A DNA stretch of 64,000 nt. Origin: Pelagicoccus sp. SDUM812005 (GTDB lineage Bacteria > Verrucomicrobiota > Verrucomicrobiia > Opitutales > Opitutaceae). Positions 1 to 64,000 of the stretch are shown here, piece by piece. The stretch covers positions 1 through 64,000 of the forward strand of contig NZ_JARXIA010000023.1 of the NCBI RefSeq assembly GCF_031127875.1. The letters run 5' to 3'. The stretch's first letter is position 1; every line of letters begins with the position of its first letter. The notes beneath the pieces are model-generated. The model was not told the DNA's origin and searched no databases. It worked only from the letters and a program-made list of their open reading frames with translations. The position numbers and the translations under genes were made by a program.

Positions 1-67
1 GCTTCAGCCCGCGGCCGCATTGCAAGATCAATTCTCCACGGACGCGGGCTGAAGCTCCGCGCTAAGG
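1..67. repeat. Interspersed palindromic repeat (REP-like), copy 1
   Basis: A perfect 13-base inverted repeat has arms at 1-13 and 43-55 (arm GCTTCAGCCCGCG) and is followed by a CCGCGCTA tail. The core ACGGACGCGGGCT and the CCGCGCTA tail recur at 16413-16492, and a decayed relative lies at 13288-13370. The left part of this copy probably lies outside the window. It sits just past the 3' end of the SPFH gene, as expected for an extragenic palindrome. Confidence 0.7.
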
Positions 68-103
68 AAGAAAAGTCGCCTCCCCACTGCGGAGAGGCGA
101 CCG

Positions 104-1210
104 CTAGATCAGCTTGGCAAGCGACTCGCTCAAGCTGCGATCGCCTAGGACGACCTGCAGGTTCGAGGTCTTGGATACCGTCTCGAGCACTTCCAATTCG
201 CGTAGCTTCATGAGAACAGGATTGCTCTCCATCAGCTTCGCGGTGTTCAACTGCGAACGCATGGCCGCAGTCTCTTCCCGACGCTTGATCACGTTGGCTT
301 CGGAAGCCTTTTGAGCTTCGATCACCTGGTTGAGCAAGGTCTTCATGTCACCGGGCAAGATCACGTCCCGCACGCCTAGGCTCACCACCTCTACACCGAA
401 GCTGTCTGCGACACTAGCCACACATTGCTTCGCATTTCGGGCCAGGTCTTCCTTGCCCGAAAGCATTGTATCGAGATTTCGAGTACCTACCTCACTGCGA
501 AGCGCCAGCTGAGTCTCCCGGTAGAGGGACTGGCTCGCGTCCTGCGAGGTCTCGACGTACTTGCGTTCGTCCACCACCCGGTAAGCGAGCACCGCGTTAA
601 GACGCAGCGTCACCTTGTCCTGGGTCATGATATCTTGACCGGATACGTCCATCACCTGCTCGCGCTTTTCCACGAGCTGGATCTTTACCTTGGTCACGTC
701 CTTCCAAAAAACATGCTTACCGGCGGCAAGCGTTTCCTGGTAGACGCCGTCGACGAAGAGAACCCCGACCTTGCCTTCCGCGATTTCCGTCACGTCGAAG
801 AACTGGGCCGCCGAAGGGTTCTTCAGAACCGTCACGATATCCTTGCGGGTCACGCGCAGCTCGTTCGCGTCGAAGCGATCGATCTGGACTCGACGCAGCT
901 GGTTCCACAGTCCGTACAGTCCGGGTCCCAGAACCGACTCCAGTCGCCCGTCCACCCAGACAATGGCTCGCTCGTTGTCCTTCAGGTCCACGAAAACCGC
1001 CTTGTCGGCCAGCGAAGCGGATTGGCTCAGCTGATCGAGATCCGCCGATCGGATCCAAGGCGTCCTCAGGTTTAGGACCTCTACTCGCAAAGCGTTCTGG
1101 AAGTCGAAGAACCAATGCTTCCCCTCGCCCACCTGCTTCACGAATCGTCCGTTGCGGAAGACGAGTCCGATTTCATCGTATTTGATCGTTTTTCTTATGG
1201 GTAACAACAT
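104..1210 (-). CDS. SPFH/band-7 (slipin-like) protein
   Basis: A 368-residue protein of the stomatin/prohibitin (SPFH) superfamily, whose members scaffold membrane microdomains. The SPFH core spans roughly residues 145-310 (VMDVSGQDIMTQDKVTLRLNA region) and is followed by a charged helical tail. The N-terminal part repeats a short unit of the form V-x-x-x-G-x-(8)-G-(x)3-FW. Copies lie at about residues 13-36, 80-105 and 146-171, the last running into the SPFH domain; this triple repeat fits slipins with extra N-terminal barrels. No clear transmembrane segment or signal peptide is seen. The start is supported by AAAGGAG eight bases upstream of ATG. It appears monocistronic, between a repeat and a tRNA region. 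The family assignment is firm; the partner is unknown. Confidence 0.85.
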   Translation of the reverse strand: MLLPIRKTIKYDEIGLVFRNGRFVKQVGEGKHWFFDFQNALRVEVLNLRTPWIRSADLDQLSQSASLADKAVFVDLKDNERAIVWVDGRLESVLGPGLYGLWNQLRRVQIDRFDANELRVTRKDIVTVLKNPSAAQFFDVTEIAEGKVGVLFVDGVYQETLAAGKHVFWKDVTKVKIQLVEKREQVMDVSGQDIMTQDKVTLRLNAVLAYRVVDERKYVETSQDASQSLYRETQLALRSEVGTRNLDTMLSGKEDLARNAKQCVASVADSFGVEVVSLGVRDVILPGDMKTLLNQVIEAQKASEANVIKRREETAAMRSQLNTAKLMESNPVLMKLRELEVLETVSKTSNLQVVLGDRSLSESLAKLI

Positions 1211-1616
1211 AGGTCACTCCTTTCTGCTTAGTGGCAGCCTTCCGGCCGCCGGGTTAAGTGATATACTTCTTTCGTAACAAAAATAAGGGAGCCCCTTCTG
1301 CGACGCCTCGACTCGCGCCGCCCGCTTCACGCGGGACTTGCTTTAAGTCGGGCCGCAGCGCGACCTCGACGCCCAAGCGCCGGCAAGGGCGAGCCGAAGC
1401 CACCTCCTCGCCGCGTAGTCGTCTCGATCCCACCTAAACCCTACGGTATCCAGCAAGTCCTGGCCTTCCACAGGCTGCCTTCTTCGAAACGCCGAAAACA
1501 GCTATCCGAATAGAGCTGACACGAAACCGAGGCGCTGCCTCAGGGGCTCTTCCTCTGGAGACGGCTAACGCGCCGCCGAGCGGGGATTCGAACCCAAGGC
1601 TTACGCCTCTTCCGTT
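1211..1616. other. Gene-free, hairpin-rich stretch 3' of the tRNA-Ile-like gene
   Basis: I see no convincing ORF here. On the minus strand there are several hairpins, for example GACTT/AAGTC and CCCGC/GCGGG around 1320-1350. A tRNA-like T arm (GGGTTCGAATCCC, 1582-1594) is preceded by a GGC/GCC mini-hairpin but has no anticodon arm, so it looks like a tRNA remnant. The stretch ends in an intrinsic terminator at 1278-1297. It could be the 3' part of a processed tRNA transcript or an uncharacterised structured RNA. The promoter of the SPFH gene must also lie here. Confidence 0.4.
1278..1297 (-). terminator. Intrinsic terminator after the tRNA-Ile-like transcript
   Basis: Read on the minus strand, AAGGG-GCT-CCCTT is followed by ATTTTT. 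It would end a transcript coming from the tRNA patch before the SPFH promoter. Confidence 0.55.
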
Positions 1617-1690
1617 ATCGATGTGCCGGAGTCGAACCGGCGACAGCATGACTATCAATCATGTGCTCTACCTTACTGAGCTAACATCAT
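1617..1690 (-). tRNA. tRNA-Ile(GAT)-like gene with a weak acceptor end
   Basis: The cloverleaf body is intact on the minus strand. It has D arm GCTC/GAGC, anticodon stem CATGA/TCATG with loop TTGATAG (anticodon GAT), and T arm GCCGG/CCGGC around TTCGACT. Only five Watson-Crick acceptor pairs form (GATGT/ACATC); the outer two positions are a G.U pair and a mismatch, and no CCA is encoded. A T-arm fragment of another tRNA follows directly. It may be a diverged second tRNA-Ile or a pseudo-tRNA of mobile-element origin. Confidence 0.65.
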
Positions 1691-1788
1691 CGTGATGGTA
1701 TTCACGCCGTTTACGAACCCACTCACAGAACGCAGGGACGCGACGCGCGAGGCGGCGTCCTGCGCTGCTGGAATCGGTCGTGAATGTC

Positions 1789-1864
1789 TGGTACCCTGAG
1801 CGGGTTACGATCCCGCGTCTCCACCTTGAAAGAGTGGCGTCCTAACCGATTAGACGATCAGGGC
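1789..1864 (-). tRNA. tRNA-Glu(TTC)
   Basis: The minus strand folds as a full tRNA. The acceptor is GCCCTGA/TCAGGGT (first pair G.U). The D arm is GTC...GAC and the anticodon stem is CCACT/GGTGG with loop CTTTCAA (anticodon TTC). The T arm is GCGGG/CCCGC with loop ATCGTAA, followed by discriminator A and encoded CCA. The T loop ATCGTAA differs from the usual TTCGAAT, which is odd for a housekeeping tRNA. Confidence 0.85.
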
Positions 1865-1874
1865 ATTCTATATT

Positions 1875-1880
1875 ATTATA
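1875..1880 (-). promoter_or_regulatory. Candidate -10 box of tRNA-Glu
   Basis: A perfect TATAAT on the minus strand lies ten bases before the tRNA 5' end, in an AT-rich stretch. No good -35 hexamer is visible. Confidence 0.45.
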
Positions 1881-2017
1881 ATTATCCATTAAAAGAACAC
1901 GCACCTTCGTCCCTCTCGTTATATCATTGCACAACGGATTGGTCGGCCGGTGGATTTTATCCGGTCGTTCTATTGCTTCTGTGGGCGCAATATTAAAAGC
2001 CTCCTAAAACTGGATAC

Positions 2018-2048
2018 AAAAAAAGCCCGCGTCGTTTCGACCGCGGGC
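2018..2048 (-). terminator. Intrinsic terminator after the 51-residue ORF
   Basis: The minus strand reads GCCCGCG, a loop, CGCGGGC, then seven T. It lies about 30 bases past the stop of the small ORF at 2078-2233. Confidence 0.85.
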
Positions 2049-2077
2049 AAATAGGTTTGGCTGCAAGAGCGACTTCC

Positions 2078-2233
2078 TTAAGCGCCTTGCTCCCCTATTC
2101 GCCCGTTCGGGCCTGGAATCGTCTCTGCAGAGATGCTAAAATTGCCATCGCGTCTATCCGAACTCGGGAACCCGAATTGGTAAATCGCTGCCAACAAGTG
2201 CCTTAACTCTGCCTTTTCCTTAAAACTATACAT
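2078..2233 (-). CDS. Small protein of unknown function (51 aa)
   Basis: This ORF encodes a 51-residue protein starting MYSFKEKAEL and ending GRIGEQGA. It is short, but it carries the strongest ribosome-binding site of the neighbourhood (AAAGGAG, eight bases before ATG). An intrinsic terminator stands before it (2254-2287) and another after it (2018-2048), which frames it as its own transcription unit. The N-terminal half is helical and charged; the C-terminal half is rich in Gly and Pro. No signal peptide or membrane segment is seen, and I recognise no family. It lies between a tRNA and another small ORF, in a patch that looks acquired. Confidence 0.6.
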   Translation of the reverse strand: MYSFKEKAELRHLLAAIYQFGFPSSDRRDGNFSISAETIPGPNGRIGEQGA

Positions 2234-2253
2234 CGTAAAATCTCCTTTGAGCA

Positions 2254-2287
2254 CAAAAATGCCCGTTCTCTTTTCTGAGATACGGGC
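2254..2287 (-). terminator. Intrinsic terminator after the 42-residue ORF
   Basis: The minus-strand hairpin GCCCGT-a-TCTC / GAGA-a-CGGGC is followed by ATTTTT. It separates two very small ORFs. Confidence 0.85.
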
Positions 2288-2312
2288 GGCGTCCTGCTAG
2301 TCTCGTTTCGAG

Positions 2313-2441
2313 CTATAGCGCTGCGGCCTCCCGCTTCTGCTGGTTAATCTCTGCAACGACAACGCTCCCGCACTCGAGCTCGAAAGCTGAGTAGTGATCC
2401 GAATCGAATCGGCGCATGTCGTTTAAGGGATACTGTTTCAT
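2313..2441 (-). CDS. Small protein of unknown function (42 aa)
   Basis: This ORF encodes 42 residues beginning MKQYPLNDMRRFDSDHYSAF and ending in a charged, Ala-rich helix. It has no Shine-Dalgarno sequence, but a promoter-like pair lies so close upstream (2454-2481) that the mRNA would start within about ten bases of the ATG, suggesting a leaderless or short-leader message. An intrinsic terminator follows 26 bases after the stop. Promoter, tiny ORF and terminator in order argue that it is real. The family is unknown; a regulatory or phage-type small protein is possible but unsupported. Confidence 0.5.
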   Translation of the reverse strand: MKQYPLNDMRRFDSDHYSAFELECGSVVVAEINQQKREAAAL

Positions 2442-2453
2442 TGTGGAGAAGGA

Positions 2454-2481
2454 CTGATAGATCCTACCGAGGATCCGTCAA
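2454..2481 (-). promoter_or_regulatory. Promoter with a palindromic operator filling its spacer
   Basis: On the minus strand TTGACG (2476-2481) and TATCAG (2454-2459) are 16 bases apart. The spacer 2460-2475 is exactly an inverted repeat GATCCT-4-AGGATC. A protein bound there would block RNA polymerase, so the unit is probably repressed. Confidence 0.5.
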
Positions 2482-2649
2482 TATCATTTTGTATATTTTA
2501 TTATATTATTCTTTCCCCACGAACATGGGCTCCCGACTTACTTTATATAAGTTTAAGCCCAAGCCTAGGCCCCAACAACGCAGCGACCGGAGCCTAGCCG
2601 AACCCTGCTCAAGCTGAGATCCCCTCGAACCAGCATGCAGTCGACCCAC

Positions 2650-2682
2650 AAAAAAGGAGGTACCGCGCCCTGCGATACCTCC
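2650..2682 (-). terminator. Intrinsic terminator after the TonB-domain gene
   Basis: The minus-strand stem GGAGGTA/TACCTCC is followed by six T, about 30 bases past the stop at 2714. Confidence 0.85.
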
Positions 2683-2713
2683 GCTTTTCGAGATGCGAAC
2701 GAAATGGAATTCG

Positions 2714-3118
2714 TTAGAGGCTAGCCAACGATGGCGTATCCATTCCTTCGATCTCGAAGTTTACGGGGACCGTAACGGTTTGGGGAATCGCAACTCCATC
2801 CAGCGTTCCCGGTTGGAAATACCACTTCTGCACCGAGGCCACTGCCGCTTCGCTGAATAGCTTGTTCGAGCTCGCGAGGACTTTGACATCGCTAACTTCT
2901 CCGTGCTCGTTGACGCGAAGCATCAGCAAGGCCTTTCCTTGCTTGCCGCGCTGCAACATTTCGCTCGGGTACTTGGGAGAAACCGTCTCCAGAACGTAAG
3001 CGTCCGTCTTATTCACTTGGGAGAATTCCGTTTCCGCCGTTTCGCCAGTTCCTGCAAAAGCCGCTCCGCAAGCCGCTGCCTGCGCCAGAGCGATGGTTAT
3101 GATCTTCTTCAATTTCAT
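2714..3118 (-). CDS. Secreted TonB C-terminal-domain protein
   Basis: A 134-residue protein with a classical signal peptide (basic start, hydrophobic stretch, cleavage near AAFAG, about residue 23). The rest, from about residue 40 to 125, is a single TonB C-terminal domain with the usual SPKYPSEMLQRGKQGKALL start and the VQKWYFQPGTLDGV core. It has no membrane anchor or proline-rich spacer, so it cannot work as a normal TonB. Such stand-alone domains occur in Verrucomicrobiota as periplasmic proteins of unclear role. It has its own terminator and appears monocistronic. Confidence 0.8.
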   Translation of the reverse strand: MKLKKIITIALAQAAACGAAFAGTGETAETEFSQVNKTDAYVLETVSPKYPSEMLQRGKQGKALLMLRVNEHGEVSDVKVLASSNKLFSEAAVASVQKWYFQPGTLDGVAIPQTVTVPVNFEIEGMDTPSLASL

Positions 3119-3266
3119 GAGGTTTGGGGTCCTTTCTAAAATGTTTTGTAACGTTTCCGTAACCTAACGTCACCTTCGCGTAACATTCAAGCCGCTATGG
3201 GCCTTTCAGCCAAAACGTAACATTTGTAAGAAATTCCTGAAGCTCCCGTCCCCGCTCGCCGGACGC

Positions 3267-3299
3267 AAAAAGGCCCTCGCGCCTGAGCGGCGCGAGGGC
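3267..3299 (-). terminator. Intrinsic terminator after the porin gene
   Basis: The minus-strand 11-base stem GCCCTCGCGCC/GGCGCGAGGGC with a five-base loop is followed by CTTTTT. Confidence 0.9.
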
Positions 3300-3327
3300 T
3301 GGAAGGAAATTAGGCTGAGCTCGACGA

Positions 3328-4530
3328 CTAGAAGGCGAGGTTGGCTTCCACAGTCAGAACCTGCTTGTCAGCGGTTCCGTAGGAAACGGTGGCTCCACCA
3401 TTGGTGCTGTAGTCCGCAAACTTGCCGATCAAGGTTACGTATTCGTTGAGCTTATACGAAGCGACCAAATCGATTTCCGAGCCGAGGTACTCGCCGGAAC
3501 CTGCCGTATCGAAGCTGTGGTAGGTAAGCTTCACCGGTACGTCTCCGGCCTTGAAGCCGAAGGTCAGGTAGTAATCCTCCAAGCCTTCGGGAAGACCGCC
3601 GGCAAGGCCGAGCGAATTGGCCGCAAAAACGTCGGCGAAACCGTTGAACTTGTGCACGGTCGCGAGCGGTGTGGTGAAGCCCATAACGCCGTCGCCATCG
3701 AGGATCTCAACGCCAGCCGTCAGGCTCAAGCCCCCGAAGGCTGCCCCGAACTCTCCCGCGAGGTAGTCCACATCGAAATCGCGAACGCTGCCGCTGTTGT
3801 CCACTTGCTTGGCGTAGCTGAAGCTGTAGTTGTAAGTCACTTCGTCGCCAGGGATCTTGCCCGCGCCACGAATGCCGTAGGTGTCGCTGGACGAGAGGAC
3901 TGGACGGTCGAAATCGAGGAGGTAGGCGTAGCCGGTAAGCGTGAAGTTCTCCGTCAGCTTGCTGCTTCCGTTGAGGACGATGCCGGAGAGGTCTTGCGAA
4001 GTCGCGTTCACGCGGTGGACCGCGTCGAGGTAGGCGAAGGTCAACTTGCTCTTTTCGTCGATGTCGTAGCTGTAGGACGCGGCATCATAGGTTTGGATGT
4101 TCTGCCTCCAGCCCACGTGGCCGATGTATCGGTGATCGTCCAAGACGAAAATCTGGCGGCCCACCTTCGCGCCCTCGTAGCTGAACCAAGCCTGGTTGAG
4201 CTCCGTGGTCGGCACATCGAGGCCGGGGCGGTCGTCGTCGTTGTTGAAGCTGAGGTCCTCCATCTCCACGAAGAGCTTCAAGCCCTCGTACTCGCCCGTC
4301 TCGAAGGCCAGACGGGTGCGAAGGCTGTAGCCATTCACTTCGCTAGCGGGAGTTTCGTTGTACTCGTAGCGAGCGCGGACATTCAGGGAAGCCTTGCTGC
4401 CTTCTTTGAAACCATCGAGGACGCTCGAAAAGGATTGTCCATAGGCAGCTCCCGCCGAGGCGACGAGCGAACCGATTGCTAGCGCTTTGATCGAGCTCAG
4501 AGCGAGCTTCGCAAGTGATGTTTTATTCAT
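3328..4530 (-). CDS. Outer-membrane beta-barrel porin (alginate-export-like)
   Basis: A 400-residue protein with a signal peptide ending near AAYGQ (about residue 32) and alternating beta strands to a C-terminal Phe (VEANLAF), the usual outer-membrane barrel signature. The N-terminal third (LRTRLAFETGEYEGLKLFVE, KVGRQIFVLDDHRYIGHVGW) resembles the alginate-export porin family. I chose the ATG at 4530 because the signal peptide starts there; a further in-frame TTG at 4575 would add 15 implausible residues. It follows the nitrite reductase pair on the same strand, so a role in nitrate or nitrite passage is possible, but the sequence itself shows only a porin. Confidence 0.7.
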   Translation of the reverse strand: MNKTSLAKLALSSIKALAIGSLVASAGAAYGQSFSSVLDGFKEGSKASLNVRARYEYNETPASEVNGYSLRTRLAFETGEYEGLKLFVEMEDLSFNNDDDRPGLDVPTTELNQAWFSYEGAKVGRQIFVLDDHRYIGHVGWRQNIQTYDAASYSYDIDEKSKLTFAYLDAVHRVNATSQDLSGIVLNGSSKLTENFTLTGYAYLLDFDRPVLSSSDTYGIRGAGKIPGDEVTYNYSFSYAKQVDNSGSVRDFDVDYLAGEFGAAFGGLSLTAGVEILDGDGVMGFTTPLATVHKFNGFADVFAANSLGLAGGLPEGLEDYYLTFGFKAGDVPVKLTYHSFDTAGSGEYLGSEIDLVASYKLNEYVTLIGKFADYSTNGGATVSYGTADKQVLTVEANLAF

Positions 4531-4587
4531 CTGTTTGTTTTCTATTTTTGTAGTCGTTGTTTTTTCGGGGCACAATAAGCCCAGCCC

Positions 4588-4603
4588 CTCATCAATTGAT
4601 GAG
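4588..4603. promoter_or_regulatory. Perfect 16-base palindrome upstream of the porin
   Basis: CTCATCAATTGATGAG is a perfect palindrome 58 bases before the porin ATG, in an AT-rich promoter-like stretch. It is a good operator candidate; the regulator is unknown. Confidence 0.5.
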
Positions 4604-4648
4604 AAATTTTAATAACAATTGCTACTAACGAGCAACAGCTCTAATCAA

Positions 4649-6358
4649 CTAGTAGACGTCGCGCAGGTACCGTTTAGACTTTTTCATAGCCTCCACGTAG
4701 GCGGCGGCTTCCTCTTCGGTCTTGTTTCCGTGTTCCGCGATCACTTGATGCAAAGCTGCATCCACGTCCTTCGCCATCCGGGACGCATCTCCACAAACGT
4801 AGAAATGCCCGCCCGCTTCGAGCCATTCGTACAGCTCGGCGCCCTTCTCCCGCATGCGGTCCTGCACGTAGACCTTCTGCTCCTGGTCACGCGAGAAGGC
4901 TGTATCCAGCTGAGTAAGCACTCCGCTGGCCTGGTATTCGCTAAGTTGCTCTTGGTAGAGAAAGTCGCTGGCGGCATGCTGGTCGCCGAAGAAAAGCCAG
5001 TTCTTGCCGGCCGCCTTCGTAGCCGCGCGTTCCTCGAGAAAGGCGCGGAAGGGAGCGATGCCCGTTCCGGGTCCGACCATGATCACCGGAGCGTTCGCGT
5101 CGGTCGGCAGCTTGAACGTCTTCGTATGGTGAAAGTAGATACGCACCGGATCCTCGCCCCCGTGGTCCGCCAGGAAGTTCGAGCAAACGCCTTTCCGAGC
5201 GCGACCGTGGGAGTCGTAGCGTACCACCCCGACCGTGACGTGCACTTCGTTCTCGTGCGCTCGAGGGCTAGAGGAAATTGAATACAGGCGGGGAGCGAGC
5301 TTGCCTAGGAGGGCGAGCAGCTCCTCGGGCTTGCCGAAACGCACCGGAGCCTCGATCAAGAGATCGATGAACTGGCGTCCCCAGGAATAGGCCTTGAAGG
5401 CGTCCTTGTCCTCAGCGAGCTCCGCGAGCTTCTCGCTTCCGCTCAGATCGGCGTAAGCCTTCAAGGTTTTGAGCGTGAGGTTGGTAATATCGTAGGTCTC
5501 CGTGAGCAGCTGGCGAAGCGTGCTTCCCTCCACCGCCTCCTCGCCGGTAAAACCGGTCGCCTGCAGCAGGTCTTCCACATAGCCGGCGTCATTGACCGGC
5601 ATCACCGCAAGGGCGTCGCCGGGTTCGTAGCTCATGCCCGAACCTTCGAGCGAGAGCTCTACGTGGCGAGTCTCCTTAGACGAGGTCTCGGCGTTGAGAT
5701 TGTAGTTGGCCAGCAACTTCGCAGGAAACGGGTTCTTCTTGCCAAACTCGGGCTCCGTCGGAGCGGCCTCTTCGCTCCCTTCTGCCGATGCCGCAGCGCC
5801 GGCCGCGTCCTCGACCGACTTCAGCCACGCTTCGAACGCGTCGTCGTAATCCGCATCGCAGTCGACGCGCTCCACGATCGGAGTGGCGCCCAGCGCCTTG
5901 AAGCGAAGATCGATATCGATGCCGCACTTGCAAAACTCTGGATAGTTCGAGTCGCCCAGAGCCAGCACAGAATACTTGAGATTTGGCAGCTGCGGAGCCT
6001 CGTCGCTGAGCAACCAGTTGTAGAAGGCGGCCGCGTTGTCAGGCGGTTCCCCGTCCCCGAACGTAGACGTCACCAGCAGGAGCATCGACTCCTCCGCCAG
6101 CTTCGCTACGTCGTAATCGTCCATATCGTACACGGTCGGAGCGAAGCCTTTGTTGCCCAGGGCCTTGGAAATCTTGCGGGCCAAGCCTTCGCTGTTTCCT
6201 GTCTGCGATCCCCAAAGGATGCTGACCGGCTTCGCCTCCATGACGACAGTACTTTGGCCCCCGTCTTGCGACGAGAACATCCCGGCAAGGAAGCCGTTAA
6301 GCCAAGCTCGCTGCTCGACGCTAAAGGGGGCGGTATCTGGAATAAAGGGTGAACTCAT
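4649..6358 (-). CDS. Diflavin reductase (CysJ-like), partner of the NirA-type nitrite reductase
   Basis: A 569-residue diflavin reductase of the sulfite-reductase alpha/P450-reductase family. The order is a short N-terminal motif (residues 12-30, FSVEQRAWLNGFLAGMF), a flavodoxin domain (about 45-185, GSQTGNSEGLA and LGDSNYPEFC), and a connecting/FAD domain with YSISSSP and GVCSNFLAD. An NADP domain follows (GPGTGIAPFRAFLEER, FYVCGDASRMAKDV) and the chain ends RYLRDVY. It would pass NADPH electrons through FAD and FMN to a siroheme enzyme. The gene lies 33 bases after the NirA-type gene, and the two share the N-terminal motif, so they probably form one complex. A role in sulfite reduction is the alternative. 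Confidence 0.85.
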   Translation of the reverse strand: MSSPFIPDTAPFSVEQRAWLNGFLAGMFSSQDGGQSTVVMEAKPVSILWGSQTGNSEGLARKISKALGNKGFAPTVYDMDDYDVAKLAEESMLLLVTSTFGDGEPPDNAAAFYNWLLSDEAPQLPNLKYSVLALGDSNYPEFCKCGIDIDLRFKALGATPIVERVDCDADYDDAFEAWLKSVEDAAGAAASAEGSEEAAPTEPEFGKKNPFPAKLLANYNLNAETSSKETRHVELSLEGSGMSYEPGDALAVMPVNDAGYVEDLLQATGFTGEEAVEGSTLRQLLTETYDITNLTLKTLKAYADLSGSEKLAELAEDKDAFKAYSWGRQFIDLLIEAPVRFGKPEELLALLGKLAPRLYSISSSPRAHENEVHVTVGVVRYDSHGRARKGVCSNFLADHGGEDPVRIYFHHTKTFKLPTDANAPVIMVGPGTGIAPFRAFLEERAATKAAGKNWLFFGDQHAASDFLYQEQLSEYQASGVLTQLDTAFSRDQEQKVYVQDRMREKGAELYEWLEAGGHFYVCGDASRMAKDVDAALHQVIAEHGNKTEEEAAAYVEAMKKSKRYLRDVY

Positions 6359-6391
6359 TTTGAAAACTTTTCTGTATTCGGTTTCGCGCTA

Positions 6392-8146
6392 CTAGTTTGC
6401 GACTGCGGCGAGCTCCTGAAGCTCTTCCACGCTGCGGCTGCTGGTGAACTGGACGAAGGTCTCTCCCTCCTGGCGCTCCGCGAGGTAGCGCTTCATGATG
6501 CTCGCCACCAAGGGCTTCACCTCCGTAAACGGCACGCTCTTGAAAACTTCCTTGGCGATCGCTTGCTCGTTCTCCACGCCGCCGCCGAGCACGATGCTGT
6601 ACCCTTCCACGTTTTCGTCGCCGACCTTCACCTTAACCGACTGCATGCCAATGTCGCCGATGTAGTGCTGGGCGCAGGAGTGCTGGCAGCCGGTCATGTG
6701 AATGTTGATCGGCAGATCCATTTCGACTTCCTTCTTAAGGTAGTCGCCGAGCTCCACCGCATTCGACTTCGTATCCGCCGACGCATACTTGCATCCGAAA
6801 TTGCCCGTGCAGGCGATCAAGCCGCCGAGGATGGGATCCGCATCGCAGTCGAAACCGACCTGCTTGATCTCGGCGATCGCCGTATCCACGTCCTCAGTAC
6901 GTACGTGAGGGATCAAAAGGTTTTGCCAAACGGTGAGACGAATTTCGCCAGTGCCATAGCGACGAGCCACCTTGGCGATTCCTCGCATCTGGTCAGGCAA
7001 CATCTTGCCCACCGGAATACGCACGCCGATGTAGTTGAGCCCCTCCTGGGATTGCGGGTGCACGCCCAGATGACTGTGACGACGAACCGGTCGCTTGTAG
7101 TCGCAATCCTTCAGGTCCATGCGCACGAAATCGAAATCGAGCTTCTTCTCGGTTTCCTCTACGAACTTCTGGTCACCCCAATCGTCGATCAAGTACTTGA
7201 GGCGAGCCTTTTTGCGATTGGTGCGATCTCCGTTCTCAATAAAGACGCGGATCATCGCCGCCGCGACCGCTAGGCATTGCTCCGCCTTGATCAAGATGCC
7301 GCAATCCTTGGCGAACTGCTTGTGGCCCGTAATACCGGCCAACTGCACGCGAAAATAGACGCCTGGCTCCACCGCTTGCCCTTCGCCCACGCGAACCGCG
7401 TAAAAGGCGATGTCGTTCGTATCGGCGCATGCGCTCATACGACCGCCGCCGTCGAAAGAGATATTGAACTTACGCGGCAAACCATAGAACTCGCGTGTAT
7501 TCAAAATTAAATGATGCATCGCCTTCGCCAGCGGCTGCACGTTGAAAATTTCGTCCGGATCGATACCGGCCGTCGCCGAAGCGGTGATGTTGCGCAGGTT
7601 GTCCGCGCCCGCCCCACGAGAGGTCAGGCCGATGTCGACTAGCTTGTCGAGCACCTTGACCGCATTGCGCGGCTGGATCTCGCGCAGCTGGAAATTCGCG
7701 CGGGTCGTGACATGGGCGTATCCGCCTGCCCAATCCTCCGCCATCTCTGCCATCCCGTCCATCTGGTGGGCGTGCATGATCCCGCCGGCGATGCGGCAAC
7801 GCAGCATGAAGGCCTCCTGAGCCGGAGACACGTTGAAAAGTCCGTAGTACTTGATGCGAAACATGTCTGCCCCTTCCGGCAGCTTGTCTTCCGCCGCGTA
7901 GCGACAAAGATCCTCGTAGGAATCGAGACCGTCCTTCTCGAATTTGAACCGCTCTTCCTTACAGAGGTCCTCCACCGGCGTCCCGTAAACCGTCTCGACT
8001 CCCGTACCCGCGGAAGCCGCGTCGCCTGTATAGCTACCATCCGAGAGCTTGCCCAGGAAGGGAGTGAATCCTCGCTGGCCCGCACCCGCGAAAAATCCCG
8101 CGAGGTACTCCTTTTGCTCCAAACTAAATGTCTGATTGTTGTTCAT
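6392..8146 (-). CDS. nirA: NirA-type siroheme [4Fe-4S] nitrite reductase
   Basis: A 584-residue assimilatory nitrite/sulfite reductase reducing nitrite to ammonium with six electrons. The siroheme/[4Fe-4S] cysteines are CTGNFGC and GCQHSC, and the following AQHYIGDIG is of the nitrite-reductase rather than the sulfite-reductase type. Residues 7-24 ([17 protein letters not shown]) match the N-terminal motif of the neighbouring diflavin protein. NirA enzymes normally use ferredoxin; the gene arrangement suggests NADPH-driven electron supply here. It is first in a minus-strand pair and divergent from the nitrate reductase operon across a 474-base control region. There is no good Shine-Dalgarno sequence. 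Confidence 0.85.
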
Positions 8147-8620
8147 CGGTCGAAGGCGAATCGCTGAGCTTCAAGGGGGTTTTCCACTTTTTTGGACCCG
8201 CCGATATTGGTTGTTGCCCATGAGTTAGCATCCGCGATGCCAACCTCCCAGAACCCCTCGGGCTTTAGGAAAGCTTATCGCTGGCGAAAACTGACCGCGA
8301 CGAAAGAGCTCTCTCCTTATAGCTATACACCAACAGCTTACGAATCACATGAAAATTATATGACAGCTTAAGTAGCGAAAATACGCTTCTTTTTAAGCGT
8401 GCAACGCCAAGAAAACGAGCGCTGCTGCGCTCATTTTTCCATTCATGGAATTACATAACTTTCTTAAATCCATGAATTCCGCTCATTTTTAATAAAAGTG
8501 CGGGATATTCGGAAAAAGATCCTGATTTTCCGGCAAGAAACGTGGAGTGGCCCCTTTACTGCTAAAACCGACAGCAGCGCTCCTCACACCAGCGAGCGAA
8601 CCGTAACTTTCCAAGTCACC
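8147..8620. other. Divergent control region between nirA and the nitrate reductase operon
   Basis: This gene-free region carries both promoters. Visible elements are a palindrome GCATC-CGC-GATGC at 8228-8240 near nirA, an AT-rich stretch at 8340-8400, and an inverted repeat at 8441-8477 flanked by two direct copies of GCTCATTTTT. An in-frame start at 8498 for the downstream gene is less likely than 8621, because the added 41 residues have no membrane-protein character. I see no sigma-54 consensus. Confidence 0.5.
8441..8477. promoter_or_regulatory. Inverted repeat, candidate operator of the nitrate reductase operon
   Basis: ATTCATGGAAT (8441-8451) and AATCCATGAAT (8467-8477) are inverted copies matching at ten of eleven bases, 15 bases apart. 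Each is next to a GCTCATTTTT copy (8429-8438 and 8481-8490). The centre-to-centre distance of about two and a half helical turns suits a dimeric regulator. Confidence 0.5.
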
Positions 8621-9682
8621 ATGTCTCAAAACGCACAAGCAAGAGCACTCGCAATCGGCGCCACCGCAGCCCTCCTGACCGTTGGCGGCATCTACTTCGG
8701 CTCCGGGCAACTCGAGCATTTCGACCCCGCCCTCTTCTGGTACGCCATCGCTTCCGTCCTCGCCGCCTTTGCCGTCGGCTACCGCTTCACCCTCTGGGCT
8801 AGCCGCCCGCCTTCCCGCATGTACTTCAAGCGCGCCCTGCAAATGCTGCTGCGCTCCGGCCCCAAGTACGCGGCCGCCAAAGCCCCCTCCGCCGAGGTAG
8901 AAATAGCGAAGTCCGCCGCCGTCAACTTCGGCGCCCAGAACTTCATCCGCAAGCGCAGCTACTTCCGCTGGATCATGCACCTCTGCCTATCCGGCGGATG
9001 TACCCTCGCCTTCGCAGTCACCTTTCCCCTCGTGTTCGGCTGGATACACTTCGGCACCCCGCTCGACGACGCGGAAACCTACCAGGTCATCGCCTTCGGC
9101 ATCACTGTAGACACATTTTCAATACACAGCGTAAAAGCATTCCTCGCCTTCAACGCCCTGAATATCGCCGCCGTCTTCGTCCTCATCGGACTCGTCATGG
9201 CCGGCTACCGACGCCTCACCGACGCTGGAGAACGTGCCGTACAAACCTTCTACGAAGACATCCTCCCCCTCATCCTCATCGCCGCGGTCACCGTCACCGG
9301 TATCGCCCTCACCATCAGCTACAAGTTCTTCGACGGCCTCTACCACGGATCCATGGTTTGGATACACTTGATCACAGTCGTCGCTCTCATCTTCTACATC
9401 CCCTTCGGCAAGCTCTTCCATATGTTCCAGCGCTCCTGCGCCCTGGCCGTGACCGCCTACAAGAAAAAAGGCGGCGCCGAAGCCCAGGCCAAGTGCCTCG
9501 TCACCGGCGAAGACTACGCCCCGCAACGCCACGTCGACGATCTCAAGATCGTGCTCGACCAACTCGGCTTCAACTACCGCTACACCACCGAAGACGGCCA
9601 AGAGGTCCACTACCAAGACATCAGCCCCAAGGGCCGACGCCGCCTCATTGCCCTCAACCAAGGCAAGGCCCTGAAGAGATAG
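8621..9682 (+). CDS. NarI-like membrane cytochrome b subunit
   Basis: A 353-residue membrane protein with about six hydrophobic segments: two near residues 10-55, then four between about 120 and 270 (FRWIMHLCLSGG, FLAFNALNIAAVFVLIG, LILIAAVTVTGIAL, WIHLITVVALIFYIPF). Histidines in or next to helices (IMHL, SIHS, LYHGSM, WIHL, LFHMF) suit heme b ligation, and the shape resembles the nitrate reductase gamma/quinol-oxidising family. A soluble C-terminal tail follows. I place the start at the ATG before SQNAQARAL. It leads an operon with nitrate reductase, iron-sulfur and Rieske genes, so it probably feeds quinol electrons to nitrate reduction. Confidence 0.7.
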   Translation: MSQNAQARALAIGATAALLTVGGIYFGSGQLEHFDPALFWYAIASVLAAFAVGYRFTLWASRPPSRMYFKRALQMLLRSGPKYAAAKAPSAEVEIAKSAAVNFGAQNFIRKRSYFRWIMHLCLSGGCTLAFAVTFPLVFGWIHFGTPLDDAETYQVIAFGITVDTFSIHSVKAFLAFNALNIAAVFVLIGLVMAGYRRLTDAGERAVQTFYEDILPLILIAAVTVTGIALTISYKFFDGLYHGSMVWIHLITVVALIFYIPFGKLFHMFQRSCALAVTAYKKKGGAEAQAKCLVTGEDYAPQRHVDDLKIVLDQLGFNYRYTTEDGQEVHYQDISPKGRRRLIALNQGKALKR

Positions 9683-9737
9683 CGCCCAGCGGCAGCGATC
9701 CCGCAATCCAGCAGCAAACACTTAACGACCACTTTCC

Positions 9738-12011
9738 ATGGCTAAACTTTCACTACCCGAAGAATCCTACGCCGACCAGTTCGGCCCGCACCTCAACTAC
9801 CAGCCCGAAGACGGCTGGGACACCCGCGAGCCGGACAAGCTCGTCGACACCCACTGCTGCTTCTGCGGCGTCCAGTGCGGCGTTACCCTCAAGGTGAAGG
9901 AAAACAAGGTCATCGGCTTCGAGCCGCGCGAGGACTTCCCCGTCAACAAAGGCAAGCTCTGCCCCAAAGGCGTCAAGCGCTACCTACAAAACGAACACCC
10001 GGACCGACTCAAGTCGCCCCTCGTCGCAGACTCCATCACCGGCTTCCGCAAAGCGAGCTGGGACGAAGCGTATTCAAAAACCGCTGACGAGATAAAGCGT
10101 ATCCAAGAAAAGTACGGCAAGGACGCCTTCGCCTTCCTCGGCGGCGCCTCCATGACCAACGAAAAGGCCTACCTCAACGGCAAGTTCGCCCGCGTCGCCC
10201 TCCAGACCGCCAACATCGACTACAACGGACGCCTCTGCATGGTCTCCGCCGGCGCCGCCAACAAGATCGCCTTCGGCATCGACCGAGCCGCCAACCCCTG
10301 GTCCGACATCCCCAAGGCCAAGACCATCATCCTCGCCGGCACCAACCTGGCCGAGTGCTTCCCCGTCCTCACCCAGTACATCTGGCAAGCCCGCGACAAC
10401 GGAGCCAAGATCATCGTCATCGACCCGCGCATCACGCCGATCGCCCGCACCGCCGACCTCTTCCTGCCCGTCAAACCCGGACGCGACAGCGCCCTCGCCA
10501 ACGGCATCCTCCACCAACTCATCAAAAACGACTGGATCGACCAGGACTACCTCGACAACCACACCGATGGCTGGGACGAAGTCGCCGCCACCGTCGAGAA
10601 GTTCACTCCGGAATACACGGAAAAGATCACCGGCGTCCCCGCCGCCAGCGTCGTCAAGGCCGGCGAGCTCTGGGGCCCCGTCGACACCTCCATGCTCCTG
10701 CACGCCCGCGGCATCGAGCACCACACCAAAGGCGTGGAAAACGTGCTCAGCTACATGAACCTCGTGCTCGCTACCGGCCGCATCGGCAAGGAAGGCTGCG
10801 GCTACGGCTCCATCACCGGCCAAGGCAACGGCCAAGGCGGACGCGAACACGGCCAACGCTGCAACCAGCTCCCGGGCGGACGCGACATCAACAACAAGGA
10901 ACACCGCGAGCACATCGCCAAGATCTGGGGCGTCGAAGAGCAATCCCTCCCCTACGAAGGCCTCACCGCCTGCGAAATCATCGACGCCATCGAAGAAGGG
11001 AAGATCAAGGGCCTGCTCTCCATCAGCTTCAACCCGCTCGTGTCCATCCCCGATTCCGACCGCACCCGCAAAGCCCTCGAAAAGCTCGAGTTCTTCGGCT
11101 GCATCGACTTCTTCATGAACGAGACCGCCCGGTACGCTGACGTCGTATTGGCAGGATCACTACAGGAAGAGGACGAAGGCACCGTCACCACCGGCGAAGG
11201 ACGCTGCGTCAAGCTCAACCAATCCGTCACCCCGCCGGGCGATGCCAAAACGGACTGGCAAATCATCTGCGACCTCGCCGCCCGACTCGGCAAGAAAGAC
11301 TACTTCGACTACACCAACACCGGACAAATCTTCGAGGAACTGGCCCGGGCCTCCGCCGGCGGCGTCAACGACTACTCAGGCATGACCTGGGAACGCATCG
11401 AGCAGGAACAGGGCGTCTTCTGGCCCTGCCCCTCGCCCTCCCACCCAGGCACGCCCCGCCTCTTCGAAGACAAGAAGTTCTACCATCCCAACGGCCGCGC
11501 CAAGATGAAGGGCTTCGACTACCGCCCGCCCGCCGAAGACGTTTGCGAAGAGTACCCGATCATGTACACCACCGGTCGCGTCGTTTCCCAATACCTCAGC
11601 GGCACCCAGACCCGCCGCATCGGCAGCCTCGTCGACCAATACCCGGAACCGCTCTGCGAAATGCATCCCATGCTCGCCGAGCAACTCGGTATCAAGGACG
11701 GGGATACAGTCAAAGTAAGCTCGCGCCGCGGCAGCATCATCCTGCCCGCCCAAGTCGTGCAAACCATCCGTCCGGACACCGTCTTCATCCCTTACCATTG
11801 GGCCGACAAAAAAGCAGCCAACCAGCTCACCAACCGCAAGCTGGACCCAATATCCAAAATCCCCGAGTTCAAGATCTGCGCCTGCAAGGTGGAAAAGCTC
11901 GAGGACGCGCCCACCAAGTTCATCCCGCTCGCCGGACAAATCGCCGGCAAGCCGCCCAGCGCCCCCGTCAAGTTCTACCCGAAACCACCCGAGCGCTTCG
12001 CGAATTCCTAA
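9738..12011 (+). CDS. narB: Assimilatory nitrate reductase catalytic subunit (NarB/NasA type)
   Basis: A 757-residue molybdopterin enzyme of the DMSO-reductase family reducing nitrate to nitrite. The N-terminal [4Fe-4S] site is C40-x2-C43-x3-C47-x27-C75 ([11 protein letters not shown] and LCPKG). Molybdopterin-guanine-dinucleotide segments include [20 protein letters not shown] and the C-terminal domain with [12 protein letters not shown]. No Tat signal is present, so the enzyme is cytoplasmic. The length fits cyanobacterial NarB (about 730) rather than NasA fused to a C-terminal [2Fe-2S] domain. It sits 55 bases after the cytochrome gene and 21 before the ferredoxin-like gene. The catalytic assignment is firm. 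Confidence 0.9.
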
Positions 12012-12032
12012 TCTCAAATTCAGCATTCCGCC

Positions 12033-12737
12033 ATGGTTTCATCCTTCTTCCAAGAAAACGAATTCTTCCTCGACCAGTCACGCTGCATCGGCTGCCAAGC
12101 CTGCGTGCAAGCCTGCGGCGAGTGCGACACCCACCGCGGACACGCGATGATTCACCTCGAATACATCGACCGTCCCACCGGCGTACAAACCGCCCCCGTC
12201 GTCTGCATGCACTGCGAGGACCCGACCTGCGCCAAGGTCTGCCCCGCCGACGCCATCAAGCAAGACGACGACGGCATCGTACACTCCGCCGCCAAGCCGC
12301 GCTGCGTCTCCTGCTCCAACTGCGTCATCGCCTGCCCCTTCGGCGTGCCGAAGATGAACCAAGGCTACGAGCTCATGATGAAGTGCGACATGTGCTACGA
12401 CCGCACCTCCGTCGGCAAGAAGCCCATGTGCGCCACCGTCTGCCCCAGCGACGCTCTCTTCTTCGGCAAGCGCGAGGAGATCGAACGCATCCGCCAAGAA
12501 AAGCCCGTCAACGAATTCCAGTTCGGCATGCAAACCGTCAAGACCAAGGTCAACATGATGACCGCGCCCGAAGCCGACAACGTCCCTGTCGACATTTCCG
12601 ACTTCATGGCCGGATCCACTTTCCAACTACCGCAGTCGCGCAGCGGAGCCCCCGACGCCGCCCTCAGCGCCGTCTTCGAACTCCCGGAGATCGTCCGCCT
12701 CGCCAAAGACCAACCCGTCGAAGAGCTCCACGTCTAA
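12033..12737 (+). CDS. Four-cluster [4Fe-4S] electron-transfer subunit
   Basis: A 234-residue iron-sulfur protein of the NrfC/DmsB/NarH group, with four cysteine sets: [35 protein letters not shown] and CDMCYDRTS...CATVC. It has no signal peptide, so it acts in the cytoplasm, most likely between the membrane cytochrome and the NarB-type subunit. The C-terminal 60 residues carry no cysteine and may dock to a partner. The gene is tightly spaced after narB (21 bases). Assimilatory nitrate reductases usually use ferredoxin, flavodoxin or a diflavin protein, so a DmsB-type subunit here makes the system look half respiratory. Confidence 0.85.
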
Positions 12738-12797
12738 AAGGTAGGGCTCGACCGCCGGGCGAGCCGCCAACCGCAAAGTATCCAATTTCACACGACA

Positions 12798-13277
12798 ATG
12801 TCCGACCAGACCACTCCCTCCGAACCCGCTTGGAAAACCCAGTACCCGATCCGCCAAACCGCCGAGCACAAGACCTCGCGCCGCGGCTTCACCAAGCTGA
12901 TAGGCGCCTCGCTGCTCGCCGCGGCCGGCGGCTACCTCATCAAGGACAAGCTCTTCACCCATCCCATCTCCGGCCCCAAGACCGTCGTAGCCAAAGTCGG
13001 CGAACTCGAAGTCGGAGCGTCCAAGCTTTTCAAATACCCCGAAACCCAGCCCTGCATCCTCATTCGCCTGGCCGAAAACGAATACGTCGCCTACAGCCAA
13101 GCCTGCACCCACCTCATGTGCCCCGTGCACTACGACGGAGCCAAGCAGCAAATCGTCTGCCCCTGCCACAGCGGCTACTTCGACGCCAAGACCGGCGCCG
13201 TGCTCGCCGGCCCGCCCCCTCGCCCCCTTCCACGCTACAAAGTAACGGTCGAAGGCGAGCAAATCATCGTCGGATAA
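12798..13277 (+). CDS. Tat-signal Rieske [2Fe-2S] protein
   Basis: A 159-residue Rieske protein. The N-terminus has a twin-arginine motif (TSRRGFTK, residues 29-36) and one hydrophobic helix (LIGASLLAAAGGYLI), as in Tat-anchored Rieske proteins of cytochrome bc complexes. The cluster ligands are CTHLMC and CPCHSGYFD (Cys-x-His ... Cys-x2-His). By that topology the cluster faces the periplasm, while the nitrate reductase is cytoplasmic. It closes the cytochrome-narB-ferredoxin operon. It may pass quinol electrons outward or sit in a small quinol-oxidising complex with the NarI-like protein; the partner is inferred only from position. Confidence 0.85.
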   Translation: MSDQTTPSEPAWKTQYPIRQTAEHKTSRRGFTKLIGASLLAAAGGYLIKDKLFTHPISGPKTVVAKVGELEVGASKLFKYPETQPCILIRLAENEYVAYSQACTHLMCPVHYDGAKQQIVCPCHSGYFDAKTGAVLAGPPPRPLPRYKVTVEGEQIIVG

Positions 13278-13287
13278 ACGAAAGCCC

Positions 13288-13370
13288 CACCCGTAGCGCC
13301 GAGCTTTAGCCGGCGACCACACTGCAGGATCACATTCTTCGCGGGCGCGAGCTGCACCCCTCCCGCCCCG
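13288..13370. repeat. Decayed copy of the interspersed palindromic repeat
   Basis: The order of short blocks (CCCGTAGCGC, GCTTTAGCC, CTGCAGGATCA, CGCGGGCGCGAGCTGCA) follows the repeats at 1-67 and 16413-16492, but with many changes. It lies between the Rieske gene and nirB and may limit read-through. Confidence 0.45.
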
Positions 13371-13446
13371 CTTCTCCCTACCCAAAAAACCGCTGCTCAA
13401 TTCTCCGCATCCGGCCCGTCCGGCATGAAATCGGCTTATTAATATA

Positions 13447-13468
13447 ATTACACTTCCATACGTGTAAT
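13447..13468. promoter_or_regulatory. Inverted repeat upstream of nirB
   Basis: ATTACAC-8-GTGTAAT has perfect seven-base arms and lies 40 bases before the nirB ATG, in an AT-rich stretch after the repeat. It implies that nirBD has its own promoter and regulator site. Confidence 0.55.
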
Positions 13469-13508
13469 CGTATTTCTTTTCATCCCTAACCCGAGCCACT
13501 TTCATATT

Positions 13509-16022
13509 ATGCGCACAGAAAACATCGTCGTCATCGGAAACGGCATGGTTGGCTGCAAATTCCTCGCAGCCATGCTGCAGAGGGACACCGAGCAGCGATT
13601 CAATTTGATCACCTTCTGCGAGGAGCCGCGCCCGGCTTACGACCGCGTCCACCTCTCCGAATACTTTTCCGGCAAGACGGCCGCAGACCTCACCCTGCAG
13701 CCTATCGACTGGTACACCGACAACGGAATCACCATTCACCTCGAGGACAAGGCCGTCGAGATCGACCGCGAAGCCAAGATCGTCCGCTCCGCCAAAGGCG
13801 TCGAGGTCCGCTACCATACCCTCGTGCTCGCCACCGGCTCCGCCCCCTTCGTTCCTCCCGTCCCCGGCATCGAAAAGGAAGGCGCCTTCGTCTACCGCAC
13901 CATCGAAGACCTCGAAGGCATGATGGAGCACGCCCGCGCCGCCAGCAAAGCCGCCGTCATCGGCGGCGGCCTGCTCGGACTCGAAGCCGCCAAAGCCACC
14001 CAGGACCTCGGACTGGAATCCCACGTCGTCGAATTCGCCTCCCGCCTCATGCCACGCCAAGTCGACGAAGCAGGCGGAGCCATCCTCAAGGACATCATCG
14101 AGTCCCGAGGACTCACCGTCCACCTCAACAAGGCGACCACGCAAATCCTCGGCGACGGAAAAGTCACCGGCATGAGCTTCAAGGACGGCTCCAGCCTGGA
14201 CGTCGACATGATCGTCGTCTCCGCCGGCATTCGTCCCCGCGACGAGCTCGCCCGCGAGTGCGGGCTCGAAGTCGGACCCCGCGGCGGCGTCGTAGTTGAC
14301 GACAAACTACAAACCAGCGACCCCAGCATTTACGCCATCGGCGAGGTCGCACTCTACAATAACTTCATCTACGGCCTCGTCGCTCCCGGCTACAACATGG
14401 CCGACATCGTCGCCACCCAGATCACCGGCGGCCAAGCCGAGTTCCACGGGGCCGACATGTCCACCAAGCTCAAGCTCATCGGCACCGACGTCGCCAGCTT
14501 CGGCAACATCGAAACCCAAGAGCCGCACCAGGACATCGTCCTTACGGATCCGGTCAAAGGCACCTACAAGCGCCTCATCACCTCGCCGGACGGCAAGCAG
14601 CTCATCGGCGGCATCCTCATCGGCGACGCCGACGCCTACGGCAACCTCCTGCAGATGACGCTCAACCAGATCGAGCTCCCCGAGGACCCGATCCAGCTCA
14701 TCCTGCCCGCCGGCACCGGAGCGGCGCCTGCCTTCGGCCCCGCCGCTCTGCCCGACTCCGCCCAGATCTGCTCCTGCGAAAACGTGAGCAAGGGCGACCT
14801 CTGCTCCGCCATAGAAAACGGAGCCACCACCCTGCCCGCCCTCAAAAGCTGCACCAAGGCCGGCACCGGCTGCGGCGGTTGCGTCCCACTCGTCACCAAC
14901 CTCCTCAACCACACCCTCAAGGAACTTGGCCAAGAGGTGAACACCGACCTCTGCGAACACTTCAGCCACACCCGCCAAGGCCTCTACGAAATCGTACGCG
15001 CCACCGGTATCGACAATTTCGATACCCTACTCGCCACCCATGGAAACGGCGGCCGCGGCTGCGAAATCTGCAAGCCCGCCGTCGGCTCCATCCTCGCCAG
15101 CGTTCACAACGACAAGGTTATCGCTCCCCACAACCGCAAGCTGCAGGACAGCAACGACCGCTTCCTCGCCAACATCCAGAAGGACGGCACCTACTCCGTC
15201 GTTCCACGCGTCCCGGGCGGCGAGATCACACCCGAAAAGCTCATCGTCATCGGCGAAGTCGCCAAGGAGTACGGACTCTACACCAAGATCACCGGCGGCC
15301 AACGTATCGACCTCTTCGGCGCTAAGGTCAACGACCTGCCCGCCATCTGGAAGAAGCTCATCGACGCCGGCTTCGAGAGCGGCCACGCCTACGGAAAAGC
15401 GCTCCGCACCGTGAAGTCCTGCGTAGGCTCCACCTGGTGCCGCTTCGGAGTGCAAGACTCCACCAGCCTCGCCATCGAAGTCGAGAACCGCTACAAGGGC
15501 ATCCGCGCCCCGCATAAGATCAAGTCCGCCGTCTCGGGCTGCACCCGCGAGTGCGCCGAAGCCCAAAGCAAGGATTTCGGCATCATCGCCACCGAAAAAG
15601 GCTGGAACCTCTACCTCGGCGGAAACGGCGGCATGAAGCCTCGCCACGCCGACCTCTTCGCGGCCGACCTCGATAAGGACACCCTCATCAAGTACATCGA
15701 CCGCTACCTGATGTTCTACATCAAGACCGCCGACAAGCTCACCCGCACCAGCGTCTGGCTCGACTCCCTCGAGGGCGGCATCGAACACCTCCGCCAAGTC
15801 ATCATCGAAGACTCCCTCGGCATCTGCGACGAGCTTGACCAGCAAATGCAGCACCTCGTCGACACCTACCACTGCGAGTGGAAGGACGCGATCGAGGACC
15901 CCGAAAAGCTCAAGCGCTTCCGCCACTTCGGCAACAGCGACGAAAGCGATCCCACCATCAAGCACAGCATCGAGCGAGACCAGATTCGCCCCGCCAAAGA
16001 AGAAGAGCTCGCCAACGCGTAA
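13509..16022 (+). CDS. nirB: NAD(P)H nitrite reductase large subunit
   Basis: An 837-residue NirB, the usual length. It begins with a pyridine-nucleotide-disulfide oxidoreductase domain (VVIGNGMVGCKFL, then VIGGGLLGLEAA around residue 155). A BFD-type [2Fe-2S] domain follows around residues 415-470 (ICSCENVS, GTGCGGCVP), and the chain ends with nitrite/sulfite reductase halves. The siroheme/[4Fe-4S] cysteines are SCVGSTWC (near 640) and SGCTREC (near 680), and NGGMKPRHADL is typical of NirB. It reduces nitrite to ammonium with NAD(P)H in the cytoplasm. NirD follows 18 bases downstream. This is a second nitrite reductase besides the NirA-type pair 5 kb away. Confidence 0.93.
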   Translation: MRTENIVVIGNGMVGCKFLAAMLQRDTEQRFNLITFCEEPRPAYDRVHLSEYFSGKTAADLTLQPIDWYTDNGITIHLEDKAVEIDREAKIVRSAKGVEVRYHTLVLATGSAPFVPPVPGIEKEGAFVYRTIEDLEGMMEHARAASKAAVIGGGLLGLEAAKATQDLGLESHVVEFASRLMPRQVDEAGGAILKDIIESRGLTVHLNKATTQILGDGKVTGMSFKDGSSLDVDMIVVSAGIRPRDELARECGLEVGPRGGVVVDDKLQTSDPSIYAIGEVALYNNFIYGLVAPGYNMADIVATQITGGQAEFHGADMSTKLKLIGTDVASFGNIETQEPHQDIVLTDPVKGTYKRLITSPDGKQLIGGILIGDADAYGNLLQMTLNQIELPEDPIQLILPAGTGAAPAFGPAALPDSAQICSCENVSKGDLCSAIENGATTLPALKSCTKAGTGCGGCVPLVTNLLNHTLKELGQEVNTDLCEHFSHTRQGLYEIVRATGIDNFDTLLATHGNGGRGCEICKPAVGSILASVHNDKVIAPHNRKLQDSNDRFLANIQKDGTYSVVPRVPGGEITPEKLIVIGEVAKEYGLYTKITGGQRIDLFGAKVNDLPAIWKKLIDAGFESGHAYGKALRTVKSCVGSTWCRFGVQDSTSLAIEVENRYKGIRAPHKIKSAVSGCTRECAEAQSKDFGIIATEKGWNLYLGGNGGMKPRHADLFAADLDKDTLIKYIDRYLMFYIKTADKLTRTSVWLDSLEGGIEHLRQVIIEDSLGICDELDQQMQHLVDTYHCEWKDAIEDPEKLKRFRHFGNSDESDPTIKHSIERDQIRPAKEEELANA

Positions 16023-16040
16023 CCCAAAAACCACTACAAA

Positions 16041-16391
16041 ATGTCTGACAACATTTCCTCGAACCTTTGGACCGTTATCGGAAAGCCGGACGAGTTCAAC
16101 TCCGACCTTGGCGTCTGTATCAAAATCGACGACGAACAGATCGCCGTATTCAAGCTCTCCGGAGAAAAGGAGTGGTACGCCACCCAAAACCTCTGTCCGC
16201 ACGACAAGCGCATGGTCCTCAGCCGCGGCCTCACCGGCGACCTGAACGGCGAACCCAAAATCACCTGTCCCCTGCACAAGCGCTCCTTCTCGCTCAACAC
16301 TGGCGAATGCCTCACCGACAAGGAAACCGCTTGCCTCAAGACCTACCCCATCAAAGAGGAAGACGGAAAGCTGCTGATCCAGTTTAGCTAA
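16041..16391 (+). CDS. nirD: NAD(P)H nitrite reductase small subunit
   Basis: A 116-residue Rieske-like protein of the NirD family. It has CPHDKRMVLSRGLTGD and ITCPLHKRSF, so the Cys/His pairs typical of cluster-binding members are present. In many NirD proteins these ligands are lost, so this one may still bind [2Fe-2S]. No signal peptide is present, as expected for the cytoplasmic partner of NirB. It is co-transcribed with nirB, and the unit ends at a palindromic repeat. Confidence 0.9.
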   Translation: MSDNISSNLWTVIGKPDEFNSDLGVCIKIDDEQIAVFKLSGEKEWYATQNLCPHDKRMVLSRGLTGDLNGEPKITCPLHKRSFSLNTGECLTDKETACLKTYPIKEEDGKLLIQFS

Positions 16392-16412
16392 ACAACGAGT
16401 TGTCGCAAAATC

Positions 16413-16492
16413 CCGTAGCGCGGATCCTGCAGCCCGCGTCCGCGCTGCAGGCTCCATCCTCCACGGACGCGGGCTAAAGCGCCGCGCTACGG
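16413..16492. repeat. Interspersed palindromic repeat, best copy
   Basis: Two nested inverted repeats form one long hairpin. The outer arms are CCGTAGCGCGG (16413-16423) and CCGCGCTACGG (16482-16492); the inner arms are AGCCCGCGTCCG and CGGACGCGGGCT. It sits between the convergent nirD and kinase-phosphatase genes and could end or stabilise both transcripts. Confidence 0.8.
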
Positions 16493-16496
16493 TGCG

Positions 16497-18242
16497 CTAT
16501 CGCAAAAACCAAAACAGCGTCGCCACTTCCGCCACCAGCAAGCCCCCTGCTACCAGCTTCCAAAACAATACCGGATTGCGCTCGATAAAGGGTCCGGCAT
16601 TCTCCGGTAGGAACTTCGGGTTCGGATGCTCCAGGTCGTACTCGAATTCCGAATACGATTCGTAGCGAAGCTGAGGATTGATCGCCACCGCCTTCCGCAA
16701 GGCGCCATCCAACCATACCGGCACGTGCGAGTTGTACTTGGTCGCAGGCTGGTACTCTAGCACCGAAAAGTCCCGCACCGACTGGCACCGCTCGTACCTC
16801 TCCCCGTAAGGCAGCTTACCCGTCAACATTTCGTATACGATGACCCCCAGGGAAAATAGGTCCGACCTGCGGTTCGGCTTCTTCTCCAAAAAATACTCCG
16901 GAGCACTGTAGCCTAGCGTGCCCAAAGCATGCTCGCCTAAAAACGGAGCATCGATCTCCTGCAAGCCCGCGACCCGCGTCGAACCGTAGTCTATGATGAT
17001 TGCCCCGCGCTGCGGATGGATGATCACATTGCTCGGCTTCAAGTCCTGGTGCAGCATCTCCTGACGGTGCATCGCCCGCAAGCCCTGCAGAATCTCTCGC
17101 GCAATGTTAGTAACCTGCCTGACGTCCGGCTTCGGATTCTCACGCATCCAGCCTTCCAAGGAAACGCCTTCAATGTATTCGAGAACCGTATACAGGAAAT
17201 TCTGTCCATGCGGCGGCACGAAAGCGCCTGCCAGCCGTTCATGGTTCAGCTTTTTCCCAATCCACCCTTCCATGATGAAACGCTCGATGTAGCCGTTGTC
17301 GTCCTCGAAGTTCACCGACGGCGTTTTGATGACCACCTTTCGCCCGCTTTCGATCTCGCGAGCGATATAGGTTTGGCTGCGGCTGGTCGCCTGCAGCTCC
17401 TTCTCGATCTCGTAGCCGTCCATCTTCATCCCGGGAGCAAGTTCCGGAGGAAAGGGCAATCGCTTGAAATGGCGCTGGTGCTCTCGCTTGCTAGCCGTCC
17501 CCACCCCCTGCACCTCGATCAGGATCGCCGAGCAATTATCGTTGCCCTTCGCCTCGAGAGCCTTTCGGCAAAGCGCCTCGCAGGCTTGGTCGAAGGCCCC
17601 GATCTTCGCCGACTTCACTGCTTCCTTCAAAACCGAATCCGTCAGGAATCCATGGATACCGTCGGTCGACAAGAGATAGCGATCGCCCACCTCCAGAGGG
17701 AAGTTGGACGTCTCGATATCGAGCCCCGTATCCATCCCCATGGCGCGAGCCAAGCCCGAACCGCCCTTTCCATAGCTGAAGGAATGGTCCCGCGTCACTT
17801 GCTCGAAATCGCTGCCGCGCAAGCGGTAGATGCGGGTATCTCCAACGTGGAAGATATGAGCGCTCTCCCCCTTGAAGACCAAGGAAGTCATCGTCGTCAC
17901 GTAGCCGCGGCCGTCGCGCGAATTGCTTTGCCCCAAACCGTAGAGCCAACGATTCAGGGAGTGTAGCACCTTGTTGCCGCAGGTCGCCACCGTCCAGGCC
18001 TCCGGAGCGTCGTAGTAGTCGTTGAGAAAACCTTGCACGCAAATCTCCGCGGCCTGCTTGCCGTGCTCCGCAGCGCTCACGCCGTCGGCTATGACCGCCG
18101 CCACCCCCTTGGTCCCGAGCTCCGGACCGTCCGGCACTCGCACGCCTAGGCAGTCGTCGTTCTGCTCGTTCGGTCCCGCATCGCTGGACATGCCCGCTTC
18201 GATCTTCAGGGCGGACTTTATTTGAAAGGGGGAATGGGGCAT
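16497..18242 (-). CDS. Membrane-anchored PP2C phosphatase-Ser/Thr kinase fusion
   Basis: A 581-residue two-domain signalling protein. Residues 10-245 are a PP2C-type phosphatase with metal-binding Asp motifs (VIADGVS, HVGDTRIY, LSTDGIHG). Residues about 260-530 are a Hanks-type kinase with VVIKTPS (lysine), LHQDLKPSNV (catalytic loop) and IIDYGS in place of DFG. A transmembrane helix closes the chain (LFWKLVAGGLLVAEVATLFW). I chose the start MPHSPFQIK; the longer ORF adds an unlikely basic leader. Fusions of this kind occur in nitrate-assimilation clusters of other bacteria, where their target is not settled. It is the last gene of the import operon, 140 bases after the MFS carrier. Confidence 0.85.
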   Translation of the reverse strand: MPHSPFQIKSALKIEAGMSSDAGPNEQNDDCLGVRVPDGPELGTKGVAAVIADGVSAAEHGKQAAEICVQGFLNDYYDAPEAWTVATCGNKVLHSLNRWLYGLGQSNSRDGRGYVTTMTSLVFKGESAHIFHVGDTRIYRLRGSDFEQVTRDHSFSYGKGGSGLARAMGMDTGLDIETSNFPLEVGDRYLLSTDGIHGFLTDSVLKEAVKSAKIGAFDQACEALCRKALEAKGNDNCSAILIEVQGVGTASKREHQRHFKRLPFPPELAPGMKMDGYEIEKELQATSRSQTYIAREIESGRKVVIKTPSVNFEDDNGYIERFIMEGWIGKKLNHERLAGAFVPPHGQNFLYTVLEYIEGVSLEGWMRENPKPDVRQVTNIAREILQGLRAMHRQEMLHQDLKPSNVIIHPQRGAIIIDYGSTRVAGLQEIDAPFLGEHALGTLGYSAPEYFLEKKPNRRSDLFSLGVIVYEMLTGKLPYGERYERCQSVRDFSVLEYQPATKYNSHVPVWLDGALRKAVAINPQLRYESYSEFEYDLEHPNPKFLPENAGPFIERNPVLFWKLVAGGLLVAEVATLFWFLR

Positions 18243-18311
18243 CAGAAAACGAAAGGAGTAGAAGCGAGTTAAGCCAAACGAGCTAAATCGCTCAATGCGA
18301 AAACAGCAATG

Positions 18312-18335
18312 GACGCTCCCAAGCGGAAGCGCCCA
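18312..18335 (-). promoter_or_regulatory. Stable hairpin between the MFS carrier and kinase-phosphatase genes
   Basis: On the minus strand GGGCGCTTCC, loop GCTT, GGGAGCGTCC forms ten pairs, two of them G.U. No T run follows directly, so it is more likely an RNA-stability or attenuation element than a full terminator. Confidence 0.45.
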
Positions 18336-18382
18336 TCGCAATTACAATAAACGAAACTACATATCAAAATAACATCGGGCAG

Positions 18383-19852
18383 CTAAGCGACTTCGATCTT
18401 CTGCACCGTGCCGTCGTCCAAGACCTCGACCGTATGGCCTTGAGGCTCTTCCAGGAAGAAGGACGCCGCGAACGCCAGGGCCGAGGAGCAGCCGATAACC
18501 ATGAAGAAGGTCGACGCGTCCACGAAGCTGTAGATGGTGAGGAAGGTCACCGCGCCCACGTTTCCGTAGGCGCCCACCATGCCGGCGATTTGACCGGAAA
18601 GACGACGCTTGACCAGCGGCACGATCGCGAAGACCGCACCCTCGCCCGACTGCACGAAAAAGGAACACATCATGGTAGCCGCCACCGCGAGCAACAAGGG
18701 CCACGTCCCGTCCACCATGCCCATCACGAAATAGCCTACCGCCAATCCGCAGATGAGAATCAACATCGTCGCGCGGCGTCCGAACTTATCGGATACAAGA
18801 CCGCCAAAAGGACGCGCCAAAAGGTTCATCAAAGCGAACCCGCCGCCGAACAGCCCCGCCATTTGCGGCGTCAGCCCGAAGGTGTCCATAAAGAATCCCG
18901 GCAACATGGAAACCACCGCCAACTCCGAACCGAAGGTCACGAAGTAGTTGATGTCGAGGATCGCCACCTGCTTGAACTTGTAGCGCTGCTGCTCGTCCAC
19001 CCCGCTCTTCAGCATGTCCTTGTTCACCTTGTAGATCGAAGTCGTCTGCACGACGAAGAGCGCCGCCAATGCAATATAGATCCCGTAGGTCGCCCCCTGC
19101 GTCAGCAAGGCTACGCCGGACGGAGACAGCTTCCAGGCCAGTACCGCCAAACAAGCGTACATCGGCACCGTCATCCCGATCAGGAAATAAAAGTCGCGCT
19201 TGGAAGTGACCTCCAGGCCGCCGGACTTCTTGGGCTTGAAGTAGGTCGAGCCCTTCGGCGTATTGCGGGCTTTCAGGAAAAAGAAGATTCCGTAGCAAAC
19301 GGCGATCGCCCCAGTAGTCAGGACCGCGTAGCGCCATCCGTCAGGACCGCCGTAGAAGAGCATCAAAGTCGGCAAGGTCCAGGCCGCAGCCGCCGAGCCA
19401 AAGTTGCCCCAGCCGCCGTAGATGCCTTCCGCCAGGCCCACCGTCTTAGCCGGAAACCACTCGCCGATCATGCGAATCCCGATCACGAAGCCGGCCCCGA
19501 TGAAGCCCATCAGCAGTCGGGCCAGGGCCAGCATCTCGTAGCTGCTCGCCATGGAGAAAAAGAGGCAAAGCCCGCCCGCGGCCAGCAGCAAACCGCTGTA
19601 GACGTGGCGAGGGCCAAACTTGTCCACCAACATGCCCACCACGATACGAGAGGGAATCGTAAGGGCCACGTTCAGGATCAGGAGCGCCTTCCACTGCGCC
19701 GTCGTCATGTCGAAGGACGCCATGATGGCATCGCGCATCGGCGCATGGCTGAACCACATCACGAAGGTCAGGAAAAACGCGAACCACGTAATATGAAGCG
19801 TGAAGATCCGGGGGTCGGAAATCTTGAAGATGTTAATTTTGCTTTGTGACAT
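18383..19852 (-). CDS. narK: NarK/NasA-type MFS nitrate/nitrite transporter
   Basis: A 489-residue, 12-helix major facilitator carrier of the nitrate/nitrite porter family. The nitrate-signature Gly-rich segment appears as [13 protein letters not shown] near residue 150, and the conserved arginine in the TM2 region lies in TIPSRIVVG. The N-terminal half includes [13 protein letters not shown]. It would bring nitrate in or move nitrite across the inner membrane. A 231-base gap to the nrtD end suggests its own promoter. Having both an ABC importer and this carrier implies separate affinity ranges or a nitrite role. Confidence 0.9.
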
Positions 19853-20052
19853 TGCTTGAGGGAGTTCTACCGCGCTCCGCCAATCCGGAACTGCGTCAAT
19901 TCGAACATTTAGCTATGCCCATGCCAAAGGCTCCCGGCGCTCAAATTAATCCACTTCGATTTTTTAAGCGAAAACTGTAATTTTGTTCATAACTGACTCC
20001 ACCCTCAACGAGGGGAACGTTTCCACAAGAAACGCTTGCCCGGAAACGAAAC

Positions 20053-20077
20053 GGAGCAAGCGACGAACGCTCGCTCC
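20053..20077 (-). terminator. Hairpin after the second nitrate ATPase gene
   Basis: The minus-strand stem GGAGC-x-AGCG / CGCT-x-GCTCC is followed by the T-rich GTTTCGTTTCC, directly at the stop of the ATPase gene. It is a weak terminator. Confidence 0.4.
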
Positions 20078-20083
20078 GCTGCC

Positions 20084-20902
20084 CTACCCGACCTTGGCCT
20101 TCTTGCGGGCGATCTTCTCCTTCTCGCAGTCGTCGAGGAACTGCAGCAAGCGGCGACGGTATTCATAAAACTGCGACGTCTCCATGATCTCCTCGCGATC
20201 GCGCGGGCGCTCGAACTCGATATCCATCACCTCTCCCACCTTGGCCCCAGGGCCGTTGGTCATCATGCAAATCCGGTCCGACATGTAGACCGCCTCGTCC
20301 GGATCGTGCGTGATCATCATGGTAGTGATCTTCTCGAAGTTCAGGATGTTCAGGATCACCTCCTGCAACTCCATGCGGGTAAGCGAATCGAGTCGCCCGA
20401 AAGGCTCGTCGAGCAAAAGCATCTTCGGACGCAAGGCGATCGCTCGAGCGATGCCCACGCGCTGCTGCATTCCGCCCGACATCTCCTTCGGATACTTGTG
20501 CATCGAGTCCTTCAGCCCGACCGCGCAGAGCGAATACTCCACCATCTGCTGGCGCTCCGCCTTCGACGCATCCGGAAAAACCTGCTTCACCCCCAGCATC
20601 ACGTTGCCGTAGCAAGTCAGCCACGGCAGCAAGCAGGGAGCCTGGAAAACCACCGCCCGGTCCGGACCGGGGCCGGTCACTTCGCGACCCGCCACGATCA
20701 CGCCGCCGGAACTGATCGGAATCAAGCCCGCGACCATGTTCAACACCGTCGACTTGCCGCAACCGGAGTGGCCGATCACGCTGACCAGCTCCCCCTGCTT
20801 CACCATCAAGTTGAAACCGTCCACCACCTTGATCGCTTCGCCAAAAGGGTTCGGATAGGCCTTCACGACCTCGAACAGCTCTACGTATCTATCTTCAATC
20901 AT
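20084..20902 (-). CDS. nrtD: Nitrate ABC transporter ATPase (NrtD-like)
   Basis: A 272-residue ABC ATPase of the nitrate/sulfonate/taurine importer family. The Walker A is GHSGCGKST, the Q loop lies in [13 protein letters not shown], the signature is MSGGMQQR, the Walker B is [12 protein letters not shown], and the switch loop is intact as ITHDPDEA. The ending [12 protein letters not shown]...FERPRDR is typical of NrtD. It supplies energy to nitrate import from the cytoplasm. The gene lies 16 bases after the first ATPase gene. Unlike that neighbour, it keeps the switch histidine, so it is the competent half of a probable heterodimer. Confidence 0.88.
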
Positions 20903-20918
20903 CGTTCTTGTCCTTCCT

Positions 20919-21788
20919 TTATTTGACCTTCACGGAGGTACGGCTGGGCGGGGTGAAATCGTGAGGGATGATATTCGGCATCTTGACCGAAGTATCGACC
21001 TTCAGGTCCTTGGACTCCTTGTTCATGCCAACCATGAAGCGGGTCACCGAATTCTTCAGCTTCATGAACTCCGGGTTCTTGTTCAAATTCGCTCGGTCGC
21101 GGGGCCGCTCCATCGTCACCGGAAACGGCTCTGCCAAGGTCGCCTCCGGCCCGATCGTCAAAGGCACGATCCGGTCCGCCATCAGCGTCGCCTCGTCCAC
21201 GTCGTTGGTGATCATCACCACCGTGCGCTTGTCCTCTTCCCAAATGCGAATGATCTCGTCCTGCAAGACCGCTCGCGTCAAAGCGTCCAAAGCGCTCAAG
21301 GGCTCGTCCAGGAGCAAGACCTCCGGTTGCATGGCCAAGGTACGAGCCAGCGAAACGCGCTGCCGCATGCCGCCGGACAGCTCGTGCGGATTCTTCTCCA
21401 AGGCGGGCGTCAAGCTCACCATCTCCACGTAGCGCTCCACGTGCTCCTTGACCTGAGCCTTGTTGAACTTGGGAAACACCTGCCGCACCGCGAGCTCGAT
21501 ATTTCCGAAAACCGTCAGCCACGGCAGCAGGGAATAGTTCTGAAACATGATGCCCAAGCGCGGTCCTGGATTTTCAACTACGGAGCCATGCAGGCGAACC
21601 TGCCCCTTGTCGGGCTTCTGCAAGCCGGCGAGCAAGGACATCAGCGTGCTCTTTCCGCTCCCGGAAAATCCGATCACTGCCACGAACTCGTTCTCCTCAA
21701 CCGACAGATTGATATCCTTCAGCACTTCGGTGCGATTTGACGGCGGACCGAAGCCGATCGATACATTGTTCAATTCCAAGTAAGCCAT
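20919..21788 (-). CDS. nrtC: Nitrate ABC transporter ATPase with substituted H-loop (NrtC-like)
   Basis: A 289-residue ABC ATPase with Walker [10 protein letters not shown], signature LSGGMRQR and Walker [13 protein letters not shown]. The switch loop reads MITNDVDEA: the histidine is replaced by Asn (codon at 21204-21206). The C-terminal 50 residues, after FMVGMNKES, are a Pro- and basic-rich tail not needed for ATP binding. Cyanobacterial NrtC carries a large NrtA-like C-terminal domain; here that domain is absent. It lies between the permease and the second ATPase, so the transporter probably has two unequal nucleotide-binding domains. The Asn could be a trait of this subfamily. Confidence 0.82.
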
Positions 21789-21815
21789 AACTAGCGTTCT
21801 CCGTATCCGTTCAAT

Positions 21816-23444
21816 TTATACCGATGTGCCACCGCCGTCGAAGGAGACGAAGCGCTGCAGGATAATCATCATGCGATCCAGGAAGAATCCGATGATACCG
21901 ACCACGAAACAAACCATGATGATGTTCGCGAAAGTGAGCGAAGAGCCGTTCTGGTACTCGTCCCAAACGAACTTGCCCAGTCCGTCCGACGAGGAAAGCG
22001 CCTCCGCCGCGATCAAAACCATCCAGCCTACCCCCAAGGAAATGCGCAAGCCTGCGAACACCAGCGGCAAGGCGGACGGGATGACGATCTTGAACAAGCG
22101 GCTCCAAAAACCGAGACGGAGCACACGAGCCACGTTCACGTGGTCCTGGTCGATCGACGCGACGCCGAGCGCCGTATTGACCAATGCCGGCCAAACCGCG
22201 CACATCGCTACCGTACAGGCCGAGAAGATCAGGGCTGGATTGATTTCGAGCGACGAAATTAGCGGCAGGTTATTCAGGAAGTTAAGCAAGGCATGGTTCT
22301 CCGGATCCGGAAAGAACGCCCCGACAACGATCTGGAAAATCAGCAGCCACACCACCGGAGACACCGGCTTGAACACCGAGATGATCGGCGTCATGCAGGC
22401 CATGAAGATCTTGTTCAGTCCGCACATGATCCCCACCGGTATCGCCACGAAGGCGGCCATGAAAAAGCCCACGAATACCGTGAAGATCGAACGCTTCGTC
22501 TGGTGGTAGATCGTAACGGCCGAGGCATACTCCTGCCCCTCCAGGCGAGCCACGCTCTCCTCAGCTCGCACAGCTCGCTTCGCGATCTTCAAGGCATCCT
22601 TCGCCGAGCCAGCCGTCGAGAGCTCAGCCATGTATTCATTTAGTTCGGACTGAGCTTCGTCCAGCTTCACGTACAAGTTACGGTCATCGAGAAACTCGAG
22701 GCGCGTCTTCATGAAAAATTGCTTGTCCGCCACGCTGTCGTACTGCTTACGGGCCTGATCGAGCGGCTTGTACTTCTGGGAACGGATTTCGTCGATGCGA
22801 GACTTGTAGGAATTGAGCTCGGAGCGCTCCCTATCTGTCGCGATTCCGTCGTTGCGGATGGCCGCGATCAAAGCCGAAGCCTCCAGCTTCCCTTCGGAAA
22901 CTTCCTCCGAGATTCGGGCGATCTCAGCGTCGCGAGCCTTAGCGGCATCCCTGTATTCAGATTTTAGCGACTCGTACTTCGCCTCCAGCGGAGCGATCAG
23001 CTTCTCTTCGCGAGCCTTCTTCTCGGCCTCCTTCTCCGCGACCAGGGCCTTGGCAGCCTTGACCTCCTCGCTAAGGATCTCGTACTCGCGGGCCACTTGC
23101 TCGAGAGCCGCTTCGCGCTCCGCTCCCTTGAGCTGGAAATCGCTCCGCTTCACCTTCTCTCGCTCGGCTATGGTATCGTTGATCTGCACCGACTCCCAAA
23201 CGATATCCGGGGTCGGCACCTCGCCCGACTTGGTCTTGTGGCGCGGGCCTATCCAAGACCAAAACCAGATGCAGCTGAGCACAAAAAAGGCAGGGATCAC
23301 GAGGTACTTAACAATAGCGGCGAACTGCTTTTGCGGCTCTTCGCCAAAGATCAATCGAATGACCGGGTCGAACGCGGTGAAGCCGCTCACGTCGAGCGTC
23401 TTGAGAATGCGATACTTAATTTTATCCTTAGTAGATTCAGCCAT
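21816..23444 (-). CDS. nrtB: Nitrate ABC permease with a large coiled-coil insertion (NrtB-like)
   Basis: A 542-residue permease, about twice the usual NrtB length. Residues 46-66 form the first transmembrane helix. [10 protein letters not shown] follows, and the usual six-helix permease core resumes only at about residue 317 ([19 protein letters not shown]), with [15 protein letters not shown] and [19 protein letters not shown] as family marks. Between them, residues about 95-305 are highly charged (Glu, Lys, Arg, Ala) with heptad character and no hydrophobic helix, so they form a coiled-coil or helical hairpin, probably periplasmic. The reading frame is continuous. The gene sits between the binding protein and ATPases, so its role in nitrate import is clear; the insertion's role is not. 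Confidence 0.85.
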
Positions 23445-23487
23445 CTTAGAGAGAGAGGTTTGAAGGTGGGACTTGCAGGTTCTAAAA

Positions 23488-23527
23488 GGAGGCGATCTCG
23501 CAGACAGGTACTCGCTAGATCGCCCCC
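23488..23527 (-). terminator. Attenuator-like hairpin between nrtA and nrtB
   Basis: On the minus strand a ten-to-eleven-pair stem (GGGGGCGATCT ... AGATCGCCTCC, one bulged or mismatched position) is followed by TTTTAG. It lies between the binding protein and the permease, where partial termination would give more binding protein than permease. Confidence 0.65.
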
Positions 23528-23556
23528 TAGTTAACTCATACTACCTAAAACAAATT

Positions 23557-24903
23557 CTAGTCCTTGTTTCCTATCTTATGGGAATTGAGGTAACCGATCG
23601 GATCCTTCGGATCGTAGAGGACTCCATCGATGAATTCGTCGGTCGCCGGCTTGTAGCCATCCGTATCCCAGGGAATGTCTTCCTCCGAAATATAGCCTTC
23701 CTCGAGCAGGTGCTTGGCCGCTTCCAGATAAACCTCCGGCAGGTAAACTTCCTTGGCTACTTCGTCGTACCACTCGGCTGGCTTAGGCTCGGTGATCTGA
23801 CCCCAACGACGCATCTGCGTCAGGAACCAGACGCCATCGCTGTACCAAGGGTAGGTGCTGTGGTACTTGAAGAAGACGTTGAAGTCCGGCATCTCGCGCT
23901 TGTCGGTCTTCTGGAAGTAGAAATAGCCGGTCATGGAATTCTTGATCACGTCGAAGTCCGCACCCACGTAGTTAGGCTGCGAAAGGATGCGTACCGCCTC
24001 TTCGCGGTTGACGAGAATCCCGTCCTCGTCCGTCTCGTCCAGCCACTTCCCTGCACGTATCAACGCTTTAACTACAGCGATATGGGTGTTCGGATTCTCC
24101 TTAGCCCACTTGGCGTTCACGCCGAAAACCTTCTCCGGATTGTTCTTCCAAATGTCGTAGTTCGTAGTAACAGGAACTCCGATGCCCTTGGCGACCGCTT
24201 GCTGGTTCCAAGGCTCGCCCACGCAGTAGCCGCTAATGTTTCCGCTTTCGAGCGTGGCTGGCATTTGAGGCGGAGGCGTTACGGAGAGCTCCACCTGAGC
24301 GTTGGTGAATCCCTTCTTGTCCTCCGACGTGTAGAAACCCGGATGTATGCCCGCCGCGGCTAGCCAGTAGCGAAGTTCGTAGTTGTGAGTGGATACAGGA
24401 AAAACCATACCCATCTGCAACTTTTCGCCTTCCTCGAGCATCTCCTCCACGATCGGGGCCAGAGCGTCCGCCTTGATCGGATGAGCAGGAGTGTCCGTAT
24501 CGAGAGCCGGATCGTTCTCCTGCATCTGCTCCCAAATCGCGTTGGAAACCGTGATGCCATTGCCATTCAAATCAAGCGTATAGGCAGTCACGATGTGAGC
24601 CTTGGTACCGAAGCCAATAGTTGCCGCGATCGGCTGGCCCGAGAGCATATGGGCTCCGTCCAACTCGCCGTTGATCACATTGTCGAGAAGCTGCTTCCAG
24701 TTCGGCTGCGCGATAACTTCCACCTGAAGCCCCTCGTCTTCGAAGAAGCCCTTTTCCTTAGCGATTACGATCGGGGCGCAGTCCGTAAGCTTGATGAAAC
24801 CGAATTTGAGCTCGTCCTTCTCGAGGTCGAGCTGCTCGCCGTGAAGCGAGGAAAGCGCCAGCGAGACGCTGGCAGTGGTGATCCATTTCTTTAGGTTGAT
24901 CAT
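23557..24903 (-). CDS. nrtA: Nitrate ABC transporter substrate-binding protein
   Basis: A 448-residue periplasmic binding protein of the NrtA/CmpA family. A signal peptide of about 22 residues ends near SLHG. Family segments are [57 protein letters not shown], and [18 protein letters not shown] with the Glu-Pro-Trp of the nitrate pocket. Unlike many NrtA proteins it has no obvious lipobox cysteine after the signal. It captures nitrate (perhaps nitrite) for the NrtBCD machinery. It is first in the import operon and is preceded by a long leader. Confidence 0.9.
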
Positions 24904-25428
24904 TCTGGTTTTTATTCCGGTGATTGTGTATTTAGGCTAATAAAGAACGGCTCCCGTATCGACCCTCCCACTACATCCGCGAGGTAGGCGGTGAGCAAAA
25001 TCAGTCAGAAACCTGATACCCAACAATAGCCTCCTGCGTGCCAAAATTCGTGAAACGCACAGCCGTTCTCACACGACAAGCCGATACCCGCCGTCCAGCC
25101 ACTCCCGCTATCCACTGGAAAGGAACAACTTACAGATCCTTCCCCGACAAATTCAAATTATTAGGATTTTTTATCCTACCCCTCCTTAATGAAAATCATT
25201 CATCCAAGGAATTATTGGATTCCATAGGATCGAAGCAAGTTTGAGCGATTGCCTAAAAGCGCTCATGGCGGAATTTGAGCGCAAGGGTTTTCACCCCACC
25301 CCCATCGAAACCTCACAGCTGCGCCGCCACTGTGCGAAACGCGCCTCGGGACTGAGGAATTCTCCCCGCTGGTTCCTTATCGAAAACCGTGACTCGGGAA
25401 GCGTGATTCTCGGCCAAGACCTAGACAC
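24904..25428. other. Long leader and promoter region of the nrt operon
   Basis: This region has no supported gene. On the minus strand a roughly 250-base leader precedes nrtA. Visible items are TAGGAT-5-ATCCTA at 25162-25178 in an AT-rich promoter-like stretch, and GC-rich hairpin potential around 24960-25000. Nitrate operons controlled by NasS/NasT have leader hairpins that are antiterminated, so an RNA switch is possible. I cannot identify the two-hairpin ANTAR signal with confidence. A plus-strand ORF from 25241 overlaps a terminator and the opposite gene and was not accepted. Confidence 0.4.
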
Positions 25429-25460
25429 AAAAAAAGAGGACCTACCCGCGGCAGATCCTC
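25429..25460 (-). terminator. Intrinsic terminator after the NasS-like gene
   Basis: The minus-strand stem GAGGA-x-CT / AG-x-TCCTC is followed by seven T, about 35 bases after the stop. It separates this gene from the nrt operon. Confidence 0.75.
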
Positions 25461-25493
25461 GTCATCAGTCCATGGAGCCCCTGCTCTTCCCGC

Positions 25494-26570
25494 TTAGCAG
25501 GGCAAGCTCATGGCCGCGTCGTAGAGCTCCGGCCGCAACACGTTCCTCGCTTTTTCCAGTCGCGCCGACTCGGCCGCCTTGGCGCAGGAACGGCCCAATC
25601 GATCCAAGACCCAATCCGTATCCGAGTCCGTCGGGCGGGCCGAATCGCCATGGTGAAAACGCAAAAATCCGGGCCGGTGCTCCACCCGCCCTAAACCGTA
25701 GTTGAAAGCTGGCGACAAGCACTTGTCCAAAATTTCGGGAGGGCAGTTCACTCGCTTCCGGTCGCTGAGCAGCTCGATGATACGGCCCCGCTGGGTCGGA
25801 TCCTCGCAAATGGCGCCGGCTTCCACGATGGCTGCGATCAAAGCGACGTTTTCCTCGAAATGGTCGCGGGCATAATCCTCCCGAGCCATCAAAACCTTTT
25901 CCGGATGGCCGGGGCTCAAGTCTTCGGAGTTGACCGGCGACCAGCCAATCTTCTCCCCGATCGCCCGACTCGCCCAGGGCTCGCCCACGCAAAACCCATC
26001 AATCGTACCGGCCGCCAAGTTGCGGCACATCTGGGCAGGCGGCAGCGTTACCAGCTCCACGTCGGCATCCGGATCGATGCCAGCCGAAGCCAACCACTCC
26101 CGCAAATGGAAGTTGTGCGGCGAGCAAGCGTACACCGTGGCGAACTTGTACTTGCGAAACGCCTTCCGATTATCCACGTCGACCTTCAAGGTCTCCTTGT
26201 TCTTCACCCCGCGATGGCGCAGCTCCTCGGACAGGACCACCGCATTGCCGCCGCGGCTGATCACCATGCCCGCAACGCAAGGCACCGCGGCCGAGCCCAA
26301 GCCCAATGTCGCTACGAAAGGAAGCGTCGACAAGGCATGGGCCGCCTCCAGCTCGCCAAAAAGAACCTTTTCGCGAATCGTCGCCCAACCGACCTCACGG
26401 CTCAAAACCACATCCAAGCCCTTGCCTTCGAACAACCCATAATGGTCGGCCACCAGCAGCGGAGCAGCGTCCACCAAGCCGATATAGCCCAGACGGATCG
26501 CCGATCTTCGCTTACCCACCAGTCTGGGCATAGCAATTGCTTCAGAATCCTTTTTCTCAAATTCGTCCAT
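25494..26570 (-). CDS. Signal-less NrtA-family protein, probable nitrate sensor (NasS-like)
   Basis: A 358-residue protein homologous to nitrate-binding NrtA (IRLGYIGLVDAAPLLVADHYGLF, ACSPHNFHLREWLASAGI, GFCVGEPWASRAIGEKIGW), with the Glu-Pro-Trp pocket. It has no signal peptide: before the fold begins there is only a short charged stretch. It should therefore stay in the cytoplasm, as does NasS, the nitrate/nitrite sensor that releases the antiterminator NasT. No NasT-like ANTAR protein is present in the window. I chose the ATG at 26570; another at 26531 is possible. The gene is divergent from a LysR regulator, so it may act with that regulator instead. Confidence 0.75.
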   Translation of the reverse strand: MDEFEKKDSEAIAMPRLVGKRRSAIRLGYIGLVDAAPLLVADHYGLFEGKGLDVVLSREVGWATIREKVLFGELEAAHALSTLPFVATLGLGSAAVPCVAGMVISRGGNAVVLSEELRHRGVKNKETLKVDVDNRKAFRKYKFATVYACSPHNFHLREWLASAGIDPDADVELVTLPPAQMCRNLAAGTIDGFCVGEPWASRAIGEKIGWSPVNSEDLSPGHPEKVLMAREDYARDHFEENVALIAAIVEAGAICEDPTQRGRIIELLSDRKRVNCPPEILDKCLSPAFNYGLGRVEHRPGFLRFHHGDSARPTDSDTDWVLDRLGRSCAKAAESARLEKARNVLRPELYDAAMSLPC

Positions 26571-26599
26571 TGGGAACCCAGACAGCGACCTTCGCGCCA

Positions 26600-26621
26600 A
26601 TTTCGTCTTATCGCTTGAAAT
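26600..26621. promoter_or_regulatory. Candidate LysR-type binding site
   Basis: ATTTC-12-GAAAT is a perfect five-base dyad of about the size of LysR T-N11-A boxes. It lies in the 94-base gap between the divergent NasS-like and LysR genes, next to an AT-rich promoter stretch. Confidence 0.45.
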
Positions 26622-26664
26622 CCAAATTATTTTTATATAACCCCTCCACTCAACAATTTCATTC

Positions 26665-27576
26665 ATGCGAGAAGACATCATAGACAGCCGCCAACTCCTA
26701 GCCTTCAAGACCCTCGCCGAGACGGGGAGCTTCACTTTGGCAGCCAAACAGCTCAATCTTACGCAGTCCGCGGTAAGCCATTCCATCAAGGCGCTTGAAG
26801 ATGATCTCGGCTGCCCGCTCATCAATCGACTGGGCCGGAAGATACACCTCACGGAGGCGGGCGACATCTTCCTGGCCGCCGCCGACCGCATCCACCAGCG
26901 CATGCAAAGCGTGCGCGGCGAGCTCGAAGCGCTCAGCCGCTGGGGCGCCGGACGCCTGCGCATCGGGGCCGGCACCACCGCCTGCCAATACATCCTGCCT
27001 ACCGTCATCCGCGAATTCCGCCAGACCTTTCCCGACTGCCAGCTCTCCATCTCTCCCAACAACGCCAAGGAGCTCATGGACGAACTGCGCGGCAACGAGA
27101 TCGACCTCGCTCTCACCCTCTCGCCCCAGACCAGCGACGACATCGATAGCCAATCCGTCTTCGAGGACAACCTCCAGTTCGCCGTCGCTCCCTCCCACCC
27201 CTGGGCCAGCCGCAAAGTCGCTCCTCCGAGCGAAATCGACGAGCAAACCTTCGTCACCTACAGCAAGGGCAGCATGACCTTCGAGTCCATCCGCCGCCAC
27301 TTCCGGGCCGAAGGCCACTCCTTCAACAAGGTTATCGAGCTCGGCTCCATGGAAGCCATCAAGGAGCTGGTCAAAATCGGCATCGGCGTCGGCATCATCG
27401 CCCCTTGGGTCGCCCAAAAGGAGATAGCCGACGGCAGCATCCACCTGCTCGCCCCCAGCCGCAAGCAACTCAAGCGAACCTGGGGCGTTTGCTACCTCAA
27501 AGGCCGCCGCCTCTCCCTCATGGAAGAAACCTTCATCGGCCTCTGCGAAAGCGTCTGCGACTGCCTCGAGCAATAG
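26665..27576 (+). CDS. LysR-family transcriptional regulator
   Basis: A 303-residue LysR regulator. The winged helix-turn-helix covers residues 8-67 (FKTLAETGSFTLAAKQLNLT, QSAVSHSIKALEDDLGC), and the effector domain runs from about 95 to 300. Its place, divergent from the NasS-like gene and upstream of the nitrate import operon, suggests it controls nitrogen or nitrate genes as NtcB, Nac and CysB relatives do. The effector cannot be read from the sequence. A dyad in the shared promoter could be its own site. Confidence 0.88.
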   Translation: MREDIIDSRQLLAFKTLAETGSFTLAAKQLNLTQSAVSHSIKALEDDLGCPLINRLGRKIHLTEAGDIFLAAADRIHQRMQSVRGELEALSRWGAGRLRIGAGTTACQYILPTVIREFRQTFPDCQLSISPNNAKELMDELRGNEIDLALTLSPQTSDDIDSQSVFEDNLQFAVAPSHPWASRKVAPPSEIDEQTFVTYSKGSMTFESIRRHFRAEGHSFNKVIELGSMEAIKELVKIGIGVGIIAPWVAQKEIADGSIHLLAPSRKQLKRTWGVCYLKGRRLSLMEETFIGLCESVCDCLEQ

Positions 27577-27656
27577 GCCATCCCTCCAGGAGCGGCCTTT
27601 CGCGAGACGTCGCCCTAGCCCTGCGGGCCTCCGCCGATCGCGGGCGCGGCCTCTAA
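27577..27656. repeat. Possible second type of palindromic repeat
   Basis: AGGAGCGGCCTTTCGCGA at the left and the complement of TCGCGGGCGCGGCCTCT at the right are imperfect inverted copies around a GC-rich centre. It lies between the convergent LysR and PQQ dehydrogenase genes. It resembles extragenic palindromes, but there is one copy in this window. Confidence 0.4.
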
Positions 27657-29770
27657 TCGCCTAAGGCAAACGCGACGTAATAGTTCCCGCGCGGCGTGCC
27701 CATCTTGCCGCCGCCGCAAGCGACGACCACATGCTGGCGCCCCTCGATCTCGTAAACTGCGGGCGTCGCATAGGCGCCCACTGGCAGCTTGTGCTTCCAG
27801 AGCTCCTCGCCCGTAGCCGCGTCAAAGGCACGAAAATACCCGTCCTTGCTCGCTCCGATAAACAGCAAGCCGCCCGCCGTCACCACCGGTCCGCCGTAAT
27901 TTTCCGTACCCGTCGGCTGGATACCGAGTTTCGTCAGCTCTTCGAATTCCCCCAAGGTCGTCTTCCACAGGTACTCCCCGGTATTCATGTCGATCGCGTT
28001 GAGCGTGCCCCAAGGCGGCTTCACCGCCGGATACCCCTTCGAGTCGAACCAACGTCGGTATCCGGTATGCGTCCACGGACGCGACTTTCCCTCGCCCTTC
28101 TTCGCAGCTCTGTCGGCATGGCGATCCCCTCCCTCGCGGCTCACCAGGAAATCGACCAAGGCATTGAGGTCCCGCTTCTCCAAAAAGCCAAACGGGGGCA
28201 TCACTCCCTTGCCTTGGGTGATGCGTTCGAGAATCCCTTCTCGCGTCATGCGATCTTGGATACCGGTCAAAGCGGGAACGTTCTGGGCTAGGCTTCCCTC
28301 GCGCTCCGCCCCATGGCAGCCCACGCAGTTTTGCATAAAAAGCCGCTGCCCCTCGCTCTCCGCCGCAGTCGCGTCCACCATCGTCAAAACCCAGGGCATC
28401 TCGTTGCCATTGACGTAGAGAATGCCGTTCGGATCCACTGCCGCTCCGCCCCACTCCCCGCCGCCATCGAAACCTGGAAAGATGATGGTGCCCTCCTTGC
28501 TCGGCGGCATGAAGGGCAGGTGCGGACGCAAGGTCACGAAACGGTCCATCACCTCCCGATGCGCCTCCGGCGATATATCCGTAATCTGGTCCGCCGAAAA
28601 TTGCTGCCGCGCGAAGGGAGCCGGCTTCGTGGGCAGCGGCTGGGTCGGCCAAGTCTGCTCGCCCCGCAAGTCCGACCACGGCACCGGAACCTCCTCGATG
28701 GGAAACAAAGGCTCGCCCGTCACTCGATTGAAGAGAAACACATGGCCCGACTTCGTGATCTGAGCCACCGCCGGAATGGACTTTCCCTCGCGATGCACCG
28801 TCAAGAGATTCGGAGGGGCCGGCAAGTCCCGATCCCACAGGTCGTGCCGCACGAACTGATAGTGCCAAATCCGCTCCCCTGTCGCCGCGTCCAAAGCAAT
28901 CAAGCAGTTGGCAAACAAGTTCTCCCCCAACCGATCCCCGCCCCAAAAGTCGAAAGCCGCCGAACCGGTCGGGCAAAAGATAATCCCCCGCTCCACGTCT
29001 ACGCTCATCCCCGCCCACACGTTGGCCCCGCCTACGCTCCGGTAAGCTTCCGGCGGCCAAGTGTCGTAGCCAAGCTCGCCCGGCTGGGGAATGGTATTGA
29101 AACGCCAGACCAATTCGCCCGTGCGCACGCTATAGGCCCGGATCGTTCCCGGAGCCGCCGGAGCCGGCCCCTCTCCCACCCGCATCGGCATCACGATCAA
29201 GTCGCCATACACCACCCCGGGCGTATTGGCCATCACCTGCAAGCCTTCCGTGTCCCGTCCCAAGTCCGCCTTCAAGTCAACCCGCCCCGCTTCCCCAAAG
29301 GATTCGATCCGCTGCCCCGTCCTCGGATCCACGGCGATCAAGAACCGGCTCACGCCAAAAAGGATTCGCGACGCGTCACCATTCTCCCAATACGCCAAGC
29401 CGCGATTCACACCACGCCCTTCCGAAACCTCCAAGCCATCGTAAGGATCCAACTTCCAGAGCAGCTCCCCCGTGCGGGCATCGAGAGCGATGAGGTCGAT
29501 GTTCGCATCCGTGCCATAGAGCACCCCGTCTATGACCAGGGGATTGCATTGCATCTCCGAACGGCTTCCCTCCGGCCTGCCGTTTGGGTCGCCGTTCCAA
29601 ATCCACGCGACTTCGAGGCGGGAAACGTTATCGGCGTTGATCTGCGAAAGCTCCGAAAACTGGCTCGAGGAGCGATCCCCGAGGTAAGCGCTCCAATCCC
29701 TGGAACTGGAAGCGAAACAAAACGCCGCGCCGAAGCACAGCGGGAGGAAAAGGGTAGATAAACGGGGCAT
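27653..29770 (-). CDS. PQQ-dependent dehydrogenase with inserted cytochrome c domain
   Basis: A 705-residue secreted quinoprotein with a signal peptide (residues 1-20). The eight-bladed PQQ propeller begins with WSAYLGDRSSSQFSEL, and blades carry repeats such as LIALDARTGELLWK, LIALDAATGERIWHYQ and FRAFDAATGEELWKHKLP. A cytochrome c domain with CVGCH (near residue 485) is inserted before the last blades, as in membrane glucose and quinate-type quinohemoproteins. It would oxidise an alcohol, sugar or cyclic polyol in the periplasm and pass electrons to its own heme. No PQQ synthesis gene is seen. It follows the aldehyde oxidoreductase genes on the same strand with a 112-base gap. Confidence 0.85.
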   Translation of the reverse strand: MPRLSTLFLPLCFGAAFCFASSSRDWSAYLGDRSSSQFSELSQINADNVSRLEVAWIWNGDPNGRPEGSRSEMQCNPLVIDGVLYGTDANIDLIALDARTGELLWKLDPYDGLEVSEGRGVNRGLAYWENGDASRILFGVSRFLIAVDPRTGQRIESFGEAGRVDLKADLGRDTEGLQVMANTPGVVYGDLIVMPMRVGEGPAPAAPGTIRAYSVRTGELVWRFNTIPQPGELGYDTWPPEAYRSVGGANVWAGMSVDVERGIIFCPTGSAAFDFWGGDRLGENLFANCLIALDAATGERIWHYQFVRHDLWDRDLPAPPNLLTVHREGKSIPAVAQITKSGHVFLFNRVTGEPLFPIEEVPVPWSDLRGEQTWPTQPLPTKPAPFARQQFSADQITDISPEAHREVMDRFVTLRPHLPFMPPSKEGTIIFPGFDGGGEWGGAAVDPNGILYVNGNEMPWVLTMVDATAAESEGQRLFMQNCVGCHGAEREGSLAQNVPALTGIQDRMTREGILERITQGKGVMPPFGFLEKRDLNALVDFLVSREGGDRHADRAAKKGEGKSRPWTHTGYRRWFDSKGYPAVKPPWGTLNAIDMNTGEYLWKTTLGEFEELTKLGIQPTGTENYGGPVVTAGGLLFIGASKDGYFRAFDAATGEELWKHKLPVGAYATPAVYEIEGRQHVVVACGGGKMGTPRGNYYVAFALGD

Positions 29771-29882
29771 GCCTGAATCTCCACAAAATCCCTCCGCCGA
29801 TCAATCCTGTAGCGCCGGGGGTTAAAAACACCGGACTCAGCACTTCGCGGCATGCCCGCTCCCGATACAAACTCGACTCGAA

Positions 29883-32072
29883 CTACCCCATCAGGTCTTC
29901 CATCCTGATCGGCAAGGTACGGATTCGCTTTCCTGTCGCGTGGTAAACGGCGTTACCAATAGCAGGCGCGACTCCTGTCAGCCCGACTTCCCCAATGCCC
30001 CGCGCCCCGAGCTTTCCAATATGAGGGTCTGGGACGTTCAATAGGCTTAAATCGATTTCCGGGCAATCCGTCATGACCGGTACCAGGTAGTCAGCAAGAT
30101 TATCCGTCACCGGCCTGCCGGTGCGCTTGTCGTAGACCGACTCTTCCAACAATGCCATTCCCACTCCCATTACAATAGCGCCGTAAACCTGGTTGCTGGC
30201 TGTATCCAAATTTATGATGCGTCCGGAGTCGATCACGCTCGTAACTCGACTCACACGAAGACGCCCGAGGCCCGCATCCCAACGCACCTCCGCGCAGTGC
30301 GCGCCAAAACTGCGAAACGAATAGCGCTCCTGCTCTTCGCCCGGCGAGGCTTCGCCTTTTCCGGATACGAAGGAAAGCCGTTTGCTCTCCAAGACCTCCC
30401 CAATGCTCCGGGACGCTCCACCAGAACGCGAGCAGAGCTTGCCTCCCACCATCCTCAGCGACTTCTTATCGCTGCCCGCAAACGGCCCATCCTCGGCGAC
30501 CGCCAAGTCGAGCAAAGCGTCGATTGCCTTCTCCGTCGCCTCCGCGATGGCCGGAACAACCGTGGCCGTCACCATAGACCCACCGGAAATGGGACCGGTG
30601 GGCAAACGCGAATTTCCAATGCGCACTTCAATCGAATCAAAGGGCAGCCCCGTCAACTCCTTCACCATCTGAGCGAAAACCGTATAGGTTCCGGTTCCGA
30701 TATCCTGGGTCGCGCACGAGATCCGAGCCTTTCCGCTCTGCAGCAAATCCACGGTCACGGTCGCGCTCGAACGCATCGCCGCCCACGACGTGGAGGCGAT
30801 CCCCCACCCGATGACCTCGCTCCCCTCGCGCATCGATCCCACCTCAGGGTTTCGCTGACTCCAACCAAATCGTGCCGCCGCCTCCCTCAAGCAGCGTTCA
30901 TGCAAGTTGATCGACCAAGGAAGGTCTTTCGCCTCGTCTCGCTGAGCCACGTTTCGCAAGCGGAGCTCCAGCGGATCGATCTTCAACTCGACTGCCAGCT
31001 CGTCCAAGGCGCTCTCCAACGCCCACAAGCCAGGCGTCTCCCCCGGACCTCTCATCGGAGTAGGCGTCCCTACGTGCGACCTGACGACACCCTGCGAAAT
31101 CGAAACGTTCGGACACTGGTACAAGGAAGCGCTCACATCGGGACACGACTCCTCGTACTGGTCCACTTGGGATGTCTGATTCACCGCCTCGTGACGCAGT
31201 GAAACCAAATGCCCGTCCTCATCCGCTGCGAGGCGCAAACGCTGGCGGGTACGCGGACGGTGTCCGGCAGAAGTAAACTGACCGCGACGATCCAACGAAA
31301 ATTGTACCGGCCTTCCCACTACACGGGAAGCTTCGGCTGCAAGAATGGATGGAGACCACAAAAACAGCTTGCCGCCAAAACCGCCGCCCACGAATCGAGA
31401 GCGCACCTCGACGTCGCTTTCAGGCAAGCCAAACGTATTCGCCAAAGCCTTACTTTGTCCGACCACCCATTGCGTACTGTCCTCCACCACTAGACGCTCC
31501 TCCTCCCACCACGCAACCGCCCCATGCAATTCCATCGCGCAGTGGATCCCTACCGGAGTCTCGTAGGTCGCGTCGATACGAGCGTGCCCTCGGTCAAAGG
31601 CCTCCGCCGCCTGCCCTCGACTCGAAGCATCCGTCTGCTCGATCTTGCCTTCCCGAAGATCGCGCTCGAAGTCCAAGCTCACCTGCTCATCCTCCTTATA
31701 CTTCAGCTCCAGGAGCTGCGCTCCGTGCCGAGCGACCTCGAAACTCTCCGCGACGACTAAGGCCAGAATCTGTCCCGCATAATAAATGCGATTGTCTTCG
31801 AAAGGAGGCCTGCGCTCCCCTACGTTAAGCGATTCAGGGCAGCGAAATAACTTCGGCGCGTCCAAGGCATGCAACACCGTCAGCACTCCCGGGAGGGCTA
31901 GCGTAGCCGTTGCGTCTACCGCAAGCAGCTCTCCGGAAGCAATTTCGCTGTGGGCCGCGCACGCGTACGCCTGACCCTCCCTTTGGTGATCGGTCGCATA
32001 GAGTGCCGCCCCCGTTACCTTCAAATGCCCATCTTTTCGATTCAAAGGCCTGCCTATGATATTCGTATCCAT
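29883..32072 (-). CDS. paoC: Molybdenum subunit of a xanthine dehydrogenase-family aldehyde oxidoreductase
   Basis: A 729-residue molybdopterin-cytosine-dinucleotide subunit (PaoC/YagR type). It opens with IGRPLNRKDGHLKVTGAALY and has the glycine-rich FVGGGFGGKLF segment. It ends with GARGIGEVGLTG, which includes the glutamate that acts as catalytic base. It would oxidise aldehydes or N-heterocycles by hydroxylation. I use the ATG at 32072, 20 bases past the FAD-subunit stop; a TTG nine bases upstream is possible. It has no Tat signal, but PaoA-type partners can carry it. No PaoD/XdhC-like maturation gene lies nearby. Confidence 0.85.
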   Translation of the reverse strand: MDTNIIGRPLNRKDGHLKVTGAALYATDHQREGQAYACAAHSEIASGELLAVDATATLALPGVLTVLHALDAPKLFRCPESLNVGERRPPFEDNRIYYAGQILALVVAESFEVARHGAQLLELKYKEDEQVSLDFERDLREGKIEQTDASSRGQAAEAFDRGHARIDATYETPVGIHCAMELHGAVAWWEEERLVVEDSTQWVVGQSKALANTFGLPESDVEVRSRFVGGGFGGKLFLWSPSILAAEASRVVGRPVQFSLDRRGQFTSAGHRPRTRQRLRLAADEDGHLVSLRHEAVNQTSQVDQYEESCPDVSASLYQCPNVSISQGVVRSHVGTPTPMRGPGETPGLWALESALDELAVELKIDPLELRLRNVAQRDEAKDLPWSINLHERCLREAAARFGWSQRNPEVGSMREGSEVIGWGIASTSWAAMRSSATVTVDLLQSGKARISCATQDIGTGTYTVFAQMVKELTGLPFDSIEVRIGNSRLPTGPISGGSMVTATVVPAIAEATEKAIDALLDLAVAEDGPFAGSDKKSLRMVGGKLCSRSGGASRSIGEVLESKRLSFVSGKGEASPGEEQERYSFRSFGAHCAEVRWDAGLGRLRVSRVTSVIDSGRIINLDTASNQVYGAIVMGVGMALLEESVYDKRTGRPVTDNLADYLVPVMTDCPEIDLSLLNVPDPHIGKLGARGIGEVGLTGVAPAIGNAVYHATGKRIRTLPIRMEDLMG

Positions 32073-32091
32073 TCGCTTCAACGCCCAGAGT

Positions 32092-33090
32092 TCATACTTG
32101 CGCCTCGACCCTCTCTCGCGCGATCGCCAGAGCCCTCACGATTAATCCGCGAGCGAGCGGCACCTTGTACGCATTATCCGGTTGGGTGATCGCTCCTTCC
32201 ATGGCCAGCGCTGCCGCTTCCTCGTAGAGTTCCGAACTGGGCTCGTTTCCCTCCAGGCAATTTTCAGCCTCGAACGCTCGCCACGGCTTGGTCGCGACTC
32301 CGCCCAGAGCGATTCTGGCAGCAGCGATTCGCCCTTCTACCAGGGCAAAAGAGACTGCGGCAGATGCCAGAGCGAACTCGTAGCTCGCCCTGTCCCTGCT
32401 TTTCAAATACACGCTAGAGGCCCCTTCCACGTTGGGCGGAAGCACGACCCCAGTGATGAGCTCGCCCGGATCAATCGCATGCTCGCGATCCGGCCTGTCT
32501 CCCGGCAACAAATGGAAATCCGAAAAGGGTATATCGCGAGTTCCCGCCAGCCCTTCCACACGAACCTTAGCCTCGAAGGCCGCCAACGCCACACACATGT
32601 CAGACGGATGCGTCGCGATACAGTGCTCGCTCGTTCCTAATACGGCATGCGATCTCGCATAGCCTCCCAAAGCCGCGCATCCACTCCCCGGCGACCTCTT
32701 ATTGCAAGGCGAGTAGTTGTCGCGAAAATAGGGACACCGAGCCCGCTGCATGACGTTGCCCGCCACCGTGGCCATGTTTCTCAGTTGCGGAGAAGCGCCC
32801 GAAAGCAGCGCTTCGGACAAGGCTTGGTAGTCTCTCCTTACTTTCTGGTGCCAAGCAAGGTCGCTATTGCGGACATTGGCGCCGATAAGGATCCCGCCAT
32901 CCTCCAGTAGATCCACGGTATCCATATCGACATTACGGACATCGACTACCTTAGCCGGACGCATGACGTTCAGCTTGAGCAAATCGATCAAGGTCGTTCC
33001 TCCAGCTAAAAAGCAGCTTTCCTCGCTTTCCGTCGACATGGAGCAGGCCTCCTCGACGGTGCTCGCTCTCTCGTAATGAAACGGTTTCAT
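32092..33090 (-). CDS. paoB: FAD subunit of the aldehyde oxidoreductase, with an extra [4Fe-4S] site
   Basis: A 332-residue protein of the FAD-binding CoxM/XdhB family, starting MKPFHYERAST with FLAGGTTLIDLLK at the FAD site and LRNMATVAGNVMQRARCPYF. The Cys-rich insert CPYFRDNYSPCNKRSPGSGC matches PaoB/YagS, where four cysteines bind a [4Fe-4S] cluster. The ATG overlaps the stop of the upstream [2Fe-2S] gene (ATGA), indicating translational coupling. The longer ORF starting at 33453 runs over that gene in another frame and was rejected. Confidence 0.85.
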   Translation of the reverse strand: MKPFHYERASTVEEACSMSTESEESCFLAGGTTLIDLLKLNVMRPAKVVDVRNVDMDTVDLLEDGGILIGANVRNSDLAWHQKVRRDYQALSEALLSGASPQLRNMATVAGNVMQRARCPYFRDNYSPCNKRSPGSGCAALGGYARSHAVLGTSEHCIATHPSDMCVALAAFEAKVRVEGLAGTRDIPFSDFHLLPGDRPDREHAIDPGELITGVVLPPNVEGASSVYLKSRDRASYEFALASAAVSFALVEGRIAAARIALGGVATKPWRAFEAENCLEGNEPSSELYEEAAALAMEGAITQPDNAYKVPLARGLIVRALAIARERVEAQV

Positions 33091-33647
33091 AGATCCTCGT
33101 CGCGCGACGCCTCCCTCCGGTTTCCAGCCCGCTTCACGTCCGAAACAGCAGCAAGAATATTCCTGTACGCCCCGCAACGGCAGAGATTGCCGCTCATGGA
33201 TTCCGCCAAGCTTTGCGGGTCCGCCGACCACGGCTCGTTCAACATTCCGACCGCCGAAACGATCTGACCGCAGGTGCAGTATCCGCACTGGAACGCGTCG
33301 TGGTCGAGGAACGCTTGCTGCATGGCGTGCAGCTCGCCGTTTTCGGAAGCGATGCCCTCGATCGTTCGCAGATCGCACCCCTCCGCCATCACAGAGAGCA
33401 TAAGGCAAGCGTTCACGCGTCGTCCGTCCAGAAGGATCGTACAAGCGCCGCACTGTCCATGGTCGCAGCCTTTCTTAACTCCCGTGCACGCGAAGCGCTC
33501 GCGCAGGGTATCCAACAACACCTCACGAGGTTCCACAGCCACCACTTGCCTACGCCCATTCACCCTGAGCTCGATGGAGGTCTGCGCTACCTCCTCAGAG
33601 CTAGGACTTCTCGCGAGAGCCCCTTCGTCTCGATTTATCAATTTCAT
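33087..33647 (-). CDS. paoA: [2Fe-2S] subunit of the aldehyde oxidoreductase
   Basis: A 186-residue iron-sulfur subunit (PaoA/YagT/CoxS family). The N-terminal plant-type ferredoxin fold carries CTGVKKGCDHGQCGACTILL, and the C-terminal helical domain has CGYCTCGQ and CRCGAYRNI for the second cluster. I place the start at MKLINRDEG, because the 60 residues of the longer ORF upstream look like promoter DNA. No Tat signal follows this start, unlike E. coli PaoA, which suggests a cytoplasmic enzyme. It is first in a three-gene operon with paoB and paoC. Confidence 0.82.
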   Translation of the reverse strand: MKLINRDEGALARSPSSEEVAQTSIELRVNGRRQVVAVEPREVLLDTLRERFACTGVKKGCDHGQCGACTILLDGRRVNACLMLSVMAEGCDLRTIEGIASENGELHAMQQAFLDHDAFQCGYCTCGQIVSAVGMLNEPWSADPQSLAESMSGNLCRCGAYRNILAAVSDVKRAGNRREASRDEDL

Positions 33648-34078
33648 TATAGTCTGGATGTCTTGCTTGGGTGCCCGCCGCGACACGATATATACGCCAC
33701 CGAGACGAACTCCGAGAGCTCCGCTATAGAGAGTCTCTAGAGAGCTGATAGCAATGTGACCGTGCCTCTTGCAGATTCTAGGCCAGCTTACTTTCGAACC
33801 GCATTGCTCTATAATGGGGGCGATCACATTCGAGCCGCGTAGCGATAAAAAACAGCTTTCGAGCCATTCCAGCCCTGGCTACGGACCCCGAAGGTTGATG
33901 GCATCGCGCATTCGCGTCCGGTGCAGCCTGCAACGCACGCCCGGATTTCGCTATCCTTATACCCAACTTCCGTGAGTTGGCCCTTCCTATGCATTACAAC
34001 TGGGCCGCAGAGCGAAACCCACGCGCCGCGCCGGACGCCCCTTTGAGCGTTATACAAAAATTAGAGGAGACCAAATCC
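33648..34078. other. Divergent promoter region between the aldehyde oxidoreductase and end-joining operons
   Basis: I see no supported gene. A ten-base palindrome TCTCTAGAGA lies at 33734-33743 and may be an operator for the minus-strand operon. TATATATCG at about 33685-33695 could hold its -10 element. Nearer the plus-strand operon is a strong ribosome-binding site (AGAGGAG, 34063-34069). Confidence 0.4.
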
Positions 34079-34336
34079 ATGCCTACCAAAGACCACGGCC
34101 CCAGCATCAAGGACGACGAACAATACGAAGCGCTGCGCAGGAAAGGAATGAGCAAGGAAAAGGCTGCTCGCATCGCGAACTCGGACCGGAGCAAAACCGC
34201 GAAGAAAGGCGGCGAATCGCCCAAGTACGAAGAGTGGACGAAAAAGGACCTTTACCAAAAAGCGGCGGAAGTCGACATCGAGGGCCGCTCCTCCATGTCC
34301 AAAGAAGAACTTATAGACGCCCTGCGAAACCATTGA
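34079..34336 (+). CDS. Small Rho-N/SAP-like protein associated with Ku
   Basis: An 85-residue basic protein with a good ribosome-binding site (GAGGAG, about nine bases before ATG). The N-terminal half (SIKDDEQYEALRRKGMSKEK) is a charged helical segment of a DUF7218-like type. The C-terminal half (WTKKDLYQKAAEVDIEGR, MSKEELIDALRNH) is a helix-extended-helix of the Rho N-terminal/SAP kind, which binds nucleic acid. It ends seven bases before ku, so it is probably co-expressed with the end-joining genes. Rho-N or SAP modules are also found fused to the C-terminus of some Ku proteins. I choose the ATG at 34079 over the longer ORF because of the ribosome-binding site. Confidence 0.75.
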   Translation: MPTKDHGPSIKDDEQYEALRRKGMSKEKAARIANSDRSKTAKKGGESPKYEEWTKKDLYQKAAEVDIEGRSSMSKEELIDALRNH

Positions 34337-34343
34337 TCACGCC

Positions 34344-35270
34344 ATGGCCCGAGCTATTTGGAAAGGCAGCATCTCCTTCGGACTGGTCAACATTCCGGTT
34401 GCGCTATTTTCGGCCGAACAGCGCTCCGACATACAGTTCCGCATGATCGACAGCCGCAACAACGCACGGGTGCGCTACGAACGCATAAACGAATCCTCAG
34501 GGGAGGAGGTACCCTGGAACTCCGTCGTCAAGGGCTACGAATACGAGGATGACAAATATGTACTTCTTTCCGACGAGGAAATGGCCAAGGTAAGCCCGGA
34601 GGCTACCAAAACCATAGATATCGAAGACTTTATAAGTCTCGAGGAGATCGACCCGCTTTACTTCGACAAGCCCTACTACTTGGAACCTGCAAAGCACGGG
34701 GAAAAAAGCTACCTCCTGTTGGCACGATCCCTGGAGGCCTCCGGCAAAGCGGGAATCGCCCGCGTGGTGATTCGTTCTCGCCAACACCTTTGCGCCATCC
34801 TCTCACGCAACGGTCACCTTGTGATCGAACTGCTGCGCTTTCCCCAAGAACTACGAGACCTCAACGATTATCAGATCCCCGACGACAGCCTCAAACGCAA
34901 CAAGCTCACCAAGCGCGAAGTCGACTTGGCTATCCAGCTCATCGAATCGATGACCCTAGAGTGGGATCCGGGAAGGTACCGCGACGAGTACAGCGATAAG
35001 CTTCTCGATTGGATCAATGAAAAAATTTCCGAGGGACACCTCAGCACCGCCCCCGATCTAGTGGACGAAGACGATGACAACGATTCCGCCGAGGTGGTCG
35101 ATCTTATGGACTACTTGAAACGCAGCGTCGCATCCCGCGAAAACGAGGGCACCGACGGAAAGAAGAAAGCAAAGAAGACCACCAAAAAAGCCACGAAGAA
35201 AACCGCCAAGAAGACCACCCGAAAAACCGCTAAGAAACGACCTTCCGCTTCCCGAAAAAAGGCAAGCTAG
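34344..35270 (+). CDS. ku: Non-homologous end-joining protein Ku
   Basis: A 308-residue bacterial Ku homodimer subunit that binds DNA ends. The Ku core covers residues 1-255 (ARAIWKGSISFGLVNIPVAL, DPLYFDKPYYLEP, ILSRNGHLVIELLRFP). The C-terminal 45 residues are a low-complexity Lys/Thr tail with many KKTTKK units, like the lysine-rich tails that aid DNA binding in other bacterial Ku proteins. It lies seven bases after the small Rho-N-like gene and 39 before ligD. Confidence 0.93.
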   Translation: MARAIWKGSISFGLVNIPVALFSAEQRSDIQFRMIDSRNNARVRYERINESSGEEVPWNSVVKGYEYEDDKYVLLSDEEMAKVSPEATKTIDIEDFISLEEIDPLYFDKPYYLEPAKHGEKSYLLLARSLEASGKAGIARVVIRSRQHLCAILSRNGHLVIELLRFPQELRDLNDYQIPDDSLKRNKLTKREVDLAIQLIESMTLEWDPGRYRDEYSDKLLDWINEKISEGHLSTAPDLVDEDDDNDSAEVVDLMDYLKRSVASRENEGTDGKKKAKKTTKKATKKTAKKTTRKTAKKRPSASRKKAS

Positions 35271-35309
35271 CTACTTACTCGTCGCCAGTTTACAACTACA
35301 TCTCAGACG

Positions 35310-37895
35310 ATGAGCTTAGCCGAATATTCCCGCAAACGAGACTTCGAGAAAACCCCTGAGCCCCCAGACGAAAAGGCAGCCGCCCGCGAAGCTAGCGCGA
35401 ACGCAGCTGAGTTCGTCATCCAAAAGCACGCAGCGCGTCGCCTCCACTACGACTTTCGCTTGGAGCACGCCGGAGCGCTGCTTAGCTGGGCAGTTCCCAA
35501 GGGGCCCAGCATCGATCCCAGGGATAAACGACTGGCCGTGCGGGTAGAGAACCACCCGCTCACCTACGCCACTTTCGAAGGTAACATTCCCGCGGGGCAA
35601 TACGGTGGAGGGACCGTGCTCGTCTGGGACAAGGGGTACTGGGTTCCACAAGGCGAAGTTGAGGAGGGCCTGCGAAAAGGCAAACTCACCTTCGAGCTTC
35701 ACGGCGAGAAGCTGAAGGGACGCTGGCACCTGAATCGGATGGGCGGAGAACGGAGCAAGGAAAATTGGCTTCTCGTCAAAGCGAAAGACTCCGCCGCAGG
35801 AAAACACAACGAGCGATTCGTGGAAGACCAGTCGAAGAGCGTCCTCACCGGTCGCGAACTCAGCGAGATCGCAAACGAAACGGCCGCAGACCGGAAGCAG
35901 TTCGCGGCCAAGCCCAAATCCGATTCGTATGCATCCTTCTTCTCTCGAGCGATCGAGCCGCAAATCGCCTCCTTAGCCAAATCGCCACCGGAAGGCGCGG
36001 AATGGATCCACGAAATAAAGTACGACGGATACCGTATCCTCGCCTACGCTCTGGATAAGCGGGTAAGCCTTAAATCGAGATCCGGGAAAAATTGGACGGA
36101 TAAGTTCCTCCCCATCGCAGACGCCCTCAAATCGCTCTCGCTGCAGGCATGCGTTCTCGACGGCGAGCTCATAGCTATCGGCGAAGACGGAGTATCCAGT
36201 TTTTCGTTACTTCAATCTTTCATTCACCAACGCGACCGGTCCGATTACCAACTACGGTATATGGTCTTCGACCTCCTTTTTCACAACGGTAAGGATCTCC
36301 GAGACCTACCCCTCACCGAAAGAAGAAGCCAACTCCGAAAGCTCCTATCGAACTCGCCTCCTGGCAGCCCCATACGGTACAGCGACAATATCCAAGGAAA
36401 CGGAGCTGCCGTTTTCAAACAAGCATGCCAGATGGGGTTGGAAGGGATCATGAGCAAACGCAGTTCCAGCCCCTATCTACCGGGACGCTCAAGATCGTGG
36501 CTGAAAATTAAATGCCACTGCCGTCAAGAATTCCTCGTCGTCGGATACACCCGGGCCGCCGGCAGCGACCGAGGCTTCGGCGCCCTTCATCTCGCAAGCT
36601 ACGCGGAAGACGGCCAAACCCTTCTCTACGTGGGCAAAGTAGGCACAGGGTTCGACGAAGGGACCCAGGACCTCCTGCGCAAGCGATTGGACTTGCTAGC
36701 GACAAAAAATTCTCCGCTCAACCCGCCGCCACGGGGGAGCAGAAATACTATCTGGGCCAAACCGAAAATCGTCGTCGAAATCAAATACGCGGAACGCACC
36801 CCCGCGGGCCTCCTCCGCCAAGCCAGCTTCGTAGGCATCCGCGAAGACAAAGCCCCCAAGACCATACGCGACGAAGCAGCTGCGACACCTGAGTCTTCCC
36901 CTCGTCTCCCCAAAGCAGAGGCAAAGGCGGCAGCCAAACCATTGCCTACAATGACTCAATCCCCAGCGAAAGGCGATTCGAATACCGAAGTCGCCGGCAT
37001 AACGATAACCCACCCAAGTCGAATTCTGTATCCAAGCATTGGAGCCACAAAAATGCAGGTTGCCCGCTACTACGAAGCCGTAGCGAACTGGATGCTGCCC
37101 TATGTTAAAAATCGACCGCTTTCTCTGCTGCGGCACCCGCGCGGAAGGCAGGAGAAAGGATTCTTCCAAAAGCACATAGATTCCTCCTTCCCCACAGCAA
37201 TCCGACAAGTCACTATCGAAGCGTCGAAGGGTTCCTCCACTTACGGCTACATCACGAACGAGGAAGGTCTCATTGCCCTCCTACAAATGGGCTCGCTTGA
37301 AATCCATACTTGGGGAAGCACGGTCGACGCCGTAGAAAAGCCAAACATCCTCGTATTCGACCTCGATCCAGCTGAGAACCTTCCAAGCGAAACCACCACC
37401 GGAGCAGCCCTTCTCCTCCGCGATATCTTGGCGGATCGGGCCGGCCTGAAAAGCTTCCTTAAAACGACCGGTGGAAAAGGTCTCCACGTCGTACTACCCT
37501 TTCGTCGAGGGCCGACATGGAAAGAGGTAAAGCAGTTCAGTAAATCCGTATCCATTTTTTTGCGCCAGCAGAATCCTAACGCCTTCACTCTGAGATCCAG
37601 CATCAAGGAACGACGCGGAAAAATTTACATCGACTACCAGCGAAATAGTCGTGGAGCTACCGCCATCGTCCCTTACTCGACAAGAGCTCGCGAAAACGCC
37701 ACGGTCGCAATGCCGCTCTCCTGGGAGGAAGCAACCGAAAGTCTTCAATCGAACCGATATACCATCGAAAACGCCTGGGATCGCCTTTCCTCCCTCGAGG
37801 TTGATCCTTGGAGCGATTTCAAGAGCACGCGGCAATCCCTCAGCAAATCCGTTTTAGCCGCCTTCACTGCGGACCCAGCTCAGGCAGACAGATAG
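35310..37895 (+). CDS. ligD: Multifunctional DNA ligase D
   Basis: An 861-residue LigD with domains in the order phosphoesterase, ligase, polymerase. The 3'-phosphoesterase domain (about 35-155) has RRLHYDFRLEH and GNIPAGQYGGG. The ATP-dependent ligase domain (about 215-510) has the active-site lysine at about residue 237 in EIKYDGYRI, with VLDGELIA and GLEGIMSKR. The primase-polymerase domain (about 560-850) has LSLLRHPRG, FDLDPAE with metal-binding Asp residues, and TGGKGLHVVLP. It repairs double-strand breaks together with Ku. The domain order is that of Pseudomonas LigD. Confidence 0.94.
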   Translation: MSLAEYSRKRDFEKTPEPPDEKAAAREASANAAEFVIQKHAARRLHYDFRLEHAGALLSWAVPKGPSIDPRDKRLAVRVENHPLTYATFEGNIPAGQYGGGTVLVWDKGYWVPQGEVEEGLRKGKLTFELHGEKLKGRWHLNRMGGERSKENWLLVKAKDSAAGKHNERFVEDQSKSVLTGRELSEIANETAADRKQFAAKPKSDSYASFFSRAIEPQIASLAKSPPEGAEWIHEIKYDGYRILAYALDKRVSLKSRSGKNWTDKFLPIADALKSLSLQACVLDGELIAIGEDGVSSFSLLQSFIHQRDRSDYQLRYMVFDLLFHNGKDLRDLPLTERRSQLRKLLSNSPPGSPIRYSDNIQGNGAAVFKQACQMGLEGIMSKRSSSPYLPGRSRSWLKIKCHCRQEFLVVGYTRAAGSDRGFGALHLASYAEDGQTLLYVGKVGTGFDEGTQDLLRKRLDLLATKNSPLNPPPRGSRNTIWAKPKIVVEIKYAERTPAGLLRQASFVGIREDKAPKTIRDEAAATPESSPRLPKAEAKAAAKPLPTMTQSPAKGDSNTEVAGITITHPSRILYPSIGATKMQVARYYEAVANWMLPYVKNRPLSLLRHPRGRQEKGFFQKHIDSSFPTAIRQVTIEASKGSSTYGYITNEEGLIALLQMGSLEIHTWGSTVDAVEKPNILVFDLDPAENLPSETTTGAALLLRDILADRAGLKSFLKTTGGKGLHVVLPFRRGPTWKEVKQFSKSVSIFLRQQNPNAFTLRSSIKERRGKIYIDYQRNSRGATAIVPYSTRARENATVAMPLSWEEATESLQSNRYTIENAWDRLSSLEVDPWSDFKSTRQSLSKSVLAAFTADPAQADR

Positions 37896-38002
37896 TCCTA
37901 CTGAAGCTCCGGGGCGATCCCTGGTATGTTGAGGCCCGAGCGAAGCATCCGCTCCCAACTGAAAAAAAAACGCGATCCCCTAGCGACAGCATCCCTGCCA
38001 CC

Positions 38003-38809
38003 CTAGCCCACCAGAAACTGGATCTCCGTCAGGTACTTCTTCGGATTGCCCCGCAGAATCATGCCCGGGCCCTTATGGTAGACCTCCCGAGAGGGGCAAA
38101 GCACCTTCAGCTCACGACGCTTCACCTCCGCAAACAACTTCGCGTAGCTCTCATGCAAGCACTCGTAGGGGCCCCGGTGCAACAAGGTCAAGGCCTTGCC
38201 GCCGGACAGCTCCCGACAATGCAGCTGCTCATGCTCCACGACCTTCTTGACCTCAAAGCAGGGCTCGAAGTTCGCGTCATCCTCCCTGTATTCGCCGTCG
38301 TAATACAAGCACATCGGCTTGCCTGTCATATACCGTCCCGCTCGCCGAGCGAGAGTCCGAAAGCCCTCTCCTGCATCCGCATAGCGACCGCACATGCGAC
38401 GCCCCGCTACCAACAGGTCCGGCAAGGACTTCTCGATAACCGCTTCCCCCGCGTCCGCGAGACCCGATTCCGCGAACTGGCCGCTCACCACCCATTCGAT
38501 ATCGGCAATCGAATCCTGGAAACGCTTCACCCGCTTCTCCAGCTCCCGACGCTTTTCCTGCAAGCGCTCCACCAAGTCACCGTCCTCCTCGCAGCTATCC
38601 AGGATCTCCTTCACCTCCGCCAAGGTGAAGCCCAGCTCCTTAAGACTCGCAACCACCCGAGCCTCGCCCACCTGCTCTTGCGAATAATATCGGTATCCAG
38701 ATTCCGGATCCACGAAGTCCGGCACCAAAACGCCTTTCTCGTGATACAAGCGCAAGGCCTTCACCGAAGCCCGCGCGATCTGGGAAAACTCGCCGATCGA
38801 ATACTTCAT
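38003..38809 (-). CDS. MerR-family regulator with GyrI-like effector domain
   Basis: A 268-residue regulator. Residues 1-70 form a MerR winged helix (YSIGEFSQIARASVKALRLY, ESGYRYYSQEQVGEARVV) and about 75-110 a dimerising coiled coil. Residues about 125-268 form a GyrI/AraC-type effector-binding domain, the combination found in BmrR-like drug-responsive activators. It has few cysteines and no metal motif, so a small organic ligand is more likely. It lies eight bases after the GyrI-like gene on the same strand, so the pair is one operon. Confidence 0.85.
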   Translation of the reverse strand: MKYSIGEFSQIARASVKALRLYHEKGVLVPDFVDPESGYRYYSQEQVGEARVVASLKELGFTLAEVKEILDSCEEDGDLVERLQEKRRELEKRVKRFQDSIADIEWVVSGQFAESGLADAGEAVIEKSLPDLLVAGRRMCGRYADAGEGFRTLARRAGRYMTGKPMCLYYDGEYREDDANFEPCFEVKKVVEHEQLHCRELSGGKALTLLHRGPYECLHESYAKLFAEVKRRELKVLCPSREVYHKGPGMILRGNPKKYLTEIQFLVG

Positions 38810-38817
38810 CGCACGCT

Positions 38818-39429
38818 CTAGCGCATTGCCTGCCGCAACACGGTCCTCAGCTTTTCAGGCGCCGTGCGACGCGGATCGCTGAGATAAATCTCGTGGTGCT
38901 TCAAGGCGAGCCGCTTGCCCAGCTGCTCGATCCTTTCGTGAACGCGGGCAATCTTGGGTCCCTCCTCGTCGAACGGCCCCACGTGCAAGATCTGAGCAGA
39001 CTCCCCCTCCTCGAAACGCTCCCAGCGCACGCTCTCCAAGAGCGGCGGATTCTTCTTTTTGCGCACGGTTACCACCGCTTCCTCGAACATTGCCTGCGAA
39101 ACGAACTCCGGCTGCATAATCATGAGCGTCCACTTCCACTCGTCCCGCCTCCCTTCGACGAAGGCTCCCATATCGTCCGCCCACCAAAGCCCCTCCAGCG
39201 GCGGGACCACATAGTCCTGCCCGACGGGACCGAGCTTCGCCATGAACTTCAAGGTGTAGGCCAGCGGGTAGAGCGCTTCGATGGACTCCATAAACGCCTT
39301 GGACGTTCCCGGATCCCCCGCCCCATCGATCATCAAGAAATTCATTGCCGGCACATCGACCACCGAAACCTCCTTCGCGGAGGGAGCATACAAATCCTTA
39401 CGTTCCTTCTTAAAATCGATCTTATCCAT
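38818..39429 (-). CDS. GyrI-like small-molecule-binding protein
   Basis: A 203-residue stand-alone GyrI-like domain protein (MNFLMIDGAGDPGTSKAF near the N-terminus, SAQILHVGPFDEEGPKIARV near the C-terminus), with no DNA-binding or signal segment. Some relatives hydrolyse or bind reactive small molecules. It is the first gene of the operon with the MerR regulator, which contains the same fold, so both may respond to the same ligand. Confidence 0.78.
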   Translation of the reverse strand: MDKIDFKKERKDLYAPSAKEVSVVDVPAMNFLMIDGAGDPGTSKAFMESIEALYPLAYTLKFMAKLGPVGQDYVVPPLEGLWWADDMGAFVEGRRDEWKWTLMIMQPEFVSQAMFEEAVVTVRKKKNPPLLESVRWERFEEGESAQILHVGPFDEEGPKIARVHERIEQLGKRLALKHHEIYLSDPRRTAPEKLRTVLRQAMR

Positions 39430-39765
39430 GGGGTAGCATCATCATCCCTCCCCTAGGGGCAGAGTCAGCAAAGAAATGCAAGGAACGTCCCACGCGTCTC
39501 CCGCCCGCACTCGCAACTCGGCATCCTGTATTTACAGGATGGGCGGGAATGCGGCTTGATGGCAAACTGTACCCGCCCCCGATCCCCCCACGTCTACCCC
39601 CAAAGCAAAAGCGAGAACGAGATCGGATCTCCCCCCCCCGATCCGCACCGGAGGCTCAATGGTCGCCTATCACGCCATCCCCTAAATCGCTCCGCTTCGA
39701 CTTACTCGCAGCGCCTTTCAAAAGGGAAGTCCCCTTCGAACCAAGAACCCCACCAATACTGATAT
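39430..39765. other. Divergent control region with palindrome and C9 tract
   Basis: No supported gene lies here. A perfect hairpin or operator CATCCTGT-ATTT-ACAGGATG lies at 39522-39541, inside a wider CCCGCC ... GGGCGGG frame. At 39631-39639 nine C occur in a row between inverted CGGATC and GATCCG. These precede the large secreted protein (plus) and the MerR operon (minus). Confidence 0.45.
39522..39541. promoter_or_regulatory. Perfect palindrome upstream of the large secreted protein gene
   Basis: Eight-base arms CATCCTGT/ACAGGATG surround ATTT. It lies 225 bases before the plus-strand ATG and 92 before the minus-strand start, so it could control either gene. A MerR-type spacer dyad is one possibility. 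Confidence 0.45.
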
Positions 39766-42700
39766 ATGAAAATAAGAATACCGCTCCTGGTCTCCCTACT
39801 GGCGACCTCGCTATGGTGCGCCCAAGCTCCTACCCAAGCGCGAGCATCGTCTCAGCTTAACTATACCTATATATACTTCGAAAACGGATACCCAACCCCA
39901 CTCTCGACGCGACGCCCCCAATCGCAGGCCAACGTCGCCGCTCGCAACAATCCTGACCTCGTCATCCAAACCGGTTACTACAACCTCAAGTTGGAATGCG
40001 ACACCATGCAGCTTGCCGGATACAACGCAGCCAACGGATCCGACTACCTTTCGGCCCTCACCGAAGATGTCACCACCTTCACTCCAGCCACGCTTAACCT
40101 CTTCGTTTACGTTAACGGAACGAGATACCAATGCACATCGGGTATCGTTCAGAATAGCGCAGACCAGCTCGTTCGCCTCATCGAAAGCGGACAATACGTG
40201 CAACGATTCGACCACCTTGGCTTGGTCTTCACCGATAGCCAAGGAAACCAGCTAGGAGTCACCGGCCGCCTAGAAGTCACAGCATGGGCCGACCACGTGA
40301 CCTTTCTGCTGGACTTCGTCGACGTACCAAACGTGGAACGTACCACCATACAACTCATAACTCCCTCGGGGACCCAACTCCTTTCCGACACCCTCGCGGA
40401 CCACACCAGCTTAACGCTCGAGCCCCACACCGACACCAAGCTCGAAGATCGAGCTGCTGCAAACTACATAACAGCTGCAAGCGCCCTGCCCAGTGGCACC
40501 CCCCTCGCAACCAGCTTCGACTCGGAAGAAGATGCCTTCAAAATCGACATTCCAAATAATCCCATTTCCTACCCCGCCGACAAGGATCGAGTCGACGAGA
40601 TCCAAGTCACCGTAACGAACCCGACCAGCAACGCTATCGACCTTCCACTCATCTTCGACCAAGGCAGAGGGACCGCTATTACGGGTACCATGATGATGCT
40701 GGCCAACCAAGACGGAAGCCCCCTTGGCATCCCCGTACAAATCTCTAAAAATTGGCATACCTCCCACACAACCTTGCACATGGGGTCATGGCTACGCGGA
40801 TACACCATGATCCCCCTCGAAGCAGGCGAGACGAGAACCTTCAAACTGCGCGTCGTCTATGGATTCTACGCCGGAGGTGACATCGCCGCCGCTACCCATA
40901 GCTTCCTTTCCGTCATCGGATGGTCCACCAACTCTAGCTGGAAATGGGACGAATCCGCCCTCGGAGCATGGGGCGAAGCGTTCACCTACGATCCCACCCA
41001 ACATGCAGCAGGAGCCTTCATGGCAGACGTTCGTCCCAACTTCACCACCAGCAGAAACAACGGAGAATACGGTTGGACCGAGAACACCGGCGGCGGAGAC
41101 TTCCTCGTATACTACGACAACGCCAATACCTTCCGCTGGGCAAAAAAACTAAAAACATGCTACCTCTGGGCAGGTCCGCTCCTTACGAACGTCCTGTATT
41201 CAGGAACCACCGACGACGATAAGATCAAGTTCACCTACCAAGCTCGGTCCGTCGGAACCACGGACTACCACCGCCGTTTTCATAAATACAAATACGAGTT
41301 CCTCCAGGACGTCATCAACCCGACTCGCCTTACCTACTTCTCGATGGCGACAGACTACTATATCGGACCCGAATTCACGACTTACTACCGAGGAAACAAC
41401 AGCGGCCTCCTCTCCAGCTACACCGCCGACCCCGGTGGCAACGAATACGTCGATACTCCCCTGCTCTTCGACAGCCGCTGGCTCTCGATCGACGATACCA
41501 CGACATTCGGCGGAGACACATGCTACGCCAACCGCGGCATCCTTTCCCTCTCCTCCAAACTCAACGGAGCTAGCCTGCAATCCCATATGCATCGCTACGG
41601 TCGCACCTGGGGCGACGATCGAATGCAATTCGAGTTGAGCGCCAACTCCGTTAGCCGCTCCTACTCCGCAGGGGACGTCGTCGAGGGCGAAATCGAATTC
41701 ATCATGCCAGCGAAAACCGCAGCAGACTACTGGGGTGACGATGCAGAATTCCAATCGCGCCTCGCGTCCTACTCGAACAATTGGAGCGCCGTGCACGATG
41801 AATTTAGATACAACCGAAACCTTAGCGTCACCGCAAACCAAGGCACGCTCCTAAGCAGCTACCCAATCGAAATCGCTTCCACCTCCAATACCGTCCTAGC
41901 CGACTTTACCATAAACGCAGGTGGCATCGGCCACGTGCCGATGGTACTGAAAAACGTGGACTCCAACATATCCAATATTCAAGTACAACGCTACCTTAAT
42001 GGAGCATGGACCTGGTACGACGAAGGTTCGATTACAGAACACGACTACTACCAGGGCTACTTGAACGCCAACGGAAACATGGATTACGCCTTCAGCCTGA
42101 AGCGCCCGAACTCGGACCTAAGCAGCTCCTGGCGTATCCGAATTCTCGGACAAGGCGGCCCCACCACTGGCGGCCTGACATCCCAGGACATCGGAGCCGT
42201 CGGAGCCAGCGGAAGCACCTCCCTGTCCAACGGCACCTACACCGTAGCGGGATCCGGAGCCGACATCTGGAACACCGCGGACGAATTTCGATTCGTGCAC
42301 GACAGCTTGGAGGGCGACGGCGAAATCATCGCTCGCGTCCTTAGCGTCGAAAACACCAACGCCTGGGCGAAAGCTGGCATCATGATCCGCGAAAGCCTCG
42401 ACGCCAATTCCAAGTTCGTCTCCGTCGTCCAGAGGCCCGACAATCAAGTTTGCCTGCAATGGAGATCCGCCACCGGCGGCAACGCCGCATGGAACGCCTC
42501 CCTCCTTGGCGGTACCGCTTCCGCCAAATACCTGCGCTTGGTCCGCTCCGGAAACAGCTTTGCCGGGTACTATTCCACCAACAGCGCAACCGGCCCCTGG
42601 ACCCAGATCGGAAGCGCCCAAAACATCTCAATGAACTCCTCGGCCTACGCGGGGCTGGCTGTAACATCCCACAACGACGGCACGCTTTGCAGCGCCGTCT

Positions 42701-43119
42701 TCGACACCCTGTCGATCTCCAGCGGCAGCTCCGTACCGACCAGCACCGCCCAAGCCGAAAGCTACACTTCGACTTCAGGCTGCTCGACCCAGAGCGCCCA
42801 CGCTGGATACACCGGTTCCGGATACGTCGACATGGGCGGCAACGGATCCTACTTCGAGTGGAACAACATCGACGGAGGAAACGGCGGGAACGCCACGCTC
42901 ACCTTCACCTACGCCACCAGCAAGGCCCGTTCCTGCCTAATCAGCGTAAACGGAACCCCCGCCGGCTCCGTGGCATTCGCAGCCACCGGCGCCTGGACTG
43001 CATGGCAGAGCGACTCGATCACCGTAAATCTATCCAGCGGAAATAATACCGTCCGCGTAACCGCCGACACCGCGGCCGGCGGACCCAACATAGATAAACT
43101 GGAAGTATCAGGAAACTGA
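39766..43119 (+). CDS. Giant secreted protein of an unrecognised family with two C-terminal carbohydrate-binding-type modules
   Basis: A 1,117-residue exported protein with a signal peptide (about residues 1-27). Residues about 30-795 form a large domain I cannot assign (YIYFENGYPTP, QTGYYNLKLECDTMQL, GYTMIPLEAGETRTFKLRV, SFLSVIGWSTNSSWKWDE). It is clearly paralogous to the protein at 44843-48055. Residues about 800-985 resemble a DUF1349/concanavalin-like module (DEFRFVHDSLEGDGEIIARV, WAKAGIMIRESL). Residues about 993-1117 resemble a CBM6/CBM35 beta sandwich (AESYTSTSGCSTQSAHAGY). A strong terminator follows at 43149. Neighbouring GH28 and GH29 genes suggest a polysaccharide substrate; a new lyase, hydrolase or binding protein is possible. 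Confidence 0.75.
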   Translation: MKIRIPLLVSLLATSLWCAQAPTQARASSQLNYTYIYFENGYPTPLSTRRPQSQANVAARNNPDLVIQTGYYNLKLECDTMQLAGYNAANGSDYLSALTEDVTTFTPATLNLFVYVNGTRYQCTSGIVQNSADQLVRLIESGQYVQRFDHLGLVFTDSQGNQLGVTGRLEVTAWADHVTFLLDFVDVPNVERTTIQLITPSGTQLLSDTLADHTSLTLEPHTDTKLEDRAAANYITAASALPSGTPLATSFDSEEDAFKIDIPNNPISYPADKDRVDEIQVTVTNPTSNAIDLPLIFDQGRGTAITGTMMMLANQDGSPLGIPVQISKNWHTSHTTLHMGSWLRGYTMIPLEAGETRTFKLRVVYGFYAGGDIAAATHSFLSVIGWSTNSSWKWDESALGAWGEAFTYDPTQHAAGAFMADVRPNFTTSRNNGEYGWTENTGGGDFLVYYDNANTFRWAKKLKTCYLWAGPLLTNVLYSGTTDDDKIKFTYQARSVGTTDYHRRFHKYKYEFLQDVINPTRLTYFSMATDYYIGPEFTTYYRGNNSGLLSSYTADPGGNEYVDTPLLFDSRWLSIDDTTTFGGDTCYANRGILSLSSKLNGASLQSHMHRYGRTWGDDRMQFELSANSVSRSYSAGDVVEGEIEFIMPAKTAADYWGDDAEFQSRLASYSNNWSAVHDEFRYNRNLSVTANQGTLLSSYPIEIASTSNTVLADFTINAGGIGHVPMVLKNVDSNISNIQVQRYLNGAWTWYDEGSITEHDYYQGYLNANGNMDYAFSLKRPNSDLSSSWRIRILGQGGPTTGGLTSQDIGAVGASGSTSLSNGTYTVAGSGADIWNTADEFRFVHDSLEGDGEIIARVLSVENTNAWAKAGIMIRESLDANSKFVSVVQRPDNQVCLQWRSATGGNAAWNASLLGGTASAKYLRLVRSGNSFAGYYSTNSATGPWTQIGSAQNISMNSSAYAGLAVTSHNDGTLCSAVFDTLSISSGSSVPTSTAQAESYTSTSGCSTQSAHAGYTGSGYVDMGGNGSYFEWNNIDGGNGGNATLTFTYATSKARSCLISVNGTPAGSVAFAATGAWTAWQSDSITVNLSSGNNTVRVTADTAAGGPNIDKLEVSGN

Positions 43120-43148
43120 TAACAACTAAGCTCACCAAACAAGGGCCA

Positions 43149-43177
43149 AGCGACATCTCTCGGGATGTCGCTTTTTT
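43149..43177 (+). terminator. Intrinsic terminator after the giant secreted protein gene
   Basis: AGCGACATC-6-GATGTCGCT is followed by a T run, 30 bases after the stop. Confidence 0.9.
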
Positions 43178-43294
43178 GCGCCGGCAAGGTAAGGCTTCCA
43201 AAACGCACACCGGCACCCAACCTCCCAAGTTGGCTCTCGCTCCGCCCTCCTCCTTCTCGTGATTCCGTCCCTTCCCCAGAGGCCCTTATCCAGC

Positions 43295-43328
43295 AAAAAA
43301 AGAGCCGACTCCCTCACGGAGCCGGCTC
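43295..43328 (-). terminator. Intrinsic terminator after the first GH28 gene
   Basis: The minus-strand stem GAGCCGGCTCC/GGAGTCGGCTC (one mismatch) is followed by seven T. Confidence 0.9.
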
Positions 43329-43356
43329 TCGGCAACGTTCCGCTACGGAACCGAAG

Positions 43357-44799
43357 CTATTCTTCAGTAAATCCAACAACGTCTTCCAAAACGATCCGCT
43401 CACGAGCATCCGGTTCCCGAAGCTCCAACGCTACATTTCTGAACGTAACATCCTTTGCATGCCGTACATACGCGCCCCAGGCCGGAAGCACGCCGAAAAA
43501 GAACTGTTCGGGATAGCGTGCGATGTCTTCGGGAACGACTTGAGCCGCATCTTCTTCGGTCCCTCCTCCCGGAAACGAAATCCTAATGTTTTCCAAAAGA
43601 ACGTCCTCTACCAGATGACCGGGAATTCCAGATATCATGATCGGGCCCGATTTCGTCTTCGCCATCTTCTCCCACTCCTCGTCCGAACGCTTCATCAGGT
43701 CCTTCTTCATATGCGTAGCGCGATAAGCATTCTCGCGCGTCTCCACCGTTACGACCGCATTCACATCGCGAATACGCACATTGCGAAGAGTCCCAACCGG
43801 CACGCCTTCCGGCTCCACGTCCGCATTGTACTTCTGCCCCTTGAAGTTCTCATAGGAACGTCCGCGATTGCCCAAACGAATGAAGATCGGATTCCCAACG
43901 TCCTCCATGACAATTCGAGAAATATCCACGTTCTCCAAACGCCCTCCGTCAACCAGCTGCAACTTGATCGCTCCCATTGGACTATCGTAAAAATAGCAGT
44001 TCGTTACCTTGATATCTATAAATCCGCCACGAGAGGAAGTCCCCAGCTTCAAAGGGGCCGTATTGCTGGCTACCTTGCAGTTGCGAATCACGAAATTGCG
44101 GCACGGGTTCTTGGAACTCTTCAAGCAAATCCCGTCGTCGCCCGCATCGATATCGCAGTTTTCGATCAACACATTCTCGCAACCATCCAAGTCTAGACCA
44201 TCGTTATTGTATCCATTATTCCGAAACCGAACCGTGACGCCATCGATATGGATGTCCTTGCTATCGACGAAATGCAATCCCCAGGAAGCGGGCCTTCTAT
44301 AAGTCACGCCCGACAAGGTTACGCGCTCGCAATTGATGATATTTAGCAGATGAGGCCGCGGGGACCCCTGCTTTCTCGGAAATGCCTCCGGCGTGCCACG
44401 CCCGTCGATTTCGCCCAAGCCCTCGATCCTGATATCGGTAGCGTCTACCGCGTAAATGAGGCAATGTCCGCTGCCCTCCCGCTTCTTTCCCATATCGTTT
44501 ACGTAATCGGCGATATCCTGGCTTCCCAGCAAGGTCGCTCCGTAATCGAGCGACAAGGTCACATGGCTCTTAAGCTTGATAGAGCCGATCTGATAATCCC
44601 CTGCTGGCACCCAAACCGTACCGCCCCCTTTCTCAGCGCAGGCATCGATCGTTTCCTGCAGGGCAAGCGTATCCATCGCAACACCATCCCCAACCGCTCC
44701 GTAATCCCTCACATTCAAGACCACTTCGCCGGAGGCGACCGCGGGCAAGCTTCCCAGAACGGAAAGCAATACTAGTATTTTTATAAAACAGTTCTTCAT
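43357..44799 (-). CDS. Secreted GH28-family glycosidase (polygalacturonase-like), copy 1
   Basis: A 480-residue GH28 parallel beta-helix enzyme with a signal peptide of about 24 residues, starting VRDYGAVGDGVAMDT. Catalytic Asp motifs are NNDGLDLDG (about 197-205) and DAGDDGICLKS (about 219-229). The usual GHG histidine motif is replaced by LGTSSRGGF, as in a non-classical GH28 branch. The substrate may therefore be a substituted galacturonan, rhamnogalacturonan or another uronide rather than plain pectin. It lies 43 bases after the paralogous giant secreted protein on the same strand, so the two are probably co-transcribed. Confidence 0.85.
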   Translation of the reverse strand: MKNCFIKILVLLSVLGSLPAVASGEVVLNVRDYGAVGDGVAMDTLALQETIDACAEKGGGTVWVPAGDYQIGSIKLKSHVTLSLDYGATLLGSQDIADYVNDMGKKREGSGHCLIYAVDATDIRIEGLGEIDGRGTPEAFPRKQGSPRPHLLNIINCERVTLSGVTYRRPASWGLHFVDSKDIHIDGVTVRFRNNGYNNDGLDLDGCENVLIENCDIDAGDDGICLKSSKNPCRNFVIRNCKVASNTAPLKLGTSSRGGFIDIKVTNCYFYDSPMGAIKLQLVDGGRLENVDISRIVMEDVGNPIFIRLGNRGRSYENFKGQKYNADVEPEGVPVGTLRNVRIRDVNAVVTVETRENAYRATHMKKDLMKRSDEEWEKMAKTKSGPIMISGIPGHLVEDVLLENIRISFPGGGTEEDAAQVVPEDIARYPEQFFFGVLPAWGAYVRHAKDVTFRNVALELREPDARERIVLEDVVGFTEE

Positions 44800-44842
44800 A
44801 TTGATAATTATTCTTTAGATTTACACAAACATTGCTTCATCC

Positions 44843-47800
44843 CTAATCCTGCAGCGCTATTTTCAGCTTCATGAAGAAGGCATCATCGTCCGGCGTCGTC
44901 GCGCGGACGCGCTCATAGTCTGCGTCAACGGTTTCCCTAGCGATTTCCGTTACCGCACCCTCCTTCCAGTTTAGGAAATCAACAGGCCGCGTATCCATAA
45001 TCGAGTACACGATCCCTCTATCCTCAGCGTCCCGACGCCGTTGGTAAACGAATTCCAGGCCTTCCTCCTTTCTCTGCAAAAGCGGAAACATCCCGCGATC
45101 TTCCCCTGAGAGCGGATTCCCGCCCAAGGCATACTCCACGAGATTCACCACCCCGTCCCGATCCGGGTCTGCCGATAGCTCCAAATCGCTTCCGGAAAGG
45201 CCCTTTGCTTGAGCCCAAACCTGGAACTGCTCCCCCGCGCTCAAACGGTTCGCAGCAAGAGAGATGCGGTCGACATTCGGGCCGCCCGCATCCGTATTCA
45301 CCGTAATACGGATCGTGTTCTCGCCAGCCAACAATGCTACCACGATCGTCTTCTCCTGCCAATTGTCCCAAGTGCCCGTCGAGCTAAAGACATGGGATCC
45401 GATCGCGATACCGTTAACCGTTATCGTACAGGATCGATCCGTTGCGGAGGCATATCGAAAGGTCAACTTCACCTCTCCACCAGCGCCGCCACCGACTCCT
45501 TCCCATTGCAGCCACGTGCCTGCGCCACCCATATCCATATAGCCAGCGCCCGAGTAACCAGGACTGTCAGTCCTCAGGAGACAGCCGGAAGTGGAGGTAT
45601 AGTCCTCCCCTTCTATCTCCGATTCGAGAGCCCCTTCTCCTCCTCCGTCATACACTGCATTGCCCAAAATACGGATTCGCCAACTTTCGCTCAAATCCTC
45701 GCTGGGACGCTTGAAACTAAACGCGCAATCGAGAGAGCCCTCCGCGTTATAGAATCCCTGAAAATAGTTTCGTTTATTAAATGAACCATCCTCGTACCAA
45801 ACCCATTCGCCATCCAAATAGCGCTGCACTCCGATAACCGCTTCCTTCGAAACGTTTCTCAAAATGACAGGTACATGGCCAATGCCTCCGCCATCAATGG
45901 TGAAGTCGGCCAAGACATCGCCAGACTCCGAAGAAATCTCCAAAGGATAATTGCTCAACACGGAACCTGTCGTCGCGACGACCTCAAGATCCCGATTGTA
46001 CCTGAATTCATCGTACACGGCACCCCATTCGCTGGTGTAAGCAGCCAAGCGGGACCTGAATTCCTCATCCGCGCCCCAATAGGATTCAGCGTTCTTCGGA
46101 GGCATCATGAACTCCATCTCGCCTTCCACCACATCGCCTGCCGCATAGGAACGGCCTACCGATTCGGAGCTGAGGTCGAAGAGCATCTTCGGCGTGCTGG
46201 CGCTCAACCCATACGGATGCATGTACAAGTCGAACGGTTCCCCGTTCAAGGTCGAGCTCAGGGCCAAAAATCCCCGATACGCATAGTTGACTCCTCCATT
46301 CCAGGCAGTCGTATCGTTAGGAATCACCCAGCTATCCCTAAACAAAAGCGGATCCCCCTTGTACTGATTGCCTCCAGGAGAGCTGGCGTAACTCTGAGTC
46401 AACCCCTCCGCACTCCCGTGGTGATAAGCGGTATGCTGCGGCCCGTTGTAGCCATCGGCTCCCATCTGAAAAAAGATAAGCCGCCTCGGGTCGGTCACGT
46501 CGTCCAAGAACTCGTAACGAAAGGCGTTGAACTTCCGGTGGTAGTCCAGGCCCGCCACTCCGCGCACCGTGTTTACGTAGCGGATCTTCCCGTCGTCGCT
46601 TATCCCCGAATACAAAACTTCCGTAACGTTCGGACCGGACCACTTGTAACAGGTCTTCATGAGTTTGCTAAAACGGAAGGTATTCGAACTGTCGTAATAC
46701 TGGAGGAAGTTGCCTCCCCCCATATTCTCCGTCCACCCGTGATCGCCGCCGCCCGTGCTGGTAGTAAAGGTAGGCCGCACATCGGCCATGTGAGCTCGCC
46801 CAGCATGACGAGTCGGATCATAAGTCAAGGATTCCCCCCAGGCTCCGAGGGCCGACTCGTCCCATTTCCAGTTCGCCTTATCGTTCCAGCCTACGATCGA
46901 AAGAAAGGAGTGAGATGCTGCCGCGACCGTGCCGTCGCTCCAGTACCCGTAGACCACTCGCAAGCGAAAGGTCTTGGACTCCCCCGGGGCCAAAGGAAGC
47001 ATCGTGTAACCGCGCAGCCAGGTTCCCATATGGACCGTATCCAAACTCTGGTGCCAGTTCTTCGAGATCTGCACCGGAATTCCCAGCGGGCTTCCGTCCA
47101 CTTCGGTCAAAAGCATAACCGTACCCGTAACCGCCCTCGCCGAAATCGGATCGAAGATCATCGGCACTTCGATCTCTTCATCCGTGGGATTTCTCACCGT
47201 AAACTGATATTCGTCCAACCGGTTGGTATCTCGAGGGTAGCTCACGCTTCCCGCTGGGACGATCGCCTTGATCGCCATCTCATCCGTATCGTACTCGGAA
47301 TCCAATGGTGATCCCGACCCTAGATCCAAGGCATCGCTCAGATAGTCGCCTACCTCCATCTGCTCGTAAGCGGTATCGGTGTGAGGACTCAGCGACAGAC
47401 GGGCCACATTCCCGAGCGCATCGGCCAAATGCTGCACGTTCGAGGGCGACACAACCTGAATCGTCGCTCGCGTGGCTCCCGGCACCTCTTCCAAATCGAG
47501 TTTGAAAGTAACGTGATCTGCCCATGCGGTAACTTCTAAACGAGGGTTGCCGACCAGCACGTTCCCATTCGCATCCTCAAAAACTAGCCCCAAGTGGTCG
47601 AAACGCTGCACATACTGCCCGCTTTCAATCAAGCGCACATACATTCGTCCTGTATTGTCCTGCACCACACCGGAAACGCAGCGGTAACGCGTGTCTCCAA
47701 CATACGCATACAAATTTAGGGTTGCCGGTGTGAATTGCGTAACGTCCTCCGTCAATGCCGACTCGTAATCGCTTCCCTCGAGTGCGTCGTAGCCAGTAAG

Positions 47801-48055
47801 CTGCATCGTCTTGCACTCAAGCTTCAGACTATAGTAACCCGTCTGTACGATTAGATTAGGACTCTCCCGAGCAAGGGAGCTACCAGGCCAACCGACCCTC
47901 ATCGGATAACCATTTTCGAAACTAATATAAGTATAGTTTCGGTTCATCGCTGCATTCACCTCGGGCAAAGATCGCCCCAGCAAAACAAATACGGACAAGA
48001 GGAAAAAAGTTCTAAACACGACAGGGTAAAGGTTCGCAATCATTCGGGTTTTCAT
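44843..48055 (-). CDS. Second giant secreted protein of the same unrecognised family
   Basis: A 1,070-residue exported protein (signal peptide up to about residue 36, start chosen at MKTRMIANL). Residues about 40-785 align block by block with the 1,117-residue protein (YISFENGYPM, QTGYYSLKLECKTMQL, ALTEDVTQFTPATLNL, SFLSIVGWNDKANWKWDE). It lacks the DUF1349-like module and goes directly to the CBM6/CBM35-like sandwich (about 805-935, EDYTSTSGCLLRTDSPGYS). It then ends with a verrucomicrobial C-terminal module containing a calcium-type repeat (ADPDRDGVVNLVEYALG). It stands upstream of GH28 copy 1 in the same operon, and an operator-like palindrome lies 172 bases before the ATG. Confidence 0.75.
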   Translation of the reverse strand: MKTRMIANLYPVVFRTFFLLSVFVLLGRSLPEVNAAMNRNYTYISFENGYPMRVGWPGSSLARESPNLIVQTGYYSLKLECKTMQLTGYDALEGSDYESALTEDVTQFTPATLNLYAYVGDTRYRCVSGVVQDNTGRMYVRLIESGQYVQRFDHLGLVFEDANGNVLVGNPRLEVTAWADHVTFKLDLEEVPGATRATIQVVSPSNVQHLADALGNVARLSLSPHTDTAYEQMEVGDYLSDALDLGSGSPLDSEYDTDEMAIKAIVPAGSVSYPRDTNRLDEYQFTVRNPTDEEIEVPMIFDPISARAVTGTVMLLTEVDGSPLGIPVQISKNWHQSLDTVHMGTWLRGYTMLPLAPGESKTFRLRVVYGYWSDGTVAAASHSFLSIVGWNDKANWKWDESALGAWGESLTYDPTRHAGRAHMADVRPTFTTSTGGGDHGWTENMGGGNFLQYYDSSNTFRFSKLMKTCYKWSGPNVTEVLYSGISDDGKIRYVNTVRGVAGLDYHRKFNAFRYEFLDDVTDPRRLIFFQMGADGYNGPQHTAYHHGSAEGLTQSYASSPGGNQYKGDPLLFRDSWVIPNDTTAWNGGVNYAYRGFLALSSTLNGEPFDLYMHPYGLSASTPKMLFDLSSESVGRSYAAGDVVEGEMEFMMPPKNAESYWGADEEFRSRLAAYTSEWGAVYDEFRYNRDLEVVATTGSVLSNYPLEISSESGDVLADFTIDGGGIGHVPVILRNVSKEAVIGVQRYLDGEWVWYEDGSFNKRNYFQGFYNAEGSLDCAFSFKRPSEDLSESWRIRILGNAVYDGGGEGALESEIEGEDYTSTSGCLLRTDSPGYSGAGYMDMGGAGTWLQWEGVGGGAGGEVKLTFRYASATDRSCTITVNGIAIGSHVFSSTGTWDNWQEKTIVVALLAGENTIRITVNTDAGGPNVDRISLAANRLSAGEQFQVWAQAKGLSGSDLELSADPDRDGVVNLVEYALGGNPLSGEDRGMFPLLQRKEEGLEFVYQRRRDAEDRGIVYSIMDTRPVDFLNWKEGAVTEIARETVDADYERVRATTPDDDAFFMKLKIALQD

Positions 48056-48226
48056 GGGCATAAACGAATCAATGTCAGACAAGTTTCTTGAGGGCTAACC
48101 GCATCAACGATAGCTACCCCCAAAGCAGGGGACCACAGGGTAAAACAATATACCTAAATCCAGAGGAATTATCCATCCTCCATATACACGATATACTTCT
48201 TAAAACATCACGAGAACCAGATAGTA

Positions 48227-48248
48227 ACATCTGATCATGTTCAGATGT
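48227..48248. promoter_or_regulatory. Palindrome upstream of the giant protein-GH28 operon
   Basis: ACATCTGA-TCATGT-TCAGATGT has perfect eight-base arms around a six-base spacer. It lies in the promoter region of the minus-strand operon starting at 48055. Confidence 0.55.
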
Positions 48249-48267
48249 AATGAATTTTAAACTACAA

Positions 48268-48295
48268 GGCCTCGAGACGAATCCGTCTCGAGGCC
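48268..48295. terminator. Long hairpin terminator after the TonB receptor gene
   Basis: GGCCTCGAGACG-AATC-CGTCTCGAGGCC is a perfect 12-pair hairpin. On the minus strand it is followed by TTGTAGTTT; on the plus strand by GATTTT. It closes the receptor gene and lies just behind the promoter of the next operon. Confidence 0.75.
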
Positions 48296-48350
48296 GATTT
48301 TAAACGACTGAGAGCAATCCAAGCGGGCTACCCTCAGGACATGCTACAAA

Positions 48351-51300
48351 CTAAAACTCGAAGGTGTTGGTGAGCACGAAGGTGCGCGGGGCTTCGGCCT
48401 TTACGCGGGCGGCCGTTCCATCCGGCTGAGCGCGGATGACCTCAACGCCATCTCCCGCGAACAGGTTGCGGATATTAAGCTGAACTCTCCAATTAATAGT
48501 ATCGTTCTTGATTTTCTTGGATCGGCCGAACCACAAATCGTAAGTATGGTCATCTTGACCTTGGATAGGCTTGGTTACGTCCGGAGCAATAACGTCGCCT
48601 GGCAAGGTCGTAAGCGCATAGCCAATCGAGGCCGAATCAACGTAGCGGTAGGCCGAACCAATGTTCCAACCCCTCATCTTACCATCGGTGAAACGATAGT
48701 TCGTGATGATGTTTGCCCGCCATTCGCGAACCTCAGGATTATCCGCTCCATCCAAAGCCGTGTTCGAGAAATAGGCATTCCCGGCATAGGCTCCAAGGAT
48801 AAGCTGATTCCAGCCTGTGCCGCCAGCCAGCGGATCCTGAAGCGGGGTACGCAGCTTGTTAGCCCCAAAGATCGAGCCCTTTGCGTTCTCTACGCTCTCA
48901 AGAGCGTTCATCAGGCCGGTAAACACTTCCGTGAAACCGGGAGCCAGATTGGTACGAACCGCCTTCTGCTGGACGATGCTGGCAGAGATTCTCCAGTTCT
49001 TGGTGGGATTGAAGATCGTCTCGACCTCCAGACCCTCGCCCTTTACGTCCGCGGTATCGGCCAGAATCGACCAAAGCGCCGTCCCAACCGTAAAGCTTCC
49101 GTTTTGGTCGGGATTCGTTGGGTGAGGCGTATAGGAGAATTCTGCTGTATCCAACAAGTAACTATTGGGGAAGATCGCTTCATACGCTTCTCTCAGGTCC
49201 CATAGTTGATCTAGCGTCATGTACTCCTGACCCGCCGAGGTATTGACCTGGTCGATAATCCCATTCCCATCCGCGTCGAATGCGGGATTGTCAAACTGAC
49301 GGTCGCCGTCCTTGTCGTAACGCAAGGTCTCGCGATACAACTCGCCCCAACCGCGTATCAAGGATACGTTCGTCGTCCAGTTGTATCCAAAGGAAACCGG
49401 ATGGAACTGCTCGTCTCGGATCGTCGACTCGTACCAGTTGACTCGCGTGATCAGCTTTTCATCGAAGGCCGTGACGGTGAAGCCATAGTCAATACTCTCG
49501 CCAGATGGACTCGGCAAGGGATTGCCGCGGATATTCCCCCCCGACAAGTTAGGAATGAAATTCGAGGAATCTCCATAGTGGAAGGACAAGCTCGTACCGT
49601 CCGGCAGCCAGGATTTTGGCAGCTTCGCGACGAGGTTATAGGAGAAGTTATTGCCCTCGACCGTGTTGATCGGGCTGGAATCAAGGTTGAAGTCCTCGGC
49701 ACCAAACAAACGGATCCCTTCGGCATCGGCCGGAGCGGTAGCTACCGCATTTTCCCACTTGTCCTTACGCCAACCCAAATTGGCAACGAGATGGTCCTTC
49801 AAAAGGAAGCTCTGCAGGTTTAGGGCCTGGCTGCTTACCTTAGTCTCCTCCATTCGACCGGAGAAGTTGACCCACTCCGGCGTATAGGTTCCAACCTTGG
49901 TAACACCCTCAGTCATGTCGAAGTACGCCAAAGGCACTTCCAAGCCAGCAGGATATTCAAGGGTAACGCCTGGCTCCACTCCAGTGATGATAACGTCCTC
50001 GATGGTCAGGTTCGGATCGGTGAATACGTTTAGCTGCTGAGGTCCCACATAGAATATATTCGAGTTTTGACGCTGAAACGCAGTGGCATCGGGCTGGATC
50101 AGATTCACCGCAGCATTGTTTCCATTGCTCGCCATCCGGTACTGCTTATTCACGCTATCAACCCTATTCTCATCGAATAGCCCCACGGCGCGGTGCGAGC
50201 CCAACCAACGTAGAATACCATTATCGAACTTATCTTCGAAATCGATCTGCGCGAAAGCGGTAGCGCGAATCGTCTCCCTATCCGTCGATAGATCGGTTGT
50301 ATTCGAAGACTTGGAAGCGATAAAGGGACGCCCGTAGTTCGGGTTCGTCGCGCCGAACAAGTCGTTTGGACCGATCGGCAATGTCTTGTTCACGTCGAAA
50401 TAGATCGTGGGCGAACCACCCATAACGAAACTATTGCGACTCCAGTTCTGTGCATCGTATGCAAGCTCGAGGCCAAAGTTTCCATCCTTGCTTTCCGTTG
50501 TGAACGAAAGGTTCAACGCGTCGAAATCGTTATCGTAACGATCCAAACCGCCCGAATAGAGGTTCTTCCGGAAGTCGAAGGTTTCCAGGTTCGTCAATCC
50601 TTGGGAAGTGTAGCCGGTAACCAGGTCGCCGTAATTAGGCATACCGATAAACCGTACGGCGGCGTCGGATCCCGTCCAGTTTCCGTCAGGGTCATAGGTT
50701 ATATTTCCGATGGGAACATTGCCATTTCCGTCGGGAGCGCCCCAAGCGCCACCATCTACCGTAGTCTGGAACGCATAGGCTGGCAGCCCATTCCTAGAGG
50801 TCCCATCAAAAACGTTGGCCCAAAAGCGAGCGCTGACTTCGGAGCCCGCCGCCGTACCGGAGGTCAGGATATCGATCTGTTCGCCGTTCGCATCGAGACC
50901 CTCGAAGTCTACGTTCCCGTTCACGACGTTGCCAAATCCATCCAAGCTAAAGCGCTCGCCGTTCGGCATCTCAATGCCAATGGTATTGTCGATCAAAGTA
51001 GACAAGGTTTCCAAAGGTCCCAACGAAGACGGTGGAGTCGACTTGATCTTTCCCGTCTCGAAATTGAGCTTCAGGAAGGTGTTGCTCTCATCGAGCAGAC
51101 GCCACTTCATCGCTCCATAGAATCGGGTCGAATCCCGGAACGCTGAGTTTTGCAGATACTCCTGATCTTCCTTCAACGCAGCGAACCGCACTGCAAATCG
51201 ATCCTCTGCAAGCACTCGGTTTACGTTAAAGTCAACACGCGTACTTAGATTTCCGTCAAACTCGTCCGTGGACAAACGCAACCCGAGTTCCGTAGAGTCA

Positions 51301-51875
51301 GAGAAGTTCGCCTGAGCAACATCGCTATTGATAATGCCTCCCGGAGAGCCAAGACCAAACAGGAACGAGTTGGCGCCGCGCTGGATGTCGACTCGATCTG
51401 TTATATAAGAATCAAAAGGGATGTCCGTCTCGAAGAAACCGCGCGTACGGGTGGGAGCCGCAAGAGCTCGGATACGGTTTCCGGCTGCAGGATTTTGACG
51501 TATTTCGCCATCGTTCTGAACCCCGGAACTATCCGTTCCAGTAAAGTTTCCGCTGGGTCCTGCAGTGTCCGTATTGGTGGTATATACCAGCAACTCTTCG
51601 GTGGACGTTGCCGCAAGGTCCTCTAGCATTTGCTTGGTTACTGCTTGAATCGAAGTGCCGATGTCTTCGATCTTGGAATTGAGTCGGCCACCAGCAAGCG
51701 TCTGGGTGGCGCGATAACCGTCATCGGAATCCGCGTTCACTTCGAACGGAGACAAAACGAAGATCTCTTCTTCTTCCTCCTCTTGTCCGTACAAAACTCC
51801 GGTTGCTGCCACAGCGCAGAGGGGTAACAACCACCGCAATCGGCGATTGGAACATACTGTTTGTTCTTTATTCAT
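48351..51875 (-). CDS. TonB-dependent outer-membrane receptor (SusC-like)
   Basis: A 1,174-residue outer-membrane transporter. A signal peptide of about 30 residues is followed by an acidic run and a TonB-box-like IFVLSPFEV. The plug domain covers about 45-190 (IEDIGTSIQAVTKQMLEDL, TDRVDIQRGANSFLFGLG, GGIINSDV). A 22-strand barrel ends in NTFEF with a terminal Phe. It would import oligosaccharides or complexed nutrients using TonB energy. The receptor lies between the giant secreted proteins and a fucosidase, so uptake of fucose- or uronate-containing oligomers is a reasonable inference. No SusD-like partner is seen, as is usual in Verrucomicrobiota. Confidence 0.9.
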   Translation of the reverse strand: MNKEQTVCSNRRLRWLLPLCAVAATGVLYGQEEEEEEIFVLSPFEVNADSDDGYRATQTLAGGRLNSKIEDIGTSIQAVTKQMLEDLAATSTEELLVYTTNTDTAGPSGNFTGTDSSGVQNDGEIRQNPAAGNRIRALAAPTRTRGFFETDIPFDSYITDRVDIQRGANSFLFGLGSPGGIINSDVAQANFSDSTELGLRLSTDEFDGNLSTRVDFNVNRVLAEDRFAVRFAALKEDQEYLQNSAFRDSTRFYGAMKWRLLDESNTFLKLNFETGKIKSTPPSSLGPLETLSTLIDNTIGIEMPNGERFSLDGFGNVVNGNVDFEGLDANGEQIDILTSGTAAGSEVSARFWANVFDGTSRNGLPAYAFQTTVDGGAWGAPDGNGNVPIGNITYDPDGNWTGSDAAVRFIGMPNYGDLVTGYTSQGLTNLETFDFRKNLYSGGLDRYDNDFDALNLSFTTESKDGNFGLELAYDAQNWSRNSFVMGGSPTIYFDVNKTLPIGPNDLFGATNPNYGRPFIASKSSNTTDLSTDRETIRATAFAQIDFEDKFDNGILRWLGSHRAVGLFDENRVDSVNKQYRMASNGNNAAVNLIQPDATAFQRQNSNIFYVGPQQLNVFTDPNLTIEDVIITGVEPGVTLEYPAGLEVPLAYFDMTEGVTKVGTYTPEWVNFSGRMEETKVSSQALNLQSFLLKDHLVANLGWRKDKWENAVATAPADAEGIRLFGAEDFNLDSSPINTVEGNNFSYNLVAKLPKSWLPDGTSLSFHYGDSSNFIPNLSGGNIRGNPLPSPSGESIDYGFTVTAFDEKLITRVNWYESTIRDEQFHPVSFGYNWTTNVSLIRGWGELYRETLRYDKDGDRQFDNPAFDADGNGIIDQVNTSAGQEYMTLDQLWDLREAYEAIFPNSYLLDTAEFSYTPHPTNPDQNGSFTVGTALWSILADTADVKGEGLEVETIFNPTKNWRISASIVQQKAVRTNLAPGFTEVFTGLMNALESVENAKGSIFGANKLRTPLQDPLAGGTGWNQLILGAYAGNAYFSNTALDGADNPEVREWRANIITNYRFTDGKMRGWNIGSAYRYVDSASIGYALTTLPGDVIAPDVTKPIQGQDDHTYDLWFGRSKKIKNDTINWRVQLNIRNLFAGDGVEVIRAQPDGTAARVKAEAPRTFVLTNTFEF

Positions 51876-52177
51876 AATTTATGGGTTCGTTTATTTGATA
51901 ACATTCTCCTAGTTAAATACAGAAATCGAAGGTTCAATATTGCTGCATTTTCCTAGGGAAATCTGGGGTTATATCATTTAGGTTTACTTCGAAAGCCGGA
52001 CAGCTACCGAGACAATGGACTGAAGGCGTCACGCCTTTCGAAGCAAAATGAGGGCAAACTTGAGGGATAGCTTTTACGGTTAGCAATCGATTGGATCACC
52101 ACCGTCTAGGGCGCTATGATATCAAATGGGATCCAATCCCGGCATCACGTCTTTACAGGATACGCGCCGCGGTTTCG
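51876..52177. other. Promoter region of the TonB receptor
   Basis: No gene is visible. The part next to the receptor is AT-rich, and TTTCCTAGGGAAA at 51950-51962 is a perfect 13-base dyad (TTTCC/GGAAA arms) that could be an operator. The far part holds the 3' region of the GH29 gene. A GAAAG/CTTTC pair surrounds 51990-52040 with a long loop and is weak. Confidence 0.35.
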
Positions 52178-53947
52178 TCAGCGCGTCGGACGAATAGACA
52201 GCAAGCTCAAGCTAGCCGTGTCGGGGTTTCCATCTACAAGGCTGACGCTGAGGGTATGCCTTCCAGGGGAATCGAATCGCAGCAGCCCCATCGGGTATCG
52301 ATGGTAAACGTGCGACGCATTTTGATTGTTCTGCAGGATCCGGCCTTCACCGCCCTCGATCCTCCAGGTCAATCGCTCCGTCCCCTTGTAGGTAAGGTCG
52401 ATGTAATAGTCGCCCGGCTCCGCCACATCGACAGTCCATACAGCCTTCCCGCCATTCGACCATTTGCTTACCTGGTTCATGTGCTTCCATTCGCCAAACT
52501 TCTCCATCCAACGGATCTCTTCCTTCACCGCGTTTTCGACCTCTGCGAACTCGACATACATATCGGACCGCGAATTGGGAAGCACCGCCAACGTTTGGTC
52601 CACCTCAGGGGCTCCGGAAAGCTCGACCTGGACAAGCGTCGCAACCTTGGATCGCTGGACATCCGCCAAGTCCAAGGCCACCCATCCAGATTTCTTGCGC
52701 CACTCCACCGGAACAGACTTCCCCTTAGCTACAACCTTTGCCGACTTGATGTCGTTGCGAAGGCCGGGGAGATAGATCAATTCGTCATCCGGCCAGTCGA
52801 ATACGACGAGATTCAATGTATTCCCTTGCACGGTGACGTCCCCCCAAGGCAAGGCACGTCCCCAGGGCGACGGGTCCGCACCGTAAACGACGCTCGGGTT
52901 CTCCTGTATCCACCTACCGGATTCAAGCAAGTACTTTACCGCTTCCTCAGGCACCCTCCCAGATCCGTCCGGCCCAATATTCAGCAAGTAGGTTCCGCCA
53001 CGAGCGACCGTCGAAACGACTCGCTTGAGTATTTCGTGTGCATCCTTCCAGTTGCTGTCGTACCAAGCGTAAGACCAGGAGTCGTTAGTGGTATCGCAGG
53101 ACTCCCAGAGGCCATCAGCATTTCGCACCGGTACATCCATGTCACCCTTGCTCGCATAGTCGCCCATGCCATGTCCGATACGGCTGCAAAGCAGCGCATT
53201 TGGCTGAACCTCCGCAACATACCGAGCCAACTTCTCGGCATACTCCTTCGGGATATTTCCCGGCGTATCGAACCAGATGTAGTCCAAATCTCCATACTGC
53301 GTGCAAATTTCCTTCACCTGCGGGAAGCACTTTTCCTCAAAGTATTGGGCAAAGGTCGCTGGCGTCCCATCCTCGTTGACCTTCGGTCCTCCAGAGCCGC
53401 CCGGCGCCGTCCAATCCTGATTGTGCGAATAGTAGAATCCGAATCCGAGACCGAACTCCTCGCAGGCTTCCGCCAACTCCTTCATGGGATCCCTCTTAAA
53501 CGGCGACGCATCCACGATATTGAAAGGGTGCTCGGACTTGAACATTGCAAACCCCTCGTGGTGCTTGGAGGTGATGATGATCCACTTCATGCCCGCCTCC
53601 TTGGCCACCCTTGCGATGTAACGCGCGTCGAATTCGCTCGGGTTAAAGTCAGCGGCGACCTTCATGTACTCCTTGGGCGGGATTCCCGCCACGCGCGGAT
53701 TCATGATCCACTCCCCAATCCCGTAGTAGGTCTTTCCCTCCCACTTGCCGGCAAGCTTCGAATACAGGCCCCAGTGAATGAACATGCCATAGTTCCCGTC
53801 CCGAAACAAGGCCACGCGTTCGCTATCCGCAGCCCCTTGCCTCGTGGTTTCCCCACCCCACATCTCGTCCATGTTCTTGCTCCCAGCCAAACACTGCAGA
53901 GCAAAAGCAGCCATAAATCCTACCGTAAGTCTTTTAATCTTTTTCAT
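52178..53947 (-). CDS. Secreted GH29 alpha-L-fucosidase
   Basis: A 589-residue GH29 enzyme with a signal peptide (residues 1-22). The barrel starts GMFIHWGLYSKLAGKW, with IIITSKHHEGFAMF and the nucleophile Asp227 in YIWFDTPGN. RGGTYLLNIGPDGSGRVP is the usual end-of-barrel motif. About 100 residues at the C-terminus (YYIDLTYKGTERLTWRIEGG) form a beta-sandwich binding-type module. It would remove alpha-L-fucose from glycans in the periplasm or outside the cell. The gene is upstream of the TonB receptor on the same strand with a 302-base gap. Confidence 0.9.
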   Translation of the reverse strand: MKKIKRLTVGFMAAFALQCLAGSKNMDEMWGGETTRQGAADSERVALFRDGNYGMFIHWGLYSKLAGKWEGKTYYGIGEWIMNPRVAGIPPKEYMKVAADFNPSEFDARYIARVAKEAGMKWIIITSKHHEGFAMFKSEHPFNIVDASPFKRDPMKELAEACEEFGLGFGFYYSHNQDWTAPGGSGGPKVNEDGTPATFAQYFEEKCFPQVKEICTQYGDLDYIWFDTPGNIPKEYAEKLARYVAEVQPNALLCSRIGHGMGDYASKGDMDVPVRNADGLWESCDTTNDSWSYAWYDSNWKDAHEILKRVVSTVARGGTYLLNIGPDGSGRVPEEAVKYLLESGRWIQENPSVVYGADPSPWGRALPWGDVTVQGNTLNLVVFDWPDDELIYLPGLRNDIKSAKVVAKGKSVPVEWRKKSGWVALDLADVQRSKVATLVQVELSGAPEVDQTLAVLPNSRSDMYVEFAEVENAVKEEIRWMEKFGEWKHMNQVSKWSNGGKAVWTVDVAEPGDYYIDLTYKGTERLTWRIEGGEGRILQNNQNASHVYHRYPMGLLRFDSPGRHTLSVSLVDGNPDTASLSLLSIRPTR

Positions 53948-54144
53948 CGAAATTGTTAATTCTCGTAGTCCAGCCCTGCCCTCGCTCCTCCCAACTGCCG
54001 CCCAGGCGCGATGACGGGCGCAGCAAGCGGCCCAACAAGATACGTCTTCATTCGCGGGTAAGGGATAAGGGTTCGAGGTAGGGCCGGGGCTCCAGCGCCC
54101 AACGACCGAAACGAAGATACCGCAAGCCCTCGATTCCGTTATCC

Positions 54145-54161
54145 CGTATTCACGTGATACG
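54145..54161. promoter_or_regulatory. CACGTG-centred near-palindrome before the sensor kinase
   Basis: CGTATTCACGTGATACG is a near-perfect dyad around CACGTG, of the size and form of LacI/GalR operators. It lies about 75 bases before the kinase ATG in the gap shared with the divergent fucosidase. Confidence 0.45.
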
Positions 54162-54236
54162 CCTACAAACTGGTTGATCTACCCTCCCTACGACGGTTTG
54201 ACTCCCCCTTCCCTCGACCTAAGCTTATTTCCCGCA

Positions 54237-56258
54237 ATGCCCCTCCCTTTCCCCCTTAACCCTTTCACCGCGAGGCCGCCCCTCCGGCAGCTTATCCTGC
54301 TGCTAGCCTGCTTCGCCATGGCCTGCATCGCCCACGCGACTCCGCAAGGCATCAGCAAACTTTCCCTCGAGGAACTGCAGACGCGCCGTCACGAGATCGA
54401 AGCCGAACTGACGCAGCTCGCGAACTTCAACCTTCGCGTAGGCATCGGTTCGATCTGCTTCCGTTCCATGCCCCAGTCCAGCGAGGACGCGCCGGAATGG
54501 GTGCAGATCGATTTCGACAAGGAGTACGAGATCGACCAAGTCGCCCTCGTCCCAGCAATCTGGAGAGACAACGAAAACGGCTACCGGGACGACGGCTTCC
54601 CCACCGAATTCCTAATCGTCGCCGGCAATTCGAAGACGCCCCACGGAACCATTATCAAGGAGGTCAAAGCCGGTCCGCACCACATACCGCGAGTCGCTCC
54701 CCTTATCATCCCCCTAGAAAACGTAACCGCATCCTGGGTACGTATCGAATCCAAAAAACTCACGCCGAGATTCCATGACGGAAGCTACATTCTGCAGTTC
54801 TCCGAAATCATGGTCTTCAGCGAATCCGACAACGTCGCGCTCAACCAACGGGTATCCTCATCCTCCGAACAGAGAGCCGGCGTCGGAGCTGCCTATCGTC
54901 GCGCCAACCTAGTCGACGGATTTCTTCCCTACATCATGGATGCGGCGCAGGGGACGAAGAGCAATCCCTACTTAAGCGGTATCGGAATCGGCGAAACATC
55001 CAGCATCATATTCGACCTGGTGGACGCCCACCCCATAACCAAACTTCGGATACACACCATAGAGCAAGCAGACACCGTCCCGCACGCCCTCCAACCAAAT
55101 TTCGCTCTTCCCAAACGCTTCCTATTCGAAGGAGCCAACAACCCTGACTTTTCCGACGCCATCCTCCTCTGGGACTTCAAACACGAGGACCTCTTCGAAA
55201 TATCGCCGATCATCACCAAACGAATCGAAGCCTCCCCTCCTGTCCGCTATATCCGCCTCCGCCAAATTGAACCGTTTATATTCGAAGGGTACGCCGACAA
55301 CGGCATGCCACTCATCGGCACTCGAATCGGATTCGCCGAAGTCGAAATCTTCTCCCGCGAAACAAACGTGGCCAAAGGCAAACCCGTAAGCTCCAGCTTC
55401 AACGACCCTCTCTTCGAACGCCACCGCCCCCTCTCGCTTGCCACCGACGGACACAACATATTCGGCGAGATCCTAGGGTTCAAAGAGTGGCTAAACCAAC
55501 TCGCCCGCCGCCACGACCTCCAGTACGAACTCCCCTTCATCAACCAAGCGATTGAGCTCCGCGTTGAATCCCAAAAACGAAACCTCCGCATTTGGACCTG
55601 GAGCGCCGTCGCATTCGCCACCCTCGCCGTATTCATATTCCTGATCGACCGCATCCTCCGCCAACGCGCCATCTACCGAACCCGCGAACGCATCGCAGCC
55701 GACTTACACGACGAACTCGGAGCCAACCTACACGCCATCGCGCTTCTCGGAGACCTCGCCCTTGCCTCGAAGGACAAGCCCCAGAAATCCGCTACCTACG
55801 TCGAACGCATCCGCGTCCTCGTCCGGCGCACCGGGGCCGCCGTCAAGCGCTGCACCAACATGCTCGAAACGAAAGGCCTATACCAGGACCTACCCACGGA
55901 AATGAAACAAATCGCCAAGCGACTCATGCCCGACCTCGAACACACCCTAGAAATCGAGGGCGAAAATTTTCTATATAAAGTAAAGCAGCGGAAGCGGATC
56001 GACCTTTTCCTTTTCTATAAAGAAAGCCTCATCAATCTCCTCAGGCACTCCAACGCCACCCAGGCCCGCTCGAAGCTAACCATCACTTCCAAAGACCTCT
56101 CCATCGAAATAGCCGACAACGGCAAAGGACTCCCCGCCCCACACGCAAGCGCCCCGCCTCGCTCCCTAGCGCGGCGAGCCCGGCTAATCGGCGGAAAGGT
56201 CACCTTATCTTCCAACGAAACAGGAGGCACCTCCATAAAACTGAAGATGAACCTCTAA
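54237..56258 (+). CDS. Sensor histidine kinase with discoidin-type extracellular domains
   Basis: A 673-residue membrane kinase. After a signal peptide (LILLLACFAMACIAHA) come two beta-sandwich F5/8-type (discoidin) domains, about 60-200 and 210-395 (WVQIDFDKEYEIDQVALVPA; SSIIFDLVDAHPITKLRIHT). A transmembrane helix follows (about 451-474), then a HisKA_3 domain with His491 in ADLHDELGANL and an ATPase domain (LINLLRHSNA, IADNGKGLP). The start at MPLPF is chosen for the signal peptide. Discoidin domains bind sugars, so it may sense glycans outside the cytoplasm. The response regulator follows 24 bases later. Confidence 0.85.
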   Translation: MPLPFPLNPFTARPPLRQLILLLACFAMACIAHATPQGISKLSLEELQTRRHEIEAELTQLANFNLRVGIGSICFRSMPQSSEDAPEWVQIDFDKEYEIDQVALVPAIWRDNENGYRDDGFPTEFLIVAGNSKTPHGTIIKEVKAGPHHIPRVAPLIIPLENVTASWVRIESKKLTPRFHDGSYILQFSEIMVFSESDNVALNQRVSSSSEQRAGVGAAYRRANLVDGFLPYIMDAAQGTKSNPYLSGIGIGETSSIIFDLVDAHPITKLRIHTIEQADTVPHALQPNFALPKRFLFEGANNPDFSDAILLWDFKHEDLFEISPIITKRIEASPPVRYIRLRQIEPFIFEGYADNGMPLIGTRIGFAEVEIFSRETNVAKGKPVSSSFNDPLFERHRPLSLATDGHNIFGEILGFKEWLNQLARRHDLQYELPFINQAIELRVESQKRNLRIWTWSAVAFATLAVFIFLIDRILRQRAIYRTRERIAADLHDELGANLHAIALLGDLALASKDKPQKSATYVERIRVLVRRTGAAVKRCTNMLETKGLYQDLPTEMKQIAKRLMPDLEHTLEIEGENFLYKVKQRKRIDLFLFYKESLINLLRHSNATQARSKLTITSKDLSIEIADNGKGLPAPHASAPPRSLARRARLIGGKVTLSSNETGGTSIKLKMNL

Positions 56259-56282
56259 GCCATCAGCCCCCAACCATTCTCA

Positions 56283-56948
56283 ATGAGCAACACGCCCCCT
56301 ACCCGCATCGTCTTAATCGAGGACAACCAGGAATACCGCGATGTCATAAAACTCGCCCTAGCCGAGGTAGAAGACCTCGAGCTAGAAGAGAAATTCGGCA
56401 CCTGCGAAATCGCCCTCCGCTACCTGCAAGACCTCTCCAACAAACGCCCTGACATCATCCTCCTCGACCTCCGGCTCCCGGGGATGCTTGGTCTCGAAGC
56501 CATTCCATTCATCAAGGATTACTCGCCCAAAACTAAAATCATCGTCCTCACCCTCTCCGACAGCGAATCCGACGTCCTCAACGCCATATCCCTAGGCGCC
56601 TCCGGATACCTGCTCAAATCCGCCACCCTGGACGAAATCGTCAGCGGCATTCGCGCCGTACAGAACGGAGCCGCCACCCTCGACCCGAGCGTAGCCCACT
56701 TCCTCTTGCAAAAGCTCAAAAAGCACATCCCTCAAAACGCGCTGGGCATCGAACTCTCCCAACGCGAACTGGAGATCCTAACCCTGCTCGGAGAAGGACT
56801 CGTGAAGAAGGAAATCGCCGACCAGCTCGGCATCGGCTACACCACGGTCGATACCCACGTCAGGCACATCTACGAAAAACTCCAGGTTCGAAACGCTCCT
56901 TCCGCAGTCGGCAAAGCCTACAAGCTTGGGCTCTTCAACGACGAATAG
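56283..56948 (+). CDS. NarL/LuxR-type response regulator
   Basis: A 221-residue two-domain regulator: a receiver (acidic pocket in IEDN, phosphorylated Asp62 in LLDLRLPG, TLSDSESD, Lys near GYLLKSA) and a C-terminal LuxR-type helix-turn-helix (LSQRELEILTLLGEGLVKKE, YTTVDTHVRHIYEKLQV). It is the cognate partner of the upstream HisKA_3 kinase, since this kinase class pairs with NarL-type regulators. Likely targets are the surrounding glycan genes, possibly via the palindromes noted near them. Confidence 0.9.
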   Translation: MSNTPPTRIVLIEDNQEYRDVIKLALAEVEDLELEEKFGTCEIALRYLQDLSNKRPDIILLDLRLPGMLGLEAIPFIKDYSPKTKIIVLTLSDSESDVLNAISLGASGYLLKSATLDEIVSGIRAVQNGAATLDPSVAHFLLQKLKKHIPQNALGIELSQRELEILTLLGEGLVKKEIADQLGIGYTTVDTHVRHIYEKLQVRNAPSAVGKAYKLGLFNDE

Positions 56949-56980
56949 CCCTCCAACTCAAGAAGTCTACTGGCGGGGGG

Positions 56981-58363
56981 TTACCGCTGCGTGAAGTCCT
57001 GCACGTCTTCCAGGATAACGCGCTCCCGCAAGTCCGGGGCTCGCGCGCTCAGGCGCACGTTGCGGAATTCGACGTTCCTAGCATGCCGAATATAAGCGCC
57101 CCACGCAGGTAGCGTCCCGAAGAAGAAAGCCTCCGGATACTGGGCCTCCCGCTCGGGAACGACCCTTGCCGCGTCCTCAGCCGTGCCGCCGCCGGGAAAG
57201 GAGATTTCGATATTTTCGAGAAGGACGTCCTCGATATAATGCCCCGGGATCCCAGAAATCATGATACCGCAACGCTTCGGATCGTCGCTCACCACCGTGG
57301 CCTTCAGGTTGCTGATATGTATATCGCGCACGATCCCCGGAGGCACGCCCTCCGATTTCGCATCGGTCGCATAGATTTGCTCGGTGGGCGCGTCATAGGC
57401 TCGCCCTCGATTTCCAAGGCGAATGAACAGCGGCCCTTCCACGTTGTTTGCCACGATATTTTGGATACGAATTCCTTCGATCAAACCACCGTCTACGATC
57501 ATCAGCTTTATCGCTCCCATTCGCGTATCCGAAAAGTCGCAGTCCGTTACCAGCATATTGCGGAATCCGCCCCGCGAGGAAGTGCCCAGCTTGAAGGCCG
57601 AGGTGTGGCTCACCACCCGACAGTTCCGCACCACGAAGTTCTCGCACAGGCGCGTACTGGTGCTCTTGGGACAAATGGAATCGTCGCCCGTCACGATGTT
57701 GCAGTCCTCGATCAACACGTTCTTGCAGCCGTCCAAATCCAAGCCGTCGTTATTCGTATTCACATGGCTATCGATCGTAATCCCGCGAAAAATCAAGTTG
57801 TCGCAATCGATCATGTGCGTGCACCACGAGGCCGCGTTCTTTAGCGTGATCCCCTCGAAGGTCACATTCTGGCAATTCACGAAGCGAATAAGCATCGGAC
57901 GGTCCCCCAACGAACCGTCTTCGAGCTTCACCGGAAATGTCTCGCGATGGCCGCGTCCATCGATGCCCCCCTTGCCGCTTAGCTTCACGTTGCTAGCGTT
58001 CTCAGCGAAAATAAGACATTCGTCGAAGGCTGGAGCCTCGATCGCGGGATAAACGTCTCGCGCATAGTCGTCAATAGACTTGCTACCGAGCAACTCCGTC
58101 CCCTCGCCCAAATGCAGCTCTAGGTCGCTTTTCAGCTTCAAAGTTCCCACCACATAGCGACCCGCCACAACCTTGATCACGCTTCCCGGCTCGGCCCGAT
58201 CGATAAGCGATTGGAAGGCCTTCGTCTCCAAGGCCCGGCCATCCCCCACCAAGCCTAAGCGGCCCGGCGAGACAACGATCTCCGCGGCAGCGCGCACGCA
58301 TACCTGCGCGACGGCGAGCGCGAAGAGTAAAAAGAAGAAGGACCTTAGAAGGGGAAGTTTCAT
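56981..58363 (-). CDS. Secreted GH28-family glycosidase, copy 2
   Basis: A 460-residue GH28 enzyme with a signal peptide (SFFFLLFALAVAQVCVRAAA). Catalytic Asp motifs are NNDGLDLDG (near 200) and TGDDSICPKS (near 224). As in copy 1, the GHG motif is replaced by LGTSSRGGF. The two copies are similar throughout, including the ends (EDVLLENIEISFPGGGTAED, AWGAYIRHARNVEFRNV), so they come from a duplication and act on related substrates. I use the ATG at 58363 because the signal peptide starts there. It is the last gene of the four-gene minus-strand run from 62889, 133 bases after the propeller gene. Confidence 0.85.
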   Translation of the reverse strand: MKLPLLRSFFFLLFALAVAQVCVRAAAEIVVSPGRLGLVGDGRALETKAFQSLIDRAEPGSVIKVVAGRYVVGTLKLKSDLELHLGEGTELLGSKSIDDYARDVYPAIEAPAFDECLIFAENASNVKLSGKGGIDGRGHRETFPVKLEDGSLGDRPMLIRFVNCQNVTFEGITLKNAASWCTHMIDCDNLIFRGITIDSHVNTNNDGLDLDGCKNVLIEDCNIVTGDDSICPKSTSTRLCENFVVRNCRVVSHTSAFKLGTSSRGGFRNMLVTDCDFSDTRMGAIKLMIVDGGLIEGIRIQNIVANNVEGPLFIRLGNRGRAYDAPTEQIYATDAKSEGVPPGIVRDIHISNLKATVVSDDPKRCGIMISGIPGHYIEDVLLENIEISFPGGGTAEDAARVVPEREAQYPEAFFFGTLPAWGAYIRHARNVEFRNVRLSARAPDLRERVILEDVQDFTQR

Positions 58364-58496
58364 GACGGGATAAAAGGTGATACCTGCAATCGAAAGCTTC
58401 GTAGCATAACAAAAGCCTTCGCGCCTCGACATCATCCGTTTGCACGACCAACGCCGATCGCTCTAGCTGGTCGAAAGCCCGCGTGTAACAGTCCTA

Positions 58497-60041
58497 TCAA
58501 TACACTTCGTGAGCCGTGTACCAGAAACGGTGCGACGAAATAGCGCTAAGCGAGGAGCTGATCTCTTGCGGCAAACGTATATCGTAAACGCGGTTCGCCA
58601 CAGGCTTCTCCTTAAGCTCTAAGCGCAGCACCTTGCCTTCCACCGATATGCGAGAACAGGGAACCGTCTCCAGCTCGTACTTCTTGGAGCCGTAGCTGCT
58701 GTGATACGCGATCCGATAAGCCTCGACTTCATAATCCTCCACACTCGTGGGAGCGGCAATCGTATCGTTAAAGGTGAACTCGAATCCGCTAGGCGTCAGC
58801 CGCACCGAATCGACCTGCAAGTAGGGCTTCCCATTGTAAGTGACTCGCTTCATTCCCTCCCGCCCGGGCCAGCTCAGATGCGTTTTTCCAAGATAGAGCG
58901 TCCGGCCATCCTTCGAGTACAGCAAGCGGTTGTTTCCCATGCCTAGGTTTTGCGTATCGAGCAAGTGGGTACTGGTTCCCTGCAACTGTCCGCCCACCTC
59001 ATCCGGATAATAGTGGATAAGTCGAGAATGGTTCATGTCGCCCAAGATCAGTTGCCCCGACGCGCCCCCGCTACGGCTAGCCCCAAAGCTGTTCCGAAAC
59101 TCAAGGATCTGCGTCGGCGAATTCGCGCAGTCGCCCTGCGGCATGAGAGCCGCTGCTTTGGTCCGGAGAGATTCCAGCGTCTCGACGGGCAGGTTCGCCG
59201 GGATCGCATCCGGAGGATTATCGCTCCAGAGCAAGGACGCGGCATGGCCGTAGAACCCTCCCTCTCGGATGAGATGCAGCTTGGACGCGCCAACCCAATC
59301 GCCTTGATTGTCCGAAACCCAAAGCTGGTCTTTCGCATCTACGAATAAACCGTTTGGGGTTCGTAGTCCGGTGGCGAATACCTCCGCCTTTCGGCTACCG
59401 GGTTCGATTTTCAAGACGCAGCCCCGATACGGGACGCGGGCATACATTCGCGGTAGGTTCTCCTTCTTCTCCTTCCAATCCGGATCGCCTTCCTGCAAGC
59501 GGAAATCCCGCATGGTCAGCCCGCCCGCATCGTTCCATTCCCCACGGATCTCGTCGCGGATACCGGCGAGGTGCGAGGCCGTACCGAGGCTCAGGAAAAC
59601 GTTTCCTTGGGAATCCTTAACCGGACCGAAAGCGAACTCATGGTAGTTCCCCGTCATCCCCCAATCGTTGGAGACGAGCTCGTAGAAATCAGCGACTCCA
59701 TCGCCATCCCGGTCGTGCAAACGGGTCAGCTCCGATCGCTGCACCACGAGGATCGTTCCCGCCTCTTCCACGAAGACCCCCAAAGGCTCGTGCAAGCCCC
59801 TGGCAAAGGTCGACCACTCCTGGCTCGCTTCGTCGTAGACCATGACCTCGCCCCGATGAAAGCACACCACCAGTTGGCCAGACGCATTCGAGTCAATCCC
59901 TCCGATTTGCGGATCCACACCCTCCGGCATGTCGATGGTCTCGATTTCGTAGTAATCTTCCCAGGTAAACGCGGCTTGGACCTGGCCGGAGAAAACAATT
60001 CCCCAAACCGCAGCCGTTCCTGCTATTCGCTTCAAATTCAT
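58497..60041 (-). CDS. Sorbosone/glucose-dehydrogenase-like beta-propeller protein
   Basis: A 514-residue exported protein (signal ending near GQVQA, about residue 23). It is a six-bladed propeller related to soluble PQQ glucose and L-sorbosone dehydrogenases: LGVFVEEAGTILVVQRSELT, GNYHEFAFGP, TGLRTPNGLFVDAKDQLWV, SDNQGDWVGASKLHLI. The C-terminal 100 residues form an extra beta domain. Whether the PQQ and Ca ligands are kept cannot be judged by eye. The gene starts one base after the stop of the cytochrome c gene, so the two are coupled and could be dehydrogenase and electron acceptor. I choose the ATG before NLKRIAGTAAV; the longer ORF runs through the upstream gene. Confidence 0.75.
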   Translation of the reverse strand: MNLKRIAGTAAVWGIVFSGQVQAAFTWEDYYEIETIDMPEGVDPQIGGIDSNASGQLVVCFHRGEVMVYDEASQEWSTFARGLHEPLGVFVEEAGTILVVQRSELTRLHDRDGDGVADFYELVSNDWGMTGNYHEFAFGPVKDSQGNVFLSLGTASHLAGIRDEIRGEWNDAGGLTMRDFRLQEGDPDWKEKKENLPRMYARVPYRGCVLKIEPGSRKAEVFATGLRTPNGLFVDAKDQLWVSDNQGDWVGASKLHLIREGGFYGHAASLLWSDNPPDAIPANLPVETLESLRTKAAALMPQGDCANSPTQILEFRNSFGASRSGGASGQLILGDMNHSRLIHYYPDEVGGQLQGTSTHLLDTQNLGMGNNRLLYSKDGRTLYLGKTHLSWPGREGMKRVTYNGKPYLQVDSVRLTPSGFEFTFNDTIAAPTSVEDYEVEAYRIAYHSSYGSKKYELETVPCSRISVEGKVLRLELKEKPVANRVYDIRLPQEISSSLSAISSHRFWYTAHEVY

Positions 60042-60042
60042 G

Positions 60043-60918
60043 TTATTTCTTTTTGGGGTTGTGCGTGATCGTGAGCGTTTCGCCTTCGAGTTCGCTCTTC
60101 GTTTCCATCTCTCCCTGGTCGGAATTCCTAAGGACATACTCAGGCAATCTCGGGCTTGCACGAAACCGCCTGACAACGGCATCTCCCTCAGTATAGATCG
60201 CCTCCCGTACCGTCGTTTTACCAACTTCGTATATGAACACTGGATACCCATTCCGATCCATTTCATAGCCCTTAAAGAAAACGGCTTCGTTTCCGAAAAG
60301 CGGCTGAGCCTCTTCGTAGACAATATCGCCCACCTTGGCCAAAGCGTTTCCGTTGCTTCGCAAATAGGGCCAGCGATCGGTCTCCCCCTGCGAAATGTAG
60401 CGCAGCCGACATTTATCGGTATCCCAAACCACGTTCAGTTTCTTCGAAGTCGGCAAAGCGATCAAAACGGACGCCGGTCCCGTCTGCGGCAAAAAGGTGC
60501 GTTCCACCCGCGGACGCCGAACCATGCTGGGATGGGCGGCTAGCGGATCCGCGCTCGGCGTCCTTACCCGCTTCACTCCAACCGAGACTTTCTTGATGTA
60601 GTCGAAAATCTCCGACAGCTCCTTCTCGGGAATATGCACCATGGACGGCATCTGCGGCATAAACTCCCGCTTCCTGCCGGGCTCCAGGCACCACTGGATG
60701 AAATCGGCCCGACTCTGCTCGGTATACAGTTCAGAGATCTCGACCAAGGAAGGCCCCACCAAGGCTCGGTCCAGTTCGTGGCAAGCCTGGCAATTCGTCT
60801 GAAAGGCAGGCGGGGCCGCGAGCTCTTCGCCATTCAACGGCGCCAAGCCAGCAATCGTCGCAACGCAGGAGAACAGTCCTCCCAGGCGAAGGTTTCGTTT
60901 CGATATCCATCTTTTCAT
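60043..60918 (-). CDS. Secreted cytochrome c with C-terminal beta domain
   Basis: A 291-residue exported protein. After the signal peptide comes one cytochrome c domain (about 35-115) with CQACH and a Met ligand in the MPQMPSMVHIP region. Residues about 135-291 form a beta-rich domain (LIALPTSKKLNVVWDTDKCR, FFKGYEMDRNGYPVFIYEV) found in planctomycete-verrucomicrobial heme proteins of unclear function. It lies between the GH29-DUF1080 gene (six bases) and the propeller gene (one base), so the three are clearly one translational unit. It likely takes electrons from the propeller dehydrogenase. Confidence 0.82.
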   Translation of the reverse strand: MKRWISKRNLRLGGLFSCVATIAGLAPLNGEELAAPPAFQTNCQACHELDRALVGPSLVEISELYTEQSRADFIQWCLEPGRKREFMPQMPSMVHIPEKELSEIFDYIKKVSVGVKRVRTPSADPLAAHPSMVRRPRVERTFLPQTGPASVLIALPTSKKLNVVWDTDKCRLRYISQGETDRWPYLRSNGNALAKVGDIVYEEAQPLFGNEAVFFKGYEMDRNGYPVFIYEVGKTTVREAIYTEGDAVVRRFRASPRLPEYVLRNSDQGEMETKSELEGETLTITHNPKKK

Positions 60919-60924
60919 TACAAG

Positions 60925-62889
60925 TTAAAGCTCTCTAATTTTAAGGTTCCGATAGGACACCGAATCCTGGTGGTCCTGCAGGAGAATGGGGCCCGCCCCT
61001 TCCGCGAAACCGGGAATATCGCGATACTTGCTCTTCGCGAAGCGCTCCTTCCAGTCCTCGGAACCGAACTCCATGCTCACCACCTTCTCCCCGTTGAGCC
61101 AATGCTCCAAACGGTTTCCCTTGGCAACGATGCGTCCCGTATTCCAAGCCTTGCCAGCCGGGTGCAAGGTTTTCGAATCCGGCGCCGCTGCGAGTTCGTA
61201 CATCGAAGCGGTCCGGTGCGTAGGGTTCTTGTTATCCCGGTAAACCTCGTCATCAATTATCTGATACTCCAGGCCAAGGCCTTTCTCGTTGATGCGATAC
61301 TTGACCCCACTGTTCCCATCGTAGCTGATCATGAACTCGAACCGCAGCTCGAAGTCGTAGTAGGACTTCTTCGTAACCAGATAACCGCCCCGCCCCTTCT
61401 TCTCACGGTCCAAGTGCAGCACGCCATCCTTCAATTCCCAAAGATCGCCAATCCGGGTAGCGGAATGAGTCGGAGCTCCGGTCCCGCCCTTCCACTGCGA
61501 CAAGCTGCTCCCCTCCAGCAGGTCCACCCAGCCTGATCCGTTTTCCGAGGCGTTTACGAATTCGACATTCTCCAGCTTCACGACGATCGCGTTCGGCCAG
61601 CGCTTGTTGTTATAAAGCCGCTGCGCCCGCATGACTGAAATCTCAAGCCCCTGATCGCTCTGCCTGAATTCGGAACGCGGGTCTACCTCCTTCCGATACT
61701 CCAGAAACTTGCTGTTCTGCCCGAGAACCGAAATCGTCGTATCCGCCGTGGCCCGAAGCTCCTGCAAGAGCACGGTCTTACGCTCGCCGTAGCCCCAGCG
61801 CTTATCCCCGGTGAAACCCGTCATAATCGCATAAACCGACTTCCCGTCCTTGGACTGCGTATAATAGACGCCCTCCTCCCCGATAACTGGACAAGGACGT
61901 ATATCATGTATCGCCTCATCGTTTACGAACATCCACAGAGCCAACTCGCGGAAGCGTCGCTCTTGCTCGAAGGGGATCGTTCCCAGCGGATCGGGACCGA
62001 CGTTGATCAGCAAGTTCCCGCCTTTGGCTCGGGTTTCGACCAACATATTAATGAGATCGGTCCCTGACTTGTAGCTTTCGTTCGTCGGCTTGTATTGCCA
62101 TTGGTTGCCCAAGGTAAAACAGGATTCCCAAGGTCCCGCCAAAGGCTCCTTCGGAAGCCGCTGCTCGGGTGTTTCCATCTCACCTCGGGTTACCAAACAG
62201 CGGGGCTGCTTCTTGTGCACGTACTGAGTCAGCTCCTCCATGCCCCGACCATCGAAGAAGATCACGTCAATTTCCCCATAATTGCCCAAGAGCTCGTCGA
62301 GCTGCTTCTTGTTGTAGTCTCCGAGTTCGGGATAGCCACCTTCGTCACCCATATGCCCCGTCGCGCGGCGCACGTCCACGCCGTTTCGATGCTGAAAAAT
62401 GAAGTCTTCCGGCGAAAAGTAGAAGCCAACCTTTAACCCGTGCCGGCGACAGGCTTCCACGTAGTCCTTCACGATATCCTTACCGTACGGCGAGTTCATG
62501 ATATTGAAATCCGTCGTATCCGTATCCCACATACAGTATCCGTTGTGATGCTTCGTGGTAAAAACCATATACTTCACTCCAGCGAGCTTCGCGATCTCCA
62601 TCCACTCGTCCGGGTTGTAGTTCCTCGGATTGAAGGTCTTGGGCAACTCGTTGACGTAACGGTCAAGGTACGCCTCCGACGCGCCTACCATGGAGTGGCT
62701 GATAACCGACCCTAACTGCGAATCCATCGACCAATGCACGAACATGCCGAGCCCCCAGTCCATAAATTCCTCCTCGCGCTCCGCGTCGTTCAACAACGGA
62801 CCGCGGCTGTAAACCTCGATCGCATTCGCTCGAACCGCCGCCCCCAAGAGGACGCCGACAGCGATAGCTAGCTTTATAGTCTTTCTCAT
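60925..62889 (-). CDS. GH29 fucosidase-like enzyme fused to a DUF1080 (3-keto-glycoside hydrolase-type) domain
   Basis: A 654-residue exported fusion (signal ending near RANA). Residues about 30-450 form a GH29 barrel (GLGMFVHWSMDSQLG, MVFTTKHHNGYCMWDTD, probable nucleophile Asp213 in VIFFDGRG, RAKGGNLLINVGPDPLGTIP). Residues about 457-654 form a DUF1080 domain (WELKDGVLHLDREKKGRGGY, YYDFELRFEFMISYDGNSGV, GLGLEYQIIDDE, NRLEHWLNGEKVV). DUF1080 relatives are known as 3-keto-glycoside hydrolases or lyases acting on oxidised sugars. Being followed by cytochrome c and propeller-dehydrogenase genes, it suggests oxidation and cleavage of fucosides in one pathway. The acid/base residue is not assignable by eye. 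Confidence 0.82.
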   Translation of the reverse strand: MRKTIKLAIAVGVLLGAAVRANAIEVYSRGPLLNDAEREEEFMDWGLGMFVHWSMDSQLGSVISHSMVGASEAYLDRYVNELPKTFNPRNYNPDEWMEIAKLAGVKYMVFTTKHHNGYCMWDTDTTDFNIMNSPYGKDIVKDYVEACRRHGLKVGFYFSPEDFIFQHRNGVDVRRATGHMGDEGGYPELGDYNKKQLDELLGNYGEIDVIFFDGRGMEELTQYVHKKQPRCLVTRGEMETPEQRLPKEPLAGPWESCFTLGNQWQYKPTNESYKSGTDLINMLVETRAKGGNLLINVGPDPLGTIPFEQERRFRELALWMFVNDEAIHDIRPCPVIGEEGVYYTQSKDGKSVYAIMTGFTGDKRWGYGERKTVLLQELRATADTTISVLGQNSKFLEYRKEVDPRSEFRQSDQGLEISVMRAQRLYNNKRWPNAIVVKLENVEFVNASENGSGWVDLLEGSSLSQWKGGTGAPTHSATRIGDLWELKDGVLHLDREKKGRGGYLVTKKSYYDFELRFEFMISYDGNSGVKYRINEKGLGLEYQIIDDEVYRDNKNPTHRTASMYELAAAPDSKTLHPAGKAWNTGRIVAKGNRLEHWLNGEKVVSMEFGSEDWKERFAKSKYRDIPGFAEGAGPILLQDHQDSVSYRNLKIREL

Positions 62890-63086
62890 ACTTGTCGTTC
62901 TAAATACAGTTCTATCAATCCCGCTCTCACGCAGCGGACTTGCTTGGGGTTATTGGAATGGGGGCGGGACAGGACGATCGCGGACGACGCGAACGCTTAC
63001 TTAGCCTAAGATACTAGCGCCTCGCCCTAAAAAAGGATACCCCCTTTTAATATGATCCACGGGATCCATGGCCACGGTTCCGCGGC
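62890..63086. other. Promoter region of the GH29-DUF1080 operon and 3' end of the phosphatase gene
   Basis: No gene is visible. On the minus strand AAAAGG-6-CCTTTTTT (about 63034-63051) may be a weak terminator of the phosphatase gene, and GATCC/GGATC repeats stand beside it. The promoter of the downstream operon lies in the remaining 130 bases; no clear consensus is seen. Confidence 0.35.
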
Positions 63087-64000
63087 TCATTCCAGCGCGA
63101 TCGTTTCCAGCACCTCGCCCCGCTCGTTCACCAAGCGGAAAGTCGCCTGAGGTACGCCCCCAACTTCGCGGAATGCAAACTCGCTGAAAGCCCAGGACCT
63201 GCTGGGCAGGCCAAACAACTGAGCCGACCTGTCTTCCCCGAAGGCTTCGGGCCCCGGCACGCCGCCTAGGGTCGCCACCTCGAACTCATAGATCTTCTTG
63301 CCTCCCGGCCGGGGAATCGCAAAGCCGCGGGCGCCGTGACGGTCGCCGGAAAGCAGGACCACCTTCGATCCTTTCTTGGCGTCGATGACCTGGAAGATCT
63401 CTTCGCGCCCTTCCGTATCCCAGGTACCCCAGCTGTCTTTCCCGTTTGAAATATAGTCGCTCCACATCGTTCCGCTGCTGAGCAATATAAAGGGCGCGGT
63501 CGATTCCTCGATCTGCTGCTTTGCCCAAGCCATCTGCTCCGCGCCCAAATAGGAATTCAACTTCCCGCGCTCCTCATATAACCTGCAGGAGCGCGTATCG
63601 AGACAGATAAAGTCCACCGGCCCCATGCGCGTCTTGAAGTAGACCCCCTTGCGTCGAGCTTCCCGGTCCGGATTATTCCATTGCCTCTTCCAGATCTTAC
63701 GCAATCCGTCCACGTCGATCGACTGTCCGCGAGAGAAGGTCCCGCTTGAATCGTCATGCCAATAGTCATGGTCGTCCCACGAGGTAAATACCGGAACGTT
63801 CGCCGCGAGCTGCTGCCACACCGGGGAAAGGTTGCGCAGCAGGTAGTCGGCATTGATCAATCCCCAGTCGCACTTGCGGTCATCGACCGCCGAGTCGCCC
63901 AGCACAAGCATCGCCTTGCTGCCCCGCTCCTGCACCAGCTTCATCAGCTCCGGCCGATGCAAGCCCACTTTGTGGAAGCAGGTACCGAAGGCGATCTGGA
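63087..64000 (-). CDS. PhoD-like metallophosphatase, partial (runs off the right edge)
   Basis: About 304 C-terminal residues of a PhoD-type alkaline phosphatase/phosphodiesterase. The frame is open to the window end and begins QIAFGTCFHKVGL, corresponding to the FGSC motif at the start of the PhoD catalytic domain. Metal-binding motifs are VLGDSAVDD (usually GD), FTSWDDHDYWHDD and LLSGDRHGA. The N-terminal export signal lies outside the window. Secreted PhoD enzymes hydrolyse phosphomono- and diesters. In glycan clusters of Planctomycetes and Verrucomicrobiota such proteins are frequent neighbours; the substrate here is unknown. Confidence 0.82.
   Translation of the reverse strand, partial: QIAFGTCFHKVGLHRPELMKLVQERGSKAMLVLGDSAVDDRKCDWGLINADYLLRNLSPVWQQLAANVPVFTSWDDHDYWHDDSSGTFSRGQSIDVDGLRKIWKRQWNNPDREARRKGVYFKTRMGPVDFICLDTRSCRLYEERGKLNSYLGAEQMAWAKQQIEESTAPFILLSSGTMWSDYISNGKDSWGTWDTEGREEIFQVIDAKKGSKVVLLSGDRHGARGFAIPRPGGKKIYEFEVATLGGVPGPEAFGEDRSAQLFGLPSRSWAFSEFAFREVGGVPQATFRLVNERGEVLETIALE

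Follow-up and report, generated by a model that had tools for sequence, protein, structure and literature searches.

The window analysed here, a stretch of 64,000 nucleotides, contains two long genes encoding proteins A and B, which converge around a gene for a GH28 protein (Table 1). The initial annotation had reported two exported proteins of this kind sharing one domain, with a GH28 gene between them, and this arrangement was recovered, at 1117 aa for A and 1070 aa for B (the latter counted from the ATG at 48055; the ORF as listed begins at a TTG at 48082). The shared domain comprises about 770-780 residues, with 452 of 801 aligned residues identical and E = 0, far beyond chance. Calling the two proteins giant overstates such lengths, while some relatives reach 1.5-2.9 thousand residues. 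Both N-termini read by eye as being of signal-peptide type, and A and B are predicted to leave the cell.

The modules that follow the domain required more revision. Rather than differing between the proteins, as first described, they are of CBM6/CBM35 type in both, within a stretch that is 45% identical, and the CBM6 scores of 54.2 bits in A and 45.2 bits in B exceed the Pfam cut-off of 28.9. The DUF1349-like module previously noted in A is present but weak, being visible only when that piece is scanned alone and scoring 24.3 bits where Pfam requires 32.4. Of the calcium-repeat end ascribed to B, there is one DPDRDG (DxDxDG-like) motif, spotted by eye, whereas a Pfam scan of the tail gave no significant match (best E 0.14).

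Table 1. Features of the window around proteins A and B
Feature	Position	Strand	Basis or detail
Protein A	39766..43119	+	1117 aa: signal-type N-terminus, family domain, DUF1349-like, CBM6-type
Family domain of A	39850..42159	+	~residues 29-798; 56% identity to B; aligned with 50 more first-branch sequences
Most conserved block of A's domain	40678..41295	+	~residues 305-510; contains K328, N329, E404, D421, R423, D500, R503
DUF1349-like module of A	42163..42750	+	E 2.7e-5, under Pfam cut-off
CBM6-type module of A	42751..43104	+	PF03422, E 2.2e-14
Terminator-like hairpin after GH28	43300..43330	-	consensus scan
GH28 protein, 480 aa	43357..44799	-	PF00295, E 5.3e-21
Protein B	44843..48055	-	1070 aa: signal-type N-terminus, family domain, CBM6-type, C-terminal tail
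CBM6-type module of B	45263..45613	-	PF03422, E 1.4e-11
Family domain of B	45656..47944	-	alignment to A
TonB-dependent receptor-like protein	48351..51875	-	PF07715, E 5.7e-6
GH29 fucosidase-type protein	52178..53947	-	PF01120, E 2.6e-70
Histidine kinase-type regulator	54174..56258	+	
Response regulator	56283-56948		beside histidine kinase
Second GH28 protein	56981..58435	-	PF00295, E 9.4e-23
Second GH29-type protein	60925..62889	-	with 3keto-disac_hyd module

A gap of 43 nt separates the end of B from the GH28 gene, which has the same orientation; the two genes are likely to share a transcript ending at the hairpin, which by itself is no evidence (the consensus scan found 6 terminators against 9.7 in shuffled sequence, and 5 promoters against 5.3). 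The best NCBIfam model for the GH28 protein is rhamnogalacturonidase BT4146, at 279.7 bits and under its cut-off of 500. The cluster extends past the window (G000:C35:62000-101111; L069, L070), where genes for PhoD-type, SASA, S1, S1, esterase, GH116, GH28, regulator and PL8 proteins follow in that order, and then GH28, S1, GH95, S1, a second receptor-like protein, two unscanned ORFs and GH95. The whole cluster thereby encodes a PL8 and four GH28 proteins, together with GH29, GH95, GH116, S1, SASA and esterase types. The nearest solved proteins are a kappa-carrageenan sulfatase S1_16 (9fo1, 230 bits) for a sulfatase, a GH29 fucosidase (800 bits) for GH29, chondroitinase AC (267 bits) for PL8 and 5olp, a chain labelled pectate lyase (113 bits), for GH28; their specificities are not directly transferable to the cluster enzymes. 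The cluster also includes a 608-aa protein (58500-60323) with a sub-threshold DUF7133 match only and a relative in L049. Elsewhere in the window (34344-37895), a Ku gene is followed by an ORF that we take, by its likeness, to be a multi-domain LigD-type ligase, the two presumably forming an end-joining pair.

Comparison of the shared domain with known families

The shared domain had been described as matching no known family, and profile searches have placed it in no characterised family of Pfam, NCBIfam or the PDB sequences. In Pfam, nothing fell within the domain of A or B up to E 1, pieces of the domain scanned separately gave no match, and individual scans of 21 members, extended to E 10, showed no family common to more than one of them; PF02278, PF08124 and PF05426, sought in the domain of A, B and these 21 members, were not matched. 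NCBIfam likewise gave no match within the domain of A or B. The PDB sequences, which should presumably include the fucoidan lyase FdlA, matched A in the CBM6 region only and returned one chance elongation-factor row to two family profiles. Literature searches, some of them directed at new CAZyme families in this phylum, found no passage naming the domain. Judged by these databases, the domain appears to be undescribed, although it might correspond to a CAZy family that has no Pfam model.

Structure prediction and comparison with lyases and glycosidases, which the initial annotation had proposed, were carried out and gave poor models, with weak rows for the first of them. AlphaFold2, with three sequences as input, modelled the domain (770 aa) at a mean pLDDT of 40 and its core (439 aa) at 36, both low confidence. 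With VIA-align, the N-terminal part of the first model (~residues 34-199) gave super-sandwich rows at Z ~6-8.5, namely PL26, GH129, GH36 and LacZ domain 5, which we take to be galactose-mutarotase-like, and the last ~115 residues gave CCP5 peptidase rows at Z 8.1 at best. Neither reading was given weight; the model is poor and the super-sandwich scores lie near background, and the absence of a family from these rows is not counted against it.

The best of these rows (Z 8.5 over 143 aligned residues, rmsd 3.9) is to a PL26 lyase and bears on whether the domain might be, instead of a hydrolase, a polysaccharide lyase acting by beta-elimination next to uronic acids. We regard this as doubtful, and treat it as a sub-case of the carbohydrate-active reading developed below. 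The PL26 row stands barely above the other rows and the usual Z 7-8 background and comes from a low-confidence model. PL26 identity also lacks sequence support, in that A has no Pfam match to PcRGLX and the family profile aligns with the PL26 of the same genome, located with PF21345, at an hhalign probability of 0.4%.

Distribution, branches and conserved residues

Sampling of the phylum, taken to be Verrucomicrobiota, found the domain in 27 of 387 genomes, that of the window being one of them, and a profile search of a class sample found it in 26 of 384. Within the genome of the window, all 9 candidates were scored and none but A and B matched; in the phylum, class and second-branch surveys, at most two first-look candidates were scored per genome, and copies per genome are lower bounds. 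A search of genome contigs with six short patterns reached one relative, in a Kiritimatiellales MAG (L033), while viral contigs searched with two patterns and plasmids searched by tblastn at E 1e-3 yielded none. The patchy spread of the family suggests lateral transfer.

A 953-aa protein, whose C-terminal part was picked up by the profile search of the class, aligned with the family profile (694 columns; hhalign 98.6%, E 7e-16) and represents a second branch. Used as a query, this protein matched 9 of 387 genomes, comprising five with a second-branch gene, three with a first-branch protein and one with a short fragment, and the five second-branch proteins scored between E 2e-18 and 3e-12, confirming the link between the branches. 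Distant members of the first branch themselves share just 21-28% identity with A. The domain is a real family of two branches, one of them divergent. Next to one second-branch protein (L101:1327-4188) are genes for a PF05426 lyase and a GH78 rhamnosidase, and upstream of it is a gene for a 399-aa protein that Pfam does not match. In a quick tree, A and B cluster with a relative from another taxonomic family, and the three fall in a supported clade whose ten members come from several families; the paralogues A and B thus probably do not stem from a very recent duplication.

Across both branches, K328, N329, E404, D421, R423, D500 and R503 (A numbering) are conserved, as are P471, D637 and Q763, in ~90-100% of 51 first-branch rows and in all five second-branch rows, two of which are near-identical. 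The count omits the fragments L061 18592, L048 3-683, L096 and L102, as well as duplicates and L122. The conserved columns give four motifs, K-N-[WF], G-x(2,3)-E, D-x-R and D-x-x-R; H331 and S327 exceed 90% in the first branch and are not kept in the second, and among the 56 rows no Tyr or His is kept in at least 80% of both branches. Distant members consequently share a set of charged residues such as would be expected of a catalytic carbohydrate-active enzyme, and the retention of seven polar residues in both branches suggests a putative active site, the individual residues being candidates for catalytic roles. Conservation this strong could also serve a lectin or a structural domain.

The same columns bear on the class of enzyme. 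The carboxylates E404, D421, D500 and D637, together with the lack of a Tyr or His common to both branches, lead us to favour, tentatively, a glycoside hydrolase over a lyase; this preference is a weak one, and lyases may also employ lysine or arginine.

Fusions and gene neighbourhoods

In a Pfam scan of 39 family proteins, an S1 sulfatase was found in three, AXE1 in two and PF05426 in one, and the same scan gave SASA in one, a GH2-type domain in one and LamG in ten. The sulfatase precedes the family domain in L034, L035 and L036, all from one genus, and these fusions are hence counted as one event; they also suggest what the substrate of the family may be. In L067, a SASA esterase and a GH2-type domain are fused to the family domain. 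L041 carries an AXE1-type esterase and PF05426, the latter forming a domain of its own on the N-terminal side of the family domain; this fusion speaks for a lyase, as do the PF05426 lyase adjoining a second-branch gene and the cluster's own PL8 gene and its four GH28 genes. Nine members (L043, L047, L053, L056, L059, L060, L061, L063 and L065) show, when aligned to A, an insertion of ~220 residues that follows position ~193. The insertion is probably a LamG-type domain, given that nine insertions face ten LamG matches and that the one remaining match lies at the C-terminus of L037. Two long members, L048:4574-13264 (2897 aa) and L050:6360-10982 (1541 aa), bear autotransporter-type PATR repeats.

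Such an architecture raises the question of whether the domain is a non-catalytic platform that binds or scaffolds glycan and offers it to sulfatases and hydrolases. Enzyme domains are indeed attached in 5 of 39 members, nine members tolerate a large insertion at one loop, and the poor models contain many strands. A size of ~780 residues and seven charged or polar residues kept across two distant branches, however, exceed the usual need of a binding module, and the domain makes up nearly the whole of many members, L054 (819 aa) and L055 (818 aa) among them. We consider a platform improbable. The initial annotation had left the choice between an enzyme and a binding platform; the fusions, the neighbours and the conserved polar core support a polysaccharide-active role, and mere binding is less likely.

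The survey of genomic neighbours that it had proposed found sulfatase and fucosidase subtypes recurring beside family genes. Among 46 loci compared, the sulfatase subtype of L070:647-2542 lay near or inside family genes in nine (619-945 bits) and the window's GH29 subtype in four (751-866 bits). A window-like GH28 was found in one of the 46 (L103, where the family gene is followed by GH28 on one strand and then by GH29), and the GH28 pairing is therefore not general. With copies defined at E <= 1e-130 and the query copies of G000 omitted, 27 genomes contained 38 sulfatase copies, of which 10 were located within a family gene or no more than 10 kb from one, where 0.34 would be expected; for GH29 the figure was 3 of 25 copies (0.19 expected). 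In held-out genomes, the corresponding figures were 0 of 7 for the sulfatase (0.1 expected; 15 genomes searched, of which two hold the copies, both among the 11 with family genes in the class search) and 2 of 5 for GH29 (0.04 expected; 11 genomes). The sulfatase search scored at most 46 candidates in the 27 genomes and 84 in the held-out set. As the count was set up after the 46-locus comparison, only its held-out part, in which the sulfatase link did not recur, is independent, and the Poisson expectation ignores gene clustering and counts related genomes apart, which makes the subtype P values too small.

Irrespective of subtype, close relatives had 31 tallied neighbours, of which 7 were sulfatases (1.8 expected, P 0.003; the seven may include L033, which has no background), and the other relatives had 84, of which 14 were sulfatases (8.7 expected, P 0.06); GH29 accounted for 3 of the 31 (P 0.007) and 4 of the 84 (P 0.05). 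The sulfatase enrichment is modest, these genomes being rich in sulfatases, and so is that of GH29. ORFs were picked mechanically and the tallied neighbours by hand (31 of 41 and 84 of 159, mainly short ORFs being dropped), with expectations computed for loci at 85% of length. All ten sulfatases inspected (three fused, six near family genes and one on the window's contig) contain the C-x-P-S/T-R motif.

With sulfatases and SASA-type esterases as neighbours, the domain might alternatively be another decoration-removing enzyme, an esterase or a new type of sulfatase, that does not cut the chain. This is quite unlikely, because the columns conserved in both branches contain, by eye, no Ser-His-Asp set or formylglycine-type motif and because several clusters already encode S1 sulfatases and esterases.

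Proposed role in polysaccharide degradation

We consider that the domain probably constitutes the catalytic part of an uncharacterised family of secreted carbohydrate-active proteins directed at sulfated polysaccharides of fucose and uronic acid. The substrate is a guess, prompted by the joint occurrence of GH29, GH95, sulfatases, GH28 and PL8. According to this model, A and B would be exported and held on the substrate by their CBM6-type modules, and the large domain, with K328, N329, E404, D421, R423, D500 and R503 forming its active site, would cleave a glycosidic bond in a sulfated polysaccharide containing fucose and uronic acid. The S1 sulfatases, GH29 and GH95 fucosidases, GH28 proteins and PL8 lyase of the cluster would be partners in the breakdown, and the TonB-dependent receptor would import the products.

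Several described systems offer points of comparison. Fucose and rhamnose clusters of marine Verrucomicrobiota, as described in the available part of PMC8857213, contain GH29, GH95, S1 (including S1_16) and PF03629 proteins; the window's cluster has the same gene types and a sulfatase nearest to a solved S1_16, while the present domain is without mention in that part of the source. Microalgal fucoidan containing fucose, rhamnose and galacturonate, degraded by a Verrucomicrobium (PMC12872454), indicates that substrates of the proposed type exist. FdlA, for which the authors proposed a new lyase family (PMC9410043), acts on a fucose-containing sulfated polysaccharide, as proposed here, but it was set aside as a counterpart in view of its right-handed beta-helix; the family profiles, run against the PDB sequences, returned the single chance row given above. 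Any likeness to galactose-mutarotase-like super-sandwich domains would consist of the N-terminal rows from a model of pLDDT 40, and in sequence the family profile does not match the same-genome PL26. The domain represents a new family, but the system to which it belongs, the secreted enzymes of a polysaccharide-utilisation locus, is of a known kind.

A broader reading, for which we see the balance as even, is that the two deep branches form a new catalytic superfamily cutting sulfated fucose/uronate polysaccharides and sometimes carrying a preparatory sulfatase. If so, desulfation and chain cleavage would be combined on one secreted protein. Degrading sulfated fucose-rich polysaccharides is difficult, and the enzymes that Verrucomicrobiota use for them are only partly known; present in 27 of 387 genomes, without a Pfam or NCBIfam model or a solved relative recognised by sequence, and with candidate active-site residues that are testable, the family offers a concrete target.
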